Of a stretch of 64,000 nt of DNA, positions 1 through 64,000 are shown in pieces (position 1 is the first letter of the stretch; each line of letters starts with the position of its first letter). The stretch covers positions 62,001 through 126,000 of the forward strand of contig JAOAPY010000047.1 of NCBI GenBank assembly GCA_025463135.1, in the 5' to 3' direction. Below the pieces are notes generated by a model. It had not been told where the DNA came from, did no database searches, and worked only from the letters and a program-made list of their open reading frames with translations. A program made the translations under genes and the position numbers. The DNA comes from Acidobacteriota bacterium (GTDB lineage: Bacteria > Acidobacteriota > Blastocatellia > Pyrinomonadales > Pyrinomonadaceae).

Positions 1-471
1 GGGACAAATCCGAATCGCGCCATCTTTTGTGCCATCGGTCTTGCCCGCCACACCTTTGGGCGTATCGACCTCTCCAGTCGTCCCCTTCTTTGTGTGCAGG
101 GTGAGGCATCCTTCGGTGACCGTCACTTTCACGCTGCCGCTCTGAAACTCCAGGGTCAGCTTTGTCTTGGGAGAAATATCCAATGAACCCAGACTGCCAA
201 GACTCACCGTGGCGCCGGTTCCGTCAGGCGTCTCGATGGCAGCGCCACTCATGATGGTCGCACCGCTGATGGCCGAGATCCCGTTGACGCTGATCTGTTT
301 ATTTCCCCTGGTGGTGAGAATGCCGGTTGGTCCCTGCGGCAGCGGCGCCGCAGTGGCGTTGGGAACCACGGGAACTGGTCCCGCGAAACTCACGCCGACA
401 TAGACCTGACTGATGGCAAAAACCAGCAACAGAGCGGTCGCCGCGGTAATGCGCTTTGAACTTGAACTCAT
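1..471 (-). CDS. FecR-like secreted protein (3' end outside window)
   Basis: This is a 157-codon open frame on the minus strand that starts with ATG at 471 and runs off the left edge, so the C-terminus is missing. An AGGAG-type ribosome site lies just upstream (about 480-485). The first 30 residues look like an N-terminal signal or anchor (basic start, then TALLLVFAISQVYVGVSFA). The next part (ISAISGATIMSGAAIETPDGTGATV and GSLDISPKTKLTLEF, shown as separate pieces) resembles the FecR beta-strand domain: a potentially toxic or sticky surface repeat with the pattern 'G..I.T..G..A.v.l...g.l.i.p.t.l'. FecR-like domains occur in anti-sigma regulators and in many secreted proteins of unknown role. 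No transmembrane anti-sigma part is visible here, so a secreted protein of unknown function is the safer call. It has the same orientation as the polysaccharide block but is separated from it by 245 bases. Confidence 0.6.
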   Translation of the reverse strand, partial: MSSSSKRITAATALLLVFAISQVYVGVSFAGPVPVVPNATAAPLPQGPTGILTTRGNKQISVNGISAISGATIMSGAAIETPDGTGATVSLGSLGSLDISPKTKLTLEFQSGSVKVTVTEGCLTLHTKKGTTGEVDTPKGVAGKTDGTKDGAIRICP

Positions 472-716
472 ACCCTAAACTCCTGGCGATGGTGAAGAAA
501 TCACATTCTTAAGTTCGCCATAACTTGCGGCGAGTATACGCTCCGAAATCTCTCCGGTCAACAAATTGAAGCAAAAGAAGTCCGACAGAATTAACAAGAT
601 TCAAACAAAATCTAGCTAATTCCAAACGGATTCCGGCTCTTGTTAGTCACGTCAATCCTGTCGAGATGTTGGATCGCGATAGACTTCGCTGTCAGAATCG
701 CAGACTGAAGCCGGCG

Positions 717-2699
717 CTACTGCGCGGCTCCGGCCGAATGCGCGATCGGCTTCTTCGATTTGCCGTTCAACTGGGCCTCAGGCAGCAACTCATCAAGAAA
801 ACTGCGCAACGCTTGCTCGTCTCGATCACGGACGCATCCCTCGAGTCGCGTCAATGCCTGCTGCACTGCTACCGGCTCTATCCTCGATAACTTGTTAATA
901 AAAATCTTCGGATGCGAGGTTGCGACCGTCTCTTCCGTCTCGAATTGCAATTCCTCATAAAGCTTTTCGCCGGGACGAATGCCGGTCTCGACGATCTTGA
1001 TGTCTTCATGCGGCTTAAACCCCGACAAGGTGATCAGTGTTTCCGCCAGATCCAAGATGCGCACCAGTTCACCCATATGCAGTATAAAGACTTCCCCTCC
1101 CTGACCGATGGCACTCGCCTGCAACACCAACTGGGCCGCCTCAGGTATGGTCATGAAGTATCGCTGCATGCGCTTATCGGTGATGGTGACCGGGCCACCC
1201 TTACGGATTTGCTGTTGGAAGATGGGAATGACCGAGCCGGCCGACCCAATCACATTGCCAAAGCGCACCGCCACATAGCGGGTTTCAAAACGACAATTCA
1301 GATCCTGCACAACCAGCTCAGCGACGCGTTTGGAAGCACCCATAATGGAAGCGGGTCGCACGGCTTTATCCGTGGAAACCAGAACGAAGACTCCCGTCTG
1401 GAACTCACCGGCCAGCTCACCCAGGAGACGAGTGCACAGAACATTGTTCCTGATTGCTTCAAAGGGATTGGACTCCATCAACGGCACGTGCTTATGCGCC
1501 GCGGCGTGAATCACCACCTGGGGCCGATAGAGATCAAACAGCGCACGCATCTTTACTTCGTCACCGATGTCGGCAACCTGGGCAACAATCGACGCGGCCG
1601 GATTCGCCTGGCTCAGTTCCTGATCTATTTCAAAGAGAGCAAACTCAGCTCGCTCAACCAACAGCAAACTGGTGGGAGAGAAACGAAGCACCTGGCGCGC
1701 CAGCTCTGAGCCTATGGAGCCCCCTGCACCGGTGACCATGACGGTCTTGCCGGCCAGTTCTCGACTGATGGACTGCACATCCAGCTGCACTGGCTCGCGG
1801 CCCAACAGATCTTCAATCTGTACGTCGCGAATCCGACTGATGCCGACCCGGCCATCGAGAATCTCGTACAGACCGGGAATAATCCGTACCTTGATCGGAA
1901 TCTGTTCACACAGCTTGACGATGCGATGAATGTCCTGCCGTGAAGCCTGCGCTATGGTGATGACCACGTGATCGATATCCATCGACTGGACCAGTCGCGC
2001 CAGGTCCTTGGTGGAGCCAACTACTCTATGACCCAGCACGACGGCGCGGCCCAACTTGCTGCGGTCATCGTCGATGAATCCCTTGATATCGAGATCCAGA
2101 TCGCCGCGACCGTCAATCTCTTTAGCCGCCAGAACGCCGGCCTGTCCGGCGCCAATTAACAACACGGGTCGTTTGGCCTGCTGGCTGTTGTCGGCGTTGC
2201 GGTTATCACTGACTTGGCGCCGGCGTTTTGCGTTTTCATAAATACCGCGCCTCAGTACTCGCAAACCGAAGGCTCCGCCAAAGGCCAGCATGCAATCAAT
2301 AAAGGCTACGGAGAGCGGGACGCGCCAGGCGCGGTAGTCACCCGGCAGTGTCAGCCGTGCGATAGCCACTATCGCCAGCGAGGCGGAGGCCGAGTAGAGA
2401 AATGACTTGATATGGGCCATGCCGGTGTACCGCCAGATTGAACCGCGCGCACCGGCAATGCTCAGGGCAAGAAACTGGAGCAAGATCACCAGCGGTGCCT
2501 GGACCAGAAAGTTGTGCCACTCGTCCCTGGGCAGGTCGAAGTCAAAACGCAAAAGATAGGCAAGCACAAAGGCTGCCAGTAAGACAGCGAAGTCCAGACC
2601 TATCTGCATGCCGGTAGACAGCGAATAACGACGCAACGCCGAACGCAGTCTTCCTTCGCTCTGAAGTTCATTGATGGGCAGATCGTGGGAGGTATTCAT
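717..2699 (-). CDS. Nucleoside-diphosphate-sugar dehydratase/epimerase, WbpM/FlaA1 long form
   Basis: This 660-residue protein matches the long membrane-anchored form of the CapD/WbpM family. These enzymes convert UDP-GlcNAc-type nucleotide sugars to 4-keto-6-deoxy sugars (4,6-dehydratase, sometimes with 5-epimerisation). About four hydrophobic helices fill residues 25-135. A first Rossmann domain begins near 175 (LLIGAGQAGVLAAKEI) and the catalytic NAD-binding domain near 318 (VTGAGGSIGSELARQV). The active-site region VSTDKAVRPASIMGASK has Met where short FlaA1 enzymes have Tyr, which is the SMK arrangement described for WbpM. The GNVIGSAGSV segment is also typical. It is the last gene of the minus-strand polysaccharide block and probably supplies a 6-deoxy-amino sugar donor, perhaps together with the DegT aminotransferase upstream. 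The exact stereochemistry cannot be read from sequence. Confidence 0.92.
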   Translation of the reverse strand: MNTSHDLPINELQSEGRLRSALRRYSLSTGMQIGLDFAVLLAAFVLAYLLRFDFDLPRDEWHNFLVQAPLVILLQFLALSIAGARGSIWRYTGMAHIKSFLYSASASLAIVAIARLTLPGDYRAWRVPLSVAFIDCMLAFGGAFGLRVLRRGIYENAKRRRQVSDNRNADNSQQAKRPVLLIGAGQAGVLAAKEIDGRGDLDLDIKGFIDDDRSKLGRAVVLGHRVVGSTKDLARLVQSMDIDHVVITIAQASRQDIHRIVKLCEQIPIKVRIIPGLYEILDGRVGISRIRDVQIEDLLGREPVQLDVQSISRELAGKTVMVTGAGGSIGSELARQVLRFSPTSLLLVERAEFALFEIDQELSQANPAASIVAQVADIGDEVKMRALFDLYRPQVVIHAAAHKHVPLMESNPFEAIRNNVLCTRLLGELAGEFQTGVFVLVSTDKAVRPASIMGASKRVAELVVQDLNCRFETRYVAVRFGNVIGSAGSVIPIFQQQIRKGGPVTITDKRMQRYFMTIPEAAQLVLQASAIGQGGEVFILHMGELVRILDLAETLITLSGFKPHEDIKIVETGIRPGEKLYEELQFETEETVATSHPKIFINKLSRIEPVAVQQALTRLEGCVRDRDEQALRSFLDELLPEAQLNGKSKKPIAHSAGAAQ

Positions 2700-2852
2700 A
2701 TTCCGAGTTCCTTGTTCGTCCCGGGCGAGAATGGGTTACAGGGAATTCTCACCGCAAATGAAGTGGCTACAAACTAACATTGATGTGTATGAGGTTCAAA
2801 ACGTTTCAGTTGATTCAGCCAGATACGGTTTGAAGATTGCAACCATCTGCAA

Positions 2853-4268
2853 TCAGCCGGTTGAAACCGGATGTGAACAGGACGGTGAGCCTTCCAGTTG
2901 CCGCATCCTGGCAGTGGCAACAACAATCAGCACGACGAAGACTGCCGCGTTGACCGTCACGTGCAAGCCGAAATCGAGAAAGCTGTGCACAGCCACCCCG
3001 AATATTCCAGTCAAGGCCCCCAGACAGGCAACGCGGCAAAACGGATCGAGTGAGTGCAAACGCTCGCGTGCCCTGACGACGAATATCACAGCAAACCACG
3101 TAACCAGGGCCAACCCGATTAGTCCGCCGGCGGCCAGCAGATCAAGATAGTCGTTGTGCGCCTGTTGGGGAGTAAGTTCGCCCGACGCGTCGTGGTATTT
3201 CGTCACCCCGATCCAGTAAGCCCCAAAACCAATGCCCGCCAGGGGATGATCCTTGAAAACTTTCCAGCTGATGGCCCACATCTGGCGGCGGCTGGTGTTG
3301 GCGTTGTTGGGAGCACCACTGGTGCCGAAGTCGGCGGCGGCGGATTGAAAATTATTAACCACGGGTTCGCCCCCAATCCACGCCACTCCGTAAACAAACA
3401 GCACCAGCATAGCGAGGATCAAGAGACCGCGTAGGACCATGCCTCCCGCGGCCGCCGGCAATCGCTTTCTCTTCTGAAGATCGTTATCGCCGGCATACTT
3501 TTGTGCCAGATAGCCGACCGGATCGAGCATCACGCAGAGAAACAACACCTCGCACAATGAGCCCAAAACGCCGCCGCGCGAATTCGAAATGACCAGCGCC
3601 GTCCACAACAATCCGGCCATGGGTAAGAGGAGCACAACTCGGCCACGGTTCCGCAACCCTGTCAGCAGTAATGCCAGGGTTGGGCCCAGCGACATTTCCA
3701 TCAGATAGGCAAAGTGGTTCTTGTTGATAAACTGACCGAAGTTGCGATCGTCTATGGTCAGGTTGGGCAAAAGAAACGTCGGTCCGCTTTGAGTGTTTTT
3801 TCTAAACAGCGCGAAGAGCGCGCTGGCGATGCCTATGCCAATGACCACATAAACAAGGGCGCGCAAACGTCGACTGGTGTAGGTGTAGCGTCGCAGCAAG
3901 GCGCCCGCGGTGACGAGTGCGAATAGCTTGATGGCAAAAAGTCGTGAGTTGTATGGATCGGCACTGATAGCAATGTCCCTACTGGTGACGCCGGCGGCGT
4001 CTCGGGCAGAGAGAAACGAGAGCGACTGAAACAAGATGAACAGGGCCAGTAACAGCAGCGGCAGCAATAGCGACAAACCTTCAACGCGCAGGGTGCCGCT
4101 TAAAAATGCTTCGACTATGGTAAGCAGCGCGAGCACAAAAACCAGGCACTCGAAAAGCGCGACCCACCATGGTTCAACTGTTCCGTACGGTATCGCGCTC
4201 AAGGCAATGACGCCGAGCAATCCATAAAAAACGATCAGTTCGAGAATGCCGGCGAGACGGGGCTTCAT
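2853..4268 (-). CDS. O-antigen ligase/polymerase family membrane protein (WaaL/Wzy_C)
   Basis: This is a polytopic inner-membrane protein of about 471 residues from ATG at 4268; a TTG start at 4289 is also open but less likely. It has roughly ten hydrophobic segments and one large periplasmic loop near residues 310-400 that carries the signature of the O-antigen ligase family (DHPLAGIGFGAYWIGV, then QQAHNDYLDLLAAGGLIGL). The family either ligates undecaprenyl-linked glycan to an acceptor or polymerises repeat units. A second protein of the same general family is encoded at 15034-16368, so one is probably the Wzy polymerase and the other a ligase; sequence alone does not say which. It lies between the initiating sugar transferase and the WbpM-like dehydratase on the same strand. 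The stop codon sits in a short palindrome (CCGGTTTCAACCGG). Confidence 0.85.
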   Translation of the reverse strand: MKPRLAGILELIVFYGLLGVIALSAIPYGTVEPWWVALFECLVFVLALLTIVEAFLSGTLRVEGLSLLLPLLLLALFILFQSLSFLSARDAAGVTSRDIAISADPYNSRLFAIKLFALVTAGALLRRYTYTSRRLRALVYVVIGIGIASALFALFRKNTQSGPTFLLPNLTIDDRNFGQFINKNHFAYLMEMSLGPTLALLLTGLRNRGRVVLLLPMAGLLWTALVISNSRGGVLGSLCEVLFLCVMLDPVGYLAQKYAGDNDLQKRKRLPAAAGGMVLRGLLILAMLVLFVYGVAWIGGEPVVNNFQSAAADFGTSGAPNNANTSRRQMWAISWKVFKDHPLAGIGFGAYWIGVTKYHDASGELTPQQAHNDYLDLLAAGGLIGLALVTWFAVIFVVRARERLHSLDPFCRVACLGALTGIFGVAVHSFLDFGLHVTVNAAVFVVLIVVATARMRQLEGSPSCSHPVSTG

Positions 4269-4322
4269 TGAAAGATGCGTGGAGTTCAAGCTTCAGCTGG
4301 GCTTCAATGCGTCGCGTCTCGT

Positions 4323-4412
4323 GTCAGTACCACCTGCATTAGCGGCTGGGTCTTGTTCTTCCTCGATACTTACGCGCTTTGAACAACACCCGCTAACGCA
4401 GGTGGTACTGAC
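4323..4412. repeat. Palindromic repeat element (REP-like), 23-bp arms
   Basis: Left arm 4323-4345 and right arm 4390-4412 are inverted copies that match except at one base (GTCAGTACCACCTGCRTTAG core), separated by about 44 bases. The element fills the gap between the ligase-like gene and the sugar transferase and ends 8 bases before the transferase stop codon. A fragment of the same core (CAGGTGGTACTAAC) recurs at 41018-41037 upstream of wza. It may act as a hairpin terminator or attenuator, or it may be a passively mobile REP/MITE. Confidence 0.75.
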
Positions 4413-4420
4413 AGCAGGTC

Positions 4421-5146
4421 CTAGGTATCGAACGGAACGATCACCGCCCCAACTGTCTGCAACAACACCTTTAGATCGCTCTTCCAACTTCGTTCGCTCA
4501 GGTATGCCGCGTAACCCTTCAATTTCTGCGGTTGTAACACATTGACGTAATATTTCTCCGCGTCGCCTTCTGTATCGCTTGCGGCATTTGCGAGCAACTC
4601 TTCTTCCCTTCTCAAACTCAATGTCATGGGATCGGTGATGCCTGGTCTGACAGCTAGAATCATCTGCCACAAAGGATCGTCCAGGTTTACATAACGCGGC
4701 ACTTCGGGACGTGGTCCAACGAATGACATGTCTCCGCGCACAACATTCCACAAAGTGGGGAGTTCATCCAGTTTGGTGCGGCGCAGAAACTTGCCAACCC
4801 GAGTAATGCGCGGGTCGTTGCTCGTCGTAACCTGTGGTCCCTTTTCTGATATGACCATAGTCTGCAATTTATATAAGGTGAAGATCTCACCGTAGCGACC
4901 AACTCGCTGCTGCCGGAATAGTGCCCCGCCACCAGAGGTAAGCAGGACGACAACGGCCGAAGCAAGTAATACCGGCGACAAAATAATCAGCCCCATCAGC
5001 GACACGATCACATCAAAGCCACGCGGCAAGCCGTGTCGATTGCTCATCGCTGATTGCTGATTGCTGATTTGCCCCCCTGGGACCGCACGCATCCTGCGGG
5101 CTGCTTTAGTAATCCTTTGTGAGCCTTGCACCTTTGGGAGACTCAA
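4421..5146 (-). CDS. Initiating sugar-phosphate transferase (bacterial sugar transferase family)
   Basis: This 241-residue protein belongs to the WbaP/WcaJ/PglC-type family. These enzymes transfer a sugar-1-phosphate from a nucleotide sugar to undecaprenyl phosphate at the inner membrane and so start repeat-unit assembly. One hydrophobic hairpin (DVIVSLMGLIILSPVLLASA, about residues 44-65) precedes the catalytic core: LFRQQRVGR, an unusual YKLQTM in place of the common YKFRTM, then ITRVGKFLRRTKLDELPTLWNV and GDMSFVGPRPEVP with the D-E pair and the RPE motif. There is no long multi-TM N-terminus, so it is the short PglC-like form. The start is uncertain: TTG at 5146 lies 5 bases after the DegT stop and suggests coupling, while ATG at 5092 is an alternative. 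The N-terminal 35 residues are not conserved-looking and include a heptanucleotide-repeat product (ISNQQSAMSN). Confidence 0.9.
   Translation of the reverse strand: MSLPKVQGSQRITKAARRMRAVPGGQISNQQSAMSNRHGLPRGFDVIVSLMGLIILSPVLLASAVVVLLTSGGGALFRQQRVGRYGEIFTLYKLQTMVISEKGPQVTTSNDPRITRVGKFLRRTKLDELPTLWNVVRGDMSFVGPRPEVPRYVNLDDPLWQMILAVRPGITDPMTLSLRREEELLANAASDTEGDAEKYYVNVLQPQKLKGYAAYLSERSWKSDLKVLLQTVGAVIVPFDT
5049..5070. repeat. Heptanucleotide minisatellite (ATTGCTG unit), short tract
   Basis: About three ATTGCTG units lie inside the N-terminal codons of the sugar transferase gene. The same unit makes a longer tract at 5825-5863 inside the neighbouring aminotransferase gene. The tract encodes ISNQQSAMSN and lies before the first conserved transferase residues, so it is probably tolerated as a disordered N-terminus. 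Confidence 0.8.
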
Positions 5147-5150
5147 GTTC

Positions 5151-6662
5151 TCACCGCCTATGCGCTTCGCAGATACCCCTCATCATCTCCGCCACATACT
5201 CAATCTCTTCACTAATCATTCCCGGAAAGATCGGCAGGCTAATCAATCGTTCCCACACTTTGGTGGCCACCGGAAAATCTTCCGGCCGCCAGCCGAATGT
5301 CTCTTGATAGTAAGGATGAAGATGCAGCGGCCGCCAATGTACGGAACAGCCCACGCCGGCCTTTTTCAATTCCTCTATGAATTGATCACGACTGATCGTC
5401 AATCGTTCCAGCCGCAACTTGATCGCAAAAAGATGCCAGGCATGAATGACACTGGCGCCCTTAGGTGGCAATTCGATCTGTTCACAATCGGCAAGGGCCT
5501 CGAGGTAAGAACGCGCGACGCCTTCACGCTCTTGTCGCATTTCTTCGGCACGCGCCAACTGATGTATGCCGATGGCCGCGGCAATATCGGTAAGGTTGTA
5601 CTTGAACCCCGGCGCGACGATCCGATAATCCCAACTACTGCCGCCTGAGTATCGCTCCCACGCGTCCTGGGACAACCCATGCAGCGACATCAGACGCATC
5701 CGCGCCGCCAAATCCGCGTCACCAGTCGCCGCCATCCCACCTTCACCTGTCGTAATCGTCTTGTTTGCGTAAAAGGAAAAGCAACTCACATCCGCCGTCC
5801 CCTCCCCACACCTCTGCCACACGGGATTGCTGATTGCTGATTGCTGATTGCTGATGGCTGATTTCCGAGCTCCGATCCCTTGCCTTTGCTGGCCTCCCAT
5901 TCCCTTTGCCCTTTCCCCTTCCACCTTCGCTCCTTGCTCGTCCCCCTTTGCCCCTTGCCCGTCACCCTTCGCTCCTTGCGCCGCCAATCCGCAATCCGCA
6001 ATCCGCAATTCGCAATTCTTCCAGGCCGCCGGAAACGCATGCGCCGCATCTTCAACTACCCAAAGACTGTGCTTCGTCGCAAACTCCTTGACCGCAGCCA
6101 CATCCATCATCATCCCACCCACGTGCACCGGCATGATCCCCACAACTTCCGCCGCCCCTGCCTCCTTCCCACCGCCGTCCGCTGTCCGCCCTCCGCCCTC
6201 TGCCTTCTGCCCTCTGCCTTCTGCCCTCTGCTTTCTGCCTTCTGCCTTCTGCCTTCTGCCCTCTGCCTTCTGCTTTCTGCTTCCTGTCTCTGTGTAATCC
6301 GCGTAATCTGCGGATAATTTCCTTGCCGCATCATCGAGATTCATGTTGAGACTGATGGGATCGCAGTCCACCAGGATCGGCACCGCACCCAGATACCGAA
6401 CCACCTCTGCCGTTGCCGCAAACGTCATCGTCGGCAGCAGCACTCCCTGCCCCGGCTTCAGTCCCAGCGCCTCAACCGCCAGATGAAGCGCCGCCGTACA
6501 CGAGTTAAGCGCGACTGCATGCGGCGCCCCAACCGCCTCAGCAAACTCCCGCTCAAACCTCTTGACCCGCGCCCCACTCGTCAACCAACCAGATCGAAGC
6601 GTAGCCACAACCTCATCGATCTCCTGCTCTCCTAGTTGTGGCCGAAAAAATGGTACTTGCAT
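5151..6662 (-). CDS. DegT/DnrJ/EryC1/StrS sugar aminotransferase carrying two minisatellite insertions
   Basis: This is a PLP-dependent aminotransferase that would convert a keto-sugar nucleotide to an amino sugar. ATG at 6662 ([15 protein letters not shown]) is chosen because it is where family similarity begins; an upstream TTG at 6719 only adds unrelated residues. Family landmarks are [41 protein letters not shown], the VEDAAHAF segment and the Schiff-base lysine in [13 protein letters not shown] (about residue 301). The open frame is 503 residues, but two low-complexity blocks (about residues 118-171 and 215-283) are made of heptanucleotide repeats translated into 7-residue units ([21 protein letters not shown]). 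Without them about 380 residues remain, the usual family length. Both blocks keep the frame. The second replaces the short loop before the catalytic lysine region, so activity is uncertain. The gene precedes the sugar transferase by 5 bases. Confidence 0.88.
5814..6020. repeat. Minisatellite block 2 inside the aminotransferase gene
   Basis: This block contains ATTGCTG heptamers (5825-5863), a degenerate 21-nt unit array read as QGAKGDG-type heptapeptides (about 5880-5975), and GCAATCC heptamers (about 5984-6018). All have a period of 7 or a multiple of it, so any reading frame gives a 7-residue repeat. The block sits between the VEDAAHAF motif and the FYANK active-site lysine. The total insertion preserves the frame. 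Confidence 0.85.
6150..6311. repeat. Minisatellite block 1 inside the aminotransferase gene
   Basis: This block is an array of CTGCCTT and CTGCCCT heptamers (about 6180-6290), flanked on the right by a degenerate GTAATCCGCGTAATCTGCGG segment. On the minus strand it reads as QKAEGRR-type repeats. It interrupts the aminotransferase between the [12 protein letters not shown] and [11 protein letters not shown] segments, where family members normally have only a few residues. Confidence 0.88.
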
Positions 6663-6882
6663 ATCGCTTGTGGATTTAAGGGTCGGTGAAAAACCCGTCT
6701 CATTCCCACCCGGTTTCAACTGGGTGGGCCCCGGTCAATCTACATTCTCTTATTCGTTTCAACGGATTCTCAATTTTCCAGTGTGATGTAAGAAGGTAAG
6801 CCGTTGAAATGGTTTGCTGCGTCAAATCGACCGTTCATCACCGGGTTGAAGCCGGTTAAGAACGAGATAATTTTTGGCTCGC

Positions 6883-8097
6883 TCACGCGCACATCTCTCG
6901 TTCCAGAAACTCGCGAAAACGATTTACCAAAGTTTCGCGATTAAAGTGTTGCTCGGCTGCTCGACGACCGTTCTCACCAAATATTCGGCGCGCATGAGGC
7001 TCGTTCGCCAATGTCAACACCGCCTTTGCCAAACCATCAATGTCCCCTGGCTCGACGGTCAAGCCCACGCCATGGTCACGTACTATCTCAGCAGCCTCAC
7101 CGGCGGCAACCAGAACCACTGCTTTCCCGCTCGCCATTGCTTCGTAGAGTTTGGAAGGCACGGCCCCGGAAATAAATGACCTCAACGGAACCAAAACGAT
7201 GTCAGCCGCTCCGAGCAGCGCCGGCATTTCCGTGGCGGCGCAGGGAGTAAGGAACTCAATGTTATCCAGACCGCGCTCGCGGGTTGCGGCGATGAGCGAT
7301 TTTTTTTCTGGTCCATCGCCGACAAAGATAAATCTGAGACCTGGTTCCTTGCTCAGTAACGCCGCTGCGTCCAGCACCTGGCTGAGGCCCTGAGCGGCGC
7401 CGTGCAACCCCGCATACAAGGCTACGCAGTCACCGTTGACGCGCAACGCGTCGCGAGTTTGGGTATTGTCTCGCTCAGCAAACCGTTCGAGGTCCACGCC
7501 GTTCGAAAGGTGATATGTTTGACAATTCGGGAAGCGCCCTTGTATGTCCGCGACGATACTCTTTGACTGGCCAGTAACCAGCCACGCCTTTCGATAGCAA
7601 AATGATTCCAGCCATGACGATACTTTATGCAGAACGCCCCCGCGACGAACAAACCCTAATTGCACCGCGCTCTCAGGCCACAAGTCAGAGACGTTGAAAA
7701 TCAGCCGCGCCCGCTTCACGCGGCTCAACCAAAATCCGGAAAGACCGAGAAAGAGCGGTGGGCTTTCGAGCATGAGAAAGTCAGCGCGCGGCAATAAGAA
7801 CGTGCCGACAATGGCGGAGGAAAAGACAAAAGAAAAATAGCTGACCAAACGTTTTAGAAAGTCCGTGCTCTGGGTGGGATATATGGATGTTCTTAGCACG
7901 TCGACGCCGTCAATACTCTCGCGTCGCCAAAAGCCCCCGTAACCCTCATGGACTTTCCCAGTCGGATAGTTGGGCATGGCTGTCAGCACTGAGACCCGAT
8001 GGCCGCTCAGCACAAAGAGCCGCGCTAATTCTGATAAGCGGTTCTGTGGCGCGCCGACTTCTGGCGGATAATACTGGGTGCAGATCGCCAAATGCAT
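6883..8097 (-). CDS. Glycosyltransferase family 4 (WbuB-like)
   Basis: This 404-residue GT-B enzyme would transfer a sugar from a nucleotide donor to the growing lipid-linked repeat unit on the cytoplasmic side of the membrane. The N-terminal acceptor domain has the WbuB-like opening (CTQYYPPEVGAPQNRLSELA, then LTAMPNYPTGKV). The C-terminal donor domain has the GT4 pattern ending in PSKLYEAMASGKAVVL and a later EPGD segment. Its ATG overlaps the stop of the upstream asparagine-synthase-like gene by one base (TGATG at 8095-8099), so the two are translationally coupled. WbuB of E. coli is an L-FucNAc transferase, but sugar specificity cannot be assigned from this level of similarity. About 220 bases separate it from the aminotransferase start, the widest gap in this part of the block. 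Confidence 0.9.
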   Translation of the reverse strand: MHLAICTQYYPPEVGAPQNRLSELARLFVLSGHRVSVLTAMPNYPTGKVHEGYGGFWRRESIDGVDVLRTSIYPTQSTDFLKRLVSYFSFVFSSAIVGTFLLPRADFLMLESPPLFLGLSGFWLSRVKRARLIFNVSDLWPESAVQLGFVRRGGVLHKVSSWLESFCYRKAWLVTGQSKSIVADIQGRFPNCQTYHLSNGVDLERFAERDNTQTRDALRVNGDCVALYAGLHGAAQGLSQVLDAAALLSKEPGLRFIFVGDGPEKKSLIAATRERGLDNIEFLTPCAATEMPALLGAADIVLVPLRSFISGAVPSKLYEAMASGKAVVLVAAGEAAEIVRDHGVGLTVEPGDIDGLAKAVLTLANEPHARRIFGENGRRAAEQHFNRETLVNRFREFLEREMCA

Positions 8098-9995
8098 CAG
8101 GCCACCGCTATCTCAATCATTTCCGTCACAGCAGCCGGAACGCGGCGAGCAGCCAAATACTGCCGCGCCCAGGATTCATAAACAGCGCAGCGAAACAGAA
8201 GATTGAACGACGACGCCGGCAGCGTGCCCGCTTGAAAGCGACCAAGCAACCTGGCGACGCCTCGCTGATCGACAATCTCAGAGAGATACTCAGGGTTTTG
8301 TAATGACTCTCGCACCCAACCTGCCAACGGCCCGTTAAGCCAGCTCGCAAACGGAGTGGAAAAGCCGAGCTTGCTCTTGCGCGTCCTGATGCGCTCTGGA
8401 AGAATTCCCCGCAAGGCTCCTCGCATTATTCTCTTGGTCCAGCCATCGGACAGACGCATATCGGCGGGCAAGGTGGCGAGCCACTCAACAAAAACGTGAT
8501 CTACAAACGGTACCCTTGATTCAATGCCGAAAGCCATTGTGTTTCGGTCTTCATAGCGTAGCAACAGCGGCAGGCTGTACTGCTTGATATCGGCTTCAGT
8601 GCGTTTGCCTAGCGAAGTAGCGACGCCGAGCGCGGGGGGACGCGAAGGAGGCGCCGCGCCATTCCAGAGATCGTCAACTTCACTCAAAGACTTGAAGAGA
8701 TAGCGCCGACCGTAACTAAAGTCACTGGTGCGCAGGATCGCAGGACTGGAAAAGAAGCGCGCTGCTTCATAGGCAGCACGCGCGTAGTGACTTGCAGCGC
8801 TGAGTTGGCGCAGATACACCAGAATGAACTTGCGGTAGCCTGCAAGTTGTTCATCAGCTCCCTGTCCATCAAGCAGGACTTTGACTCCGGAAGCCTTTGC
8901 CAATCGAGCAACGCAGTAGTGCGCGTAAGGACCGGTGCCGGCAACCGGCTCTTCCTGATACCAAAGCCACTGGTCCATCTCGGCGCGAAATTGCTCGCCG
9001 TTGGGAAAGACTTCATGACTCTGGCAACCGGTCGCCCGCTGAACCTCATTCATGTAAGGCCGTTCGTCAATTGCAGGCTCGTCAAAACAGGCGCTGAATA
9101 CATGCTGCCAATCGTCACGCCAGATTCCTTTGCGGCGCAGTTCATTATTGATAACGCAAACGATAGCCGAAGAGTCGAGACCGCCGCTCAGCGCGCTTCC
9201 CACTGGCACATCTGAACGCAGGTGAAGTTGCACGACGTCTTCGAAGCGCTCGCGAAATTCTTTCTCGAGGAGCTTGCGTCTTTCGGGGGCGGCATGCAGT
9301 TCTTCGTTAACCTCGAAGTCCCAATATCGCCAGAGCTTCAGCCCTACTCTTGCCTGCCAGCTCAACGCATGCGCCGCGGGAAGTCGGTGAATGCCGGCAA
9401 GCATGGTCTCCGCAGCTTCGTGATCTAACAGGTTCCACGCCAGGTAATCGGCCGCGAGTTTTTGATTGACGCATTGAGCAGGGGAAAACTCGAGCAGCGC
9501 TTTGAGCTCGGAAGAGAAAGCCAGCAGATGATCGCCATCGGTGTAGTAATGAAACGGCTTGATGCCCAGGCGATCGCGGGCGGCAAACAGGCGGAGTTCG
9601 TAACTGTCCCAGATGGCGAAAGCAAACATTCCGCGCAACCGCTTGAGACAGTCGCTGCCCCATTGAACATAGGCCGCCAGTAGAACCTCGGTGTCAGAGT
9701 GGCCACGAAACACATGACCAAGTTTCTTTAGCTCTTCGGCCAGCTCTATATAGTTATAGATTTCGCCGTTGTAAGTGATCCAATAGCGTCCGCCGTGATC
9801 GGACATTGGTTGATGTCCGGCATCGCTAGTGTCAATGATCGCCAGCCGGCAATGGCCCAGCGACACACCCTCGTTGTCATGGAAACCCTCGCCGTCCGGG
9901 CCCCGATGGCGCTGCGCCGCAATCATGCGTCGCACCACCCTCGGCGCATCATCCCGCGCACCGCTGTCAAAGACTATTCCGGCTATGCCACACAT
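8097..9995 (-). CDS. Asparagine-synthase-like glutamine amidotransferase (AsnB family), copy 1
   Basis: This 632-residue class II glutamine amidotransferase begins MCGIAG, so Cys2 is the N-terminal nucleophile that releases ammonia from glutamine. The C-terminal synthetase domain has the ATP pyrophosphatase loop ALSGGLDSSAIVCV, followed by DGQGADEQLAGYRKF and the late VPFVDH segment, all typical of AsnB. AsnB-like proteins in polysaccharide clusters often amidate uronic acids rather than make free asparagine; WbpS, associated with galacturonamide in a Pseudomonas O-antigen, is an example. The position in the middle of the sugar block supports a role of that kind, but this is inference. It is coupled to the GT4 gene downstream. 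A second, divergent copy lies at 21693-23666. Confidence 0.9.
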   Translation of the reverse strand: MCGIAGIVFDSGARDDAPRVVRRMIAAQRHRGPDGEGFHDNEGVSLGHCRLAIIDTSDAGHQPMSDHGGRYWITYNGEIYNYIELAEELKKLGHVFRGHSDTEVLLAAYVQWGSDCLKRLRGMFAFAIWDSYELRLFAARDRLGIKPFHYYTDGDHLLAFSSELKALLEFSPAQCVNQKLAADYLAWNLLDHEAAETMLAGIHRLPAAHALSWQARVGLKLWRYWDFEVNEELHAAPERRKLLEKEFRERFEDVVQLHLRSDVPVGSALSGGLDSSAIVCVINNELRRKGIWRDDWQHVFSACFDEPAIDERPYMNEVQRATGCQSHEVFPNGEQFRAEMDQWLWYQEEPVAGTGPYAHYCVARLAKASGVKVLLDGQGADEQLAGYRKFILVYLRQLSAASHYARAAYEAARFFSSPAILRTSDFSYGRRYLFKSLSEVDDLWNGAAPPSRPPALGVATSLGKRTEADIKQYSLPLLLRYEDRNTMAFGIESRVPFVDHVFVEWLATLPADMRLSDGWTKRIMRGALRGILPERIRTRKSKLGFSTPFASWLNGPLAGWVRESLQNPEYLSEIVDQRGVARLLGRFQAGTLPASSFNLLFRCAVYESWARQYLAARRVPAAVTEMIEIAVA

Positions 9996-10077
9996 GGTTC
10001 TTTACGAGTTGAAGAGCGTCTGGGACTGGACGCTTCCAGCGTGCCTGCATTGTAATCGTTATCGTCGTGAGTAACTT

Positions 10078-11274
10078 TCACTTGTCGGACGCTGCGGCCT
10101 CTCGGCGAAAGCCTCTGATGCCAACGTTCTGACGGTAGCTTTCAGGAACGGAATCGGGTGGCTGTTCGTCGCGCAGCATTTCGAGGTGCGCATATTCTGC
10201 GGACTCAAACCATTCCGCGACCTCTTCATATGTGTGCCGATGAGCGAATGGAGGGGTTAAGCGATCTCGAGCAGCATGTAACGCTTCGTTCCAGCCGTAC
10301 TTCGCTGTATTTGCCGCACCATACTTTCTTCTCACATGTAAGTTCTGGTAAAGGATGTAGAAAGGTAAAGTTGGTAGCAGCGCCGCAGTCTGTCCGGCCT
10401 TCGGCAACCGGGATAGCACAGGCCGCACTAACCCTTCGATACTCATCAGGAGTCGTCGCAGCGTGGTCACTTTCTCGTGTTCATGAGAGTACAGCCAGAC
10501 ATAAAGCATCCCGTTCTTTTCCTTAGCAAGAGGCGCAACGCTGCGGAATGCCGCAGAGGTTGAAAAGGTGTGATGCAGTACGCCGTGGGTGTAGACGACA
10601 TCAAAAGTGTTCGGACGAAATGGCGGCGCAAAGATAGAGGCCTGAACTATGTGCAACAAAGGGTTCTTGCCAAAATAGTGTTGGGCCTGATCAACCGCGT
10701 ATCCTAAATCGATGCCGACGATCTCACACCGTTCCTTCCGGGACAACATATCGGCCGTTCCCCCGATTCCGATCCCCACCTCCAGAACCAACTTGTCTCT
10801 AAGACTGTGTTTGCCCAGGCCCAATTCATAACGTTTGCAATTTAGCGCGTTCTCAGTTGAGACATTCCAATAGCCATCGCCGGTCCACTTGTATCCGGTC
10901 CACTCTGTTGAAAAATTACGTAGGACATTTTCCTCACCTGGCGGCGGGGAGCCAGAGGGCAATTTATAGTTACCAAGATGTTCGCTTAGCCAGGCCGCGT
11001 TGCCTCTTGCGTGTACCTCGGCAACCTCCGAAGAGTAGGTGAGCATTCTGGGGATTCCATTGTGAATTGGATAGTAAACGCCGCAAGCTTGGCAACCCAA
11101 CGCACCACTCATTATCTCAACTTCAATTTCCTCACTACTTCCGATTGGCGCCACTCTTTCTAAAATTTCATGGTCGTCAGCATCCAGACTAGATCTCCCT
11201 GATTGCGCTGCGAAGAGTGTGAGATCTCCAAAGCATTGCGGGCAAACCAACCATCTGAGCAGGCGGGATTTCAT
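10078..11274 (-). CDS. SAM-dependent methyltransferase with N-terminal zinc-ribbon (Trm112-like) segment
   Basis: This 398-residue protein starts with a Trm112-type metal-binding segment (LVCPQCFGDL near residue 10 and GCQACGVYYPIHNGIPRML near residue 75). A class I methyltransferase fold follows, with motif I LVLEVGIGIGGTADML, an acidic loop (IVGIDLGYAVDQA) and TFDVVYTHGVLHHTF. Proteins with this layout are common in polysaccharide clusters and probably methylate sugars or linked groups, but the acceptor is unknown. It is preceded by another methyltransferase 16 bases upstream (11291-11968), suggesting co-translation and possibly two methylations of the same repeat unit. ATG at 11274 is supported by conserved residues immediately after it. 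Confidence 0.82.
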   Translation of the reverse strand: MKSRLLRWLVCPQCFGDLTLFAAQSGRSSLDADDHEILERVAPIGSSEEIEVEIMSGALGCQACGVYYPIHNGIPRMLTYSSEVAEVHARGNAAWLSEHLGNYKLPSGSPPPGEENVLRNFSTEWTGYKWTGDGYWNVSTENALNCKRYELGLGKHSLRDKLVLEVGIGIGGTADMLSRKERCEIVGIDLGYAVDQAQHYFGKNPLLHIVQASIFAPPFRPNTFDVVYTHGVLHHTFSTSAAFRSVAPLAKEKNGMLYVWLYSHEHEKVTTLRRLLMSIEGLVRPVLSRLPKAGQTAALLPTLPFYILYQNLHVRRKYGAANTAKYGWNEALHAARDRLTPPFAHRHTYEEVAEWFESAEYAHLEMLRDEQPPDSVPESYRQNVGIRGFRREAAASDK

Positions 11275-11290
11275 GAAACGCTACCTGCGC

Positions 11291-11968
11291 TCACTTGGTT
11301 GCTACACCGGCAACGATGTAGCGCCAATTAGTGGGAACCACCGGGTCGATTAGATATTTATCGAACCAGCTCAACACTTCTCGCTGCCTCTCAGTCCTGC
11401 CAAACGCCCCCAGAAAACCAATGGTGCGATAGGTTACTTTTGAAAACGGTGAGAGAAACTCGTCGAGTTCCCTTAGAGATAAGTAACGCCAATCGCGCCC
11501 CCACTTCACAAATCGGCGTCGAAAGAACTGATGTGCAGTAGAGCCCGTAAGGTTTTCGGCAAATAAGAGTTCGCCTCCTGTTTTTAGAGCTTTATGCATT
11601 TCACTAACGGCCTTTTGCTGTCGTTCTTTGTGGTCGTTTACTCCGACTCCGCCGAGCACTGATTTGAAGAGAACTACATCGAAATAATTCGTGTAGGGAA
11701 TACTTGTGGCATCAACAGACTCGTACGTCACCAGATCTGAGACTCCATGTTCCTGATGCTTCCGAATAGCGGCATTCGTTGGTCCTTCTAGATCCGAGCA
11801 GATGACACTGGCTCCTTGTAAGGCGAGCCAGAGTGAAAGGCCCCCGTTCTGACTACCAACTTCCAGCGCCTTACATCCCGCAAAGTCCTGGCCAGATTGC
11901 TGACGCCAGTATTCCAGCGCGAGTGACCAATTCCTAACATCCCATTGAATATAATCCCTTGCTGTCAC
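11291..11968 (-). CDS. Class I SAM-dependent methyltransferase
   Basis: This 225-residue protein with a GTG start has the class I motifs: CKALEVGSQNGGLSLWLA (motif I), VICSDLEGPT (acidic loop end) and YFDVVLFKSVLGGVG (motif IV region), then a MHKALKTGGELLFAENL segment typical of small-molecule or glycan methyltransferases. No metal-binding domain is present. It lies between a GT4 gene (42 bases upstream) and the zinc-ribbon methyltransferase. The substrate is probably a sugar hydroxyl of the polysaccharide, but this rests on context only. Confidence 0.8.
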   Translation of the reverse strand: MTARDYIQWDVRNWSLALEYWRQQSGQDFAGCKALEVGSQNGGLSLWLALQGASVICSDLEGPTNAAIRKHQEHGVSDLVTYESVDATSIPYTNYFDVVLFKSVLGGVGVNDHKERQQKAVSEMHKALKTGGELLFAENLTGSTAHQFFRRRFVKWGRDWRYLSLRELDEFLSPFSKVTYRTIGFLGAFGRTERQREVLSWFDKYLIDPVVPTNWRYIVAGVATK

Positions 11969-12010
11969 GTCCTGGTTAATAGTAGGTCGCTTTCAAACTG
12001 TTGCCTGATT

Positions 12011-13219
12011 TCAACCGCTGGGATGGTTCATGTTCTCTTGGCTGATATCGTCGTGCAGAAGGCGAAGTTCATCGATCATTCCTTCAGCAAATCGCTCTAG
12101 AGTATATGCTCGCGTCCGCACTAGTCCCTGCTCGATTAAGCGTAAACGCAATTTCTCATCGTCCAATATGCTCACAATCGAGGCGGCCATCGCCTCGGGA
12201 TTATTCGGTGGCACCAGGAGTCCGTCGGAGTCGTTTGTAACTGAGGATGGGACGCCGCCTACGCTTGTTGCCACGACTGGACAGCCGAAGCCTCGAGCCT
12301 CTACCAGCGTTCGCGGAGTTCCCTCTGACAAACTTGGCAACACAAAGAGGTCATGAGTTCGGTAAAGATCAAATAACGGCTCCCCAAAATGGATCATCCC
12401 TTTTTGTACTATGTCGTTCCTGTAGGGGTTCTCTTCGATCCGAGCTTGAATCCGTCCTTCGGCGCCCGTAGCGCGATCCGTGCCACCGACGAGTGTTAAC
12501 TTGAGCGGACGGTGGCGACGAATCTGCGTAAATGCATCAAGCAATGTCTCCACCCCTTTCTCCGGTCGGAGATAGCCGATGAACAACAGCCGTGGTGGAT
12601 TGCCCAGTGCAAAACTCGTACGCGGTTTCATTTCATGGCTGAGGATTGCAGAAGAAATAATCACCTTACCATTTCGGCACTTCAACAGGTCCCAGAGCTC
12701 CTTCCCATTCGTAACGACTCGCGTTCTGTCCTCAGCGATCAGGCGACGCATGCTAGCCATTGAATGAAGGGCGAATCTTCTCGCAAGGATTTTCATCGGT
12801 CCACCATAGTCAGTGGAAACTCTTACTATCTCGCAGGGATTCGAGGCCACCTGAAGTAGTTTCGGTTTACCCAGATTTCGCAAGCACAGCGGTAACTGAA
12901 ATGGCAGGCGAATGAGTAATAAGTCCACTGACTGGGCAAAGCGTTGAAGGATTCTGCTGGTTTGCAGGTAGAAAGCTTGAGATTCGAGCGTGCTCCGCAG
13001 CGGCGGCAGTTCCGTAATCGCTGTCCCAGGAAATTGCAGAGAATAGTTCATGTCTGCCTGAGGCGTAGACACTACGGGGAGACACACACGCGTATCAGGA
13101 ATCCGACGCCTAATCTGTTCCAGCAAGCGGCCAATCGAGAAATTGAGCAAGACCTGCCCATCACTGTTACGCGCCGCGACATCTCCCGCAATTACCCCAA
13201 GCCTAAAATCGAGGGTCAT
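12011..13219 (-). CDS. Glycosyltransferase family 4
   Basis: This 402-residue GT-B glycosyltransferase has a C-terminal donor-binding half that is clear: PRLLFIGYLRPEKGVETLLDA cut in the usual place, HFGEPLFDLYRTHDLFVLPS, then the EX7E motif in SEGTPRTLVEARGFGCPVVA and VGGVPSSVTNDSDGLLVPP. The N-terminal half is divergent, as usual for acceptor domains. Its ATG at 13219 overlaps the carbamoyltransferase stop by four bases (ATGA, 13216-13219), so the two genes are translationally coupled and may act on the same residue. Donor and acceptor sugars are not predictable. Confidence 0.9.
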   Translation of the reverse strand: MTLDFRLGVIAGDVAARNSDGQVLLNFSIGRLLEQIRRRIPDTRVCLPVVSTPQADMNYSLQFPGTAITELPPLRSTLESQAFYLQTSRILQRFAQSVDLLLIRLPFQLPLCLRNLGKPKLLQVASNPCEIVRVSTDYGGPMKILARRFALHSMASMRRLIAEDRTRVVTNGKELWDLLKCRNGKVIISSAILSHEMKPRTSFALGNPPRLLFIGYLRPEKGVETLLDAFTQIRRHRPLKLTLVGGTDRATGAEGRIQARIEENPYRNDIVQKGMIHFGEPLFDLYRTHDLFVLPSLSEGTPRTLVEARGFGCPVVATSVGGVPSSVTNDSDGLLVPPNNPEAMAASIVSILDDEKLRLRLIEQGLVRTRAYTLERFAEGMIDELRLLHDDISQENMNHPSG

Positions 13220-14937
13220 GATAGGCGTGTTGCGTAGCTCTTTCTCACGATGAAGGTCCCGAGATTGAGATACTGCAAGCCCGATTCGCGGAATACGTAG
13301 AGGGCATCCGCGGCGTTACGACAGATTGGAAAGCCATGGAGGTTAAAGGATGTGTTGAGGATTACCCCGCGACCTGTTTGACGATCGAAAGCCTTCAGGA
13401 TCGCAGCCATCTCTGGGTTCTGTTCTTCGGTCAGTATTTGGGCTCGGCAGGTGAGGTCGGCATTATGAACTGCCGCAATCAGATCTCGAAAATTCTCCTT
13501 CGTATCAAACGTCATCATCATGTAAGGACTGGGCAACTTCTTCGGGTTTTGCAGATAATCATGTTGACGATGCGCCATCATCATTGGAGCAAATGGCATC
13601 CAAAAATCCCGCTTCTTTACCATTCGATTTATGACCCGCACGACATCCAGATCTTTGGGATCGGCCAGAATGGAACGATTGCCGAGGGCGCGGGCGCCAA
13701 ACTCCATGCGGCCTGCACATCGGGCGACGGGATGTCCGTCAGCTAATAATCCGGCGATAGTTTCGGCAAGGTCGTTGGGTCTCTCGTACGAGTATCCCGA
13801 TTTCTGCAGTGCGGCCAGGGTTTCCTTCTCATCTAAATCGTCGCCGAGATAAAAATCCTTTAACGGCGGTAAGGGAGCCCGATCGCCAAAACGCTTCGTA
13901 GCTTCCAGGTAATACGCCCCGATTGGTAGTGTCTCGTCGCCGCAGGAAGGAAAGGCTTCGAAGCTCTTAACTTCCGGGAGCTCAGCAATCCGCTTGTTTG
14001 CCTTAACGTTCATGAATACGCCGCCACCCGCCAGAATTTTCCCGATGCCGGTTGCCTTCACTGCATTGGCTGTCCAGGTGGCAAGAATGTCCTCAGTGAA
14101 TCTTTGCAGTCCGGCGCAGATATGATCGAAACGCTTGTTCTTCAGGTCAGCGACTAACCTCGCGTGAATGTCATTGGTGCGGCGGAGAGTTTTGCGTCGC
14201 AATGACAATCCCCTGTCATCAAGACCCAGATAAGCATGGAAGATGTCTGCCGTTTCGGCGGCAGCCCTCTCGGAGGCGTATGGTGCCATTCCCATTAACT
14301 TGTATTCATGCTCCATGGGTACAAAGCCGGAAAGATAAGTGACCCAGGAATAGAGGGCCCCCAGCGAGTTTTCCCACGGGGTGACTGCCACTTCCTCCAT
14401 GCCGCTCCCGCCCATAATTCGGACGCTCGCACAGGCGAGGTCTCCGGATCCATCACAGGTCAGAACAAGATATCGATCCAACGCGTTTCGTCGCAGGCCG
14501 TAATAAGCGGTTGCCCCGTGCGTAAGGTGGTGGTCGTAAAAGGCTAAAGGGACTTCTCCAAGTCCTTCGGCTGCAAGTAAGGTTTTAAGGGTGTCCCGTC
14601 CATAGTTTCGCCTGAGACCGATGATCAAGGGCATGGCCAGCCGCTGGCGCAATAGGCCGGCGACAGTCTCTTGCCTCCGATAGGACTTCAGTATGTCGTC
14701 GCGCGCGTGGTAACGGCAGAAGACTGCGTCAGCGCCATGGACGATTACTTCCAGATCACGGGCTGAAGCGCCAACGTAATTGAGACACGCTTGTATGGCT
14801 TGCTTGGGAAACCCCCAGTAGTTCTTTTCGCCATTCAGTCGCTCTTCTTGAATCGCATAGATGAGCCCGGATGAATCACCGACGCAAACGCTGGCATTGT
14901 GCCCCGCGTGAATTGCCAGAATAAATTTTCCTACCAT
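13216..14937 (-). CDS. Carbamoyltransferase, NodU/CmcH/TobZ family
   Basis: This 573-residue enzyme would transfer a carbamoyl group from carbamoyl phosphate (through carbamoyl-AMP) to a sugar hydroxyl. The N-terminal Kae1-like domain shows AIHAGHNASVCV near residue 8, the EERLNGEKNYWGFP segment, YDHHLTHGATAYYG with paired metal-binding histidines, LTCDGSGDLACASV, and HEYKLMGMAPY. The C-terminal YrdC-like domain includes EFGARALGNRSILADP, KKRDFWMPFAP and GVILNTSFNLHGFPI. All segments of the full-length family are present (usual length about 550-600). The gene is coupled by ATGA to a GT4. Within a polysaccharide block it most likely O-carbamoylates a sugar of the repeat unit. Confidence 0.93.
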   Translation of the reverse strand: MVGKFILAIHAGHNASVCVGDSSGLIYAIQEERLNGEKNYWGFPKQAIQACLNYVGASARDLEVIVHGADAVFCRYHARDDILKSYRRQETVAGLLRQRLAMPLIIGLRRNYGRDTLKTLLAAEGLGEVPLAFYDHHLTHGATAYYGLRRNALDRYLVLTCDGSGDLACASVRIMGGSGMEEVAVTPWENSLGALYSWVTYLSGFVPMEHEYKLMGMAPYASERAAAETADIFHAYLGLDDRGLSLRRKTLRRTNDIHARLVADLKNKRFDHICAGLQRFTEDILATWTANAVKATGIGKILAGGGVFMNVKANKRIAELPEVKSFEAFPSCGDETLPIGAYYLEATKRFGDRAPLPPLKDFYLGDDLDEKETLAALQKSGYSYERPNDLAETIAGLLADGHPVARCAGRMEFGARALGNRSILADPKDLDVVRVINRMVKKRDFWMPFAPMMMAHRQHDYLQNPKKLPSPYMMMTFDTKENFRDLIAAVHNADLTCRAQILTEEQNPEMAAILKAFDRQTGRGVILNTSFNLHGFPICRNAADALYVFRESGLQYLNLGTFIVRKSYATRLS

Positions 14938-15033
14938 GGGATGGGGAATAACCTCGGAACTGCGATTCTCCTTTCGAAAGAAGGTCTGAGTTAGATTTAT
15001 TTTGCGTTAATTATCAATCTGGGACTCACGAAG

Positions 15034-16368
15034 TTAAATGCGGGGTGCGAAGCAGTCATGACGTCGGGTGATAGCCCAGCATCCCTCAATCATGCATAAA
15101 CCTATACAAAGACCAAGACCTATACAAAAGCTGGGACTGTAGAGAACCTCATCCGTAAACATTCCTCTCAATACCCACAGCACCACTATCATACGAAGGA
15201 GGATATGTCCGCTGTGCATTTGACCAATCAATGCACGAGATAATGGACGACCAAACCGCGGTCGCTTCCACAGTTGCCAAGCAAAGTACCCAAGGCAGCT
15301 AAACGCAATGAAGCCAGAACCACCAATAATTTGCAGGATCGCATTGTGCGGACCCAGGACTCTTGCATCGCCGAGGGAATGGATAACCGCCGCTTCACGT
15401 GGCAAACGGCGCCCCAACTCCCGGGAGAGTCCGGAAGGAGAGACTCCGAGAACCGGGTTTTCGAGTCCAATACTCAATGACTGAGAAGCGACATCTAGTC
15501 GAACCATATCACCACTATATCCTTCCTCAGTCTGGGTGACACGCCTCTCGACTTCTCCTGAGCCGGTGTAGTGCACAACGGCGTAGTAGGTGCTAAAAAC
15601 AATCACACTCATTAAGATCCCGGAACGTCTGCCGCGGCCTCGTCCATACGTCATTAGGCCGATGAAGATGGCGCCCAGCCACCCCGAACGGTTGGCGCTT
15701 GAAAAGATTGCCACAGTCATGACCACTGTGGAGGCAGCCAGGATTATTCGCAGTGCTTTTGGAGCCGTACGATCGAGTACAAGATTGAGGGACAGAAATA
15801 GGGAGGGAAGAATATATAAGGAAAAGGCATTCTTATTAGCTATTACTCTACTGACGTCGACACCGCCGCCAATACCAAACATCTCACCACCAGACATGAT
15901 GTTGTAAATGGAGAGGACCGTTGTAGCGATACTCAGCGCCAGAACCGCTGCGCGGAAATCAGCTCTTGTGCGGACCAAAAGCGCTGTACTAATAATCGTC
16001 ACACCAGAGGCTCCAATTTTTAGAATGTCATCAATGGAGAAAAAACCAGTTGCGACAGAAAGTATGTAGAAGAATTCAAAGCCAATAAGGGCAAAAAGGG
16101 CACGCCGCGGAAATTGCGCGATCCTGCGAGGTCCTACGAAAAGCAGAAGGGGCACTAGAAGGAATATGTAAGGGTGCACCAATAGCCCGCCAACTGGCAC
16201 ACGCAATGGCTTGACAGCTGATGCGGTTAGAAGTAGGCACAAGATGAAAAGGGAGATTCCGCTTCCGGTAAGATTTCCAAGAGCGTTGGATTGCCCAACC
16301 CGCCGAGCGATGAAACTGGCGCGTGTTACCGAACCAAGTGCTGAAGGGCTTAGCGCGGAAACGTTCAT
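15034..16368 (-). CDS. O-antigen polymerase/ligase-like membrane protein (candidate Wzy)
   Basis: This is a 444-residue protein with about ten to twelve hydrophobic segments (for example ISLFILCLLLTASAV, PYIFLLVPLLLFVG, and several between residues 85 and 290) and a periplasmic loop around residues 290-350 (ASQSLSIGLENPVLGVSPSG then GPHNAILQIIGGSGFIAFS), which is the Wzy/WaaL signature. Its position among the glycosyltransferase genes makes it the better candidate for the repeat-unit polymerase Wzy, with the protein at 2853-4268 as possible ligase; this split is inference. ATG at 16368 overlaps the upstream GT2 stop by four bases (ATGA). Confidence 0.82.
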   Translation of the reverse strand: MNVSALSPSALGSVTRASFIARRVGQSNALGNLTGSGISLFILCLLLTASAVKPLRVPVGGLLVHPYIFLLVPLLLFVGPRRIAQFPRRALFALIGFEFFYILSVATGFFSIDDILKIGASGVTIISTALLVRTRADFRAAVLALSIATTVLSIYNIMSGGEMFGIGGGVDVSRVIANKNAFSLYILPSLFLSLNLVLDRTAPKALRIILAASTVVMTVAIFSSANRSGWLGAIFIGLMTYGRGRGRRSGILMSVIVFSTYYAVVHYTGSGEVERRVTQTEEGYSGDMVRLDVASQSLSIGLENPVLGVSPSGLSRELGRRLPREAAVIHSLGDARVLGPHNAILQIIGGSGFIAFSCLGYFAWQLWKRPRFGRPLSRALIGQMHSGHILLRMIVVLWVLRGMFTDEVLYSPSFCIGLGLCIGLCMIEGCWAITRRHDCFAPRI

Positions 16369-17426
16369 ATCGTCGTGCCCTTTCCCCTGGTCGACTGCTC
16401 GAAACCATACGCGCGTTTGGCAATACTCTGGCCTAATGGGTGCAAGGTCAACAAGGCCGCTAGCGCTATAGCTTTTCTGTTGCGCTTGGTTAATTGGGGA
16501 TAAGCAGCCCGTCCGAAGTCCAGGATTCGTTGCGCTCGCTGTCTTTGCCCGCGCGCCAGTGTGGCGAGGCCATGGCGCGCGATGTCGTACTCAACAAATG
16601 CGCGTGCCACTTGCTCTCTGGTCATGCCGGCGCGCGCCAGCAAAACTTCATCCAACTCCAACGTAGAGCTGTATTCGTCGACTAAATATTTTAGGGCACC
16701 GGTCGAGGCTTGCTGCGCAGTCTGGTTTTGCGGATGCCAGCGATAGGCAAACAGTGGACGGTCGATAAAGTAAGCGGTTTCAGCAACAGCCAACAGCCGC
16801 CAGTGGAACCATTTGTCAGGATTGATGAGCCGGCCTCCGCCGTAGCCTTCAACTTTTTGGTAAAGGTCGCGCCGGTAGGCCGTGCTCGCGAAATTGAAAG
16901 GGTTCTTCATTGTCTGCAAACAACGTCGGAGTAGTTCCGGTGCCGGGACTCTATAGACCGGAGCATCCAGAACAGTCTCAAGCGCTGGTACTCGATCAGT
17001 CTCACGCCACACTTGCATCTCGGGTCCGATTTTCCCAGTCACTACGTCCTGGGAATCGATCACGTCGACAGCAGAACTTATGACTGCAGTATCCCGCTCA
17101 GAACCGAGCCCCTCAGCGAAGTCCTTGTATGCAGAGAGAGCGCCGGGCCGCACTAGATCATCGGAGGAAAGCATGATCATCCAATCGCCCGTGGCCATGC
17201 TCGCGGCCTTGTCGAGGTTGCCGGCAAAGCCAACGTTGCATGCGTTTACGCGCGTGAGTATGCGAGGGTCGTGGATACCTTTGATGATCTCTACCGAGCG
17301 ATCAGTGCTGGCATTATCCGAGATTAGAACTTCGAGATCATCATGCGATTGTTCGAGGACGCTACGAATGGTGCGCTCGATATATTGCTCGTAGTTATAG
17401 TTGGGGATGCAAATGGAAAACTTCAT
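16365..17426 (-). CDS. Glycosyltransferase family 2 (GT-A)
   Basis: This 353-residue protein starts from the ATG at 17426 (MKFSICIPNYNYEQYI), where the GT2 fold begins; a longer open frame upstream to 17558 would overlap the preceding gene and adds unrelated residues. Landmarks are the nucleotide-binding strand SICIPNYNYE, ISDNASTDRSVEI, NVGFAGNLDKA, and ATGDWMIMLSSDDLVRPGAL, where SSDD stands in the DXD position that binds the metal-nucleotide. The C-terminal half (WHWR region and HPQNQTAQQ) is typical of single-domain cytosolic GT2 enzymes. It would add one sugar to the lipid-linked unit. It overlaps the downstream Wzy-like gene by ATGA and follows a GT4 gene by 20 bases. Confidence 0.9.
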   Translation of the reverse strand: MKFSICIPNYNYEQYIERTIRSVLEQSHDDLEVLISDNASTDRSVEIIKGIHDPRILTRVNACNVGFAGNLDKAASMATGDWMIMLSSDDLVRPGALSAYKDFAEGLGSERDTAVISSAVDVIDSQDVVTGKIGPEMQVWRETDRVPALETVLDAPVYRVPAPELLRRCLQTMKNPFNFASTAYRRDLYQKVEGYGGGRLINPDKWFHWRLLAVAETAYFIDRPLFAYRWHPQNQTAQQASTGALKYLVDEYSSTLELDEVLLARAGMTREQVARAFVEYDIARHGLATLARGQRQRAQRILDFGRAAYPQLTKRNRKAIALAALLTLHPLGQSIAKRAYGFEQSTRGKGTTI

Positions 17427-17446
17427 CGCAATTCGCGCGTTGCTAT

Positions 17447-18715
17447 CTAATCCCTGGCCGCCAAGGTAATGGTCGGCTTGCGGCGCAAACGAACAGTTTG
17501 CGTTACAAGGGGTCGCTCCATGGCGACGCGATAGACGCGCAGGACTCCGGCTGCGCATTGATCCATTGTATAGGACGTTTCCGCGCGTTGGCGGCCATTC
17601 CTTCCAAGTGATCGGCGCAGGAGGGAATCTCTCACAAGTTGTTCGATCAGAGTCGCAAGCTGCGATGCGTTGTCGGGTTCAGCTAAGAGGCCAGTGACGC
17701 CGGCACCGACAATCTCCGCGGCGCCACCGCCGCGTACTGTCACTACGGGCAAGCCCGCGGCCATCGCCTCGACGATGATGCGCCCGAATGATTCGTTATC
17801 CGCCGGATGAACCAGCACATCAATTTCCGACATCACCTGGGCAGGATCGGCAACATGTCCCACCAACTTGAAGCGATCAGTCAATCCAGACTTCCTTACA
17901 AGCGCTCGGAGTTGATCGACATAATCGTCCCGCACACTCCCATCACTCGACGGATCGTGCCCATAAATGCGAAACCTTGCACCAAGCGCAGGATTGACGC
18001 GCGCAGCGGCTTCTATGAACAGTGCATGTTTCTTCCAACGAGATCCCAGACTACCAACCATCCCGATAATCAACGGGTCGCTGCTCGAAGCATGTGACCG
18101 CATCCTAAAGCGCGCGATATCAATGCCGTTCGGCACGACCTCGAGCAAGCCGGCCGGCAGCCAATCTCGCACGCACGCGGCCGTCGCGCGCGAATTGGCG
18201 ATTAGCTTCGAACAATGTCTCGCAAGGTAACGCCCGAACGCCTTTCCTTCTACGCCCAAACGAAATGGTTGGCCTGGTCCTAGTAACTCGCGCAAGTGCC
18301 AGACATGCGGCAACCGCAGCGAACGCGCTGCCAATCCTCCCTCAGGCGTAAGGATAGTATTGGTGTGAATGAGATCCGCATGACATTGAGCGGCGAACCC
18401 AGCTACCCTTGAGGTTGAGTAACGAGACCATCCGGTCCGCAGAATTTGATTAGCCTCGAGCAGCGGACGCTTCCAACGATCTGCTCTGATCTTTTTGTTC
18501 GACCAATATAAGGAAGTAAACAACACCTCGCCATGGGTAGCTTCGCGAAGGCGCTCGCGCTCTTCTGACGTTCCAGCGTCGTGGCTGACTGCGCAGGCCG
18601 CAATCCCCTCCTTGCGCAGCGACTCGATTAATCCAATCGTGCTGAGCGCCGCGCCTCCTCCGGCGCTGTTCAGTACATGCAGGACCTTTTGCGGTAGCCG
18701 CACAGGTTCATTCAA
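17447..18715 (-). CDS. Glycosyltransferase family 4
   Basis: This 422-residue GT-B enzyme begins KVLHVLNSAGGGAALSTIGL in the usual GT4 way. The donor domain has IIGMVGSLGSRWKKHALFI, FKLVGHVADPAQVMSEIDVL and the EX7E motif within NESFGRIIVEAMAAGLPVV, followed by GAGVTGLLAEPDN. The start is a TTG at 18715 whose last bases form the stop of the upstream nucleotidyltransferase (TTGA overlap, 18712-18715). No ATG is near, so the non-standard start looks real and coupled. The sugar is unknown. Confidence 0.88.
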   Translation of the reverse strand: MNEPVRLPQKVLHVLNSAGGGAALSTIGLIESLRKEGIAACAVSHDAGTSEERERLREATHGEVLFTSLYWSNKKIRADRWKRPLLEANQILRTGWSRYSTSRVAGFAAQCHADLIHTNTILTPEGGLAARSLRLPHVWHLRELLGPGQPFRLGVEGKAFGRYLARHCSKLIANSRATAACVRDWLPAGLLEVVPNGIDIARFRMRSHASSSDPLIIGMVGSLGSRWKKHALFIEAAARVNPALGARFRIYGHDPSSDGSVRDDYVDQLRALVRKSGLTDRFKLVGHVADPAQVMSEIDVLVHPADNESFGRIIVEAMAAGLPVVTVRGGGAAEIVGAGVTGLLAEPDNASQLATLIEQLVRDSLLRRSLGRNGRQRAETSYTMDQCAAGVLRVYRVAMERPLVTQTVRLRRKPTITLAARD

Positions 18716-19434
18716 TGCTGGTAGTGCTCCTCAAAATGCGCCAGGTCTTCAGGCGTGCCCAGTACCCAAACCTCACTTGCCTTATCCGCGCGCACAACGG
18801 CCCCCGCCGCAATCATGCGGTTATATAGGGGCGCTACATAAAACTCACCGTTCACGCGAGCGTTGGCGGCGATCATCTCATCAGCGTGCCGAACAAAATC
18901 CTTGCCCTGACTAAAGAAATAAAGCCCGGTGGTGGCCCATTCAGAGATGCGTTGTTTCTCCGCCGTCTCCAGGACTCGTCCAGCTTCATCCAGTCGAGCA
19001 AAGCTCCACTTGTCACCTGGCGCCTGAAAGACTCCAATCAGACCATCGACATGATCGTTAGTTTCAGTCAATACCTGAGCGAGCCCGGATCGAAAATAAG
19101 TGTCGGCGTTATAGATTAGTAAGGGTTCGTCATTATCAATAAGGTCTCGCGCGTTAAGGACCGTACAAGCCTGACCTTCGGTCACTATATTCAGAGACAG
19201 GATAACGGGATTCAAGACCCCATATCGCTTAAGAATATCGGCCTCCAAATCTCGTGCCTGCAAGTGCTCGTCGAGGCAGATGAAAATGACTCTCCGCGCC
19301 AGCGATAGCGGCAAGCTGTCAACGGCCCAGGAGTACATCGGTTTGCCGCGCACATCGATCAATGGCTTCGGAACCTCGATACCAGCCTGAACAAACCGGC
19401 TGCCGCGCCCCGCCATTGGAATGACAATGTTCAT
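18712..19434 (-). CDS. Sugar or small-molecule nucleotidyltransferase
   Basis: This 240-residue protein opens with the nucleotidyltransferase signature MNIVIPMAGRGSRFVQAG and VPKPLIDVRGKPM, as in glucose-1-phosphate thymidylyltransferase-like enzymes. It has the acceptor-side DEPLLIYNADTYF (Asp for metal binding) and a later NGEFYVAPLYNRMI segment. It would join NTP and a sugar phosphate, or another phosphorylated compound, to give an activated donor plus pyrophosphate. It is followed by a HAD-type protein and preceded by a nucleotidyltransferase-kinase fusion on the same strand. I recall such triplets recurring in capsule clusters, which suggests one shared pathway. The substrate is unknown. 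Confidence 0.85.
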   Translation of the reverse strand: MNIVIPMAGRGSRFVQAGIEVPKPLIDVRGKPMYSWAVDSLPLSLARRVIFICLDEHLQARDLEADILKRYGVLNPVILSLNIVTEGQACTVLNARDLIDNDEPLLIYNADTYFRSGLAQVLTETNDHVDGLIGVFQAPGDKWSFARLDEAGRVLETAEKQRISEWATTGLYFFSQGKDFVRHADEMIAANARVNGEFYVAPLYNRMIAAGAVVRADKASEVWVLGTPEDLAHFEEHYQH

Positions 19435-19448
19435 CTCTATCTAAAAAC

Positions 19449-19527
19449 GTAGGGCGGACCTATGTGTCCACCCTTTCATTAGGGAAAGCGAAATGCAAAG
19501 AGGGCGGACACGCAGGTCCGCCCCTAC
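19449..19527. repeat. Inverted palindromic repeat pair between two biosynthesis genes
   Basis: A segment at 19449-19474 (GTAGGGCGGACCTATGTGTC...) and one at 19501-19527 are inverted copies with a few mismatches, together making a long hairpin with about 25 bases between the arms. The right arm covers the stop codon (TAG, 19524-19526) of the HAD-like gene, so that protein's last residues come from the repeat edge. It resembles the dispersed GGGCGGAC...GTCCGCCC elements of many environmental genomes, and it may also act as a transcription attenuator. Confidence 0.75.
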
Positions 19528-19895
19528 AAACTGCTTTCTTTGCTGGACGGCAGCGAACTGCCGTCATCTGAAATGCTCTCCCACGAGTCGAACCTCAGGG
19601 CGTTATCATCGATGTAAACATCCGCGAACGGTTTGCCAAAATGTATTTCGTCGTACTCAATACCGTGACGTGCCAGCCACTCAAGAGTGATGGCTCCCTG
19701 CCTGGCAATCACCTGACCAACGTTTCCCGCGCATGTCTTCATGTGCCGAGCCGAATGAATGATCAAATAGTGGCCCGCACTACGCAGCGCTCGCAGCTTT
19801 TCAACTGCTCCCAATACCGGTTCCAAATCAGTGTAGTTTTGGCCCGGTTTCTTTAGCCGGCAGATTACTCCGTCGAGATCGATGCAGATGCGCAA
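19524..19895 (-). CDS. HAD-superfamily phosphatase-like 'capsular biosynthesis protein'
   Basis: This short protein of 123 residues has motif I CIDLDGVICRL (DxD nucleophile pair) and LIIHSARHMKT (motif II-like). GKPFADVYIDDNALRF carries the conserved Lys and the Asp pair of motifs III/IV. It is the small cap-less HAD type found in capsule gene clusters. Its likely role is to remove phosphate from a precursor of an unusual glycan substituent; that follows from context. The start is TTG at 19895, with AGGA about 10 bases upstream, directly at the conserved first strand. The C-terminal tail (SSLPSSKESSL) lies partly in a repeat element and is probably not functional. It lies 20 bases after the nucleotidyltransferase-kinase gene. 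Confidence 0.8.
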   Translation of the reverse strand: MRICIDLDGVICRLKKPGQNYTDLEPVLGAVEKLRALRSAGHYLIIHSARHMKTCAGNVGQVIARQGAITLEWLARHGIEYDEIHFGKPFADVYIDDNALRFDSWESISDDGSSLPSSKESSL

Positions 19896-19915
19896 GTTAG
19901 TTTGTCCTATTTTAG

Positions 19916-21598
19916 TTAGTTTGCGCCGGATTCAAAGTATTCATCCAGCAATTGCAGCGAGCGTGCGTACATTGCCAACTGTCTTTGCGGCGCATCGTAA
20001 TGCAACGCCGGCATACTCGCGAAGAGCAGACCCGTCAGGAGTAACACATCGCGCCGCGCAAACGACGCAAAGAAAACCTTCTCAAAGCGATTGCTGATCT
20101 CCTGATGTCGTGGGCCGGACCGAATGTCGAATGAGATGTGCGTGCCGTCCACGGTAATCTTGAACAGGTCGTTAGTTATGAAGTCATACAATCCATAAAC
20201 GGAATGGTAAAGCTTGGCCAGGTCATAGCGCTGGTCGCCATAGATACCGGAGCCGCCAAAATCACCACGCGGATCGATCAGCTTGCAGATGCGCGAGCGC
20301 AGGTCATAAAGGATGTTGGACAGACACAGATCGCCATGGATGATTGACGACTGACCGCCATCATCCAAACGTTTCACCTCCGCCTCCAGCCGCGGCCAGA
20401 GTAGTGGGAGATTCTCCAGCTCACGGCCATTGACGTTGATCGTTCCCTGATGATTTATGAGAGTTACCAACTCGCGCGGCGCACTTATGCTTTGCAACCG
20501 GCGACGGGTCTTTTCAATATACATCCGCTGGAGCGAGCCGGCCGCCAGCGGTCGCTGCCAACGACTGAAGCTCTTTGTCAGGATCTGATGAAGATGGGCG
20601 AAGATTTGTTCCCAGATTCCGGGATCGACATTTTCAAAGACGAAGGCCTCGGCCAGCGTCGGATAACCGTAGTACTCCAGCCTGAGCCAGGGATCGTTCC
20701 AATCGGTAGAATAATCCAGCACTCGCGGGAACAGGATTGAGAGATCTGATGGGATGAGCCGGAGGAAGTTGATCTCGTCGATAAGTTTTTCGACATTCCG
20801 ACTGCGCTTGGTAATCGTGCCCAGAATCGGATCGATTGTCAGCTCATTAAAGGCGCGCTTTTGCAGCAGCGATCGGTGTGATAGAGCCTGGCGATCTGGA
20901 TTGCCGCAATCCAGCCAGTCGCCGGCGGTGATGGCACGAATGGGTGACTCACTGCGAACGCCGTTCAGGATCTGCGACAACTCCGTCCGCTTTCCATTGA
21001 TCTGGGACTGACCCACGGCGTCACGCGCTGCGCGACGCACGAGTTCGACCTCAGGAAAATAGTAAACCCCGATTAAGGCCTTTAAGGGAGTCGCCAAATC
21101 CTGTTCTTTATCGCGCAGCCTTTGCACTAATCCGTCGCTATTCGTTTCTGCAATGCACCAGCGATAGGAAGACTCGACCGGATGGACAAGGACAAAGGGC
21201 TCAATGCCATTGATAACTGCAGGATCAGAAAATTGAAAGTACGTATCCCCCAGAACAATCATGGCAGCCGGAGTGTCGACGCCTTCGAGCAACTCCAGCA
21301 CTGTCTGTCCCACGCCGCCATCACGCGTAGGAACGATGAATGACACCTGACATTCCTGAGCGAAAGTACAATCGACAAAACTCTCGACGAACATACCCCG
21401 CCGAGCCACGGCAATCTTAAATCGGAACAGGCCAAGGGACCTCAGATAGGTCATGGTCCAATGAATCACCGGCCTGCCGGCGACCGGGATCATCGCCGGA
21501 CAGGTGATGTTGGACAGGGCCAGCACACCCTCCGGAGCATTCCCCGCGGCTGGTATCAACACCGTAATGTTTTCTGCGTTATCGAGAGGATGGTGCAA
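19916..21598 (-). CDS. Bifunctional nucleotidyltransferase / aminoglycoside-phosphotransferase-fold kinase (LicC-LicA-like fusion)
   Basis: This is a 560-residue fusion. Residues about 10-240 are a nucleotidyltransferase domain (NITVLIPAAGNAPEG, CPAMIPVAGRPVIHW, AAMIVLGDTYFQF with the metal-binding Asp). Residues about 250-555 are an APH/choline-kinase-fold domain with the catalytic loop SIIHGDLCLSNILYDL and, in place of DxG, the metal-binding CKLIDPRGDFGG, followed by YDLAKLYHSVYG. The same order (cytidylyltransferase, then kinase) occurs in the LicCA fusion of treponemes, which makes CDP-choline for surface phosphocholine. Here the substrate is unknown and no LicD-like transferase is visible. 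Together with the HAD protein and the nucleotidyltransferase downstream it may build a nucleotide-activated non-sugar group. The start is TTG at 21598; no ATG lies before the first conserved strand. Confidence 0.82.
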   Translation of the reverse strand: MHHPLDNAENITVLIPAAGNAPEGVLALSNITCPAMIPVAGRPVIHWTMTYLRSLGLFRFKIAVARRGMFVESFVDCTFAQECQVSFIVPTRDGGVGQTVLELLEGVDTPAAMIVLGDTYFQFSDPAVINGIEPFVLVHPVESSYRWCIAETNSDGLVQRLRDKEQDLATPLKALIGVYYFPEVELVRRAARDAVGQSQINGKRTELSQILNGVRSESPIRAITAGDWLDCGNPDRQALSHRSLLQKRAFNELTIDPILGTITKRSRNVEKLIDEINFLRLIPSDLSILFPRVLDYSTDWNDPWLRLEYYGYPTLAEAFVFENVDPGIWEQIFAHLHQILTKSFSRWQRPLAAGSLQRMYIEKTRRRLQSISAPRELVTLINHQGTINVNGRELENLPLLWPRLEAEVKRLDDGGQSSIIHGDLCLSNILYDLRSRICKLIDPRGDFGGSGIYGDQRYDLAKLYHSVYGLYDFITNDLFKITVDGTHISFDIRSGPRHQEISNRFEKVFFASFARRDVLLLTGLLFASMPALHYDAPQRQLAMYARSLQLLDEYFESGAN

Positions 21599-21608
21599 CT
21601 GATGTAAA

Positions 21609-21625
21609 GCAAACTGTTAGTTTGC
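21609..21625. other. Small perfect hairpin upstream of the nucleotidyltransferase-kinase gene
   Basis: GCAAACT and AGTTTGC flank a 3-base loop, 10 bases upstream of the TTG start at 21598. A second short palindrome (GAAAAC/GTTTTC) lies at about 21654-21666 in the same 94-base gap. They could be an RNA hairpin affecting translation or an operator. Evidence is the symmetry only. Confidence 0.4.
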
Positions 21626-21692
21626 GGGAAGTCAATTCTTTGGAGTACAAAAGGAAAACAGTTTTCTGCAAAGGCGCAAGGAAAAGCCCATA

Positions 21693-23666
21693 TCAACTGG
21701 CGCGCAAACCAACAATTTGCGTCACCGGTTTGGGATCTACCGATGGCTTATCGAGAACCTCGCGACACCAGAGTTCAAGCATCATCAACGACCAGAGCTT
21801 TGGATAAAGAGTATCGCCGCCGTTTTCCGCCCTCTGATAAAATTGTGCCACCATTTTCGGATCCACCAGCCCGCGCCGCGCAACGGTGTCCGCCTGGCAA
21901 GTCTCTCTAACCAAAGGGCTCAGACTGCTTCGCATCCAGTATTCAAAGGGAACGGTAAAACCTCGCTTGGGTCTGGACTCAGTGCCGGGCGGTAAGACGT
22001 CGCGCAGTGCGCGCACTAACACCTGCTTGGCGCCGCTGTTGTGGTAATAATGATCGGCGCCGCCGTCAAAGCTCAACTTGAAATCGTCGGCGCAAGTCCG
22101 GGCAAAAGCGGCCACTTCCGTATCAACGTACGGCACTCGCAACTCGAGAGAATGCGCCATGCTGGTCGCATCCGAGTCGCGCAACAACTGGCTGCCCATA
22201 TAAACACTGACATCCAGCAGGCAGGACAAACCCAACGGCGATTCGTTTCGCCATGAAGTGCTAATGGTACTCAGCAACGCCTCAAATCGCGCCACCTGGT
22301 GACCATTCCGGTCAGAAAATCCCGCCAGTTGTTGTGCCAAATTTGCGGGAAATACCGACCTACTATGAAGCCATGTCGTTAGCGATGATCGTCGAGTAGC
22401 CAGACTGTTGATACGACCGCGCACCTGTCCCTCCGGCACGAGGCGTCCGACTTTGGAAGCAATGTGTCCGGCGGTTGCCTCAAGGCGACCCGCGGTTGTG
22501 TTCGCGTACCGAGCCATGCGCCGGGCCACCGGATAACCGGCGAACCACTCGTCAGCGCCCAGACCAGACAGCACGCCCTTGACATCATGGGCCGCGGCCC
22601 GGGAAATCAACCAGGTATTCAAGCCGTCGTTGGAAGGCTGGTCCAAATCAGCAGCGAAACGCGGTAGCAGATCAGGAAGGTCCCCGCCAGTGACATCAAC
22701 TACCGTATTCTCGCATTCAAAAAAGCGAGCAGCACCGATGGCCTCTTCCGATTCGTCCTGTCCCGGCACATCCGGAAAGCGCAGCGTGTATGTGCGCAGG
22801 TGCGGTATTTGTTTGCGCATCAAACCCACGATACCGGCCGAGTCCATGCCGCCGCTGAGAAAGGCCCCGACCGGAGCATCAGCCATCGCATGTATGGCAA
22901 TGCTTTCGTCCAGTACAGCGCGCAATCGCTCAGCTGCCTGATCCAAAGTTTCATTCCGAGGGGCAAAAGCGGGCATCTTCCAGAAGCGTGTTTGCTTCAT
23001 CTGGCCGTCAGGTGTGTAACGCTCGATCGTTCCCGGCTCCAACATGCGCACGCCGGCAATGATCGTGCGCGGTTGCAGGACAAAGCCGTGCGCCAGATAA
23101 TCCGAAACTGCCTCAGGCTCCAGCTGTTTCGGCACAAGACCCGAAGCCAGCAGCGCGCGAATCTCTGACGCGAATACGACTCCTCCGCCCTCGGACTGCG
23201 CCACATACAATGGCTTGACGCCGAAGGGGCCGCGTGCAAGCACCATCACCGGCATGGATTCCGCAGCTCCCTCTCGCCAGTCAAAGATGGCGAGCGCGAA
23301 CATGCCGCGTAATTTCTGAACAAAGTCCAAACCCTGTTCCAGATACAAGGCGAGGATTACTTCGGTGTCCGTGCTGGAGTGAAAGTGATAACCATCGCGG
23401 ACCAGACGCTCGCGCTCTGTGCGAAAGTTGTAAATCTCACCATTAAAGATCAGAGCGACGCGCCGATCATCTGACCAGAATGGTTGCGCACCCCGGTCAC
23501 TGAGATCGACCAGCGCCAGGCGCACCATCCCCGCCGCGCCGCCACTGAACTCCATCAGACCGCGGCCGTCCGGCCCCCGATGCGCCATTGCATCCAGCAT
23601 CACCGCAACGCGCGCATCTGCGTCGCGCTCCTTCGGTCTATTCCAAATGCCAGCGATGCCACACAT
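21693..23666 (-). CDS. Asparagine-synthase-like glutamine amidotransferase (AsnB family), copy 2
   Basis: This 657-residue class II amidotransferase starts MCGIAGIWNRP with the Cys2 nucleophile. Other glutaminase-domain landmarks are MAHRGPDGRGLMEF, FNGEIYNF and SSTDTEVILALYL. The synthetase domain has AFLSGGMDSAGIVGL (ATP pyrophosphatase loop) and LSGLGADEWFAGYPVARRM. It is clearly divergent from copy 1 at 8097-9995 in the active-site neighbourhood (GMDSAG against GLDSSA), so the two are not a recent duplication and probably amidate different compounds. It lies upstream of the nucleotidyltransferase-kinase gene and downstream of a large GT-B protein. A role in amidating a uronic acid or an attached amino acid is possible; true asparagine synthesis is less likely in this context. 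Confidence 0.9.
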   Translation of the reverse strand: MCGIAGIWNRPKERDADARVAVMLDAMAHRGPDGRGLMEFSGGAAGMVRLALVDLSDRGAQPFWSDDRRVALIFNGEIYNFRTERERLVRDGYHFHSSTDTEVILALYLEQGLDFVQKLRGMFALAIFDWREGAAESMPVMVLARGPFGVKPLYVAQSEGGGVVFASEIRALLASGLVPKQLEPEAVSDYLAHGFVLQPRTIIAGVRMLEPGTIERYTPDGQMKQTRFWKMPAFAPRNETLDQAAERLRAVLDESIAIHAMADAPVGAFLSGGMDSAGIVGLMRKQIPHLRTYTLRFPDVPGQDESEEAIGAARFFECENTVVDVTGGDLPDLLPRFAADLDQPSNDGLNTWLISRAAAHDVKGVLSGLGADEWFAGYPVARRMARYANTTAGRLEATAGHIASKVGRLVPEGQVRGRINSLATRRSSLTTWLHSRSVFPANLAQQLAGFSDRNGHQVARFEALLSTISTSWRNESPLGLSCLLDVSVYMGSQLLRDSDATSMAHSLELRVPYVDTEVAAFARTCADDFKLSFDGGADHYYHNSGAKQVLVRALRDVLPPGTESRPKRGFTVPFEYWMRSSLSPLVRETCQADTVARRGLVDPKMVAQFYQRAENGGDTLYPKLWSLMMLELWCREVLDKPSVDPKPVTQIVGLRAS

Positions 23667-23718
23667 AGATTTATTGAACCAAATGCGACGAACTCAGATA
23701 GAAAGGCCGGAGCAAATT

Positions 23719-25626
23719 CTAAGCCAGGCGGGTCTCCGCGTTAAAAATAGATTCCTGTCGTCCGATGAAAGTCTCACCTATCAGTCTTCCAATAGCGGCT
23801 GCCGCGCGCTCGGCCGCTCCTCCATTTCCACCGTTCAACATTTCATCCAACAATCGCTTGCGCCCCTCGGCCAGAGAGTCTCGCACGTTATAATCGTGCT
23901 GGATGCTGCTTAGTGCGATCCGTAAATCTGTAACGCTGGTTACCTCGATAGCTGCGCTAAAGGAGGTGTAGTCTACGAAACCCTTCATTCCAGTCAAGTT
24001 GAAAACAACCAGTGGCTTGGCCATGCAGCAGGCCTCCAGGCCGGTGGTGCTGCTGACGACGATAACAACGTCGCTTTCCGCGATAACCTCCTGAGAAGTC
24101 TTTCCCCGTTCCAACCTGAAGGCCGGATAATCCGACATCACTTGTTCCGGGATCGTCGTCGTTTCGCCTGGATGAGTCTTAACGATAAGTTCGCCACCGG
24201 TGATTTCGCCCACGGCCTCAGCTACCAGGCGAAGGGTCTGTCGTGCAACCTCGGTTGTGACTACCGCCCCACCAGTACGGGACGCAAGATAAGCTATGCG
24301 GATGGGCTCTCCCGGTTTAGGGAATGGGCAAACTCTGTCGGCCTCTGACTTGGGCGAGATGCTGTCATAGATTGTGGAACCTGTCACCTCAATTGAGTCA
24401 GGATGATGACCAAACCTTAGCAGGCTGGCTCTTTCGTACAGACCCCACATCAGTTTCAGATCATGACAAAAGAAAGAGTTAAGGAATTGATCGGGGAACG
24501 CACCATGTTGAATATATACGGCTTTGCTGCCCATAGCGCGCGCGACCAAAGCTGCGGCCCTTCCGGGGATGCTACTGTAAGTTGTTGAGACTAGCGCCGC
24601 AGGCCTTAGCAGTTTGATTCCATTGAAGTAAGCCTCAACCCAATAGGCAGCTTCGTTGAGCAATGGCAGCAGTTGGATAGACAGAACATGCGAAAGGTAA
24701 CACCGAAACGGAGGGCCGTCGGTGTGCCATGAGTAATTCGAATCAGGAATTGTTGTAAGCAATTCGTCGAATGATCGAATCTCACTGGTTCTTGTGTTCA
24801 CCCGCCGTTGCGAAAGTTCCGATCCAATTTCATCGACCACCCAACTTTTGACGCCAGACTTTTTTAGCTCGTCGCGCACAGTCTTTCGGCCGGCCAGCCA
24901 AATCACCTCGACCTGGCTATCTTTCGCCAGCATCTCAGCGACGGGAATAGATGCCTTAGCACTATTTGGAAAATACTCCGTGAAGACCACACGCGGTCTG
25001 CCGTTTAGCTCTGGTAATTCGGTCTTCCCCTTTAGTATCGTGGCCACTCGCCGCAGGTGCTGATACCTGGGCCAGATAACATCTTTGGCGCGATCGTTCA
25101 ACTTCTGATGAAATGCTTTGTTGGAACCTCCCTTTAAAAGATGGACCTGTATACCACGCGCGGACGCAGGCTCGAACAGCCACTTCAACGCTTTGCGTTC
25201 ACCGCGACGTCGCAGATTGGTGATCCATATCAGGTGGTCGGAGACCCAGCGATTGAGAATCTCGCTCATCGCCCACGACCTGTGGAGGTCCAGCGAAGCG
25301 CCGTATAACAAGGCATATCTGACAACTTCCAAAAGTGGGATGCCATGTTTTTGCCAACCCGTCCATTCAAAATCCGCAGCCTGAAGCGATCTGTAAAGTG
25401 CTTCAAACCAAACCATCGCCTCGTCACGGAAATCACTATTAGTGCGACTGAGAATTTGCTGCTGAGGTGGCGGGCTCTCGTTTGACTCTGGCCACAGAGT
25501 GCCTTGCGCAATGATTTCTATTGCACCTGAACCAGCCGTCCTCCTTGCCAGTTCAATGTCGGCGGGACGCACCTCGTCGAGGTCATAATAAATAATGATT
25601 TTCGCAATTTCCTTCCCCGCTTGCAT
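23719..25626 (-). CDS. Large GT-B-fold glycosyltransferase-like protein of unclear family
   Basis: This 635-residue protein was not confidently recognised. The C-terminal half (about residues 210-600) looks like a GT-B fold of the capsule-polymerase/glycerophosphotransferase kind: RVVFTEYFPNSAKASIPVAE, an acceptor-side VYIQHGAFPDQF, WGLYERASLLRFGHHPDSI with VTGSTIYDSI, then GELIVKTHPGETT and IAESDVVIVVSSTTGLEACC, which match the conserved His and Ser/Thr of that superfamily. The N-terminal 200 residues (an AKIIIYYDLDEVRPADIELA segment and a helical YRSLQAADFEWTGWQKHG region) show no known domain to me. It may be a capsular-type transferase, and the NeuB-type cassette upstream makes a nonulosonate transferase an option to test. 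A six-base gap separates it from the epimerase gene upstream. Confidence 0.6.
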   Translation of the reverse strand: MQAGKEIAKIIIYYDLDEVRPADIELARRTAGSGAIEIIAQGTLWPESNESPPPQQQILSRTNSDFRDEAMVWFEALYRSLQAADFEWTGWQKHGIPLLEVVRYALLYGASLDLHRSWAMSEILNRWVSDHLIWITNLRRRGERKALKWLFEPASARGIQVHLLKGGSNKAFHQKLNDRAKDVIWPRYQHLRRVATILKGKTELPELNGRPRVVFTEYFPNSAKASIPVAEMLAKDSQVEVIWLAGRKTVRDELKKSGVKSWVVDEIGSELSQRRVNTRTSEIRSFDELLTTIPDSNYSWHTDGPPFRCYLSHVLSIQLLPLLNEAAYWVEAYFNGIKLLRPAALVSTTYSSIPGRAAALVARAMGSKAVYIQHGAFPDQFLNSFFCHDLKLMWGLYERASLLRFGHHPDSIEVTGSTIYDSISPKSEADRVCPFPKPGEPIRIAYLASRTGGAVVTTEVARQTLRLVAEAVGEITGGELIVKTHPGETTTIPEQVMSDYPAFRLERGKTSQEVIAESDVVIVVSSTTGLEACCMAKPLVVFNLTGMKGFVDYTSFSAAIEVTSVTDLRIALSSIQHDYNVRDSLAEGRKRLLDEMLNGGNGGAAERAAAAIGRLIGETFIGRQESIFNAETRLA

Positions 25627-25632
25627 GGCAGG

Positions 25633-26604
25633 TTACCTCTCTCGCGCCAGAACAGGCAGCTGATAAATTCGCCTCATCCATTCGGCGGTCCTGCTGATAC
25701 CTGTTTCGAGATCAACCGTATCTTCATGGCCCAGATCAAGTACGGACCGAGAGTTATCAACCTTCTTCATTCGGGTAGTGAGGATTTCCGCGTTACGGTA
25801 GTCAACAAGTTTAGGATCTGCGCCGGTGACCTTCACAACCAATTCAGAGAGTTGTTCGATTGAATGGTACTGGGTACTGCTGATGTTATAAACTGCGCCC
25901 GGCTTGAACGTGGTCGCAATATTCGCCAGCGTTCGCACCGTATCGTCAACATAAGTCGAGGTCCTGAAGTGTCCGCGAAACACGACCCAGGGAAGACCCC
26001 TCAAGCCACAATATATGAAGCGGCAATTCACTGATCGGTAAGGGCTGTAATATTCACCGGGTCCATAGGTATTAAATAGCCTGACGATTACGCTCTCAGT
26101 ATTGTGTTGGAGGATGGAATTCCGAATCTGTCCTTCATTGACCCACTTGGAAAGCGCGTAGTCATTCATTTGCCTGATCTCGTGCTGGTCCATTACATCT
26201 TCTGACATGGTTCCCTCCCAGTCACCGTAGACTTCAGAAGAAGAGAAGTGTACCAGGCGAACCCGGTGGCGCTCCTGAAGGCGCAACACGTTCTTGGTAC
26301 CGACCGCATTAGTGCGCCAGAGTTGCTCATAAAAGTCTTCGCCGTTCCAGCGACCAAATTCGGCGGCCATGTGGTACACCAGCTCAAACGGGCCCATGAC
26401 GTCGAACACGCGTTCAAGCTGGCGATACTCGCTGACATCGCACCGCGCATAATTTGGTGATTCGACATCTGTGCGCAGACTGAAGCCGACCTCTTCGACT
26501 CCGTGCGCAACATCACAGACAACGACGTGGTGACCTCGCGACTCAAGTTCCCGTAAAAGAACGGAGCCGACTGTTCCCCGGCCGCCGGTAATCAAAATTC
26601 TCAT
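25633..26604 (-). CDS. NAD-dependent epimerase/dehydratase (extended SDR)
   Basis: This 323-residue protein starts at the ATG at 26604; the preceding TTG would only add one Met. It has the NAD-binding motif ILITGGRGTVGSVLLREL, VYHMAAEFG, the serine region VHFSSSEVYGDW and the catalytic YALSK. RLFNTYGPGEYYSPYR and FRTSTYVDDTVRTL are typical of nucleotide-sugar epimerases and decarboxylases of the extended SDR family. It could be a 4-epimerase, a dehydratase or a xylose-synthase-like enzyme, and motifs do not separate these. It lies between a methyltransferase gene (26 bases) and the 635-residue GT-B-like gene (6 bases). Confidence 0.87.
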   Translation of the reverse strand: MRILITGGRGTVGSVLLRELESRGHHVVVCDVAHGVEEVGFSLRTDVESPNYARCDVSEYRQLERVFDVMGPFELVYHMAAEFGRWNGEDFYEQLWRTNAVGTKNVLRLQERHRVRLVHFSSSEVYGDWEGTMSEDVMDQHEIRQMNDYALSKWVNEGQIRNSILQHNTESVIVRLFNTYGPGEYYSPYRSVNCRFIYCGLRGLPWVVFRGHFRTSTYVDDTVRTLANIATTFKPGAVYNISSTQYHSIEQLSELVVKVTGADPKLVDYRNAEILTTRMKKVDNSRSVLDLGHEDTVDLETGISRTAEWMRRIYQLPVLARER

Positions 26605-26629
26605 CAAATCTCCAAAGCCACTCGTTGAT

Positions 26630-27592
26630 TCAGTTGAACTCGACAGGCTTCCTTGCTAGTAGAAGTTGGTGGTCGTGGTAAAAGTGTAAACACGCCGCCG
26701 GTCGACCCAAGGCCATGCGAATTCCGTTTCCAGCGACTCGCTGACACCACTGCCTCAGGCTAATTGCGCCCTGATGTTCGATCCGGTGCGACTCGATATC
26801 CACCATCCCTATGCGACTCAACATTGTCTTGAGGGCTTCGCTGCTGAAAACGGTCACATGCCCTACACAGTGAAGGTAATACCATGACTTGCCTGCCATG
26901 CGTGGAATCAAAGCATCAGCTATCCCCGTGAATATGGCAATAATTCCACCGGGCTTCAGCATCCGATGAATAGCAGTTAGCTCTTCGATGGGCCACAGTA
27001 AGTGCTCCACAACGTCCACCGCCAACACCACATCTGCCACATCTCTAAGCTGTGCTGTGGCGGCGGTCCCTTCCCGAACATCCATCCCTTGGCGCTGGGC
27101 CTCCTTGACGGCTCTGCGCCCAGGCTCAAGCCCATGCTTTTTCCAGGAAGGGTGAAGGCGGGCCAGCAAATTTCCAGTGCCGCATCCGACATCCCACAAT
27201 TCCGGACCTTCTGCGCGCACAGAGACAAAGTCCTCTACAATATTCGCAAACCGATCTTGCTGACTAAGCTCTTGCCAGTAGGTATCAGGTAAGTCACGGT
27301 AAATCTGATCGAGGACTCGTTGCTGACGGCGCTCATCCATGGCAATCAGCGACCGGCAGGCTCGACATCTTCCGTAAACAAGCCCTCGCAAACTCGTGGC
27401 AAGGTCGCCTTGAATCATGGAGTCCTCACCTGCCGGATTGTCAATCCTCATGATCTGGTCCAACGAGAACTTACTAAGACACGCCGGACACTGTTCCGGC
27501 TGGAATCGAATAGTTTTCGGGCCCATACATTGATGATTGGTTGACCCCTGATCAACTTGTGGTGTGACCATGGTTTTTTGTAGATTCAGCAT
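26630..27592 (-). CDS. SAM-dependent methyltransferase with N-terminal zinc ribbon
   Basis: This 320-residue protein has four cysteines (QCPACLSKF near residue 35 and GRCRACRSLIAMDE near residue 75) that form a zinc-ribbon segment. The class I methyltransferase core follows: ELWDVGCGTGNLLARL, HGLEPGRRAVKEA, and VVLAVDVVEHLLWPIEE, then HRMLKPGGIIAIFTG, a UbiG-like layout. Zinc-ribbon methyltransferases of this kind often act on nucleotide-linked sugars in O-antigen and antibiotic clusters. The ATG at 27592 shares a base with the stop of the glycosyltransferase gene upstream (TAATG, 27590-27594), so translation is coupled. Confidence 0.84.
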   Translation of the reverse strand: MLNLQKTMVTPQVDQGSTNHQCMGPKTIRFQPEQCPACLSKFSLDQIMRIDNPAGEDSMIQGDLATSLRGLVYGRCRACRSLIAMDERRQQRVLDQIYRDLPDTYWQELSQQDRFANIVEDFVSVRAEGPELWDVGCGTGNLLARLHPSWKKHGLEPGRRAVKEAQRQGMDVREGTAATAQLRDVADVVLAVDVVEHLLWPIEELTAIHRMLKPGGIIAIFTGIADALIPRMAGKSWYYLHCVGHVTVFSSEALKTMLSRIGMVDIESHRIEHQGAISLRQWCQRVAGNGIRMALGRPAACLHFYHDHQLLLARKPVEFN

Positions 27593-28863
27593 TACTTGGG
27601 TGAACTCGCCGGCGGAAGTTGCGGCAAGTCAGCCGAGGCACAAGCCGGTCCATTGCGCTGATCGCTTGCGTGTTCCTCCATTACACTCTGAGCCCCAGTA
27701 ATTCGGTCAAGAAAGTTCATCAACTTGGTCATATTAATAGAAGGTGAAAACACTTCTAACGCGCAGAAACTTGCAGAATCGCTGAGCGGTTCGATACTAT
27801 TGGCCAACCAACGTTCCTTCCACGCCCGCAGTTCTCCGGAACCATCGGTATTCAGCGAATAAGCCGCATTGAACTTCGCGAGAAATAGCGAGGTCTCGTA
27901 GTCTGGCGGACAATGAGCCAGTATCGGGGTGCCAGCGATCAAATAATCGATGGTCTTTGTGGGAAAGGCATAGCGAAGCGAATCAGTCGGCAACGTCGGT
28001 GTGTCACTGAATGCAAGTGGCAGGTATAGCAGATCACAATTGGATAGGTGCTCAATCAATCGACCATACTCACTCTCAAAGGAAACCTGTATCCCTTCCC
28101 TCGTCAATCCTAGTTCGTCGAGCACATCCGGTCTGGCGTCCGTCCAGATTCTGAGTTGAACCCGGGGGTCGCCCGCGCACTCGGCAACCAGTTGCCGCAG
28201 GAGTGATTTGTTATTGTCGTAAATAGCGCCCGCGAATCCAATCCGCAGTGGTGCATTCGACACGCTGCGGTCCCTTAGCTTGGGCCGCAGATCGGGCGCA
28301 GAATGACGCAGTACCGCGGCAGTTATTCCATATTTTCTAGCATAGAGATCACGTAGCGAATCACAAATGACGAGGACCTCACCATGTTTCAGTGAGCGTG
28401 GCTCCAACCATCGAGCGAAGCGGGCGGAAAGAGTCCCTTCGTGACGTGCACGTTCCTCAAATGGATCGTGGACGTAATAGACGACGGGAATACCAGTTAG
28501 TTTAGATAAACAATAGCTTGTGAGTATCCATTGCTCATTGAAGTAAATCGTCAATAAGCAATCGGGCTTGAATCTAAAGATGCGCCAAAGTCCGAACAGC
28601 AGAGTGATTGGCAAGACAAGGTATTTGGCGAGTCTGATTTGGCGTGAGCCGCGCCTGAAAGGCCAAAGCAACTTGTGCACTCCGTACCGTGTAATGGGGT
28701 GCTCAATATCGATCTTACGCCGCAATTTCCCCAGATCGCGCGACTCGCAAACGACTTCCGCATGGCCTTTCGGAATCCATTTGAGGATCTCTCCCAGAAG
28801 CGCCGGGCTGCCCGATGGTGTCGCAGGATCTGTCCAGGTCCAAACAAGGATCTTTGGGAACAT
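27592..28863 (-). CDS. Glycosyltransferase (GT4-like, divergent)
   Basis: This 423-residue GT-B protein is more divergent than the other GT4 enzymes of the block. It opens PKILVWTWTDPATPSGSPAL; the first domain has IPVVYYVHDPFEERARHEG. The second domain has PLRIGFAGAIYDNNKSLLRQL, the CDLLYLPLAFSD segment and a late SLRYAFPTKTIDYLIAGTPI, where the position of the EX7E motif appears modified (no clear second Glu). It is therefore a glycosyltransferase by fold, with catalytic details uncertain. It starts 10 bases after the flippase stop and is coupled by TAATG to the zinc-ribbon methyltransferase. Confidence 0.78.
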   Translation of the reverse strand: MFPKILVWTWTDPATPSGSPALLGEILKWIPKGHAEVVCESRDLGKLRRKIDIEHPITRYGVHKLLWPFRRGSRQIRLAKYLVLPITLLFGLWRIFRFKPDCLLTIYFNEQWILTSYCLSKLTGIPVVYYVHDPFEERARHEGTLSARFARWLEPRSLKHGEVLVICDSLRDLYARKYGITAAVLRHSAPDLRPKLRDRSVSNAPLRIGFAGAIYDNNKSLLRQLVAECAGDPRVQLRIWTDARPDVLDELGLTREGIQVSFESEYGRLIEHLSNCDLLYLPLAFSDTPTLPTDSLRYAFPTKTIDYLIAGTPILAHCPPDYETSLFLAKFNAAYSLNTDGSGELRAWKERWLANSIEPLSDSASFCALEVFSPSINMTKLMNFLDRITGAQSVMEEHASDQRNGPACASADLPQLPPASSPK

Positions 28864-28873
28864 TAACGGATCG

Positions 28874-30379
28874 TTATCCAGTGGTGACCTCTTTCTCTAA
28901 GAAGAATCGATAACGAAGCAATCTAAGACCTTCTCTAATACTCGGATCGCTGGTCAGCCAGAGCAATATCGGAAAGATGACAACCACTGAAAGTCCTATG
29001 GCAGCTCGCATCAACACATTTTGGCCGGGAACTAACTGCACAATAGTAAATAGTCCCGCTCCCACCAAGGCTGTCCTTCCGAGACTTGTCCAATCAAGCG
29101 GAAGTCGCACCAGTCGAATCGAGAAAACGATGGCGACCAACGCTGCCGCAACCAGCCCTCCGGAGGTAGCCCAAGCCACACCGTTCGCGCCAAATCTTTT
29201 CGCCGTAAGCAGCGTCACCAACACGGTCGCCAGAATCGAGGCGCCCGAGACAAAGGGGACGAGCCAGGTCTTTTTTGAATAAAAGATTTCCGTCCCCAAC
29301 AGCGTGTAGAGCGTCTGGCCCAAAAAGCCGACTGTCAAAATTGGCAAGAGCGGCGCGGCGGGGTGATAGCGCTCGTTGGTCAACAGCAGAATCGCCGGTG
29401 GTCCAATCAGCGCCATCACCAACGCACAGGCCACCGCGAGCGTCCAGACATTACGGGCCGTCATTGCAAGGCGATTCAAGCTCTCTGAGGTCCCTTCTTT
29501 TCTTACCGAGAAATAGACCGGTAGGTACGCGCTGTTGAATGCCGTCAGCAAAATAAACAAAGGCAACGTAAAGCGACTGGCGATAGCAAGAATACCCACT
29601 GCGGCCAAAGAATTTGCGCCTGCCAAGACAAACCGTGTGATCAGTGGCGAGAGTGTCCCCATGAAATGACTCGGAAGGACCCCAGCCGCATAAGTCATCG
29701 AAGGGCGCAACATGTCTCCGCGAAATTTACCCTGCAAATCCGGCTTCAAATAATGGCGAGCTTGAAAGAAGAAAACTGTGTCCACAATAACCTGGGAAAG
29801 CACAATGCCGAGTACGCCCATTTTAAAGACAATCACCAGGATTAACGTGAGGACAATGTCAGCCAGCGAAAACGCAATACTCAATCGGGCTGAATATGCC
29901 GACTGCTCCCGGGCCTCAATCAATCTGCGCTGTAGATCCGAATTGCTCGCGACCAGAGATCCAATCACCGCAAGCAGGACGAAGGGATAGAACGGCAAGC
30001 CCGGCACCAGCACATTGCCGAAGAACCAGGTAGCCAGCAGGGTCAAGATGCCAACAACCACACTACTGACGATCATGAAGCGCGCGATAGTCGTGACATA
30101 GTCGCGCAGCTCCGCGCCCTCTCGGTGGTCGTAATAGAACCGCGTAACGGCGCCCGGCACACCCAGGCGCATCATGATTACCAGAAAGCCACATAGGACG
30201 GTGGTCAACTCGACCACGCCATAATCTTTTGGTGAAAGATAGACCGTGTAGAGCGGGATTAAGAGAAAACTTATCACCTGCGGCAGGATTCGCCCCAAAC
30301 CATAGTTGAACGTAGCTCCGGTGAGACGTCGCAGTAAACCGCGAGAGACCATGTCATTTTGAATTGGCCTGCTAATCAT
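28874..30379 (-). CDS. Polysaccharide flippase (Wzx/RfbX-like)
   Basis: This 501-residue membrane protein has about 12 to 14 hydrophobic segments. The start is set at ATG 30379, which overlaps the upstream stop by four bases (ATGA, 30376-30379); a longer frame reaching 30523 would run into the upstream gene. The N-terminal FNYGLGRILPQVISFLLIPL and YTVYLSPKDYGVVELTTVL match the oligosaccharide flippase family, with later FTLPLFILLTAFNSAYLPVY. It would move the undecaprenyl-linked repeat unit from the cytoplasmic to the periplasmic face before polymerisation by the Wzy-like protein. It is the only flippase in the window. Confidence 0.9.
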   Translation of the reverse strand: MISRPIQNDMVSRGLLRRLTGATFNYGLGRILPQVISFLLIPLYTVYLSPKDYGVVELTTVLCGFLVIMMRLGVPGAVTRFYYDHREGAELRDYVTTIARFMIVSSVVVGILTLLATWFFGNVLVPGLPFYPFVLLAVIGSLVASNSDLQRRLIEAREQSAYSARLSIAFSLADIVLTLILVIVFKMGVLGIVLSQVIVDTVFFFQARHYLKPDLQGKFRGDMLRPSMTYAAGVLPSHFMGTLSPLITRFVLAGANSLAAVGILAIASRFTLPLFILLTAFNSAYLPVYFSVRKEGTSESLNRLAMTARNVWTLAVACALVMALIGPPAILLLTNERYHPAAPLLPILTVGFLGQTLYTLLGTEIFYSKKTWLVPFVSGASILATVLVTLLTAKRFGANGVAWATSGGLVAAALVAIVFSIRLVRLPLDWTSLGRTALVGAGLFTIVQLVPGQNVLMRAAIGLSVVVIFPILLWLTSDPSIREGLRLLRYRFFLEKEVTTG

Positions 30380-32415
30380 CGAACGCTGCCTAAATCCATG
30401 CGAAAAAGTCGACCGTCCCAGCCAGCAACAAAGACTCGTTCTCCCAAAGCGGAGATCGCCTGGAATGAATTGAGGCTCTTCGTTTGTGCGCGCGTAAAGT
30501 GTATGAGATCTGAAGAAGTCCAAACGGCTGCTTGATCGCTGATGACAATCGCGCTCCCAAGAGCGTTGAATACAACTCGCTTCAGGCGTTCAGGAATCGC
30601 ACTGTCGGCTGTTTTCTCCCGAAGCGGACTCACCTTGTTCCAGGAAGCACCACCATTCGACGAGGAAAACATGACTTCGTGATCGCCAACAGCAAGACCG
30701 CGCTGTCCAGTACTGTCAAAGGCGATGCCCAAAATATCCTCGCTTGTTTTCAGCCATAGTTGTTCCCAGGTGAGTCCTCGATCACGCGAATGCAAGAGCG
30801 TACCGGCGGCGCCTGTGGCCCACATTTGATTCGTTCCACCGTTGCGAACATCGAAGAGCGCGTTACATGAGCAGTGTTCAGTCAACTGGAAACTCACGCC
30901 GCCATTTGTCGTTCTCAGTATTTCGCCGCGCGATCCAACAGCGACGCTGGTCGTATCATCAACAAAAGCTGCCGCTATAACGTTGGCGCTGATATTGATC
31001 GAGGTCCAGTGCGCGCCGCCATCGTTTGTTGTGAGCACTACACCGTCTCCCAGGACTACGCCGGCGGTCTCATTTGCGAAATGGACTGTGTGCAAATCAC
31101 TGGTTGACACGGAAGTTTGTGTGGTCCATGTGCGACCGCCGTCACTAGAGGAGAGAATTCTGCCTCCGGCGCCTACCGCCCAACCTCTGGTCGGTGTGGA
31201 GAACGTTACATCGTAGAGAGTTTCGTTAACACCCGTGGGTCTTTGATCAAGTTTCAGTTCCCCATCGCGGACAGGCAGGGCTTTGGGGAAAGATTCAAAC
31301 CATATGTCGCCGGACCGGCGATTGGCTGCCCCATCGTCCAAAACTGAATAGATGAGGAGGATCTTGTCTGCTGTCATCAAGACTCGAGGATAGCTTACCG
31401 CCTGGGTTCGCTGATCCTGACGGCGCACGGGTAACATGTCTCGTAGTTCGCTGAGGTCTGGGCCGGAAAAAATTCCCAGGCTCAAATAATCTCTCACCCC
31501 CGGATGGTTGTTCCAGGCGACCAGATATTGTCCATCATCCAATCGCACCAGATAACTGAGGGTATCCGCATTGGGAATTGGCAGAGGCGTGGGAGTACTC
31601 CACGTTTTTCCTTCATCTTGAGACGTCGCGCTGTAGACATGATCCAGGTCCGTCCTCAAAAACATATACAGGCGACCGTCGTTCTCTCTGGTAAGAATAG
31701 GTTCAAGCGTGCGGTGCCCGGGTATCCAAACATCGCCAATACTAACCCAGCTTGATAAGTCATTGTTCGCAATCAACACGCCGGCGTGCGTCTGAGGATC
31801 ACCAAAGGCTCTCCAATAAAACCCGAAAGCCAAACGATTATCCGAGAGGAGAACGGGTTTATGCAGCGGCGCATAGCTACGATCCTTTCCTGTATCTATT
31901 CGCCGAGGAGGGCTCCAACTTTGACCTTCATCGGTGGATGACGCCAGATACAAGTCAACTGAGGAAAGGTCTTTTCCACTGCCGGGAGTGCCGGCAAGAG
32001 ACAGGATCATCCAGAGTCGTTCACCCTGAGAAAATAGAACGGCCGCCCAAGCAGTCGCATCCCCTGCGGGATCAAAGATATTCTCTGACCGGCTCCACGT
32101 CAGACCTTCGTCTAATGAACGACTCAACAGGATGTGATAATCGGCACTTCCTTCACTTTCACCGCTGCACCAGGCGGCGACTAAGTGACCATTCGGCAAT
32201 CGCTCCAGTGTCGGTGCATGATTGTAGAAATTAGCTCCGGGCGTTGAGAGCGTGGGGTGCTGGAAGACAGCCACCCTTTGGCGCAGGCCCCGGTTCGCAG
32301 AGGTACAGGCATAGTTCGAAACAGTCATTGCCAGGATGAGCAAAATGAATTGAAGTCTGCTTCCATCGTTCCTTCCAAATGGGTTTTGGAGCCAATGGGA
32401 GAGGGAGAAGTTCAA
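30376..32415 (-). CDS. Sialidase-like BNR-repeat protein with YCF48-like second half, probably exported
   Basis: This protein of about 679 residues combines two beta-propeller parts. The first (about residues 60-370) matches the BNR_2 sialidase-like family: NHAPTLERLPNGHLVAAWCS then SGESEGSADYHILLSR, with Asp boxes SLDEGLTW, STDEGQSW and SQDEGKTW. The second half carries YCF48-type photosystem-assembly-like repeats (SSDGGRTW, TNDGGAHW, SRDRGLTW, SSNGGASW). A hydrophobic segment (LQFILLILAMTV) near residues 20-32 suggests export; the Cys after NYA is a poor lipobox. The start is a TTG at 32415 overlapping the epimerase stop by TTGA. It sits two genes after a NeuB-like synthase, so hydrolysis or remodelling of a nonulosonate-containing glycan is possible. 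A full set of sialidase catalytic residues (three Arg, Tyr, Glu) was not verified. Confidence 0.75.
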   Translation of the reverse strand: MNFSLSHWLQNPFGRNDGSRLQFILLILAMTVSNYACTSANRGLRQRVAVFQHPTLSTPGANFYNHAPTLERLPNGHLVAAWCSGESEGSADYHILLSRSLDEGLTWSRSENIFDPAGDATAWAAVLFSQGERLWMILSLAGTPGSGKDLSSVDLYLASSTDEGQSWSPPRRIDTGKDRSYAPLHKPVLLSDNRLAFGFYWRAFGDPQTHAGVLIANNDLSSWVSIGDVWIPGHRTLEPILTRENDGRLYMFLRTDLDHVYSATSQDEGKTWSTPTPLPIPNADTLSYLVRLDDGQYLVAWNNHPGVRDYLSLGIFSGPDLSELRDMLPVRRQDQRTQAVSYPRVLMTADKILLIYSVLDDGAANRRSGDIWFESFPKALPVRDGELKLDQRPTGVNETLYDVTFSTPTRGWAVGAGGRILSSSDGGRTWTTQTSVSTSDLHTVHFANETAGVVLGDGVVLTTNDGGAHWTSINISANVIAAAFVDDTTSVAVGSRGEILRTTNGGVSFQLTEHCSCNALFDVRNGGTNQMWATGAAGTLLHSRDRGLTWEQLWLKTSEDILGIAFDSTGQRGLAVGDHEVMFSSSNGGASWNKVSPLREKTADSAIPERLKRVVFNALGSAIVISDQAAVWTSSDLIHFTRAQTKSLNSFQAISALGERVFVAGWDGRLFRMDLGSVR

Positions 32416-33371
32416 ACCAGCGCCGAGGTAATTGAACGATACCAATCAATCGTCTCGTTCAACCCTTCATCGAGCGAATATTCCGGAGTCCAGCCGAGCA
32501 GTCTTTTAGCTTGGGAATTATCGAGGTGCTCGTCTTCAAAGTCGGCGGAGGGCTGGCTAATCCGGGGTTCCAGATTGCGACCCGCAAGCGAATTGATTTT
32601 GCGCACCAGTGAAAGCACTGAGATTGGTTCATCCGGTACCAGGTTGAAGGCTTCACCGTGTAGTTCAGGCAAAGCAGCAGTTTGCTCAGCCAACATTAAG
32701 AGACCGTTGACGGTGTCCTTAACATACAGGTAGCCTTTCAGATCTCTGCCGCTTTGCTTGATCACAGGCGGCTCACCGTTGAGGGCGGCCAGTATGGTGG
32801 CCGTGACGATATGGGCCGCGTGTGGATCATCACCGCCAAACGAATTCGTAATTCGCGCAATCGAAACGGGCAGGTGATAAGTCTTACCGTAGGCCCGGGC
32901 CATTACATCTCCACACAATTTCGACGCGGCATAGATCCCTGCCCCGTTCAAGGGTGCATCCTCTGAACTGGGCAGTGTCTTCTGGTCGCCATAGATATGG
33001 TTGCTGGACACCGCCACCAAAGATTTCAAGTTTCCGTAGCGGCGGGATGCTTCCAGAACATTGAATGTTGAGACGACATTGCTTTCGAAAGCTTCGACCG
33101 GTCGCGCGTGGCAAGCCGATACTCCTGCCTGGCCGGCCAAATGGATGAGTACGTCTGGCTGAAGGTGTTCGAGAACTTTTTCGGTAGCCGTGAGATCCAG
33201 CAGAGTTACCTGATGATATGAGTATTCAACCGTCGCAGCAGACGGCGGCGCAAGATCCAGGACGTGGACCTGGCAACCTGCGCTCAGTAAACTCCGAACC
33301 AGCCATCGACCGACAAAACCGGATCCGCCGGTTACCAGTACGATCTTGCTCTGCCAAAATTCCTTATTCAT
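32412..33371 (-). CDS. NAD-dependent epimerase/dehydratase (extended SDR)
   Basis: This 319-residue protein starts at the ATG at 33371 (MNKEFWQSKIVLVTGGSGFV); a GTG nine codons upstream is possible. Motifs are VTGGSGFVGRWLVRSL (NAD binding), LIHLAGQAGVSACHA, VAVSSNHIYGDQ and the catalytic YAASK. The DLKGYLYVKDTVNGLLMLAE segment is typical of GDP-mannose or CDP-glucose 4,6-dehydratase-like and epimerase enzymes. It lies just after the NeuB-like synthase gene and is coupled to the sialidase-like gene by a TTGA overlap. It probably makes another sugar donor for the repeat unit. Confidence 0.87.
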   Translation of the reverse strand: MNKEFWQSKIVLVTGGSGFVGRWLVRSLLSAGCQVHVLDLAPPSAATVEYSYHQVTLLDLTATEKVLEHLQPDVLIHLAGQAGVSACHARPVEAFESNVVSTFNVLEASRRYGNLKSLVAVSSNHIYGDQKTLPSSEDAPLNGAGIYAASKLCGDVMARAYGKTYHLPVSIARITNSFGGDDPHAAHIVTATILAALNGEPPVIKQSGRDLKGYLYVKDTVNGLLMLAEQTAALPELHGEAFNLVPDEPISVLSLVRKINSLAGRNLEPRISQPSADFEDEHLDNSQAKRLLGWTPEYSLDEGLNETIDWYRSITSALV

Positions 33372-33432
33372 TCGCGATTTCTCAAAAGGCGCAACCACGT
33401 CACGAATCGTGCTCAGGCCGCGCGTGCGACGT

Positions 33433-34329
33433 TTAGTTGATGAGGTTGTCGTGGAGTCTTAGGCGTTGCATCGCCGGTTGCTCACTTTCATAAACGCGCT
33501 TGATGCCATCACCCATGGCCCGGTCGACATTGCGAATGTCCTTAATCAGGCGGGCCAGCCCCTGCGGCTCTACCGAGGCGGACTGGTCGCTGCCCCACAT
33601 GGCGCGATTCAATGTAATGTGCCGCTCGATGAAGGAAGCTCCCAGGGCTACAGCCGCCACAGTGGTCGCCAGACCAACCTCATGACCGGAGTAACCGATG
33701 GGACAATCGAATTCTTCGTACAGGGCGGCAATCACTCGCAGATTCAACTCTTCATTCTTGCAGGGATAGGTGCTGGTAGAGTGCGCCAGCAAAAGCTTGT
33801 TCTGATCCAGCGTGTTCACTGCGGCGCGAATTTCTTCCATTGTCGACATACCGGTGGAAAGGATGATGGGCCGTCCACTCGCGCGCAATCGTTCCAGCAG
33901 AACGCGATGGGTAAGCGTCGCCGACGCGACCTTGAAGCAGGGCACGTCAAACTGAGAAATAAAATCGACCGAATCGACATCCCAGCAGGACGCGAACCAG
34001 TCGATCCCAACCGCCTGACAGTAACGATCAATCTCTTGAAATTCTTCGTAACCAAATTCGATCTTGTGTCTGTAGTCAAGGTAGGTGATATAACCCCAGG
34101 GTGTTTCTCTCATGCGATCGCGCATCTCTGCCGGGACGCATTTTTCCGGAGTCCTTTTTTGAAACTTCACCGCATCGCAGCCGGCGCCTTTGGCAACATC
34201 GATCAATTGTTTCGCGAGATTCAAATCCCCGTTGTGATTGAGACCGATCTCAGCGATGAAATAAACGGGCTGCCCTTCGCCGACCAGGCGGCCGTTTAGG
34301 TCAATTACTCTCTTTTCCATTTGCTCCAT
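33433..34329 (-). CDS. NeuB-like nonulosonate synthase lacking the SAF domain
   Basis: This 298-residue TIM-barrel protein is of the N-acetylneuraminate synthase family, which condenses phosphoenolpyruvate with a six-carbon sugar to give a nine-carbon 2-keto acid. Landmarks are YFIAEIGLNHNGDLNLAKQL, GCDAVKFQKRTP, FASCWDVDSVDF, PIILSTGMSTMEEI, LLAHSTSTYP, IGYSGHEVGL and FIERHITLNRAMWGSDQSAS. Classical NeuB enzymes are about 345 residues because of a C-terminal antifreeze-like SAF domain that closes the partner active site; this one ends right after the barrel (MQRLRLHDNLIN). The SGHE and GSDQ variants differ from the SDHT and GPDH forms of classical NeuB, so the substrate may differ. A strong GGAGG site precedes ATG 34329. 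The gene follows the CMP-sugar synthetase gene. Confidence 0.87.
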   Translation of the reverse strand: MEQMEKRVIDLNGRLVGEGQPVYFIAEIGLNHNGDLNLAKQLIDVAKGAGCDAVKFQKRTPEKCVPAEMRDRMRETPWGYITYLDYRHKIEFGYEEFQEIDRYCQAVGIDWFASCWDVDSVDFISQFDVPCFKVASATLTHRVLLERLRASGRPIILSTGMSTMEEIRAAVNTLDQNKLLLAHSTSTYPCKNEELNLRVIAALYEEFDCPIGYSGHEVGLATTVAAVALGASFIERHITLNRAMWGSDQSASVEPQGLARLIKDIRNVDRAMGDGIKRVYESEQPAMQRLRLHDNLIN

Positions 34330-34335
34330 CTATCG

Positions 34336-34340
34336 CCTCC
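34336..34340 (-). promoter_or_regulatory. Strong Shine-Dalgarno site of the NeuB-like gene
   Basis: GGAGG on the minus strand lies six bases before ATG 34329 and decides between it and the internal ATG at 34320. Most genes of this block lack so clear a site because they are coupled to upstream stops. Confidence 0.75.
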
Positions 34341-34342
34341 GT

Positions 34343-35593
34343 CTATCTATCCTGGCGGCGCTGCAGGATAAGATCGCAAAGCTCCCGCACTGCCCCTTTG
34401 CCACCGCAGGCTTGTAGTACGAGATCAGCCACCGCCAACACTTCGCGGTGCGCATCGGCGACGGCAACCGCATAGCCGGCCAATCGCAAGCAGTCCAAAT
34501 CGTTCACATCGTTGCCCACGTACACAACGTTCTTTATCTCCAGACCCTTTTCACGGACGAGTGAATCGAGCGCAGTTCCCTTGTTTGCCAGGCCTTGCCT
34601 GCATGTCAGACCCAGTTTCTTACAGCGCGCGGTAACTACCGGATTCTCTTCTGTCGAAAGCACCATAGCGTCGACGCCGGCACTCAACAGTCGCGCTATA
34701 CCCAAGCCGTCGCCACGATTGCAGGCGACAGATTCCTGTCCAGCCTCGCCAATCCAAACTCGGTTATCGGTAAAGACTCCGTCAAAATCGAAGACCACGA
34801 GATCGATCCGTTCCGGCCAGGGGCGATAACTTCCATTTCGCGTGAACGATCCCGGTAAATCCAGATCCAGATTATTCCGGCTGAGCACCCAGTTGGAAAG
34901 CTCCAGATCACGAGAGCTGTCAATGTCGAAACAATAGTTTGCGTCAATCAGCAGCGGTCGAATTTTGTCGCCGGTCAGCGATCGTTTGGTGGCGATAGTT
35001 TCGTAACGAATCGCGTCGATGTGGCCTGTCTGCCAAAGTGTCGAGGGCAAATGTTGGCGCGGCATATTAAAGGCTTCGTGAAATTCGGTCTCCATTAAGG
35101 GCAATAGATAACCATCATCACTCTGGCGCCACATTTTGTAGGGATTCTGGCTGGGTATGGTTACTCCCCTTACACAATCTGCGGCAGCATCGGCTTGCAA
35201 CGCGGTCACTGCCTGGTCTATTAAGCCTCGCGGGCGTAAAGGCGTCGTTGGTCGGAGCTGGATAACAATGTCGGGACGATAACTTTCATGAGTATTCAGC
35301 CAATCCAGCGCATGTTCGAATAACGGAAGGTCCGGCGAGTCGTCCCTGGCGAATTCAGCAGGACGAAGAAACGGGACCTCTGCACCGTATTGCTTTCCGA
35401 CTGCGGCGATCTGTTCATCATCGGTTGAAATAATTACGCGAGTGACGGTTTGAGCTGCAATACCTGAGACGATGCTGTAGGCGACCAGGGGATGTCGCCC
35501 CAGCAATCGCAAATTCTTCCCGGGAAGCCCTTTGGAGCCGCCGCGTGCCTGGATGATGGCCAGAACTTCGGGCCGCGCTACCACGCTGTCCAT
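34343..35593 (-). CDS. CMP-nonulosonate synthetase (NeuA-like) fused to KdsC-like HAD phosphatase
   Basis: This is a 416-residue bifunctional protein. Residues about 10-235 are an acylneuraminate cytidylyltransferase (VLAIIQARGGSKGLPGKNLR, RVIISTDDEQIAAVG, VIQLRPTTPLRPRG). Residues about 250-410 are a HAD phosphatase of the KdsC type (LVVFDFDGVFTDNRVW with the DxD, AMVLSTEENPVV, NKGTALDSLV, VYVGNDVNDLDCL). The same order occurs in animal CMP-sialic acid synthetases. It would activate the NeuB product with CTP, and the phosphatase could remove a 9-phosphate beforehand, as the separate phosphatase of KDN biosynthesis does in Bacteroides. It overlaps the SDR gene stop by 16 bases. All catalytic positions I can identify are intact. 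Confidence 0.9.
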   Translation of the reverse strand: MDSVVARPEVLAIIQARGGSKGLPGKNLRLLGRHPLVAYSIVSGIAAQTVTRVIISTDDEQIAAVGKQYGAEVPFLRPAEFARDDSPDLPLFEHALDWLNTHESYRPDIVIQLRPTTPLRPRGLIDQAVTALQADAAADCVRGVTIPSQNPYKMWRQSDDGYLLPLMETEFHEAFNMPRQHLPSTLWQTGHIDAIRYETIATKRSLTGDKIRPLLIDANYCFDIDSSRDLELSNWVLSRNNLDLDLPGSFTRNGSYRPWPERIDLVVFDFDGVFTDNRVWIGEAGQESVACNRGDGLGIARLLSAGVDAMVLSTEENPVVTARCKKLGLTCRQGLANKGTALDSLVREKGLEIKNVVYVGNDVNDLDCLRLAGYAVAVADAHREVLAVADLVLQACGGKGAVRELCDLILQRRQDR

Positions 35594-36426
35594 CCACCAT
35601 CAACCACAAGGTTTGCACCTGTCATATACGACGACGCGTCCGAGACCAGGAACAGTAGAGCCCCACTCATCTCACCCAGATTTGCCATCCGGCCAATTGG
35701 CGTGCGCTGTTCGTAGCGTTGGACAAAACCATCATCCTGCGCAAGGCGGACGCCCCCCGGAGTCAGAGTGTTTACACGGATATTCTTATCTCCCCAGTAA
35801 ACGGCGAGATAACGTGTCAACTGAGCGATACCAGCTTTGGTCACGCCATAGTCCGCGGGTTTGAAGAGTGTTTGCGCCACTTCACCTTCCTGCCGGTACA
35901 AGCGCTGATCAGGAGCCACGAGTCCATAAGTCGAGCACACATTCACCATTACCCCACCACCTTGTTGCACCATCACTCTTCCCGCTGCCTGGGCACAGAG
36001 GAAAGCTCCGGTCAGGTTCACATTCATTGAGCGCTGCCATAAGTCGAGCGGGTAATCTTCAAACGAATAATGCTGCTGAGCAGCGCTATCACTATCAAAT
36101 TTGGGATCGATCGCCGCGTTGTTGATCAAGATATCCAGGCGACCCCACTTTTCAAGTACGGTGGTTGTCATCCGCCCGATATCATCCTTACTGGCGACAT
36201 CCACTCCAACGCCGAATGCTTCGCTGCCGCAGGCCGCAACCGCCGCGTCGGCAACCTCGGCGGCGATCTCAGAACGAATATCCGCAACGACGACTAGAGC
36301 TCCGGCTTCCAATAGCGCACGGGTGTATTCGCGCCCAAGATTTCCTGCGCCTCCTGTCACAACCGCCACACGACCGGACAAGTCGAACATTTCCTGCACA
36401 GGTTTAGACGCTGGCCCGCTCGGCAT
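35578..36426 (-). CDS. Classical SDR oxidoreductase (PtmA-like)
   Basis: This classical short-chain dehydrogenase has VAVVTGGAGNLGREYTRAL (cofactor motif), DILINNAAIDP, the Ser in MVNVCSTYGLVAP, the catalytic YGVTK and a C-terminal SSYMTGANLVVDGGWTAW. PtmA, an SDR of the Campylobacter legionaminic-acid locus, has a similar place next to NeuB- and NeuA-type genes. The start is uncertain: GTG 36441, ATG 36426 and ATG 36390 (MFDLSGRVAVV) are all open. ATG 36426 is given here, which overlaps the Gfo/Idh stop by 23 bases, while 36390 would leave a 13-base gap. It probably oxidises or reduces a hexose-level precursor or a tailored nonulosonate. Confidence 0.87.
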   Translation of the reverse strand: MPSGPASKPVQEMFDLSGRVAVVTGGAGNLGREYTRALLEAGALVVVADIRSEIAAEVADAAVAACGSEAFGVGVDVASKDDIGRMTTTVLEKWGRLDILINNAAIDPKFDSDSAAQQHYSFEDYPLDLWQRSMNVNLTGAFLCAQAAGRVMVQQGGGVMVNVCSTYGLVAPDQRLYRQEGEVAQTLFKPADYGVTKAGIAQLTRYLAVYWGDKNIRVNTLTPGGVRLAQDDGFVQRYEQRTPIGRMANLGEMSGALLFLVSDASSYMTGANLVVDGGWTAW

Positions 36427-37393
36427 AGGAGTCTTTGGCACGCAGCGCTATGTCGAGCACGGCGATTCCGTCTTCAAGCGGAATGCAGGTCGGCGTGTGT
36501 TGCTCAACGCATTTCAGAAAGTGCCGCATCTCATCCAGGAACATGGTATTGCGCTCGAATCCCTCCGGGACCTTTTCAATTTCGACCTCTCCCAAGACCG
36601 ACTCCCAATGCAGTGTGCCCGCATAGTAATCCCATTCGACCCGCCCGTTGTCACCCAACAACTGCAGCTTGTGCACTGGTGGACGTTGGATATAGTCCAG
36701 ATGAATCTGCCCTATCACGCCGGAGGCAAACTCGATTGTAATCTCGGCGAGATCGTCATGGGTTTCAGTTTGCAGCGCGGCAATACTCCTGGCAGATGCT
36801 CGTGCCTGAAGTACTTCTCCGAACAACCAATATAAATAATCCAGTGGATGAATCAGTGTTAGTATCGACCCGCCACCCAGATCCTCTCGCGCGCTATAAC
36901 TCTGCCGGTGATCCTCCCACGAATGCCAATCCGGCAAATACTCGCCCCACTCGGCGCGCGCACTGACGACGTTACCTATGCGGCCGCTTCTTACCTGAGC
37001 AGAAAGTCTCATCATGAGAGGGTGAAACCTGAACTGACAGCCGATCATCGTCGTTAAGCCGCGTTCCTTTGTCACGGTCTGCAGTTCTCGCACCCCTTCC
37101 AGGTTGTGGGCCAACGGTTTCTCGATGAAGAGGTGACAACCAGCTCGAGCCGCGGCCACGCTCACAGGCAGGTGCAAGGAAGTGGGGTTCGAAATGATCG
37201 CCATCGATGGCGCGTAACCAAGCGCCTGCTCGACATCGCTTGTCACCAGGCCATCATGAAGGCTGTCAGAAATCGTTCCCTGGTTGCTGCGTAGAAAGAT
37301 GAATTCAGAGTGTCCCAAAAAGCGCAGATTGGCTAGATGGCGACGGCCAGCCGAACCCAGTCCGACTATCAGAATTGGTCGCTCACCACTCAC
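36404..37393 (-). CDS. Gfo/Idh/MocA-family oxidoreductase
   Basis: This 329-residue protein with a GTG start has the N-terminal Rossmann motif PILIVGLGSAGRRHLANL and the family hallmark HLFIEKPLAHNLEGV, whose EKP lysine takes part in catalysis. The C-terminal alpha/beta sheet domain contains LGGGSILTLIHPLDYLYWLF, with the conserved His-Asp area, and EITIEFASGVIGQIHLDY. These enzymes oxidise or reduce sugar hydroxyls with NAD(P), often making keto-sugars. It is the first sugar-metabolism gene after the export genes and directly precedes the SDR, so the two may act in sequence on the precursor of the NeuB product. Confidence 0.88.
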   Translation of the reverse strand: MSGERPILIVGLGSAGRRHLANLRFLGHSEFIFLRSNQGTISDSLHDGLVTSDVEQALGYAPSMAIISNPTSLHLPVSVAAARAGCHLFIEKPLAHNLEGVRELQTVTKERGLTTMIGCQFRFHPLMMRLSAQVRSGRIGNVVSARAEWGEYLPDWHSWEDHRQSYSAREDLGGGSILTLIHPLDYLYWLFGEVLQARASARSIAALQTETHDDLAEITIEFASGVIGQIHLDYIQRPPVHKLQLLGDNGRVEWDYYAGTLHWESVLGEVEIEKVPEGFERNTMFLDEMRHFLKCVEQHTPTCIPLEDGIAVLDIALRAKDSYAERASV

Positions 37394-37449
37394 AATTTCT
37401 AAACTTGGATTCCGGCGGGATCAGGGCGAATGGTGGGATCGGGTAGCGG

Positions 37450-39876
37450 TTAACTGACATGAGGTGCTTCAGTGTCTGCGCCCTTGTAGTATTGGCCGTA
37501 ATAGCTCTGGTAGTAATAATCATTAGAGCGCAGGGTAGCCTTGTTCAGCACGACACCGATGACTTTCGCGCCCACATCCAGCAAGACCTGTTTGCCGCGC
37601 CGCGCAATCTCTCGTGAACTCTTGCCGCTGTGGACCACCAACAGCACACCATCAACCATTGACCCAATCAACACGCCGTCGGTAAATGAAGCGACCGGTG
37701 GTGAATCAAAAATGATGTGGCTAAAGGTATCTTCCAACGAAGCGATCAAGCGACGCATCTGTTCTGAACCAAGTAACTCCGCCGGATTAGGAGGCATGGG
37801 ACCACAGGTAAGTATATAGAGCCCGGTTTCCTCGTGCTGCTGGACCAGATTGAGCGATTCAGCCTCGCTGAATTCGCTGGACAGAATGGTGCTGAGCCCC
37901 TGCTTGTTGGACAACTCAAAGATCGTATGCAGGCGCGGTCGCCTCATGTCCGCATCGACGATCAAAACCTTGGCCTCGGTCTGGGCCATACTGAAGGCCA
38001 TATTAATTGCCGTAGTAGTCTTCCCTTCACCAGGCAAACTTGAGGTAACCAGCAAACTCTTGGGTGCGCGTCCGGCCTTGGATAGAAGAACAGAAGTGCG
38101 TAACTGGCGATAGGACTCCGACAAGTTTGAGCGCCCGTCGTTGCTGGCTAAGAGAGCCAGAGAATGTCCATTACCGTTGCTGCCTTTGCCGCGCTGCAAA
38201 GCCCCGGGGATGAAGCGGCGCAATTGGCTTTCAACCAGAGGTATAACTGCCAGCGCAGGCAGGCGCAGCGTCTTCTCAACATCGTCCGGCGTGTCAACCG
38301 TATCGTCCAGGTATTCGAGAAAGAGAGCGAGTCCGACACCGAACGTAACTGAAAGCAGCAGTGCAACAACCACCACCTGAAGGCGGCGCGGGCCGACAGG
38401 TCCCTTTGGGGTGGGCGCGTAATCAATAACGTGAATATTATTCTGAGTGCCGGCCGCCGAAACATCATTCTCTTTACCACGCTGCAAAAGTCCCGACAGC
38501 AGTTCCTTATTAGTTTCAATTTCCTGTTGAATTATGTGGTAATTGACCGCGGCCTCGTTCTGGGTCAAGGTTTCGCTGCGCTGCTTGTCGAAAGCTTCAC
38601 GCAGGGACCGCTCGCGCGCCTGTGCCTGACGGAAACGCGTCTCGAGATTTGTCAGGAGCGTTGACGTCGCGTGTTTCTGAGTGTCCTGACCCTGCTTTTC
38701 CAAAATGGCAATCTGTCCTTCAATCTCCTTGACCTCGGGCCACTCTTCGGTATTTTCGACAAGCAGTTCGGCGCGCCGCTGCTTCAAAGCAGCCAGCTTT
38801 TCAGCCATGCCGCCAACCTGGGCCGTGTCTTTCTCAGCAAGTGCCAGGGCAGCACCGGGCGATAACGCCGAGCGATATTCAGCCTCAGCCGATTTTCGAA
38901 TATTCTCGGCCTCCAGTAATTGCCTGTTCAGACCCGTCAAACGATCGACAACCGTATTCTGACTAGCGTCGAGTGAGAGAATCTGATTGCTCTTGGCGTA
39001 ATTAATCAGTTTCTCTTCACCGGTACGAATCTCAGATTGCAGTTCTGCAATGCGCTTGGTCAGAAAGTCGCCCGTGGTCGCGTTCGTCGCGGTTTTCTTT
39101 TCCAGGTTCGTAAGTACGAACACATCGGCGACAGTGTTGGCTACTTTGGCCGAGACTTGCGGATCGGGGTGAGTGAATACAACTTCGATCAACCGCGTGT
39201 CCTTGACTTGCTGCACGGCAATCATCCCCTGTAAAGATCCAACATAGGGTGATATCCGGTTCACCTCGTCAAGGTTATCCGTCGCTGTGGCAGTCCCATT
39301 TGCAGGTGTGTAGGTGAGACGTCCACCCGTGGCTCGGGTTTTATCACTGGGCTGTTCGCGCCGTCCCAGCCCTACCATATGCAGCAAGCTTTGCCATGTG
39401 GATCGTCTTTGGACTTCACCAGGATTGAGAAAACTTTGATTGTGTTCCAGGTCGAGGGCCTTCACGACTCTGCTGAGCAGCGAAGCGCTGGAAAGAATCT
39501 GAATCTGTGTATTCAGATACGTGGGATCTTCCCATGTATTGTTGACGATGACTTGGCTGCCCTTAAAAGCGCCCAGCGCCGGGTTCGAGTCGGAGTCTAC
39601 CTGAATGCGAACTCGTGCTTCGTAGATATCAGGCTTGCGCGCCACGTAGACGGCTACAAGCACCGTAGTCAACGCGGTAATGCCAAGTATCAACCACAGA
39701 TGGTTACGCACCGAGCGCCAGTAGTCGCGGAGGTGCATCTCTCCTTCGGGACCAAAGTCCATGCTGTAGCCGCCGGCTTGAGGAGGCGGCATGAATAATT
39801 CTCTGGCACCAAGGTCATGAGCTTGGGCCGGGCCTGGTATTAGATCCAGCTGCTTAGCTTCGGAGTTGTCGTTCAT
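37450..39876 (-). CDS. Polysaccharide co-polymerase and tyrosine autokinase (Wzc/BY-kinase)
   Basis: This 808-residue inner-membrane protein controls chain length and assembly. The N-terminal Wzz-type domain is flanked by two membrane segments (about residues 60-80, LWLILGITALTTVLVAVYVA, and about 500-520, VVVVALLLSVTFGVGLALFL), with a long coiled-coil periplasmic region between them (residues about 260-480). The cytoplasmic kinase has Walker A SSLPGEGKTTTAINMA near residue 612, Walker A' VLIVDADMRRPRLH, Walker B HIIFDSPPVASFTDG and a C-terminal tyrosine cluster (NDYYYQSYYGQYY) for autophosphorylation. It follows the Wza-like gene by 14 bases, the usual order wza-wzc. No Wzb phosphatase is seen in the window. 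Confidence 0.93.
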   Translation of the reverse strand: MNDNSEAKQLDLIPGPAQAHDLGARELFMPPPQAGGYSMDFGPEGEMHLRDYWRSVRNHLWLILGITALTTVLVAVYVARKPDIYEARVRIQVDSDSNPALGAFKGSQVIVNNTWEDPTYLNTQIQILSSASLLSRVVKALDLEHNQSFLNPGEVQRRSTWQSLLHMVGLGRREQPSDKTRATGGRLTYTPANGTATATDNLDEVNRISPYVGSLQGMIAVQQVKDTRLIEVVFTHPDPQVSAKVANTVADVFVLTNLEKKTATNATTGDFLTKRIAELQSEIRTGEEKLINYAKSNQILSLDASQNTVVDRLTGLNRQLLEAENIRKSAEAEYRSALSPGAALALAEKDTAQVGGMAEKLAALKQRRAELLVENTEEWPEVKEIEGQIAILEKQGQDTQKHATSTLLTNLETRFRQAQARERSLREAFDKQRSETLTQNEAAVNYHIIQQEIETNKELLSGLLQRGKENDVSAAGTQNNIHVIDYAPTPKGPVGPRRLQVVVVALLLSVTFGVGLALFLEYLDDTVDTPDDVEKTLRLPALAVIPLVESQLRRFIPGALQRGKGSNGNGHSLALLASNDGRSNLSESYRQLRTSVLLSKAGRAPKSLLVTSSLPGEGKTTTAINMAFSMAQTEAKVLIVDADMRRPRLHTIFELSNKQGLSTILSSEFSEAESLNLVQQHEETGLYILTCGPMPPNPAELLGSEQMRRLIASLEDTFSHIIFDSPPVASFTDGVLIGSMVDGVLLVVHSGKSSREIARRGKQVLLDVGAKVIGVVLNKATLRSNDYYYQSYYGQYYKGADTEAPHVS

Positions 39877-39890
39877 AAAACTGATCGAAT

Positions 39891-41000
39891 TTAGGGAATT
39901 ACGCGAATCGGAAGTTGAGAGGCAGTCGGCGCAATCGTCCCGATCAAACTCCTTAGAATACTCTTAGCACCTGAAACCGGAACATCAACTACATCATTTG
40001 CCATCAAGGCGACGTCTGGTGCCTTGTTTTTCTCGATGGCCGTTAGGTCCACCCGGATCTCCTGTTTTGCTGCACTGCCGGGAAGCTGCCGAATAATTCG
40101 GACCTTATCTTTCTTGGTGCTAGGTGCGGTACCACCTGCTATAGCAATTGCCCTGGAGACCGTAAGGGGCTCGTTCAGAGAGATGGCCAGCGGGCGAAGC
40201 ACATTGCCCAGAACGTAAACCTGATCCGCATTCGGGACTTGTATGAGATCACCAGGCCGCACAAATGGATTCGCTTCGGGTAAAGCATGCAGGGTGTCGC
40301 TTAGTTTATAAGAAACAAATCCAGCCGTGTCCTGTTCGGGGACTGCAGACTTTTCACATAAAGATGGGCCGCCGGCATGAATTACCTGCACCGTTTGGCC
40401 CGCGGCGTCCGATGGACCGCCGGCAAAACTCAAAAGTTCTGACAGTCTCACCGGGCGTTGCAGCTTGAATTGGGCAGGCAGGTGCACCGCGCCGATTACG
40501 GCCACCGGCTGCGACTGAAATTCCTTGACGAAGACATCGACGTGGGGGGCTTTTTTGTATTTCAAATAGATCCTGGCGATGCTGGCGGCCAGCTCGCCTT
40601 CGGTCAGGCAGGCGGCGGGAACGTCGTCGTCCCACATGGGCATGCGGATCATGCCGCGCTGATCGACGCGCACACCGTCGCGAGATAGTTCGGGCGCGCG
40701 CGAGACGCGCACTTCGAGCACATCGCCGGGGCCGATGCGATAGCGTGTGTCGGGTTGAGCGTCGGCGGGCTTGACGTCGTCACTGCCTCGCGTTGGAGTC
40801 GATGCAGCAGCAGTCTTGTCCGCTTGGTTTGACGAAGCGGACAGCTGCGCGGCTGACGATTGCGCAGCTGACGGCCGGGCGGAGGCGACAGAGGCTTGCT
40901 GTGCACTTCCCGATGGCGCGTACAGAACAAACAGCAGCGCTAACAGACAACTTGAAAATGTTCGGGGAGAACCTGAGAGGGATCGAACTGAATATCTCAT
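39891..41000 (-). CDS. Polysaccharide export outer-membrane protein (Wza-like)
   Basis: This is a 369-residue protein from ATG 41000; a TTG at 41039 would place extra residues before the signal peptide. The signal peptide (CLLALLFVLYAPSGSAQQ) ends in a Sec type I site with no lipobox Cys, unlike E. coli Wza. A low-complexity Ala/Ser/Gln linker (residues 35-85) precedes the Poly_export domain (RYRIGPGDVLEVRVSRAPEL). Two or three SLBB-type soluble ligand-binding segments follow (PVAVIGAVHLPAQFKL; QVYVLGNVLRPLAISL). It would form the outer-membrane exit pore for the polymer. It is the first gene of the 40-kb block and is preceded by a long, strongly folded non-coding region. Confidence 0.9.
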   Translation of the reverse strand: MRYSVRSLSGSPRTFSSCLLALLFVLYAPSGSAQQASVASARPSAAQSSAAQLSASSNQADKTAAASTPTRGSDDVKPADAQPDTRYRIGPGDVLEVRVSRAPELSRDGVRVDQRGMIRMPMWDDDVPAACLTEGELAASIARIYLKYKKAPHVDVFVKEFQSQPVAVIGAVHLPAQFKLQRPVRLSELLSFAGGPSDAAGQTVQVIHAGGPSLCEKSAVPEQDTAGFVSYKLSDTLHALPEANPFVRPGDLIQVPNADQVYVLGNVLRPLAISLNEPLTVSRAIAIAGGTAPSTKKDKVRIIRQLPGSAAKQEIRVDLTAIEKNKAPDVALMANDVVDVPVSGAKSILRSLIGTIAPTASQLPIRVIP

Positions 41001-41132
41001 AAGGCTATCTCGAGATCCACCCGCAGGTGGTACTAACAAATCCGCTGGCGCAGGGCAGCTAAGGTCGCGACCTGATAAGCGAGCGCCGGAGGAGCAGAAT
41101 ATTTACTGTTTCAAACACAATTCCACTATGGC

Positions 41133-41199
41133 ATGAATGTCCATAGGGAAAACCCTGACATTCATACGAGGACCCCGAAGGGAAACCTCTATAGCGAGG
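41133..41199 (-). ncRNA. Candidate structured RNA leader upstream of wza
   Basis: Two adjacent hairpins are visible. One pairs 41133-41141 with 41157-41165 (9 bp), then 41145-41148 with 41153-41156 around a 4-base loop. The other pairs 41168-41171 with 41186-41189 and 41173-41175 with 41180-41182. On the minus strand the second closes with a C(UUCG)G tetraloop, an extra-stable RNA loop, and this favours minus-strand transcription toward wza. A second GAGG at 41196-41199 can compete for the same CCTC, so two alternative folds are possible. It ends about 130 bases upstream of the wza ATG. The family is unknown to me. Confidence 0.5.
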
Positions 41200-41320
41200 T
41201 AGCATCAGTGCGTCGCAACGACCATTCAGATCGTGACTTCGCTTTTATCCAAGTACCGCGACAAGCGACGAGTGAACCCTGACAAGCCGATCCACTTGCC
41301 GATAGTGGGTCAGCTTCAAC

Positions 41321-41370
41321 GTGGCACGCGCATCTTGCGCGTGTTCACGGGCGGGACGCCCGTGCCACAT
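41321..41370. repeat. Palindromic repeat of the 56235-56716 family
   Basis: A perfect hairpin (GCACGCGCATCTTGCGCGTG, 41324-41343) is followed by CACGGGCGGGACGCCCGTG (41346-41364). The second part is the reverse complement of the CACGGGCGTCCCGCCCGTG core found in every unit of the 95-bp tandem array near 56300-56690. It is a single dispersed copy in the wza upstream region. Confidence 0.75.
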
Positions 41371-41745
41371 AACATCTACTCAACAGTGACATTCCGTCGT
41401 CTTTTCGTAACGCTCTGAAGTCACCAACTCTTCGGTCTGCACAGTCGTGGCGTCTACATCCAGACGAATGGTAAAGAGCAGATCGGCGTAGTTTCATAAG
41501 GCAAATCTCACGGCCAACAAATATCCTGTCCGCGTCATCGACGACTCTAACGCAAAGTAACTATCGGAATCGCCATTCAGCGGCTGGTCGCCACACTGAG
41601 TTCCGTCGATCCTATAGCAACTTCCAACCTACATTTTTGTTGGACCTTACGAAATCGCTGACAAAATTGCCCGCGGATGCCGGCTCAAAAAACAAAAACC
41701 TTCCGCGCTGTGCTCTGGGCTGGCGCAGATCCAAATAAGAGTCGC

Positions 41746-41813
41746 AGGTTTAGCGATACGCATTTGGGGGGAGCCTCTTGCAACCGGCCAGAGGCTGAGC
41801 GTCGCTAAAACCT
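41746..41813. other. Strong nested inverted repeat, possible structured RNA
   Basis: AGGTTTAGCGA (41746-41756) pairs with TCGCTAAAACCT (41802-41813, one bulged base). Inside, AGCCTCT (41772-41778) pairs with AGAGGCT (41790-41796). The interior segment TACGCAT (41757-41763) can also pair with ATGCG just after the outer stem, giving a possible pseudoknot. The strand is unknown. It lies about 750 bases upstream of wza and 600 bases after the histidine kinase stop. I do not recognise it as a known riboswitch. Confidence 0.4.
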
Positions 41814-42419
41814 ATGCGCCCAATCTACATTTCATTTCGCTGGAAGCGTACGACCTGGAAGCCATGCAAGGCTGTTGGAGATCCGATGACTTCAAAAGGA
41901 GGTGTGGGAGCGAAACTATCTCAAACATTAACAATTGCCCGCCTTAATCAATTCGATCCAAAACCAGCAGAGAACCATTGGAGGAATCAGGCACCGTGCT
42001 CTGCTCTAATTCTGCCGGCACCTGACGAGACTTAGCTTCAAGCGAATGGCATTTTGATCCATCTAAATCCCGTTAAAAAGTCGGGAACGAGATTCGTCCC
42101 TTAGTGCCGCAGAAATGGCCGCAACTAAAGACGATACGGTGAATTGCCAACGCGCGACACTCTATCGCATCAGAACATTGGCTGTCAACGAATCAGGGCC
42201 TAAAGACAGCGCCCGGAAGGGTGGTTTTTCAGGGATATTTTCGCGAAAAGGAAGTAAGCCGAGTCGCTGAAAATAAGGTTGTCCGCGACCGCAGGGGCAA
42301 GCGAATGCTCTTACTAACAAATGAAGGTGAAGTGAGGTTCGGTGGCGACGAGTGCGGGAGCGCCATCGGCTTTAGATGTGTGGTCTCAGACCGAGGCCTC
42401 GGCCTTGCGCCGTCGTGTT
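41814..42419. other. Non-coding stretch between kinase and wza leader
   Basis: This is about 600 bases with no convincing gene. Short open frames exist on both strands but show no family similarity. A weak stem (TCCCG/CGGGA, 42068-42086) and a 12-base palindrome CCGAGGCCTCGG (about 42392-42403), just after the kinase stop, are the only symmetric elements seen. Promoters for the polysaccharide block probably lie in the larger 41001-42419 region, but I cannot place them reliably. Confidence 0.5.
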
Positions 42420-45400
42420 TCAGGATCGGGACTCTACCAATTCGCCGCACTCTCTCACATGAGTCGCAAGAAAAGTCTGGATACGCTCAAACTCTTCTTT
42501 AGCCCTGGCCAGCGCGCGAGGCGCCGGGGCCAACTGCTTTTCACGACCTGCTCGTTCCAGTGTACGTAGCGACTCGATCACCGCAGTCATGCCGCAGTTC
42601 GCGCTGGCCCCGGCCGAGTTGTGCGCCAACGCTTCAATCTCATTTCCGTCGCCAGAGATCAAGGCGACCTCTAACTGGCCCAGGTTCTCTGACATGGATT
42701 CAAGGTACAGCGTGAGGAGTCCTGAGTATTCGCCTGGCTCGTCACCCATAGCCTCGTGCATACGCGCCATATCGACCGGAGATACTACGGCTGTGGCCGG
42801 GTTGGGTTCGCCTGCTGCCGTTTGGGGAGCGATAAGAAAGGCTTCGAGTACGCGGTTCAATTCTTCCATCTTAACGGGCTTGGTGATGTAGTCGTCCATG
42901 CCGGCAGCGATGCACCTATCGCGATCACCTGCGAGTGCGTGCGCGGTCATGGCCACGATCGGGATGCGTCGGATCCCGGCTTCACGAAGACGAATTTCAC
43001 TGGTCGCTTCATAGCCGTCCATCTCAGGCATCTGACAATCCATCAGCACCAGGTCGTAAGGAATTCTACTCACGGCCTCGACGGCCTCGCGACCATTGGC
43101 CACGGCGTCCGCGCGGTAACCCAGCTTTTGCAACTGCCGGATAGCAATTTTCTGATTCACGATGTTGTCTTCCGCCAGCAGAACTAGTTTGTTGTTCATT
43201 TTTTTTGTGTCCTGCAAAGCGTGTTTGGTAATCAGGCCCGACGATGCGCTCGCTTCTCCATCGCGAGGATGGCTCATGACGGAAATAAGACAATCAAACA
43301 ATTGAGACTGCCGCACGGGTTTGCTGAGATATGCCGCAATGCCGGCATCACGTGATCGCCCGCCATCGCCTCGCTCTCCCGCCGAGGTCAAGAGGACCAA
43401 ATGCATTTGCGCTGTGTCGGGGTTGGACTTAATGGCCCGGGCTAACTCGAAACCGTCCATGCCCGGCATCAGGAAATCCAGGATCACCAGATCGTAAGGG
43501 TTGCTCTCGGCGGCGGCGGCCTGCAATAGTTCCAAGGCCCGCGCGCCCGAATCGGCCTCGGCATGGACCATGCCCCATGACTCGAGTTGGTGCGACAAGA
43601 TCCTGCGGTTGGTCATGTTGTCGTCAACCACCAGGGCGCGCAGATTCTCAAGGTTGTCGACATGCGCCGGGGACAGAACTGCTGTTGCCGGCTGTTTGTC
43701 AAAGCTGGCCGTGAACCAAAAGGTCGAACCTTCACCGAGAGTGCTGACGACTCCTATCTGTCCACCCATCAGGGCCACAAGCTGTTTGGAAATCGATAAG
43801 CCCAGTCCCGTGCCCCCATACTTGCGAGTGGTCGAGCCATCGGCCTGCGTGAATGCCTGGAACAACTTCTGCTGAGTTTCTTCACTGATCCCAATCCCGG
43901 TGTCCTTCACTGAAAAACGGATCATGACGGAGTCGTCAGTTTCGAATTCCTTTTCCGCCGACACCACCACTTCACCCTGCTCGGTAAACTTCAGAGCGTT
44001 GCCGGTAAGATTGGTAAGTACTTGCCGGAGTCTTCCGGGATCGCCCTGCAACGCAGTGGGAACGTCGCTACGAACAAATGAAGCAAACTCGATATCTTTT
44101 TCGCGTGCCCGTTCAGCCAGTAAGTCAACTGTCCCTTCGACGGCATTGCGCAGATCGAAGTCGACGATATCGAATTGAAGTTTGCCGGCTTCGATCTTCG
44201 AGAAGTCGAGAATGTCGTTGATGATGGTGAGCAGCGCATCGCCACTGGTGCGGATGGTCTCGGCAAAATCCCGCTGCTCAGCATCGAGTTCGGTGTCGAG
44301 CAGCAGCCCGGTCATGCCGATCACGCCGTTCATCGGCGTGCGAATCTCGTGGCTCATGTTCGCCAGGAATTCTGACTTCAGGCGCGCCGACTCCAGGGCG
44401 GCATCTCTTGCCTGCTCCAGATCGCGTTCGGCCCGCTTGCGCTCGATTGCCAGCGCGATCTGGTCGCCGACGGTCGCAAGGAATTCAAGATCGCGCTGCG
44501 TGTAAGCATCTGCCTCTTCATAGTGCTGTACGACCAGTACGCCAATGACGCCGGAGGGCGTCCGCAGTGGCACGCCCAGCCAGGAAGCCGAGTCGGTGCC
44601 GCGTTTCTCCAGATCGTTTTGCTCGCAAAGCTGCCTCATGCTCTCTTCGTTTAATAAGAGCGCTTGACCCGTTTGCAGCACGTGACTGCTGAAGCCGGCG
44701 CCGAGCGGTTTCGGTTCCGGGATAGGATCAAACTTATCCGCCCAAAACTCGAAATGCATTCGGCTGGTGCTCAAATCATAGAGTGTGACAAAGCAGTTCT
44801 CTGCGTAGAGGATTTTACATATTGAGCGGTGGGTAAGCTTGAGCAATTCGTCCAAATTAGAGGTACTCACAATACCCTGCACAACTTCCGCGATGATTTG
44901 GCGTTCGGTTTCTGTTCGCGTGCGCTCGGTGACATCGCTGTAGAAAGCGCGCATCGCCCACGGCTTATCCGGTTCGCTACTAACACTAATGCTGCCCCGA
45001 ACAACTATTGTCTTGCCGGTCTTCGAAATAAATCTTGTTTCCATCGTGTCGGGAATTTCACCGCGCAGAATGCCCGCGAACACCGACTGGCAATGCTCCC
45101 GTTCTTCAGGATGAATGACTTCGAAAAGATTCAAGCCGCCTAGTTCTTCCTCTCTGTACTCGAGTGTCCGCAGCCAGGCGGAATTTACGTAATTAAAAGA
45201 ACCCTCCCTACCCACGCAGTGAATCAAATCGGTTGCGCTGTCGAACAAGTCTCGATAACGCTCTTCGCTCTCGCGGAGTCTTTCGTCATGCAGTCGTCGT
45301 TCGGTGATGTCCTCGACATGCGCCACAAAATAGAGTGGCTGTCTGGCGCTGTCACGTACCAGCGAGACGCTCAAGTTAACGTTCACCGCGCGGCCCTGTT

Positions 45401-46181
45401 TGTGAATGTAACGCTTCTCCAGCTGATAGGTCTCTAATTCACCGGCCAACATTCGCCGGATGGCTTCCAGGTCTAATTCCAAATCATCCGGGTGCGTGAT
45501 GCTTTGGAAATCAGTCGCCAACAATTCCGCCTCGGAATAACCAACCATCTCACACAGGACGCGATTGACTTGCAACCAGCGCCCGTCAAGGCCGACCAGT
45601 GAAATGCCGATGGGAGCTTCACCGAACGCCTGGCGGAAGCGATCTTCGCTGGCGCGCAGTCTTTCTTCGCCGCGCTTGCGTTCGCTAATGTCACGTGCCA
45701 TGCCCTGGACACCGGTCGGAATCCCATTCTCCTGAACGAGCCGTGAGTTCACTTCGAGAGTTAGTCGCCGTCCATCTTTGGCAATGATCTCCAGTTCATA
45801 AGTCGAAGGCGCCATAGCACTGGGCTTGCGAGCCAGCATCAGCCTGGCATTTTCCAGGTATTCCGGCGCGATCACCTGGGCAATGTTCATCGAGCAAGAC
45901 TCTTCGCTCGTGTAACCGGTGATCCTTTCGCAAGCTTTATTTACGGAGGTGTAATTACCATCGAGGTCGTGGGTATAAATGATGTCGTTCGCATTCTCGA
46001 AAAGGTCTCGATATCTCTGTTCGCTTTCCTTGAGTGCGGCCTCAGTACGCTCACGTTCCGTAACCTCACTGCCAACCCCCACGTAACCTGCGGTCTGACC
46101 ATGTGGCTCGTCTAAGTTCGCACCGGACAACACGGAAATGCCGCGACCGTCGAAATCATTGGAGGATTGTTTGCTTGTCAT
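42420..46181 (-). CDS. Hybrid sensor histidine kinase with PAS, GAF, two receiver domains and Hpt
   Basis: This is a 1253-residue soluble multistep phosphorelay protein. Its domain order is three PAS domains (about 50-165, 170-290, 300-420; e.g. [20 protein letters not shown]), a GAF domain (about 430-580) and HisKA with the phospho-His in [15 protein letters not shown] (about 612). HATPase ([27 protein letters not shown]) is at about 720-830. Receiver 1 ([22 protein letters not shown]) is at about 845-965, receiver 2 ([23 protein letters not shown]) at about 1000-1115, and C-terminal Hpt has [13 protein letters not shown] (His about 1180). There is no transmembrane segment, so it senses cytoplasmic or gas signals. 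The first 45 residues look like the tail of a further PAS domain ([20 protein letters not shown]), as if the N-terminus were truncated. It lies between the polysaccharide operon and a divergent secreted protein gene. Control of the operon is possible but unproven, and there is no DNA-binding output in the protein. Confidence 0.93.
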
Positions 46182-46805
46182 TGTAATAAGCCTAAGTTCA
46201 AAGTCTGAGGGATCAAAGGCAGGCGCACATTACTGTAAGTCGTGGAAAGTTGTGGTGAAGCGTTGGATCGCGGTCAATACGCAGGGTGCGAGTCCGGCGC
46301 TTCACCTGGGCAGATAGGGGCTGACCGACGCAGAAGTGCGGCATTAAGTCACCTTAAGTTACCGGTTTGGTCCCGGTAAACCGCCACTCGCATCTTGCAT
46401 GCCAGTTGAGTTCAGCACAACGACACTTTCGGCCGGTTCGGTTCAGCAACTCTCTTCGAACAACTTCGGCTGGTCACAGTCACATTCATGATCCATCGCC
46501 AACGCTGAAGTCTTAGTTCGCTAAGAGCGATGCTGCTCGTCGTGGATGGAATGAAAATTTCCGCAGCGAAGGATGCAGAAAAGCGGAATTCTCCACGTGC
46601 ATTTATGAGCTGCAATGAAGAATGCCTTTATTTAACGAGGGCACGGCCATTGCTAACGGAGAGTTGAGGTATCTCTTTTGTGTTTGTTGCACTCACTACT
46701 TAGAGCGAAGTAGAGGTCATTCAACAACCGTCATTCTTTCAGCTCCTCCTGAATGTCTGACACCAATGCCTTGTGAGAGTTCGTGGTTATTGCCGTCTCA
46801 CAAAC
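46182..46805. other. Divergent intergenic region
   Basis: This is about 630 bases between the kinase gene (minus) and the secreted multidomain protein gene (plus), so promoters for both should lie here. I see one stem (TTACCGG/CCGGTAA, 46359-46379) and no convincing small gene, tRNA or known riboswitch. Short frames on both strands lack family similarity. Confidence 0.5.
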
Positions 46806-46809
46806 CGGA
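46806..46809 (+). promoter_or_regulatory. Shine-Dalgarno site that decides the start of the 46818 gene
   Basis: GGAG lies eight bases before ATG 46818. A GTG at 46773 is also in frame, but it adds residues ahead of the signal peptide and has no comparable site. Confidence 0.65.
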
Positions 46810-46817
46810 GAGCCCGC

Positions 46818-49800
46818 ATGCGTAGTCCGAATGTCAGCCGCACATCAGCGCGAAATTACCAACTGGTCTTTGTCGTTGTCTTTACAAGCCTCCTGATATT
46901 GAATCTGTGGAGCGCACGCGCGAAGTCGACTGGGCCTGGCGAAAAGTCCATGCCTGCCTCAACATCGATTGATATCCGCGGCCCTGGCCCATCGCCGACG
47001 TCCGGCGCCATGAGGTCTGATTCGCCGGCTTCCTTCACTGCGTCTCTCGTGCTTAGCGTGTTGCCGCAAACGATTTCACGCAGCGGCTACTTCAAAGTCA
47101 CGGGCTCCAATTTTGGCGTCTCGCACGACGGCAACAGCCATCTGCTCGTCAACAGCGTTGCCGCGATTGTCGTGACGTGGAGCGACACTGAGATTACGGG
47201 GTATATCCCGGAAGGCTCAATTCTGGGAAGTGTTCCGGTTCAAGTTGCAACCACAGCGGGTACGAGCAATGCGGCAAATGTGAATGTGACAGTCCGTCAG
47301 ACCACCGGGCGGATCCGCTGGCGCGTGGAGATGGCCGGTGACTATGCTCCCAATCGTGTGGCAGTGGCACCTCCAGGAGTGCCCGGCGCGGGCACGATCT
47401 ATGTTGCGACAAACGCGGGATATCTTTACGCGTGGGCTCCTGACGGCGCGCTCATGTGGATCGCGCCCGGCGGCGACGGCAATACACAAGTTTCGCTCGG
47501 AGCCGACGGGACAATTTACACCGGGACGACAGATAACAACGGCTCGCCAGGTGTAGCCGCGTGGAATCCGAATGGTACACCGAAGTGGCTGTTTGCTGAT
47601 CCCAATGGGCAGACCGTGCGTGCTGGTCCGAACGTCGGTCCAGACGGAAAGATCTACGTCATCTTCAGACCGCTGAACGCGCAGAGCTTAAACTTTGCAG
47701 CCATCCGCCCCGACGGCTCGCTGGCCTGGTTTGTGAATCGCAACTTCTTCAAGTACGGCCAGACAGGCGGGAAAGAACTCCTCTTTGGTCGCACGACCCA
47801 GCACGTGTACTTCGCCTTTGATCTTGATCCCGATCCGGACCCGAGCTTTACGAATGGCGGCTTCTTCGCTTACGACTTCGACGGCCATCTCGTGTGGCAA
47901 CGCGGAGGCATGTGCTGTGGAGTGCCCGCGGTGGCGCCCGACGAGGACTTGCGACACTATGGCGCGCGCTTGAACGCGCAGACTGGTGCCTCTGTTTATG
48001 CTTTTGGTTTTTCGCCTTATGGGGTGTCGGCCAATCAAGGCACTCCGGATGTCGGCCCCACCAACATACACTACGCCAGCAACAACGACCGGCTCTGGGC
48101 CATCAATCCCAACGGCTCGCAAAAGTGGCGCTACGATCCGTTGAATACCGACGGCAGCCTCGTCTCGCTTGGCAGTCCCGTATTAAACCCGAGCAACACT
48201 GCGATTCTGATGGGTGGCGGCGGTGCGTTCGGACAGGAGAGCCTCTTTCTATCGGTTGATCCCCTGACGGGACAGGAGCAGTGGCGCCAGCTCCTTCCCC
48301 GCGAGGCGGGTTACGAACCTTACGGTAACTTTTTTATCTCGAAGCAAGCCGCGTATTCGGCCGACGGTAACACGGGCTATCTGGCGGCCGACATCAATGG
48401 CGATCAAAGCTGGCCTTTCACTCAGGTGAAATGCGTCCTTTACGCCTTGAATACCGGCGCCGCCGGTCCAGTTAACCAGTCAAGTATCAGCGGTCAAGTG
48501 ACGAGTTTAAGCAGTGCGGGAATTTCTAACGTCTCCCTGCTACTCGTACCGTCGAGCGGTGCATCGTCGTTAACGTCTACGACGGATGCGAACGGCAATT
48601 ACCTGTTCGCGAATGTGGTCATGGGCGACAGCTATACTGTTTCTCCTTCGAAGCCAAATGACACCAACGGCATATCGGCCCTTGATGCTTCAATGGCCGC
48701 ACGTTACGCAGCCAATCTTTTGTCGCTTACTTCGAATCAAGTGATAGCCGCCGATGCCAGCAACAACGGAACAGTCACTTCATTTGATGCTTCGCTGATT
48801 GCGCGCACGGCCGTGGGAATCCCTAACGACGGGATAGCGGGCAGTTGGAAATTCATGCCCGGCAACCGAGTCTTCAACCACCTGATGGCGGCGCAAACAG
48901 ACCAGAACTTTGCCGCGATCCTCGTTGGTGATGTAACCGGAAACTGGACCGGCCTGCCGGAAGAAAGTTTACCTGACGCGGTGACTGCTCCTACCTTAAG
49001 CCGGTCATGGGCCCGGTCAATTGTCGCTCAGACCAGCCCGCTCGCGGCGGGCACAACGATTGCGACTTCATTGCCGAATCAGAGCGATTCATCCGGCGGG
49101 TTGGCGACAATTGCGATCACGATTGGAGACACGACGGGAAAGGATGTGTTTTCGTACGAGCTCGAAATGGTTTTTGATCCGAATGTGTTGCAACCGCAGA
49201 CAACACCCTTTGACGCATTCGGCACTCTGAGTACCGGCTGGATAATCAATGCGAACACGACAACCGTAGGACACCTCCGCGTGAATGCCTTTAATACCGG
49301 CGCCATGACCGGCCAGGGCACTCTGCTGTTCCTGAAATTTAATGTGGTCGGCGCAGCGAACAGCCAAACGCCCTTGACTTGGACGGGTTTCGATTTCGAC
49401 GAAGGCACGCCGGCGGCAACGTCGACTAATGGATTCTTCACTGTGACCCCACCGGCGACGACGCAACGCACCATCAGCGGTCGTATCGTTACTGAAACAG
49501 GAAATTCGCTGGCCGGAGTCGTGCTGACGATTGTTGGTTCGCAGGGTACGACAAGGGTGCTCACCGATGCAGCTGGAGGTTATCGCTTTACGACGGCTGT
49601 GACCGGACAGTTTTATACGGTAGCCGCCACTCTGGCTAACTACATTTTCAGTCCAGCGAATCTCAGCTTCTCGCTCATCGGCGACAAGACTGACGCAGGC
49701 TTTACGGCAAGTGCTCCACCAACGCAAACGGAGAATGCAGTGGACGGCGCCGAATACTTCGTGCGCCAGCAGTACCTCGATTTTCTGGGCCGCGAGCCCG

Positions 49801-50483
49801 ACCAGGGCGGATTGACTTACTGGTCAGACCGCATCAATCAATGTCTGGGCGACGTTTTGTGCATTTGCAGCCGGCGCATTGACGTATCAGCGGCCTTCTT
49901 CATCGAGCAGGAGTTCCAGGCGTCCGGCTCATTCGTCTACGACCTGTATGCCGGTACGCTCGGACGCAGACCGACATACACGGAATATTCTGTCGATCGA
50001 CGAGCAGTAGTGGGTGGGGCAAATCTCGAAACAGACAAAACACTGTTCGCTAAGAATTTTGTGCAGCGGGCAGAGTTCGTCCAGAAGTATCAGGCTCAGA
50101 CATCTACTGAGTTATTCGTAGGAGCGTTGCTGCAAAGCGCTTTGACGGCGGGGGCCGATCTCGGCAGCGAACGCGGGAATCTAATCGACGCCTACAACCG
50201 CGGTACTAGTTTGGCCGAGAGCCGCGCCTTAGTAGTGCGAGCACTGGCCGACAACGTAACGCTAAAGCAATCGCAGTACAACGCCGCCTTCGTGCTGGCG
50301 GAGTATTTCAGCTATCTGCGTCGCGGACCGGATCAAGGCGGTTACGCCTTCTGGTTGAATGTATTGAACAGCAGCACACAGAATAATTATGGCGGCATGG
50401 TCTGTTCGTTCATTACCTCGGCGGAGTATCAACTGCGATTCAGTTCAGTCGTCACTCATAACAACGGCGAGTGTGGTCAATAG
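46818..50483 (+). CDS. Secreted multidomain protein: IPT, PQQ-like propeller, dockerin, cohesin-like, carboxypeptidase-regulatory and DUF4214 domains
   Basis: This 1221-residue protein has a signal peptide (NYQLVFVVVFTSLLILNLW) at its start. Domains in order: an IPT/TIG fold (about 77-161, KVTGSNFGVSHDGNSHLL); a beta-propeller of PQQ-type repeats (about 167-550, e.g. YLYAWAPDGALMWIAPGGDG and LWAINPNGSQKWRYD); a carboxypeptidase-regulatory-like beta sandwich (about 554-610); a duplicated dockerin-like calcium loop pair (about 611-667, NDTNGISALDAS and DASNNGTVTSFDAS); a cohesin-like domain (about 761-874, YELEMVFDPNVLQ); a second regulatory-like domain (about 882-964); and a C-terminal DUF4214 pair (about 974-1221, YLDFLGREPDQGGLTYW and YFSYLRRGPDQGGYAFW). 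It is probably a surface or S-layer-associated glycan-binding or structural protein. Dockerin and cohesin in one chain could allow self-assembly. Its ligand is unknown. Confidence 0.85.
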   Translation: MRSPNVSRTSARNYQLVFVVVFTSLLILNLWSARAKSTGPGEKSMPASTSIDIRGPGPSPTSGAMRSDSPASFTASLVLSVLPQTISRSGYFKVTGSNFGVSHDGNSHLLVNSVAAIVVTWSDTEITGYIPEGSILGSVPVQVATTAGTSNAANVNVTVRQTTGRIRWRVEMAGDYAPNRVAVAPPGVPGAGTIYVATNAGYLYAWAPDGALMWIAPGGDGNTQVSLGADGTIYTGTTDNNGSPGVAAWNPNGTPKWLFADPNGQTVRAGPNVGPDGKIYVIFRPLNAQSLNFAAIRPDGSLAWFVNRNFFKYGQTGGKELLFGRTTQHVYFAFDLDPDPDPSFTNGGFFAYDFDGHLVWQRGGMCCGVPAVAPDEDLRHYGARLNAQTGASVYAFGFSPYGVSANQGTPDVGPTNIHYASNNDRLWAINPNGSQKWRYDPLNTDGSLVSLGSPVLNPSNTAILMGGGGAFGQESLFLSVDPLTGQEQWRQLLPREAGYEPYGNFFISKQAAYSADGNTGYLAADINGDQSWPFTQVKCVLYALNTGAAGPVNQSSISGQVTSLSSAGISNVSLLLVPSSGASSLTSTTDANGNYLFANVVMGDSYTVSPSKPNDTNGISALDASMAARYAANLLSLTSNQVIAADASNNGTVTSFDASLIARTAVGIPNDGIAGSWKFMPGNRVFNHLMAAQTDQNFAAILVGDVTGNWTGLPEESLPDAVTAPTLSRSWARSIVAQTSPLAAGTTIATSLPNQSDSSGGLATIAITIGDTTGKDVFSYELEMVFDPNVLQPQTTPFDAFGTLSTGWIINANTTTVGHLRVNAFNTGAMTGQGTLLFLKFNVVGAANSQTPLTWTGFDFDEGTPAATSTNGFFTVTPPATTQRTISGRIVTETGNSLAGVVLTIVGSQGTTRVLTDAAGGYRFTTAVTGQFYTVAATLANYIFSPANLSFSLIGDKTDAGFTASAPPTQTENAVDGAEYFVRQQYLDFLGREPDQGGLTYWSDRINQCLGDVLCICSRRIDVSAAFFIEQEFQASGSFVYDLYAGTLGRRPTYTEYSVDRRAVVGGANLETDKTLFAKNFVQRAEFVQKYQAQTSTELFVGALLQSALTAGADLGSERGNLIDAYNRGTSLAESRALVVRALADNVTLKQSQYNAAFVLAEYFSYLRRGPDQGGYAFWLNVLNSSTQNNYGGMVCSFITSAEYQLRFSSVVTHNNGECGQ

Positions 50484-50517
50484 TTGAGCATCGCAGCTGC
50501 ACTCAAAGGTTGCTTAT

Positions 50518-53079
50518 CTAAAACGAGTCCGCCATTGAACGGATCTTGAGTTTATTTTGAAAGTCGCCGGTCGCGATCGTGGCTCGTGTGCGGAATTCAA
50601 CTTCGACTTTACGACCCGGAATTAGATCGAAGTAGTTGTCGACAAAAAACCCGGAGTAACCGGGCACAGACAGGTAAACTGCTCGCGCAAATCGGTCGGC
50701 GCTCAAGGTGATCTTGAATCCGCCCGGCGCCGGCATGACCTGTGGACTAATTTGCGACCGCGGCACCGCCAGATCCTTGTAGGGTTTAAAGAAATGTTCG
50801 TTGCGCGAAACAGGCTTGCCATCCACCAGCAACTCCGCCAGTAGGACGACGCCGGCCGCGTTTTTATCGGTCAACAGAGTCTGAACGGGAATGGTGAAAT
50901 ATGACTTGCTCTTGAGTGCCGCGACCTCGATGTCCTTTTGTTGGCTCCACAGGGTCTTGCCTTCAAAGTCGAGCAGGCTCAGGCTCAGTTGCGCGGCGAA
51001 GGGCTTTACCCGATCAGAAACAACAAAGACTTCAAGGTTACCGTTCTCCTCGTGCGGGCTGACCAACACTTCGCCGTAAAAGCGGCGCGCGTAGTACTGC
51101 AGCGCCTTCCAACGACCGGTGTAGTCTATGCTGGACCATGAAGCGACCGGCCAGCAGTCGTCGATCTGCCAAAAAAGTGAACCCATGTTGTGCGGCATGA
51201 TGCGTCGCAGATGTTCGGCGCCGATCTTGATCCCTTCGGCTTGTAATACCTGGCTCACATACAAAAACGATTCGAAGTCCTTCGGCTCAGGATATTCGCG
51301 TAACATGTATTCACGTATAAGCTGATTGCCGCGCGGATGCCGCTGATGGGCCATCATCACCGGTGATTTGATATCGTGATCCTCGGGGACGGTATAGGTG
51401 TTGACTGTCTCAAGTTGCGGAAAAGATTGAAAGCCATACTCGCTCATGAAACGCGGATGCTGCTTTTCATACTCGCTAAACGGCAGCGACGCATGCCAGA
51501 CCTGCCAATAGTGAAGGTCACCCATCTTTTGTGATTCCGGATCGTCTTCCAATTTGGAACTGGGTGAGCTGGGCCAGTAAGGTCGCGACGGATCGAGTGA
51601 ACCGCAAACCTCCGGCAATACACCGTAAAAGATCTTCAAATAATCGTCCCAGAGCCTGGCAGGCAATTGATCTTTCCAGCCCCAGTGAAACCATCCCGAC
51701 TCGATTTCATTGTTCCCTACCCACATCACAATGCTCGGATGATTGCGCAACCGCTTCACGTTATCGACGGCTTCCTGCCGCACGTTGTCAAGAAACGCCT
51801 GGTCACCGGGATAGAGGCTGCAGCCAAACATGAAATCCTGCCAGACAAGAATTCCCATCTCGTCGCAGAGTTCATAGAAATCGTTGCGCTCGTAAATGCC
51901 GCCGCCCCACACCCGCAGCATATTCATGTTCGAGTCGCGCACCGATTCCAGCAGTTGCCGATACTTTTCAGTGCTGATGCGCGACGGAAAACTGTCTGCC
52001 GGAATCCAGTTGCCGCCCTTGGCGAAAACCGGAACGCCGTTGATCACGAAAGTAAAACTCTTGCCTGACTCATCACGCTGCTGCCTTAGTTCGAGCGAGC
52101 GCAGGCCCGTGCGTGTCGTGGCTTCATCAATGGCCTTGCCATTAACCAGGAGCCGCGCTTTGAAAGTATAGAGCGGCTGAGCACCCAGGCCGTTGGGCCA
52201 CCAAAGCGCAGGGTGCGGCACTGCTAAGTCGAGCGTGACGCGATTGGATCCGGGCGCCAGGTTCACTTCCCTTTTTGCCGCAATAGTCTTGTCGGTTAAG
52301 TTGTCCACGATGATGGTTGCGCGCCGCTGGCCATTGGCCACAACTTCAACATCAGCGGTCAAGCTTGCGAGTGTGGTCGTTACCTGCTTTGCCACTATGT
52401 GCAGATCTGCTACGCGCGCCTGGTTCCATGCTTCAAAAAAGACGGGTCGCCAGACCCCGCTGGTAACGAAGCGCGGTCCCCAATCCCAGCCAAACTGATA
52501 CGGTGCCTTGCGTGTGTACGGACTTGTTTTTTCTCCCTGATCGTTTCCGGCGGGCAGCTGATAATTCAGCTTGGCCATAACGGGTAAGACTTCGTTGATA
52601 GGCGAGCGGAAGCGGATCCGTAACGTGTTGGCGCCTGGCTTCAGCAGGCGCTTACAGTCTACACGCCAGGTGCGAAACATGTTGTCGGCATTGAGCAGAG
52701 AGACGTCGTTTAGAAAAACGTTGGCGTAGGTGTCGAGACCCTCAAAGACCAGGTCGATGTTGTCGCGAGTTAGAATTTCAGCACTGACGTTGAAAGTGGT
52801 TTGATATTCCCAATCAGTCTTGCCGATCCACTGCTGCTTCTGTTCGTTGTCGCGATAGAAAGGGTCTTCGATCAGTTTATTTTTAAGCAGATCAGTATGC
52901 ACACAGCCCGGCACGCTCGCCGGATACCAGGCATCCTTACCCACCTCTCGAAATTGCCAGCCTGCGGATATTGTGACTTTATGCGCGCCGCTCTCTCTTC
53001 CCTCTCTGGTTTGAGATTGAGAAGTCCCGGCGCTCAAAGTTAGCAGGACCAGAATGGGCGTCAGCAATCTTGCGTTCAT
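50518..53079 (-). CDS. Glycoside hydrolase family 2, beta-mannosidase-like, secreted
   Basis: This 853-residue enzyme starts from ATG 53079, which begins a signal peptide (LLTPILVLLTLSAGTSQSQ); a longer frame to 53115 has no signal. The N-terminal sugar-binding jelly roll shows WYPASVPGCVHTDLL and WIGKTDWEYQTTF, the beta-mannosidase pattern, then DLVFEGLDTYANVFLND. The TIM-barrel catalytic domain has MLRVWGGGIYERNDFYELCD, the acid/base Glu in WVGNNEIESGW, and the nucleophile Glu in PRFMSEYGFQSFP. Length and order fit exo-beta-mannosidases that trim mannans or N-glycans from the non-reducing end. It converges with the DUF4214 gene (34-base gap). It is part of a hydrolase neighbourhood with GH5 and GH3 enzymes, which suggests mannan or beta-glucan use. 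Confidence 0.9.
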   Translation of the reverse strand: MNARLLTPILVLLTLSAGTSQSQTREGRESGAHKVTISAGWQFREVGKDAWYPASVPGCVHTDLLKNKLIEDPFYRDNEQKQQWIGKTDWEYQTTFNVSAEILTRDNIDLVFEGLDTYANVFLNDVSLLNADNMFRTWRVDCKRLLKPGANTLRIRFRSPINEVLPVMAKLNYQLPAGNDQGEKTSPYTRKAPYQFGWDWGPRFVTSGVWRPVFFEAWNQARVADLHIVAKQVTTTLASLTADVEVVANGQRRATIIVDNLTDKTIAAKREVNLAPGSNRVTLDLAVPHPALWWPNGLGAQPLYTFKARLLVNGKAIDEATTRTGLRSLELRQQRDESGKSFTFVINGVPVFAKGGNWIPADSFPSRISTEKYRQLLESVRDSNMNMLRVWGGGIYERNDFYELCDEMGILVWQDFMFGCSLYPGDQAFLDNVRQEAVDNVKRLRNHPSIVMWVGNNEIESGWFHWGWKDQLPARLWDDYLKIFYGVLPEVCGSLDPSRPYWPSSPSSKLEDDPESQKMGDLHYWQVWHASLPFSEYEKQHPRFMSEYGFQSFPQLETVNTYTVPEDHDIKSPVMMAHQRHPRGNQLIREYMLREYPEPKDFESFLYVSQVLQAEGIKIGAEHLRRIMPHNMGSLFWQIDDCWPVASWSSIDYTGRWKALQYYARRFYGEVLVSPHEENGNLEVFVVSDRVKPFAAQLSLSLLDFEGKTLWSQQKDIEVAALKSKSYFTIPVQTLLTDKNAAGVVLLAELLVDGKPVSRNEHFFKPYKDLAVPRSQISPQVMPAPGGFKITLSADRFARAVYLSVPGYSGFFVDNYFDLIPGRKVEVEFRTRATIATGDFQNKLKIRSMADSF

Positions 53080-53130
53080 CTGTAGCTCACTTTCAAAAAA
53101 GGATTGTACTTCCAATAGCCCGCTGGCTGG

Positions 53131-53443
53131 GTAGTGGGTCAGTTTCGCCGCAAATGTCCGACAAACTTTAGTTTGTCGCGGCGTTACGACAAGCTAAAGC
53201 TCTTCGGCCATCAAACTGCACCACTACCCGCCCTCAGGGTAGTGGGTCAGTTTCGCAGCCAATGTCCGACAAACTTTTAGTTTGTCGCGGCGTTACGACA
53301 AGTAAAGCTCATCGGACATCAAACTGACCCACTACCTGCTCTTGGGGTAGTGGGTCAGTTTCGCGGCAAATGTCCGACAAACTTTAGTCTGTCGCGGCGT
53401 TACGACAAGCTAAAGCTCATCGGACATCAAACTGAGCCACTAC
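53131..53443. repeat. Three tandem 97-bp palindromic units, 108-bp period
   Basis: Units at 53131-53227, 53239-53335 and 53347-53443 are nearly identical and spaced exactly 108 bases apart. Each is itself a long imperfect inverted repeat: GTAGTGGGTCAGTTT at one end, AAACTGACCCACTAC at the other, TGTCCGA/TCGGACA inside, and TTTGTCG/CGACAA in the centre. Each could fold into a cruciform or RNA hairpin. A GATAGTGGGTCAG fragment is also present at about 41300. They lie between the GH2 start (53079) and the GH5 start (53569), so promoters for both divergent genes must be around or inside them. Confidence 0.92.
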
Positions 53444-53568
53444 CCGCTGGCTGGTCCCAGCTTCCACCGTTGGAAGCCTTCGGCATGCTGCATCACCCCG
53501 AATGTTTTTGCAAAGTCCAGAGTGATCTTACTTTGCTTTCTATTGCTGTGGCTGTTAAAAGAATCGAC

Positions 53569-54750
53569 ATGCTCAAACGATGGATCTCTGTATCGATTAT
53601 TGTCGTAACTATCTCCATTTTTGCACCGGTGTCAATGGCGGTGAGGGCCACGTCACATGAAGGTAAAGTCAACATGATTGAGGACTCGTCGCAGCAGTCG
53701 GAGGTCCCGGCCTCTCGGCTTGCTCGCCTGCGCCGCGGAATCAACCTCAGTCACTGGTTCGCGCAGTCCGCGGATTATTCAAAGGCTCACCTCGAATCGC
53801 ACACCACGGCAGAGGACATCGCGTTAATTAAGAGCATCGGCTTTGATCATGTTCGTCTTACGCTCGAGCCTGCGCCGCTCTTCAACGCGGACGATCCGGG
53901 CAATCTAAAAGTTGAGTACCTGAAGTATCTCGATAACGCGCTTGACTTGATACTAACGCAGGGGCTGGCTGTGATCGTTGATATTCATCCGTCTGATGAA
54001 TTCAAGGTAAGGCTTAACAGCAACGATCGCCAGGTTGAAGCTTTCGGAAAATTCTGGAGAGCACTGGCACAGCATCTTTCAACTCGTGATCCCGAACGGG
54101 TTTTTCTTGAAGTGATCAATGAGCCGATGGTGGAAGATGGCTATCGCTGGTTTGGCATGCAAGGGAAACTCATCGCTGCCGTTCGGTCAGGCGCACCGCA
54201 CCATACAATCATTGCGTCCGGTCACAGGTGGTCCGGCCTTGCCGAGTTATTGTTTCTGCAGCCTTATGCCGACCGAAATATCATTTACAACTTTCACTTC
54301 TACGAGCCCTTTGCCTTCACGCATCAGGGCGCGTCGTGGGCCGGCGCCAATCTGCCCTTCTATCGGAACATTCCTTATCCGTCGAGTCCGGAAGCGGTGG
54401 CCAGGGTCCTTGAAACGATTCAGGACGAACCGGCGCGCTACAATCTGATTCGCTATGGCGAAGAAGCCTGGAACGCCACCCGCATTGATCGTGAGATTGG
54501 AGTGGCCGCCGCGTGGGCTGCAAAGTATCAGGTCCCGCTTACCTGTAACGAATTCGGGACTTATCGCAAGTTTGCGCCGCCTGCTGATCGCGCTGTTTGG
54601 ATCAGGGACATGCGCACTGCGTTGGAAAAATATGGCATCGGCTGGACCATGTGGGATTACGCAGGCGGCTTTGCTGTGGTCAATAAGCAGGATGGCCACG
54701 CGACCTCTGATGCAGAGGTCGTGAAGGCGCTGGGATTGCCTGGTAAGTAG
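53569..54750 (+). CDS. Glycoside hydrolase family 5 (cellulase-like), secreted
   Basis: This 393-residue protein starts from ATG 53569; the open frame extends upstream to 53350 but only across repeat DNA. A signal peptide or anchor (MLKRWISVSIIVVTISIF) opens it. Catalytic landmarks are RLRRGINLSHWFAQSADY, IALIKSIGFDHVRLTLEP, GLAVIVDIHPSD, FLEVINEPMVEDG (acid/base Glu), IIYNFHFYEPFAFTHQG and the nucleophile in PLTCNEFGTYRKF, ending with TMWDYAGGFAVV. The signature is that of GH5 endo-beta-glucanases or mannanases; the subfamily is not assigned. It converges with a second GH5 gene at 54875-56107 that is not closely related in sequence. Confidence 0.9.
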   Translation: MLKRWISVSIIVVTISIFAPVSMAVRATSHEGKVNMIEDSSQQSEVPASRLARLRRGINLSHWFAQSADYSKAHLESHTTAEDIALIKSIGFDHVRLTLEPAPLFNADDPGNLKVEYLKYLDNALDLILTQGLAVIVDIHPSDEFKVRLNSNDRQVEAFGKFWRALAQHLSTRDPERVFLEVINEPMVEDGYRWFGMQGKLIAAVRSGAPHHTIIASGHRWSGLAELLFLQPYADRNIIYNFHFYEPFAFTHQGASWAGANLPFYRNIPYPSSPEAVARVLETIQDEPARYNLIRYGEEAWNATRIDREIGVAAAWAAKYQVPLTCNEFGTYRKFAPPADRAVWIRDMRTALEKYGIGWTMWDYAGGFAVVNKQDGHATSDAEVVKALGLPGK

Positions 54751-54788
54751 CAGTAGTTAGATTTGTTGAAAAGTCAAAATACTCGCGT

Positions 54789-54847
54789 CGTTTAGGAAGG
54801 GCACTTGTGTCCCGCCGGGCGCGGCGGACCAGTCCGCTTCCTAAACG
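54789..54847. terminator. Hairpin between convergent GH5 genes, possible bidirectional terminator
   Basis: CGTTTAGGAAG (54789-54799) pairs with CTTCCTAAACG (54837-54847), and the interior has a further GC-rich stem (CCGCC...GGCGG). It lies between two convergent genes, 39 bases after one stop and 28 before the other. There is no T-run, so it may equally be a REP-like element with GTCCGC/GGACC-type content. Confidence 0.5.
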
Positions 54848-54874
54848 ATCAACCGTCTCCCTCCCGCCACATTG

Positions 54875-56107
54875 TCACTTAACTCCCAGCGCTTTCAAAT
54901 AACCCTGGTTGACTCGACAGTTCGCAAACTTTATTCGCTCAAGATAATCGCTGAGCGTTCTTTTTACCTGCTCTTTCGGTGGCCGGTTTTTTCTTACCTC
55001 TTCGAACGTCTTACGCGGTCCCTCTGCGAAGCCGACGATCGCGTCCCATCCCGCGGGCGGATTTATTGAGACAATGCACGTGGTCGCGTCCAACTTCTTG
55101 TAGGGCCAGAAACACCAACCAATGTTATTTTGTTCGAGCAATGTTTTGAAGGAACTAATCCACTGGTCAGTGTTCTCGCCTGACTCTCCCATCCAAACAG
55201 GCACATTGTACTTGTCGCGAAAATCAATATATTCCTGGATGGCCGGCTGCTTCACTTCCATCCAGTACTTATGAAAAGTATAGACGAGTTTATCGTCAAA
55301 GGGCGGCCCAAAGATCTTGAAGTTGCTGTCCCACTGCGCGCCGCCCAAAAAAACAATATGGTTCTTGTCGACCGCTCGGATCGCTGCGACCATTCGTCGA
55401 TAGAGCGGCTCAAGCCTGGGGTTAAGATCGGCAGTATCAAAGTAGGGCGCAATCGGCTCGTTGAGAAGATCATAGCCCAGGACCGCAGGCTCAGAGTGAT
55501 AACGTGCGGCAATCTTCCGCCAGATATTAATAGCCAGGGACTGGCTCTCGGCGCTTGCAAAAAGAAATGGATAGCCCCAACTGTCGTCTATGTTATCTCC
55601 AGTTTGCCCGCCCGGCGCGGCATGCATATCAAGGATTACATAGAGACCTTCTTTGCGGCACCAACCTACAACATCGTCGAGATGTTGATAGCCCTCACCT
55701 TCCAGCGTTTGAGAGCCGGCTGCTGATACAAACAATCGATAACTGAAGGGTACGCGGACAGAGTTGAATCCGGACTGCTTGAGAAACCTGATGTCATCTT
55801 GCGTGATGTAATTCTCACGATAGGCTTGCCAAAATCGCCGCCCCTCGTCTTCACCAACGAGTTCATTGATTACAGTTTGTATCAGCCGCGGAGAGTTGGC
55901 GGTCTTGAATTTGAACATGTAACCTTCAGGCAGCAGCCAGTTGCCAAGGTTGATTCCTTTCAGCAGGAGAGGTTTGCCGTCCCCCGAGACCAGATCTTTC
56001 CCACGAGTAGTTATGAACTTCGACTGACCGTTGCTTGAAGACGAAGCCCCCAGCAGAAGCAGAAGAAGAATACAGCTTAGCGTTTGGCTGTTCCTGCACA
56101 ATGTCAT
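54875..56107 (-). CDS. Glycoside hydrolase family 5, secreted
   Basis: This 410-residue enzyme starts from ATG 56107, preceded by GGAG about 10 bases upstream; the frame continues into the tandem repeats up to 56599, but those codons are repeat translation. The signal peptide is SCILLLLLLGASSSSNGQS. Landmarks are PLLLKGINLGNWLLPEGYMF, NSVRVPFSYRLF, GLYVILDMHAAPGGQ, the acid/base Glu in GYDLLNEPIAPYF, LVYTFHKYWMEV and the nucleophile Glu in VPVWMGESGENTD. The GINLGNWL opening and MHAAPGGQ are typical of exo-1,3-beta-glucanase-like or related GH5 subfamilies. It differs from the neighbouring GH5 and probably attacks another linkage of the same polysaccharide. Confidence 0.9.
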   Translation of the reverse strand: MTLCRNSQTLSCILLLLLLGASSSSNGQSKFITTRGKDLVSGDGKPLLLKGINLGNWLLPEGYMFKFKTANSPRLIQTVINELVGEDEGRRFWQAYRENYITQDDIRFLKQSGFNSVRVPFSYRLFVSAAGSQTLEGEGYQHLDDVVGWCRKEGLYVILDMHAAPGGQTGDNIDDSWGYPFLFASAESQSLAINIWRKIAARYHSEPAVLGYDLLNEPIAPYFDTADLNPRLEPLYRRMVAAIRAVDKNHIVFLGGAQWDSNFKIFGPPFDDKLVYTFHKYWMEVKQPAIQEYIDFRDKYNVPVWMGESGENTDQWISSFKTLLEQNNIGWCFWPYKKLDATTCIVSINPPAGWDAIVGFAEGPRKTFEEVRKNRPPKEQVKRTLSDYLERIKFANCRVNQGYLKALGVK

Positions 56108-56234
56108 CGGACAATCACTCCGCCTTTGGACCAACAATATGAAATAACTTATCGGCGTCGAATGGTATTTGACTTGTTCGCCCGCCGCAACATATATCTG
56201 AAGGGCTTGAAGTAGCGCATGTCCAAGTGAAAAC

Positions 56235-56716
56235 GAAGCAAGCGCGTTGCGCCAGGAACATGGGCAGGATGCCCATGCCGCGTGGCACGGGCGTCCCGCC
56301 CGTGAAGTTGCGCAGGGTTCAACTAAAATGAAGCAAGCGCGTTGCGCCAGGAACATGGGCAGGATGCCCATGCCACGTGGCACGGGCGTCCCGCCCGTGA
56401 AGTCGCACAAGGTTCCAGTAAAATGAAGCAAGCGCGTTGCGCCAGGAACATGGGCAGGATGCCCATGCCACGTGGCACGGGCGTTCCGCCCGTGAAGTCG
56501 CGCAGGGTTCAAATAAGATGAAGCAAGCGCGTTGCGCCAGGAACATGGGCAGGATGCCCATGCCACGTGGCACGGGCGTCCGCCCGTGAAGTCGCACAAG
56601 GCTCAAGTAAGATGAAGCAAGCGCGTTGCGCCAGGAACATGGGCAGGATGCCCATGCCACGTGGCACGGGCGTCCCGCCCGTGAAGTCGCACAAGGTTCA
56701 ACTAAAATGAAGCAAG
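56235..56716. repeat. Five tandem 95-bp palindromic repeat units plus a partial sixth
   Basis: Units begin at 56235, 56330, 56425, 56520 and 56614, with a partial one at 56709 (periods 95, 95, 95, 94, 95). Each has GAAGCAAGCGCGTTGCGCCAG, an inner palindrome CATGGGCAGGATGCCCATG, then a second palindrome CACGGGCGTCCCGCCCGTG and a short variable AT-rich end. The fourth unit has lost one base in the second palindrome. They separate the GH5 start from the alpha/beta-hydrolase start. Translation gives a characteristic phantom peptide (HGHPAHVPGATRLLHF), so gene finders may extend the GH5 gene wrongly into it. Confidence 0.93.
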
Positions 56717-56734
56717 AGCACGTGTGAGGTCGAA

Positions 56735-57550
56735 ATGAAGATCAAACTCAGAATCTTTGCGGTTGCCTTCTTACTTTTGATATTGGGAACCGCCGTCGAC
56801 ATCGTAAGTGCTCAGGCCGTCAAGGCTGGGACGCAAACAAAGCCGACCATCGTCATAGTTCACGGCGCCTGGGGAGGCAGTTGGGCTTTCCACAGGGTCG
56901 AAGATTTGCTTCGCGAAAAAGGCTTCAATGTTTATCGCCCACAACTGACCGGCCTCGGCGAGCGGGTGCATTTGAGTAGACCAGACATTGGTTTGGGCAC
57001 GCATATTGAAGATGTGGTCAACATGATTCTATTCGAAGATCTTCATGACATCATTCTTGTGGGTCACAGTTACGGAGGCATGGTGATCACCGGAGTGGCG
57101 GACCGCTTGCCGGATAGAATCAGTCGTCTTGTTTACCTGGATGCGTTCGTACCAAGCGACGGCGAGAGTGCGATGAGCATCCTGGGTTCCCGGGGGAACT
57201 GGTTGAAGGGCATGACCAAAGGCGATTACATCGTGCCCGTCTGGGTGAAACCGGATCAGTTGCCGCCCAAAGACGTACCACAACCCTTAAAAACTTTTAC
57301 CGAACCAATATCACTGAAGAACAAAGCCGGGCTGAAGCTGGCAGCCACTTACATCCTGACAGTCGAGGCGGGTAAGGAACCGAAGGACGATGATTTTTGG
57401 TCCCAGGCACAGCGCGCGAAAGATCGGGGCTGGCCAGTGTTGCAGCTGACGGCGGATCACAACGCACAATGGTCGGCACCCGTGGCATTAGTAGAAATGC
57501 TGGCCGAAATTTCAAGCAAACGCACTCGTGAACTTCAGACAAACAGGTGA
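56735..57550 (+). CDS. Alpha/beta hydrolase (esterase-like), secreted
   Basis: This 271-residue protein with signal peptide (IFAVAFLLLILGTAVDIVSAQ) has the alpha/beta-hydrolase core: TIVIVHGAWGGSWAFHRVED (oxyanion HG), the nucleophile elbow ILVGHSYGGMVI with Ser, and LVYLDAFVPSDG. A C-terminal TADHNAQWSAP carries the catalytic His. The pattern resembles the plant methylesterase/EstC-type group that cleaves small esters. The substrate is unknown; in a glycan-degrading region, removal of methyl or acetyl groups is one possibility. The 3' end overlaps the convergent lactonase-like gene by 39 bases. Its ATG follows the last repeat unit by about 20 bases, so its promoter must be in or next to the repeats. 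Confidence 0.88.
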   Translation: MKIKLRIFAVAFLLLILGTAVDIVSAQAVKAGTQTKPTIVIVHGAWGGSWAFHRVEDLLREKGFNVYRPQLTGLGERVHLSRPDIGLGTHIEDVVNMILFEDLHDIILVGHSYGGMVITGVADRLPDRISRLVYLDAFVPSDGESAMSILGSRGNWLKGMTKGDYIVPVWVKPDQLPPKDVPQPLKTFTEPISLKNKAGLKLAATYILTVEAGKEPKDDDFWSQAQRAKDRGWPVLQLTADHNAQWSAPVALVEMLAEISSKRTRELQTNR

Positions 57551-58714
57551 CGGAACTTTAACGACATGACCCGTGGCGCGAAGCCGGCCCGTCTTCGGAT
57601 CAAGCCGGAACGTGACGATATTGTCTGACTTTTGATTTGCCGCCAATAGAAATGTTCCTGTCGGATCGATCGCAAAGTTGCGCGGGGTCTGGCCGCCGGT
57701 TGGTTCGTGCGCAATGAAGGTCAGTTTCCCACTCCGCGGATCGATCTTGAAGGCTGCGATACTGTCATGCCCGCGGTTCGAACAGTAAAGAAAACGACCA
57801 TCGAGAGAAACGTGGATGTCAGCACTTGTGTTCTCCCCTTTGAATTCTTTCGGCAAGGTAACGATGGTTTGTACTTCTCTCAGATTGCCGTCGACCGCAT
57901 TGTGCGCGAACACGGTTACTGTGGCGTGCAGTTCGTTCAAGACGAACGCATACCTGCCGCTGGGATGAAATGTTAGATGGCGAGGTCCCGCACCGGGCTT
58001 GACCTGGACCCAGGGCTTCTTGCCGGGCATCAACTTCCCTTGCCGCTTGTCAAACCGGAAGATCATGATCTTGTCCGTACCCAGGTCACAGGCATAGGCA
58101 AAGCGGTTGCCTGGATCCAACACAATGCAATGGGCGTGTGGCCCGGTCTGACGGTCAGCATTTATGCTCGACCCAAAGTCCTGCTTCATGTCCGTAGCCT
58201 CGCCTAAACTCCCATCGCTATGTACAGGAAGAACAGCGACATTACCGCCAACGTAATTGGCAACCAAAGCAAACTCTCCCGTCTGGTCCGTGACGACGTA
58301 ACAGGGGGCGCCTCCCAACGTCGGCTGTTGATTCAACAGCGTCAATTCACCCGATCGCTGATCAATGGCAAAGGCACTGAGGGCGCCGCTTTTCTTACCG
58401 GCAAACATTTCTACTTCATTGACCGCGTACAAGTAACGCCGGTTCGGCGCAATGGTAAGAAAAGAAGGATCGACTACTCCCTTGGTTGTCGCGACGTGCC
58501 TTAGCTCGCCCGAAGATTGGTCCAAACGATAGAGATAAATTCCTTCGCTCTTGCCGCTTGTGTAAGTACCGACAAAGACGAGCGAGTCTTTGGTTTGCTT
58601 GATCTGTGGTCGAAAAAAGGCAGAGGTTGGAAGCGCGAGGCCCAGTGTGCCGAGACCCGCGATTTCCAGGAAGCGCCGCCGCGCAACAGCGTCAGTAATC
58701 GTTTTGTGTTCCAC
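57512..58714 (-). CDS. Lactonase-family beta-propeller protein (Pgl/YbhE type), Tat-exported
   Basis: This protein of about 400 residues begins with a twin-arginine-like signal (ARRRFLEIAGLGTLGLALP). A seven-bladed propeller of the 6-phosphogluconolactonase (YbhE) family follows: LVFVGTYTSGKSEGIYLYRL, HPSGRYAFVLNELHATVTVF, ADIHVSLDGRFLYCSNRGHD, and GQTPRNFAIDPTGTFLLAAN. Extracytoplasmic members are usually called lactonases but their substrates are rarely known; with glycosidases around it, an aldonolactone from sugar oxidation is conceivable. The start is uncertain: GTG 58714 is chosen because it lies just before the Tat motif, while the frame is open to a TTG at 58786. Its 3' end runs 39 bases into the convergent hydrolase gene. 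Confidence 0.85.
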   Translation of the reverse strand: MEHKTITDAVARRRFLEIAGLGTLGLALPTSAFFRPQIKQTKDSLVFVGTYTSGKSEGIYLYRLDQSSGELRHVATTKGVVDPSFLTIAPNRRYLYAVNEVEMFAGKKSGALSAFAIDQRSGELTLLNQQPTLGGAPCYVVTDQTGEFALVANYVGGNVAVLPVHSDGSLGEATDMKQDFGSSINADRQTGPHAHCIVLDPGNRFAYACDLGTDKIMIFRFDKRQGKLMPGKKPWVQVKPGAGPRHLTFHPSGRYAFVLNELHATVTVFAHNAVDGNLREVQTIVTLPKEFKGENTSADIHVSLDGRFLYCSNRGHDSIAAFKIDPRSGKLTFIAHEPTGGQTPRNFAIDPTGTFLLAANQKSDNIVTFRLDPKTGRLRATGHVVKVPSPVCLKFTSAFA

Positions 58715-58944
58715 GATTTTGCAGTGTTCTCCTGACCAGGTTTTTTGGAGCTGACAGACAATAAGGGCTTCGAGTTTTTCTCGCAAGATGAGAGACCAGA
58801 TTTAGCGTAGCGCACCGGTGGTTGAGTAAGAACTCTTCGTCGATTCAGAGGGTCAGTTTCATTCCGATAAGCTTCTTTAGCTTGTCGATGCGCCTCGCAA
58901 ACTGAAGGAAGATCGAATCACATATGAGAGAAGTCTCCCCACCC

Positions 58945-59190
58945 CGCGGAGCGGATGCCGGCATAAAGCCTGGGGCGAAGCGCAGCGGAACCCCAGGATG
59001 AAAACGGAGAAACATCAAGTCCACGGAGTGGGCGACAGAGTTGGGAATGGAGTTCAAATGATAATGTTCGAACTTCATTGTTTCATAACTTTCTGTCGCC
59101 CGCTTCGCGGGCTCTAACATCAATTCGCATGCTTGGTCCTGGGGTTTCGCTGCGCTTCACCCCAGGCTTTATGCTGGCGCCCGCTCCGCG
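58945..59190. repeat. Long inverted repeat, 54-bp arms
   Basis: Left arm 58945-58998 and right arm 59137-59190 are inverted copies with few mismatches (core AAGCCTGGGG.GAAGCGCAGCG.AACCCCAGGA). A shorter inner pair (GGCGACAGAG near 59031 and CTTTCTGTCGCCC near 59089) shares the same centre, so the whole 246 bases can fold. The interior shows no gene. It occupies most of the 518-base gap between the lactonase start and the first phosphohexomutase stop. Confidence 0.88.
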
Positions 59191-59232
59191 TGCTGAGGTT
59201 ATTCACAACTTCCACCTCAGACGTGGACCAGG

Positions 59233-60594
59233 CTATGAATTGATGCAAGCTGCTACTTGTTTGTATACACCGGCAGCGATTTCCTGCGCTGTCGTTTCAC
59301 TCGCTGCTTCGGCGATCACGCGAATGATTGGTTCTGTATTTGAGCCTCTCACCAGGAACCATCCGTCAGGCAGGATTACTTTTACGCCATCGCGCACATC
59401 CTGCGGATAACCAGCGTAATCGTGACGCAACATTCTAAGCACCGTCGGGATCTTCTGTGAGGGACAGATTAGTTTTTCCTTGATCACCCAGAACCGTGGA
59501 AAGCTATCGACGAGCTCGCTGATTGTTTGGCCGGTTTCAGCCAGGAGGTGGAGCACCAATCCCATGCCGGTGAGACTATCGCGCGCAAAATTGATGCGGG
59601 GATAGATAACTCCGCCGTTACCTTCGCCGCCAATAACGGCGCTTATTTTCTGCATCTCTTCAGTTACATTGACTTCGCCTATGCGGGTGAGAAGCAGGTC
59701 GCAACCAAATCGGTTCGCCACTTCCTGCAGCACCGATGACGAGGATAGATTTGCCACGACGGGCCCGGGTTGCTTGCCGAGCACATAGAGAGTTGCCAGC
59801 ACTAGTGTGTAATCTTCGCCGATTGGTATTCCCTGCTCTGAAACAATCGCCAGCCGATCGGCGTCCATATCCTGAGCAAATCCAATATCAGCCTGATGTT
59901 GTTTGACCGCGGTGCACAGGTCCGTCAGATTTTCCGCCAGCGGTTCCGCTGGGCGTGGAAACAGTCCATTCGGAGTTACGTTAACGGGGATGACTTCAGC
60001 ACCCAGAGCCTCGAGCAGCTTTGGACCAACCAGAGAACCCGCACCATTGCAGGCATCCAGCACTACACGAAGTGGGCTCTTCCTTTGCGGCAGCGGTCCC
60101 AGGACTTCGATGATCTTTTGTATGTGCAGATCAGTCGCCCCCGAAATCTCCTCAACCTCTCTCATCTCCGCACCCGAGACCTTTGTGTATTCACCCTGGT
60201 GATAAATATCGAGCATCTCGCGCGCCTTGCCGCTGTTCAAAAAGAGTCCGTCACTACCGATGAATTTCAAGGCATTCCATTCGGCCGGATTATGGCTGGC
60301 AGTGATCGCGATTCCTCCATGGGCGCGATGATGGCGCACCAATAGCTGAATCGTCGGCACCGGGCACATGCCGATATCAATGACACGACAACCGCTGGAC
60401 AGCAGACCGGCAATGACGGCTTGCTTGACCATCTCGCCAGAGGTGCGTGGATCTCGCCCGATGACAATCGTGCCCGAGCCGACATAGGTACCAAAGGCCT
60501 GCGCGAAACGCGTCAGCAGAGCAGGTGTAAGCGAGTCGCCGATCACTCCGCGCACTCCGGAGATACTGATCTTAAGAGTTGGTATTGCTCTCAT
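59233..60594 (-). CDS. Phosphohexomutase (phosphoglucosamine/phosphomannomutase family), canonical copy
   Basis: This is a 453-residue alpha-D-phosphohexomutase. Domain 1 has the catalytic phosphoserine loop AITASHNPAEWNALKF; domain 2 the metal loop QDMDADRLAIV with all three Asp; domain 3 the sugar loop VIGGEGNGGVIYP; and domain 4 the phosphate site VRGSNTEPIIRVIAEA. All four active-site loops are intact, so it should interconvert 6-phospho and 1-phospho sugars (GlcN-6-P, Man-6-P or Glc-6-P) and feed nucleotide-sugar synthesis. The start is ATG 60594 with GGAAAG upstream. A second copy lies 205 bases upstream on the same strand, with a long inverted repeat between them. Confidence 0.92.
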   Translation of the reverse strand: MRAIPTLKISISGVRGVIGDSLTPALLTRFAQAFGTYVGSGTIVIGRDPRTSGEMVKQAVIAGLLSSGCRVIDIGMCPVPTIQLLVRHHRAHGGIAITASHNPAEWNALKFIGSDGLFLNSGKAREMLDIYHQGEYTKVSGAEMREVEEISGATDLHIQKIIEVLGPLPQRKSPLRVVLDACNGAGSLVGPKLLEALGAEVIPVNVTPNGLFPRPAEPLAENLTDLCTAVKQHQADIGFAQDMDADRLAIVSEQGIPIGEDYTLVLATLYVLGKQPGPVVANLSSSSVLQEVANRFGCDLLLTRIGEVNVTEEMQKISAVIGGEGNGGVIYPRINFARDSLTGMGLVLHLLAETGQTISELVDSFPRFWVIKEKLICPSQKIPTVLRMLRHDYAGYPQDVRDGVKVILPDGWFLVRGSNTEPIIRVIAEAASETTAQEIAAGVYKQVAACINS

Positions 60595-60630
60595 GATTTC
60601 TTTCCGCTAAACAGGCGTCACGGCAACAAT

Positions 60631-60787
60631 GGGCAGTCAGGAAGGGGACCCTGTCCCCGCCCAAGTTACCAGAGATTCATAACCGGGATTACACCCTACA
60701 CCTGTGTCTCCCTCATGGAAGCTTGCCCCACTCAAAGTTGAATGTCTGGTAAGCTTGGCGGGGACAGGGTCCCCTTCCTGACTGCCC
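60631..60787. repeat. Inverted repeat with 33-bp arms between the two mutase genes
   Basis: Left arm 60631-60665 (GGGCAGTCAGGAAGGGGACC then CTGTCCCCGCC) and right arm 60753-60787 are inverted copies with one bulged base; the interior is about 87 bases. The GGGGACCCTGTCCCC core is itself palindromic. The element resembles a MITE or REP unit and could also terminate or attenuate transcription between the two genes. Confidence 0.88.
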
Positions 60788-60799
60788 GATGTATACGTG

Positions 60800-62146
60800 T
60801 TACTTCCCTATCCTGTCGCGTACCCAATCGAGCAAATGCTGTGCGGCTGTCGTTTCCTCAGCTTCGACGATGACCCGAATTATGGATTCGGTATTCGAGG
60901 CCCGCACGTGTATCCAACCTTGTGGTAACACCACTTTGATCCCATCGGTCAGATCATAAGTGAGCTCATCACGCTCAATGGCGATGCGAAAGTTCTGCAA
61001 TACCGAATAGAGGCGATTGGGTTCCACCTGAAGGTTGTGTTTCAACATCGTCAACCGCGGTAAGTCCTGGACCAGTTTCGATACCGGCGTACCGCTGCGC
61101 GCCAGACCCTCGAGAATCAAGCCCACGGCGGCGGCACTATCGTGAGTCAAATGCAGTTCGGGAACAGTCACGCCCCCACTGCCCTCACCGCCCAGTACGC
61201 CGTTCAATTCGATCAGACCCTCTGAGATGTAGGTCTGTCCCACCTGCGTGCGCACCACCGTGCCACCGTGAAGCGCCGCCACTCGATCTAACGCGCTGGT
61301 GGTTGAAACATTCGTCACTACCGTGCCCGGCAGCTGCTCGAGACGAATGCGGGCCGCCAGCACCAGCGTCAACTCTTCGGAGAGTGCCTGGCCCAGCTCA
61401 GTGACAATGCCGAGTCGCTCTCCGTCGGCGTCATGAGCGAAACCAATATCGGCACGACCGGCTTTAACGACGGCGCTCAGTTGCGCCATGGTTTCCGGTT
61501 TGGGTTCTGGCGCATGCGGGAAAGTTGCGCCGGGATCGTCATTGATCGCCAGGACCTCGCAACCGATCTCCTTAAGCCAGCGTGGAATTAGTCGCGAACA
61601 TGCGCCATTGCAGCAGTCGACCGCTACTCTTGGCCGGCTCTTCCTGATCGCCTCAACATCAAAAATGCTCTTGAGCAGTTCAATATGGTGATCGATTGGA
61701 TCTTCTCGCCTTATGGCAGGCTGGATCTTGTCCCAGGCGGCCTTGGCAAACTCTCCCTGATGGAATATGTCCAGGAGCTCTTCAGCCTGCGTGGGATTCA
61801 AATAGAGTCCATCGCCGCGGACAAATTTCAGGGCGTTCCACTGTGATGGATTGTGACCGGCGGTGATCGCGATGCCGCCATCAGCCTCGAGCCACCTGAT
61901 CGCCAATTGCAGGCTTGGCGTTGGGGCAATTCCGAGGTCGATTACCTCACAACCCGAAGCGAGCAGTCCCGCGATCACCGCCGCGCGCACCATCGGTCCG
62001 GACGGTCTCGTATCGCGGCAAACGAGAATGCGTCCACCGTCAAGGTAAGTACCAAACGCCTGAGAGAAACCTACGGCTACCTCCGGCGTAAAGGTCTCAC
62101 CGACGACCCCGCGCACACCCGTGATTCCTATCTTTAGCGGCTTCAT
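60800..62146 (-). CDS. Phosphohexomutase paralogue lacking the catalytic serine
   Basis: This 448-residue protein from ATG 62146 (MKPLKIGITGVRGVVGETF) is homologous over its full length to the mutase next door; a GTG at 62206 would add 20 unrelated residues. The active-site loop reads AITAGHNPSQWNALKF, with Gly (GGT codon) where the phosphoserine should be. The metal loop reads HDADGERLGIV, with Glu in place of the third Asp. The sugar loop is GGEGSGG and the phosphate site RASNTESIIRVIVEA, both close to normal. No frameshift or stop is present, so it is maintained as a protein. It may be a sugar-phosphate-binding regulator, an inactive partner subunit, or an enzyme with different chemistry. 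Mutase activity is unlikely on family knowledge. Confidence 0.88.
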   Translation of the reverse strand: MKPLKIGITGVRGVVGETFTPEVAVGFSQAFGTYLDGGRILVCRDTRPSGPMVRAAVIAGLLASGCEVIDLGIAPTPSLQLAIRWLEADGGIAITAGHNPSQWNALKFVRGDGLYLNPTQAEELLDIFHQGEFAKAAWDKIQPAIRREDPIDHHIELLKSIFDVEAIRKSRPRVAVDCCNGACSRLIPRWLKEIGCEVLAINDDPGATFPHAPEPKPETMAQLSAVVKAGRADIGFAHDADGERLGIVTELGQALSEELTLVLAARIRLEQLPGTVVTNVSTTSALDRVAALHGGTVVRTQVGQTYISEGLIELNGVLGGEGSGGVTVPELHLTHDSAAAVGLILEGLARSGTPVSKLVQDLPRLTMLKHNLQVEPNRLYSVLQNFRIAIERDELTYDLTDGIKVVLPQGWIHVRASNTESIIRVIVEAEETTAAQHLLDWVRDRIGK

Positions 62147-62317
62147 CCAGGCGTTCAAATCAATCGCTTCGCAGCGTCTTAATTCAATTCCAAAAACATT
62201 GACCACAATAAGACAGCATCATACAATCTCTTTACTCCAAATAGGTTTTTAATCCACAAAAGAAAGAAGGGATTTGTCTGTCCGGTCGCCATCAGGCGCT
62301 AAGCCATAAACTGCGAC

Positions 62318-62323
62318 GGAGGA
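62318..62323 (+). promoter_or_regulatory. Shine-Dalgarno site of the GH3 gene
   Basis: GGAGGA lies 13 bases before ATG 62337, a slightly long spacing, and supports that start just ahead of the signal peptide. Confidence 0.6.
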
Positions 62324-62336
62324 CATTGAAAACACC

Positions 62337-64000
62337 ATGCCAAGTCGCTGTTCAGTGATTGTCGTACTGCTAATTGTCTGCCTGACCGTCGCCGCGGCGC
62401 CGGCGCAAACACCCGCGACGTCAAAGTCGACAGGGGCAGTCGAGAGCCGCGTTGAGTCTTTGCTCAGTCAAATGACGATCGAGGAAAAGATCGACATGCT
62501 GGGAGGCGTCGATGGCTTCTTCATCCGCGGTCTCGCCAGGCTTGGCCTGCCTCCGTTGAAAATGGCTGACGGACCACTTGGAGTTCGAAACTTCGGACCA
62601 GCTACGGCGATGCCCGGGGGAATCGGGCTGGCCGCCACCTGGAATCCGACTCTGGCAGAAAGAGTAGGGACCGAAATCGGTAGAGATGCGAGGGCCAAAG
62701 GAGTGCACTTCCTGCTGGGGCCCGGCGTGAATATCTATCGCGCGCCGATGAATGGCCGAAACTTCGAATATTTTGGCGAAGACCCATTTCTCGCTGCCCG
62801 CATCGCCGTCGGATATATCAAGGGCGTGCAGAGCCAGGGTGTCAGCGCCACCATAAAACACTTTATGGGGAACAATTCCGAGTTCGATCGGCATAACACG
62901 GACTCGATCATCGACGAACGCACGATGCGCGAAATCTACTTGCCGGTGTTCGAGGCGGCGGTAAAGGATGCGCACGTCGGGGCCATTATGGATTCGTACA
63001 ATTTGACGAACGGCCGGCACCTAAGTGAACACGGATACCTGAATAATGATGTCGCGAAAAAGGATTGGGGCTTTGCGGGGATAATGATGTCCGACTGGTC
63101 CGCCACCTACGACGGAATCGCAGCCGCGAACGGCGGACTTGATCTGGAGATGCCGTCCGGCGCTTTCCTGAATCGCAAGGTCCTGCTTCCGGCCATTCAG
63201 GAGGGCAAGGTCTCGGTAGCTACGATTGATGATAAAGTGCGCCGCATCCTGCGAACGGCAATTCAATTCGGCTGGCTCGATCGCGATCAGACGGACGCTT
63301 CGATACCCCGCTACAACCAGGCAGGTCGCAGCGTCGCGCTCGAAGCTGCGCGCGAGAGCCAGGTGCTGTTAAAGAACACGGACGGTTTGCTGCCGCTCAA
63401 TAAAGCGAAGATCAAATCCATCGCCCTCATCGGACCTGACGCCTATCCGGCGGTACCCGTCGGCGGCGGCAGCGCCCGCGTGGAACCATTCGTCGCCACC
63501 AGTTTTCTGCAAGGGCTAAGTAATTATCTCGGCACGACGGCCCAGGTGTATTACGCCCGGGGCGTGCCTTCGCTTGGCGAGATGGCCGAAGCAACCAGCT
63601 TCGTCACTGCGGCGACCGATGGCAAGCCGGGTCTAAACGCGGAATATTTCAACAGCAATGACCTGAAGGGAACTCCAGCGATTAAGCGCCGTGAACAGCA
63701 CGTCAACTTCAGGGGTGGGACCAACGCGGACTATCCATCGCTGACTGCGTCGTCGCGATGGAGTGGGTACTATGTGCCGGAAGAATCCGGGTCTCACGAC
63801 ATCTTTGTCGCCTCAACCGGAGAGGACGGCGGTTTCTATCGGCTCTATCTCGACGACAAGCTCGTCTTCGATAATTGGACCAACTCCAGGGCAGTCGTGG
63901 GACAAGCACGCGTCCAGCTCGCGGCCGGGCCGCACAAAGTCGTGCTGGAACAACATGGGCGATCGGGCTGGCTCGGCAGCCGCATGCAATTCGGAATCGT
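62337..64000 (+). CDS. Glycoside hydrolase family 3 with PA14 domain (3' end outside window)
   Basis: This is an open frame of 554 codons running off the right edge. Signal peptide IVVLLIVCLTVAAAPAQ. The GH3 N-terminal barrel shows LLSQMTIEEKIDMLGG, LKMADGPLGVRNFG, LGPGVNIYRAPMNGRNFEYF, ATIKHFMGNNSEFDRHNTDS and the nucleophile Asp in GIMMSDWSATYDG (about residue 252). The second GH3 domain starts at ARESQVLLKNTDGLLPL and is interrupted by a PA14 domain (about residues 428-555, LNAEYFNSNDLKGTPAI, GSHDIFVASTGEDGGFYRLY), as in PA14-inserted beta-glucosidases where PA14 shapes the substrate site. It probably hydrolyses beta-glucosides or related oligosaccharides released by the GH5 enzymes. It is divergent from the mutase pair. 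Confidence 0.93.
   Translation, partial: MPSRCSVIVVLLIVCLTVAAAPAQTPATSKSTGAVESRVESLLSQMTIEEKIDMLGGVDGFFIRGLARLGLPPLKMADGPLGVRNFGPATAMPGGIGLAATWNPTLAERVGTEIGRDARAKGVHFLLGPGVNIYRAPMNGRNFEYFGEDPFLAARIAVGYIKGVQSQGVSATIKHFMGNNSEFDRHNTDSIIDERTMREIYLPVFEAAVKDAHVGAIMDSYNLTNGRHLSEHGYLNNDVAKKDWGFAGIMMSDWSATYDGIAAANGGLDLEMPSGAFLNRKVLLPAIQEGKVSVATIDDKVRRILRTAIQFGWLDRDQTDASIPRYNQAGRSVALEAARESQVLLKNTDGLLPLNKAKIKSIALIGPDAYPAVPVGGGSARVEPFVATSFLQGLSNYLGTTAQVYYARGVPSLGEMAEATSFVTAATDGKPGLNAEYFNSNDLKGTPAIKRREQHVNFRGGTNADYPSLTASSRWSGYYVPEESGSHDIFVASTGEDGGFYRLYLDDKLVFDNWTNSRAVVGQARVQLAAGPHKVVLEQHGRSGWLGSRMQFGI

Follow-up and report, generated by a model that had tools for sequence, protein, structure and literature searches.

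A kinase, HAD phosphatase and nucleotidyltransferase trio in an acidobacterial exopolysaccharide locus: a proposed route to a nucleotide-activated sugar

An exopolysaccharide locus of an Acidobacteriota bacterium (assembly GCA_025463135.1) contains three consecutive genes for a nucleotidyltransferase-kinase fusion, a small HAD protein and a separate nucleotidyltransferase (NTase), which raises the question of what group these enzymes activate. The window analysed here is the whole stretch of 64,000 nucleotides (contig JAOAPY010000047.1, positions 62,001 to 126,000). We consider it probable that the trio forms a three-enzyme route to one NDP-sugar for the exopolysaccharide of the locus, and that it activates a ketose, with D-fructose as the likeliest candidate, because the genes are homologous to trios of fructose-bearing capsule loci; substrate, step order, nucleotide and transferase are inferred.

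Gene order and protein families

All three genes are located on the minus strand: the fusion at 19916-21598 (560 aa, an N-terminal NTase-fold domain followed by a C-terminal APH-fold kinase), the HAD gene at 19524-19895 (123 aa) and the separate NTase gene at 18712-19434 (240 aa). The gaps measure 20 bp (fusion-HAD) and 89 bp (HAD-NTase), and the NTase gene overlaps by 4 bp with the next gene, a GT4 glycosyltransferase (17447-18715, minus strand; PF00534/PF13692). Because of these spacings, the four genes look co-transcribed. Pfam and NCBIfam assign the fusion C-terminus to the APH kinases, the HAD to an EcbF-BcbF/NT5C-type family and the NTase to NTP_transferase, in agreement with the open reading frames and with the module of three genes that an earlier note had proposed at this site from the sequence alone.

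The kinase half (about residues 241-560; 19916-20878, minus strand) reaches PF01636 at the gathering score (23.2 bits) and carries the signature RxFN...HGDxCxSN...DPRG...GDxxYDxAK, (near-)invariant in 16 trio kinases and in 51 cellular and phage sequences; we propose that it acts as an anomeric sugar (ketose-2-) kinase. The HAD phosphatase is a divergent EcbF/BcbF relative with the catalytic motifs DLDG, SAR, GKP and DD at residues 6, 48, 87 and 96, and its profile matches 1xpj (E 3.7e-55). Its score against TIGR01689 (74.7 bits, E 6e-21) lies below the 162-bit EcbF-BcbF cut-off, whereas the HADs of E. coli K4, K11 and an ST69 locus reach 193-203 bits (180-203 bits when those of O78 and O20, which also pass, are included). 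The separate NTase is BcbE-like with intact AGRGSRF, PKP, NADTY, EK and GTP motifs, matches 4evw (E 4.5e-30) and its family profile (2e-93), and is predicted to be the working NTase of the pathway.

Five MAGs, three of Planctomycetota and two of Myxococcota, encode relatives of the fusion (59-65% identical). In the window's own class, a distant kinase homologue occurs in only two other genomes. In the genome-neighbourhood survey of the fusion that had been suggested earlier, four of these five close relatives retain the fusion-NTase-GT4 block, and a 28%-identical homologue fills the NTase position in the fifth (L011). The HAD is kept in the three planctomycetes (3/5) and was not detectable nearby in the Myxococcota L009 and L010. 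Since the arrangement is kept across both phyla, the gene order is beyond chance, and the module stands as a real unit for a nucleotide-activated group. The GT4 adjoins the NTase in all five relatives (50-65% identical), a linkage that suggests it as a possible transferase of the activated sugar within the window lineage. On the other side, an asparagine-synthase-like amidotransferase (21693-23666, minus strand; TIGR03108 E 1e-113, below cut-off) ends 94 bp upstream of the fusion and lies next to it or nearby in L008, L011 and L012, but it is inverted in L009 and was not detected in L010. Thus, the abutment reported earlier holds for the window and several relatives, but because orientation and spacing vary, the amidotransferase is a neighbour and no fixed part of the module.

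The link to fructose-bearing capsules and the sugar of the window lineage

Besides seven distinct E. coli loci, Citrobacter, Legionella, Phaeobacter and Caballeronia also have HAD, kinase and NTase genes together, and alignments and gene order identify three adjacent homologues of the K4/K11 trio in the window. One of the E. coli loci (L040) is that of K4, as its 686-aa glycosyltransferase matches the K4 chondroitin synthase 2z86 with 1449 bits; another is on the K11 plasmid CP103510, and a third, the ST69 locus L039, is probably K52 judging from ST69 frequency. The K4 capsule bears beta-fructofuranose, and Fru appears in the legend to the group 3 structures. The chemistry of the K11 and K52 glycans is in part general background or from that figure legend. 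Further, the BcbE (NTase) and BcbF/EcbF (HAD) families have their namesakes in Pasteurella multocida types B and E. Beta-D-Fruf is part of the capsules of both types, as it is of that of Haemophilus influenzae type e; for P. multocida the comparison covered family names and glycan structure. The PDB relatives 1xpj and 4evw are both Vibrio cholerae proteins, and the V. cholerae core may contain fructose. Fructose is also present in Campylobacter jejuni HS:1, where HS1.08 alone has been reported as fructose transferase, but no such trio is among the genes given for the published HS:1 locus. The trio is present in E. coli O78 and O20/O137, and we know of no fructose in their O-antigens.

In K4 and K11, as in the window, the three proteins are adjacent in an export-type polysaccharide locus and have the kinase signature, HAD family and NTase family in common. 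The window locus is, however, of the Wzx/Wzy type, unlike K4 and K11, and the trio is flanked by a GT4 where the K4/K11 type has a DUF7796/WavE-like glycosyltransferase (common to the ST69 locus and K11; the link to K4 is weaker). In the proposed route, the APH-fold kinase would act on a sugar or sugar phosphate and phosphorylate it at the anomeric carbon, the HAD would take off the terminal phosphate before or after this step, and the separate NTase would join the anomeric phosphate to a nucleotide. For fructose, this might proceed from Fru-6-P via Fru-2,6-bisP or via free Fru to Fru-2-P, and on to NDP-beta-D-fructofuranose, from which the neighbouring GT4 would transfer the sugar. It is likely that a sugar kinase feeds an NDP-sugar here, the case that the earlier note had set against its own reading, though a ketose NDP-sugar would be no ordinary one. 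The literature searched on EcbF, BcbE/F, Fru-2-P and NDP-fructose (relevant papers: PMC10433991, PMC10627249, PMC7901785, PMC3593321) contains no description of such a pathway, no assay of any trio enzyme, and no fructosyl donor or pathway for K4 or P. multocida, naming only the transferases KfoE and HS1.08.

The window-lineage sugar may nevertheless differ from fructose, because identity between the window proteins and the E. coli trios is no more than 24-35%, the HAD stays below the EcbF-BcbF cut-off, and the kinase sits on a separate, deep branch of the tree. The same chemistry might then act on a ketose other than fructose (sedoheptulose, xylulose, ribulose, or one that is branched or deoxy) or on an aldose, with fructose confined to the proteobacterial capsule clade, a possibility to which we give appreciable but clearly smaller weight. 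The window HAD is nearer to Legionella (54%) and cyanophage-like proteins (48%) than to K4, K11 and K52 (28-31%); across all proteobacterial trios identity is 24-39%, the Legionella HAD being the exception. Moreover, some relatives in the cyanophage branch encode a transaldolase and have an NTase with a fused DHBP-synthase domain, which suggests substrate diversification. The transaldolase would also suit ketose-phosphate metabolism. Against a different sugar, no further sugar-converting enzyme was seen to accompany the trio consistently within the window clade, which leaves a sugar phosphate of central metabolism, such as Fru-6-P, as the simplest substrate.

The fused nucleotidyltransferase-like domain and the LicA/LicC analogy

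The N-terminal half of the fusion (residues 1-240; 20879-21598, minus strand) combines an NTase fold with degenerate catalytic motifs. In a structure model built from 51 sequences (pLDDT 93.4), its predicted fold resembles UDP-glucose pyrophosphorylases and RmlA (Z 26.9, 2.4 Å over 236 residues); a fold search with the whole fusion model returned a match list filled by NTase folds, and the best sequence match of the domain is HddC. However, IPAAGNAPEGV stands where GxGxR is expected and PAM where PK is expected; where a LicCA-type fusion would carry GxGxR...PK, IPAAGNAPEGVLALSNITCPAM is present. The NTase-kinase fusion of the earlier note is thus upheld as regards the NTase fold and the APH kinase, but not for an NTase half with GxGxR and PK.

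The confident model, the retained GGxGxT, GDT and WLDCGN motifs, and the conservation of the degenerate domain in planctomycete and myxobacterial relatives would suit two active NTase domains making two distinct activated groups. Yet GxGxR and PK are gone in all cellular fusions examined, Legionella and S-SKS1 wholly lack the fused domain, and among viral relatives a separate NTase lies alongside in 0/17 non-redundant loci with an intact fused NTase versus 7/8 with a degenerate one (Fisher p=1.7e-5), so that we regard two active domains as very improbable. Because of this co-occurrence pattern, kinase, HAD and one NTase appear to form a single pathway, in which the fused domain is proposed to be a remnant without catalysis, a structural or regulatory relic. 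Being without NTase catalytic motifs, the fused half probably does not serve as a second cytidylyltransferase.

The earlier note had also likened the fusion to LicA/LicC and expected an amino-alcohol, polyol or amino-acid derivative as product. As in the window, the LicA-LicC locus pairs a kinase of the APH superfamily with an NTase, choline kinase-like enzymes are found among APH-fold kinases, and the separate NTase has a weak Pfam match to IspD, a cytidylyltransferase. The kinase half gives only weak, generic APH matches. But the window differs by the extra HAD and the apparently dead fused domain, and neither LicC nor choline kinase appears among the sequence matches. As the note itself had observed, neither LicD nor a choline transporter was found, and LicD is absent among the neighbours scanned with Pfam and NCBIfam. 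With homologous trios in fructofuranose capsule loci and sugar-activation precedents in GmhB/HddC and MupP/AmgK/MurU, we abandon the analogy and its expected product as having very little chance of being correct; motifs and context speak against phosphocholine itself. The methyl-phosphoramidate pathway (Cj1415-1418) was set aside as its gene types differ.

Precedents and wider occurrence

Kinase, HAD and intact-motif NTase in what looks like one operon correspond to two known sugar-activation types. Heptose activation (HddA/HldE, GmhB, HddC/HldE) follows the same logic from a bisphosphate through dephosphorylation to nucleotidyl transfer, and the window HAD profile weakly reaches GmhB (E 1e-3); heptose kinases, however, are GHMP or ribokinase-like rather than APH-fold, and no GmhA isomerase was seen. 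Peptidoglycan salvage by MupP-AmgK-MurU likewise combines a HAD phosphatase, an APH-fold anomeric kinase and an NTase, acting on MurNAc. The separate NTase matches the MurU model (E 2e-7), but there is no close sequence match and the genomic context is different.

In P. multocida B and E, H. influenzae type e and E. coli K4, the capsule is shielded by side chains of fructofuranose. How bacteria activate fructose for this purpose is an unsolved question, to which the link of the trio to fructose capsules suggests a possible answer. If true, proteins annotated as "capsule biosynthesis phosphatase", "glycosyltransferase family 2" (the NTase) and "aminoglycoside phosphotransferase" would belong to one defined route, and one would predict acid-labile sugars overlooked in some O-antigens (O78, O20/O137) as well as a source of sugar with which phages modify their DNA. 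More speculatively, and we would not yet bet on it, the family could be a portable general pathway to NDP-ketofuranoses, first of all NDP-beta-D-fructofuranose, across Pseudomonadota, Planctomycetota, Myxococcota and phages, serving capsules, O-antigens and, in phages with TET/JBP oxygenases and TET-associated glycosyltransferases, DNA decoration. At least 422 viral stretches contain a homologue of the kinase, and the trio is frequent in phages, in some cases beside TET/JBP oxygenases. The pairwise-identity matrices of the three trio proteins are correlated (r 0.85-0.91; Mantel 0/2000).

The window module and its close relatives

Three consecutive open reading frames, all on the minus strand, are present exactly as the earlier note described them: a 560-aa fusion (21598-19916) whose C-terminal part is an APH kinase by Pfam/NCBIfam, a 123-aa HAD protein (19895-19524; NT5C/EcbF-BcbF) and a separate 240-aa nucleotidyltransferase (19434-18712; NTP_transferase). 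The genes are spaced by 20 bp (fusion/HAD) and 89 bp (HAD/nucleotidyltransferase), and the start of a GT4 glycosyltransferase overlaps the nucleotidyltransferase stop by 4 bp. Five MAGs (three Planctomycetota, two Myxococcota) encode the fusion at 59-65% identity, followed in all five by a nucleotidyltransferase gene and the same GT4, a conservation that argues for a horizontally shared block and not a chance neighbourhood. In one planctomycete, a 352-aa homologue (L011:10156-11214) takes the place of the nucleotidyltransferase; it is just 28% identical to the window protein, and its HAD-looking C-terminal extension matches no Pfam model. The HAD gene is retained in all three planctomycete relatives; in the two myxobacterial ones, none was detected close to the fusion.

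The fused nucleotidyltransferase domain

In an AlphaFold model built from 51 sequences (pLDDT 93.4, pTM 0.91), the N-terminal half of the fusion folds like the sugar nucleotidyltransferases (Z 26.9, with 236 residues superposed at 2.4 A). The position of the catalytic GxGxR...PK signature reads IPAAGNAPEGVLALSNITCPAM in the window, and the signature was found in none of the 17 cellular proteins examined; of these, the Legionella protein has no such domain at all and that of Phaeobacter has an incomplete start in its annotation. In the window, the separate enzyme retains AGRGSRF, PKP, NADTY, EK and GTP, and the fused half is best read as a relic. Without a catalytic signature in that half, a LicA/LicC-like pairing of kinase and cytidylyltransferase that activates an amino-alcohol, polyol or amino-acid derivative, as proposed earlier, is not supported.

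A scan of viral contigs found the kinase in at least 422 stretches. Among 25 non-redundant viral fusions, an intact fused domain always went without a separate nucleotidyltransferase (17/17), while degenerate ones were accompanied by it in seven of eight cases (Fisher p = 1.7e-5; 2.9e-6 in the redundant set, after three mis-called starts or motifs had been corrected by hand). Together with the free-standing kinases of Legionella and cyanophage S-SKS1, this split suggests one kinase, one nucleotidyltransferase and usually one HAD, that is, a single nucleotide pathway instead of two side by side.

Fructose-bearing capsules and the proposed sugar

The window trio is a real module. Its best reading is a divergent branch of a family that most likely makes nucleotide-activated fructofuranose or a close ketose. 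Plasmids of E. coli, Citrobacter, Legionella, Phaeobacter and Caballeronia carry all three genes together; on the E. coli chromosome, six loci combine HAD and kinase with a nucleotidyltransferase. Pairwise-identity matrices of the three proteins correlate (r 0.85-0.91; Mantel 0/2000), as expected from a co-inherited set. A DNA-level search, which would miss divergent copies, found the module in 120 of 5,426 E. coli genomes, so it is not a general accompaniment of capsules.

The HAD family takes its name from Pasteurella types E and B (EcbF-BcbF), the nucleotidyltransferase family from BcbE; both Pasteurella capsules, like that of H. influenzae type e, bear beta-D-Fruf side chains. One E. coli chromosomal locus is that of K4, its 686-aa enzyme matching the K4 chondroitin synthase 2z86 (1449 bits); in this capsule, beta-fructofuranose is attached to GlcA. 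The trio-bearing E. coli plasmid CP103510 is that of the K11 capsule. The structures with which K11 is grouped have fructose in their legend; the fructose-containing one among them is K11. The locus of an ST69 strain is probably K52, because this is the commonest type in CC69, and K52 contains fructose as well. The HADs of all three loci exceed the curated EcbF-BcbF cut-off. A DUF7796/WavE-like protein common to K11 and the ST69 locus (E 5e-72), with a weaker link to K4 via Phaeobacter, is a candidate fructosyltransferase family.

Kinase, HAD and nucleotidyltransferase also cooperate in heptose activation, where GmhB strips the 7-phosphate from heptose-1,7-bisphosphate, and in MupP-AmgK-MurU, whose kinase is likewise APH-like; GmhB is also a weak match of the HAD profile (E 1e-3). 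The anomeric carbon of a ketose is C2. Gene content, motifs and linkage are observed; beyond these the route is inferred, in substrate, step order, nucleotide and transferase alike. Fru-6-P could pass through Fru-2,6-bisP to Fru-2-P, or be dephosphorylated to Fru and then converted to Fru-2-P, and both orders would end in the same NDP-fructofuranose. The window proteins share 24-35% identity with the E. coli trios, the HAD scores far under the family cut-off, and the kinase groups with those of planctomycetes and myxobacteria on a branch of their own, which falls near Legionella and cyanophages with weak support (0.4); the window sugar may therefore differ and be another ketose than fructose.

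Some cases do not fit. C. jejuni HS:1 has fructose branches, but its published locus lacks the trio; three adjacent 'unknown' genes of strain IA3902 (240, 507 and 132 aa) resemble it by size only. The full trio also lies in the O-antigen clusters of E. coli O78 and O20/O137, in which we know of no fructose. A ketofuranosidic bond is acid-labile, and such a sugar may be lost in standard preparation; the trio predicts for these clusters an acid-labile side sugar absent from the structures known to us.

Phage relatives and other genes of the window

Among 80 partly redundant viral loci, which are the best kinase matches, the kinase lies at most 6 kb from homologues of TET-associated glycosyltransferases (PF20691) in 16 (L085, L086, L093-L096, L098, L104, L106-L111, L115, L122), near TET/JBP oxygenase homologues in 17 and near a DNA C5-methylase homologue in 11. 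These neighbourhoods suggest that the phage kinases beside such glycosyltransferases might supply sugar for DNA hypermodification, and one three-enzyme kit seems to feed glycan and DNA decoration alike. Transaldolase and DHBP-synthase homologues stand beside the kinase in 29-30 of the 80, mostly of S-SKS1 type. In S-SKS1 itself (L037:5613-7040, 8342-9151) and about 29 viral loci, a DHBP-synthase (RibB) domain is fused to a BcbE-like nucleotidyltransferase, and in loci of this type a transaldolase/F6P-aldolase adjoins kinase and HAD; their sugar may be an unusual ketose. Viral contigs with both trio-type kinase and PF20691 often also carry Tet_JBP oxygenases.

A nonulosonic acid is probably another component of the window polysaccharide, because a NeuB-family nonulosonate synthase and a CTP-transferase/HAD phosphatase fusion, for CMP-nonulosonate or a KDN-like product, are encoded at 33433-34329 and 34343-35593 (minus strand). 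Near them in the polysaccharide locus lies a beta-propeller protein of BNR/sialidase-like type whose second half is YCF48-like (30376-32445, minus). Elsewhere on the minus strand are a tandem pair of phosphomannomutase/phosphoglucomutase-like paralogues (59233-60594 and 60800-62206) and an aminotransferase-like ORF with inserted low-complexity stretches (5151-6719).
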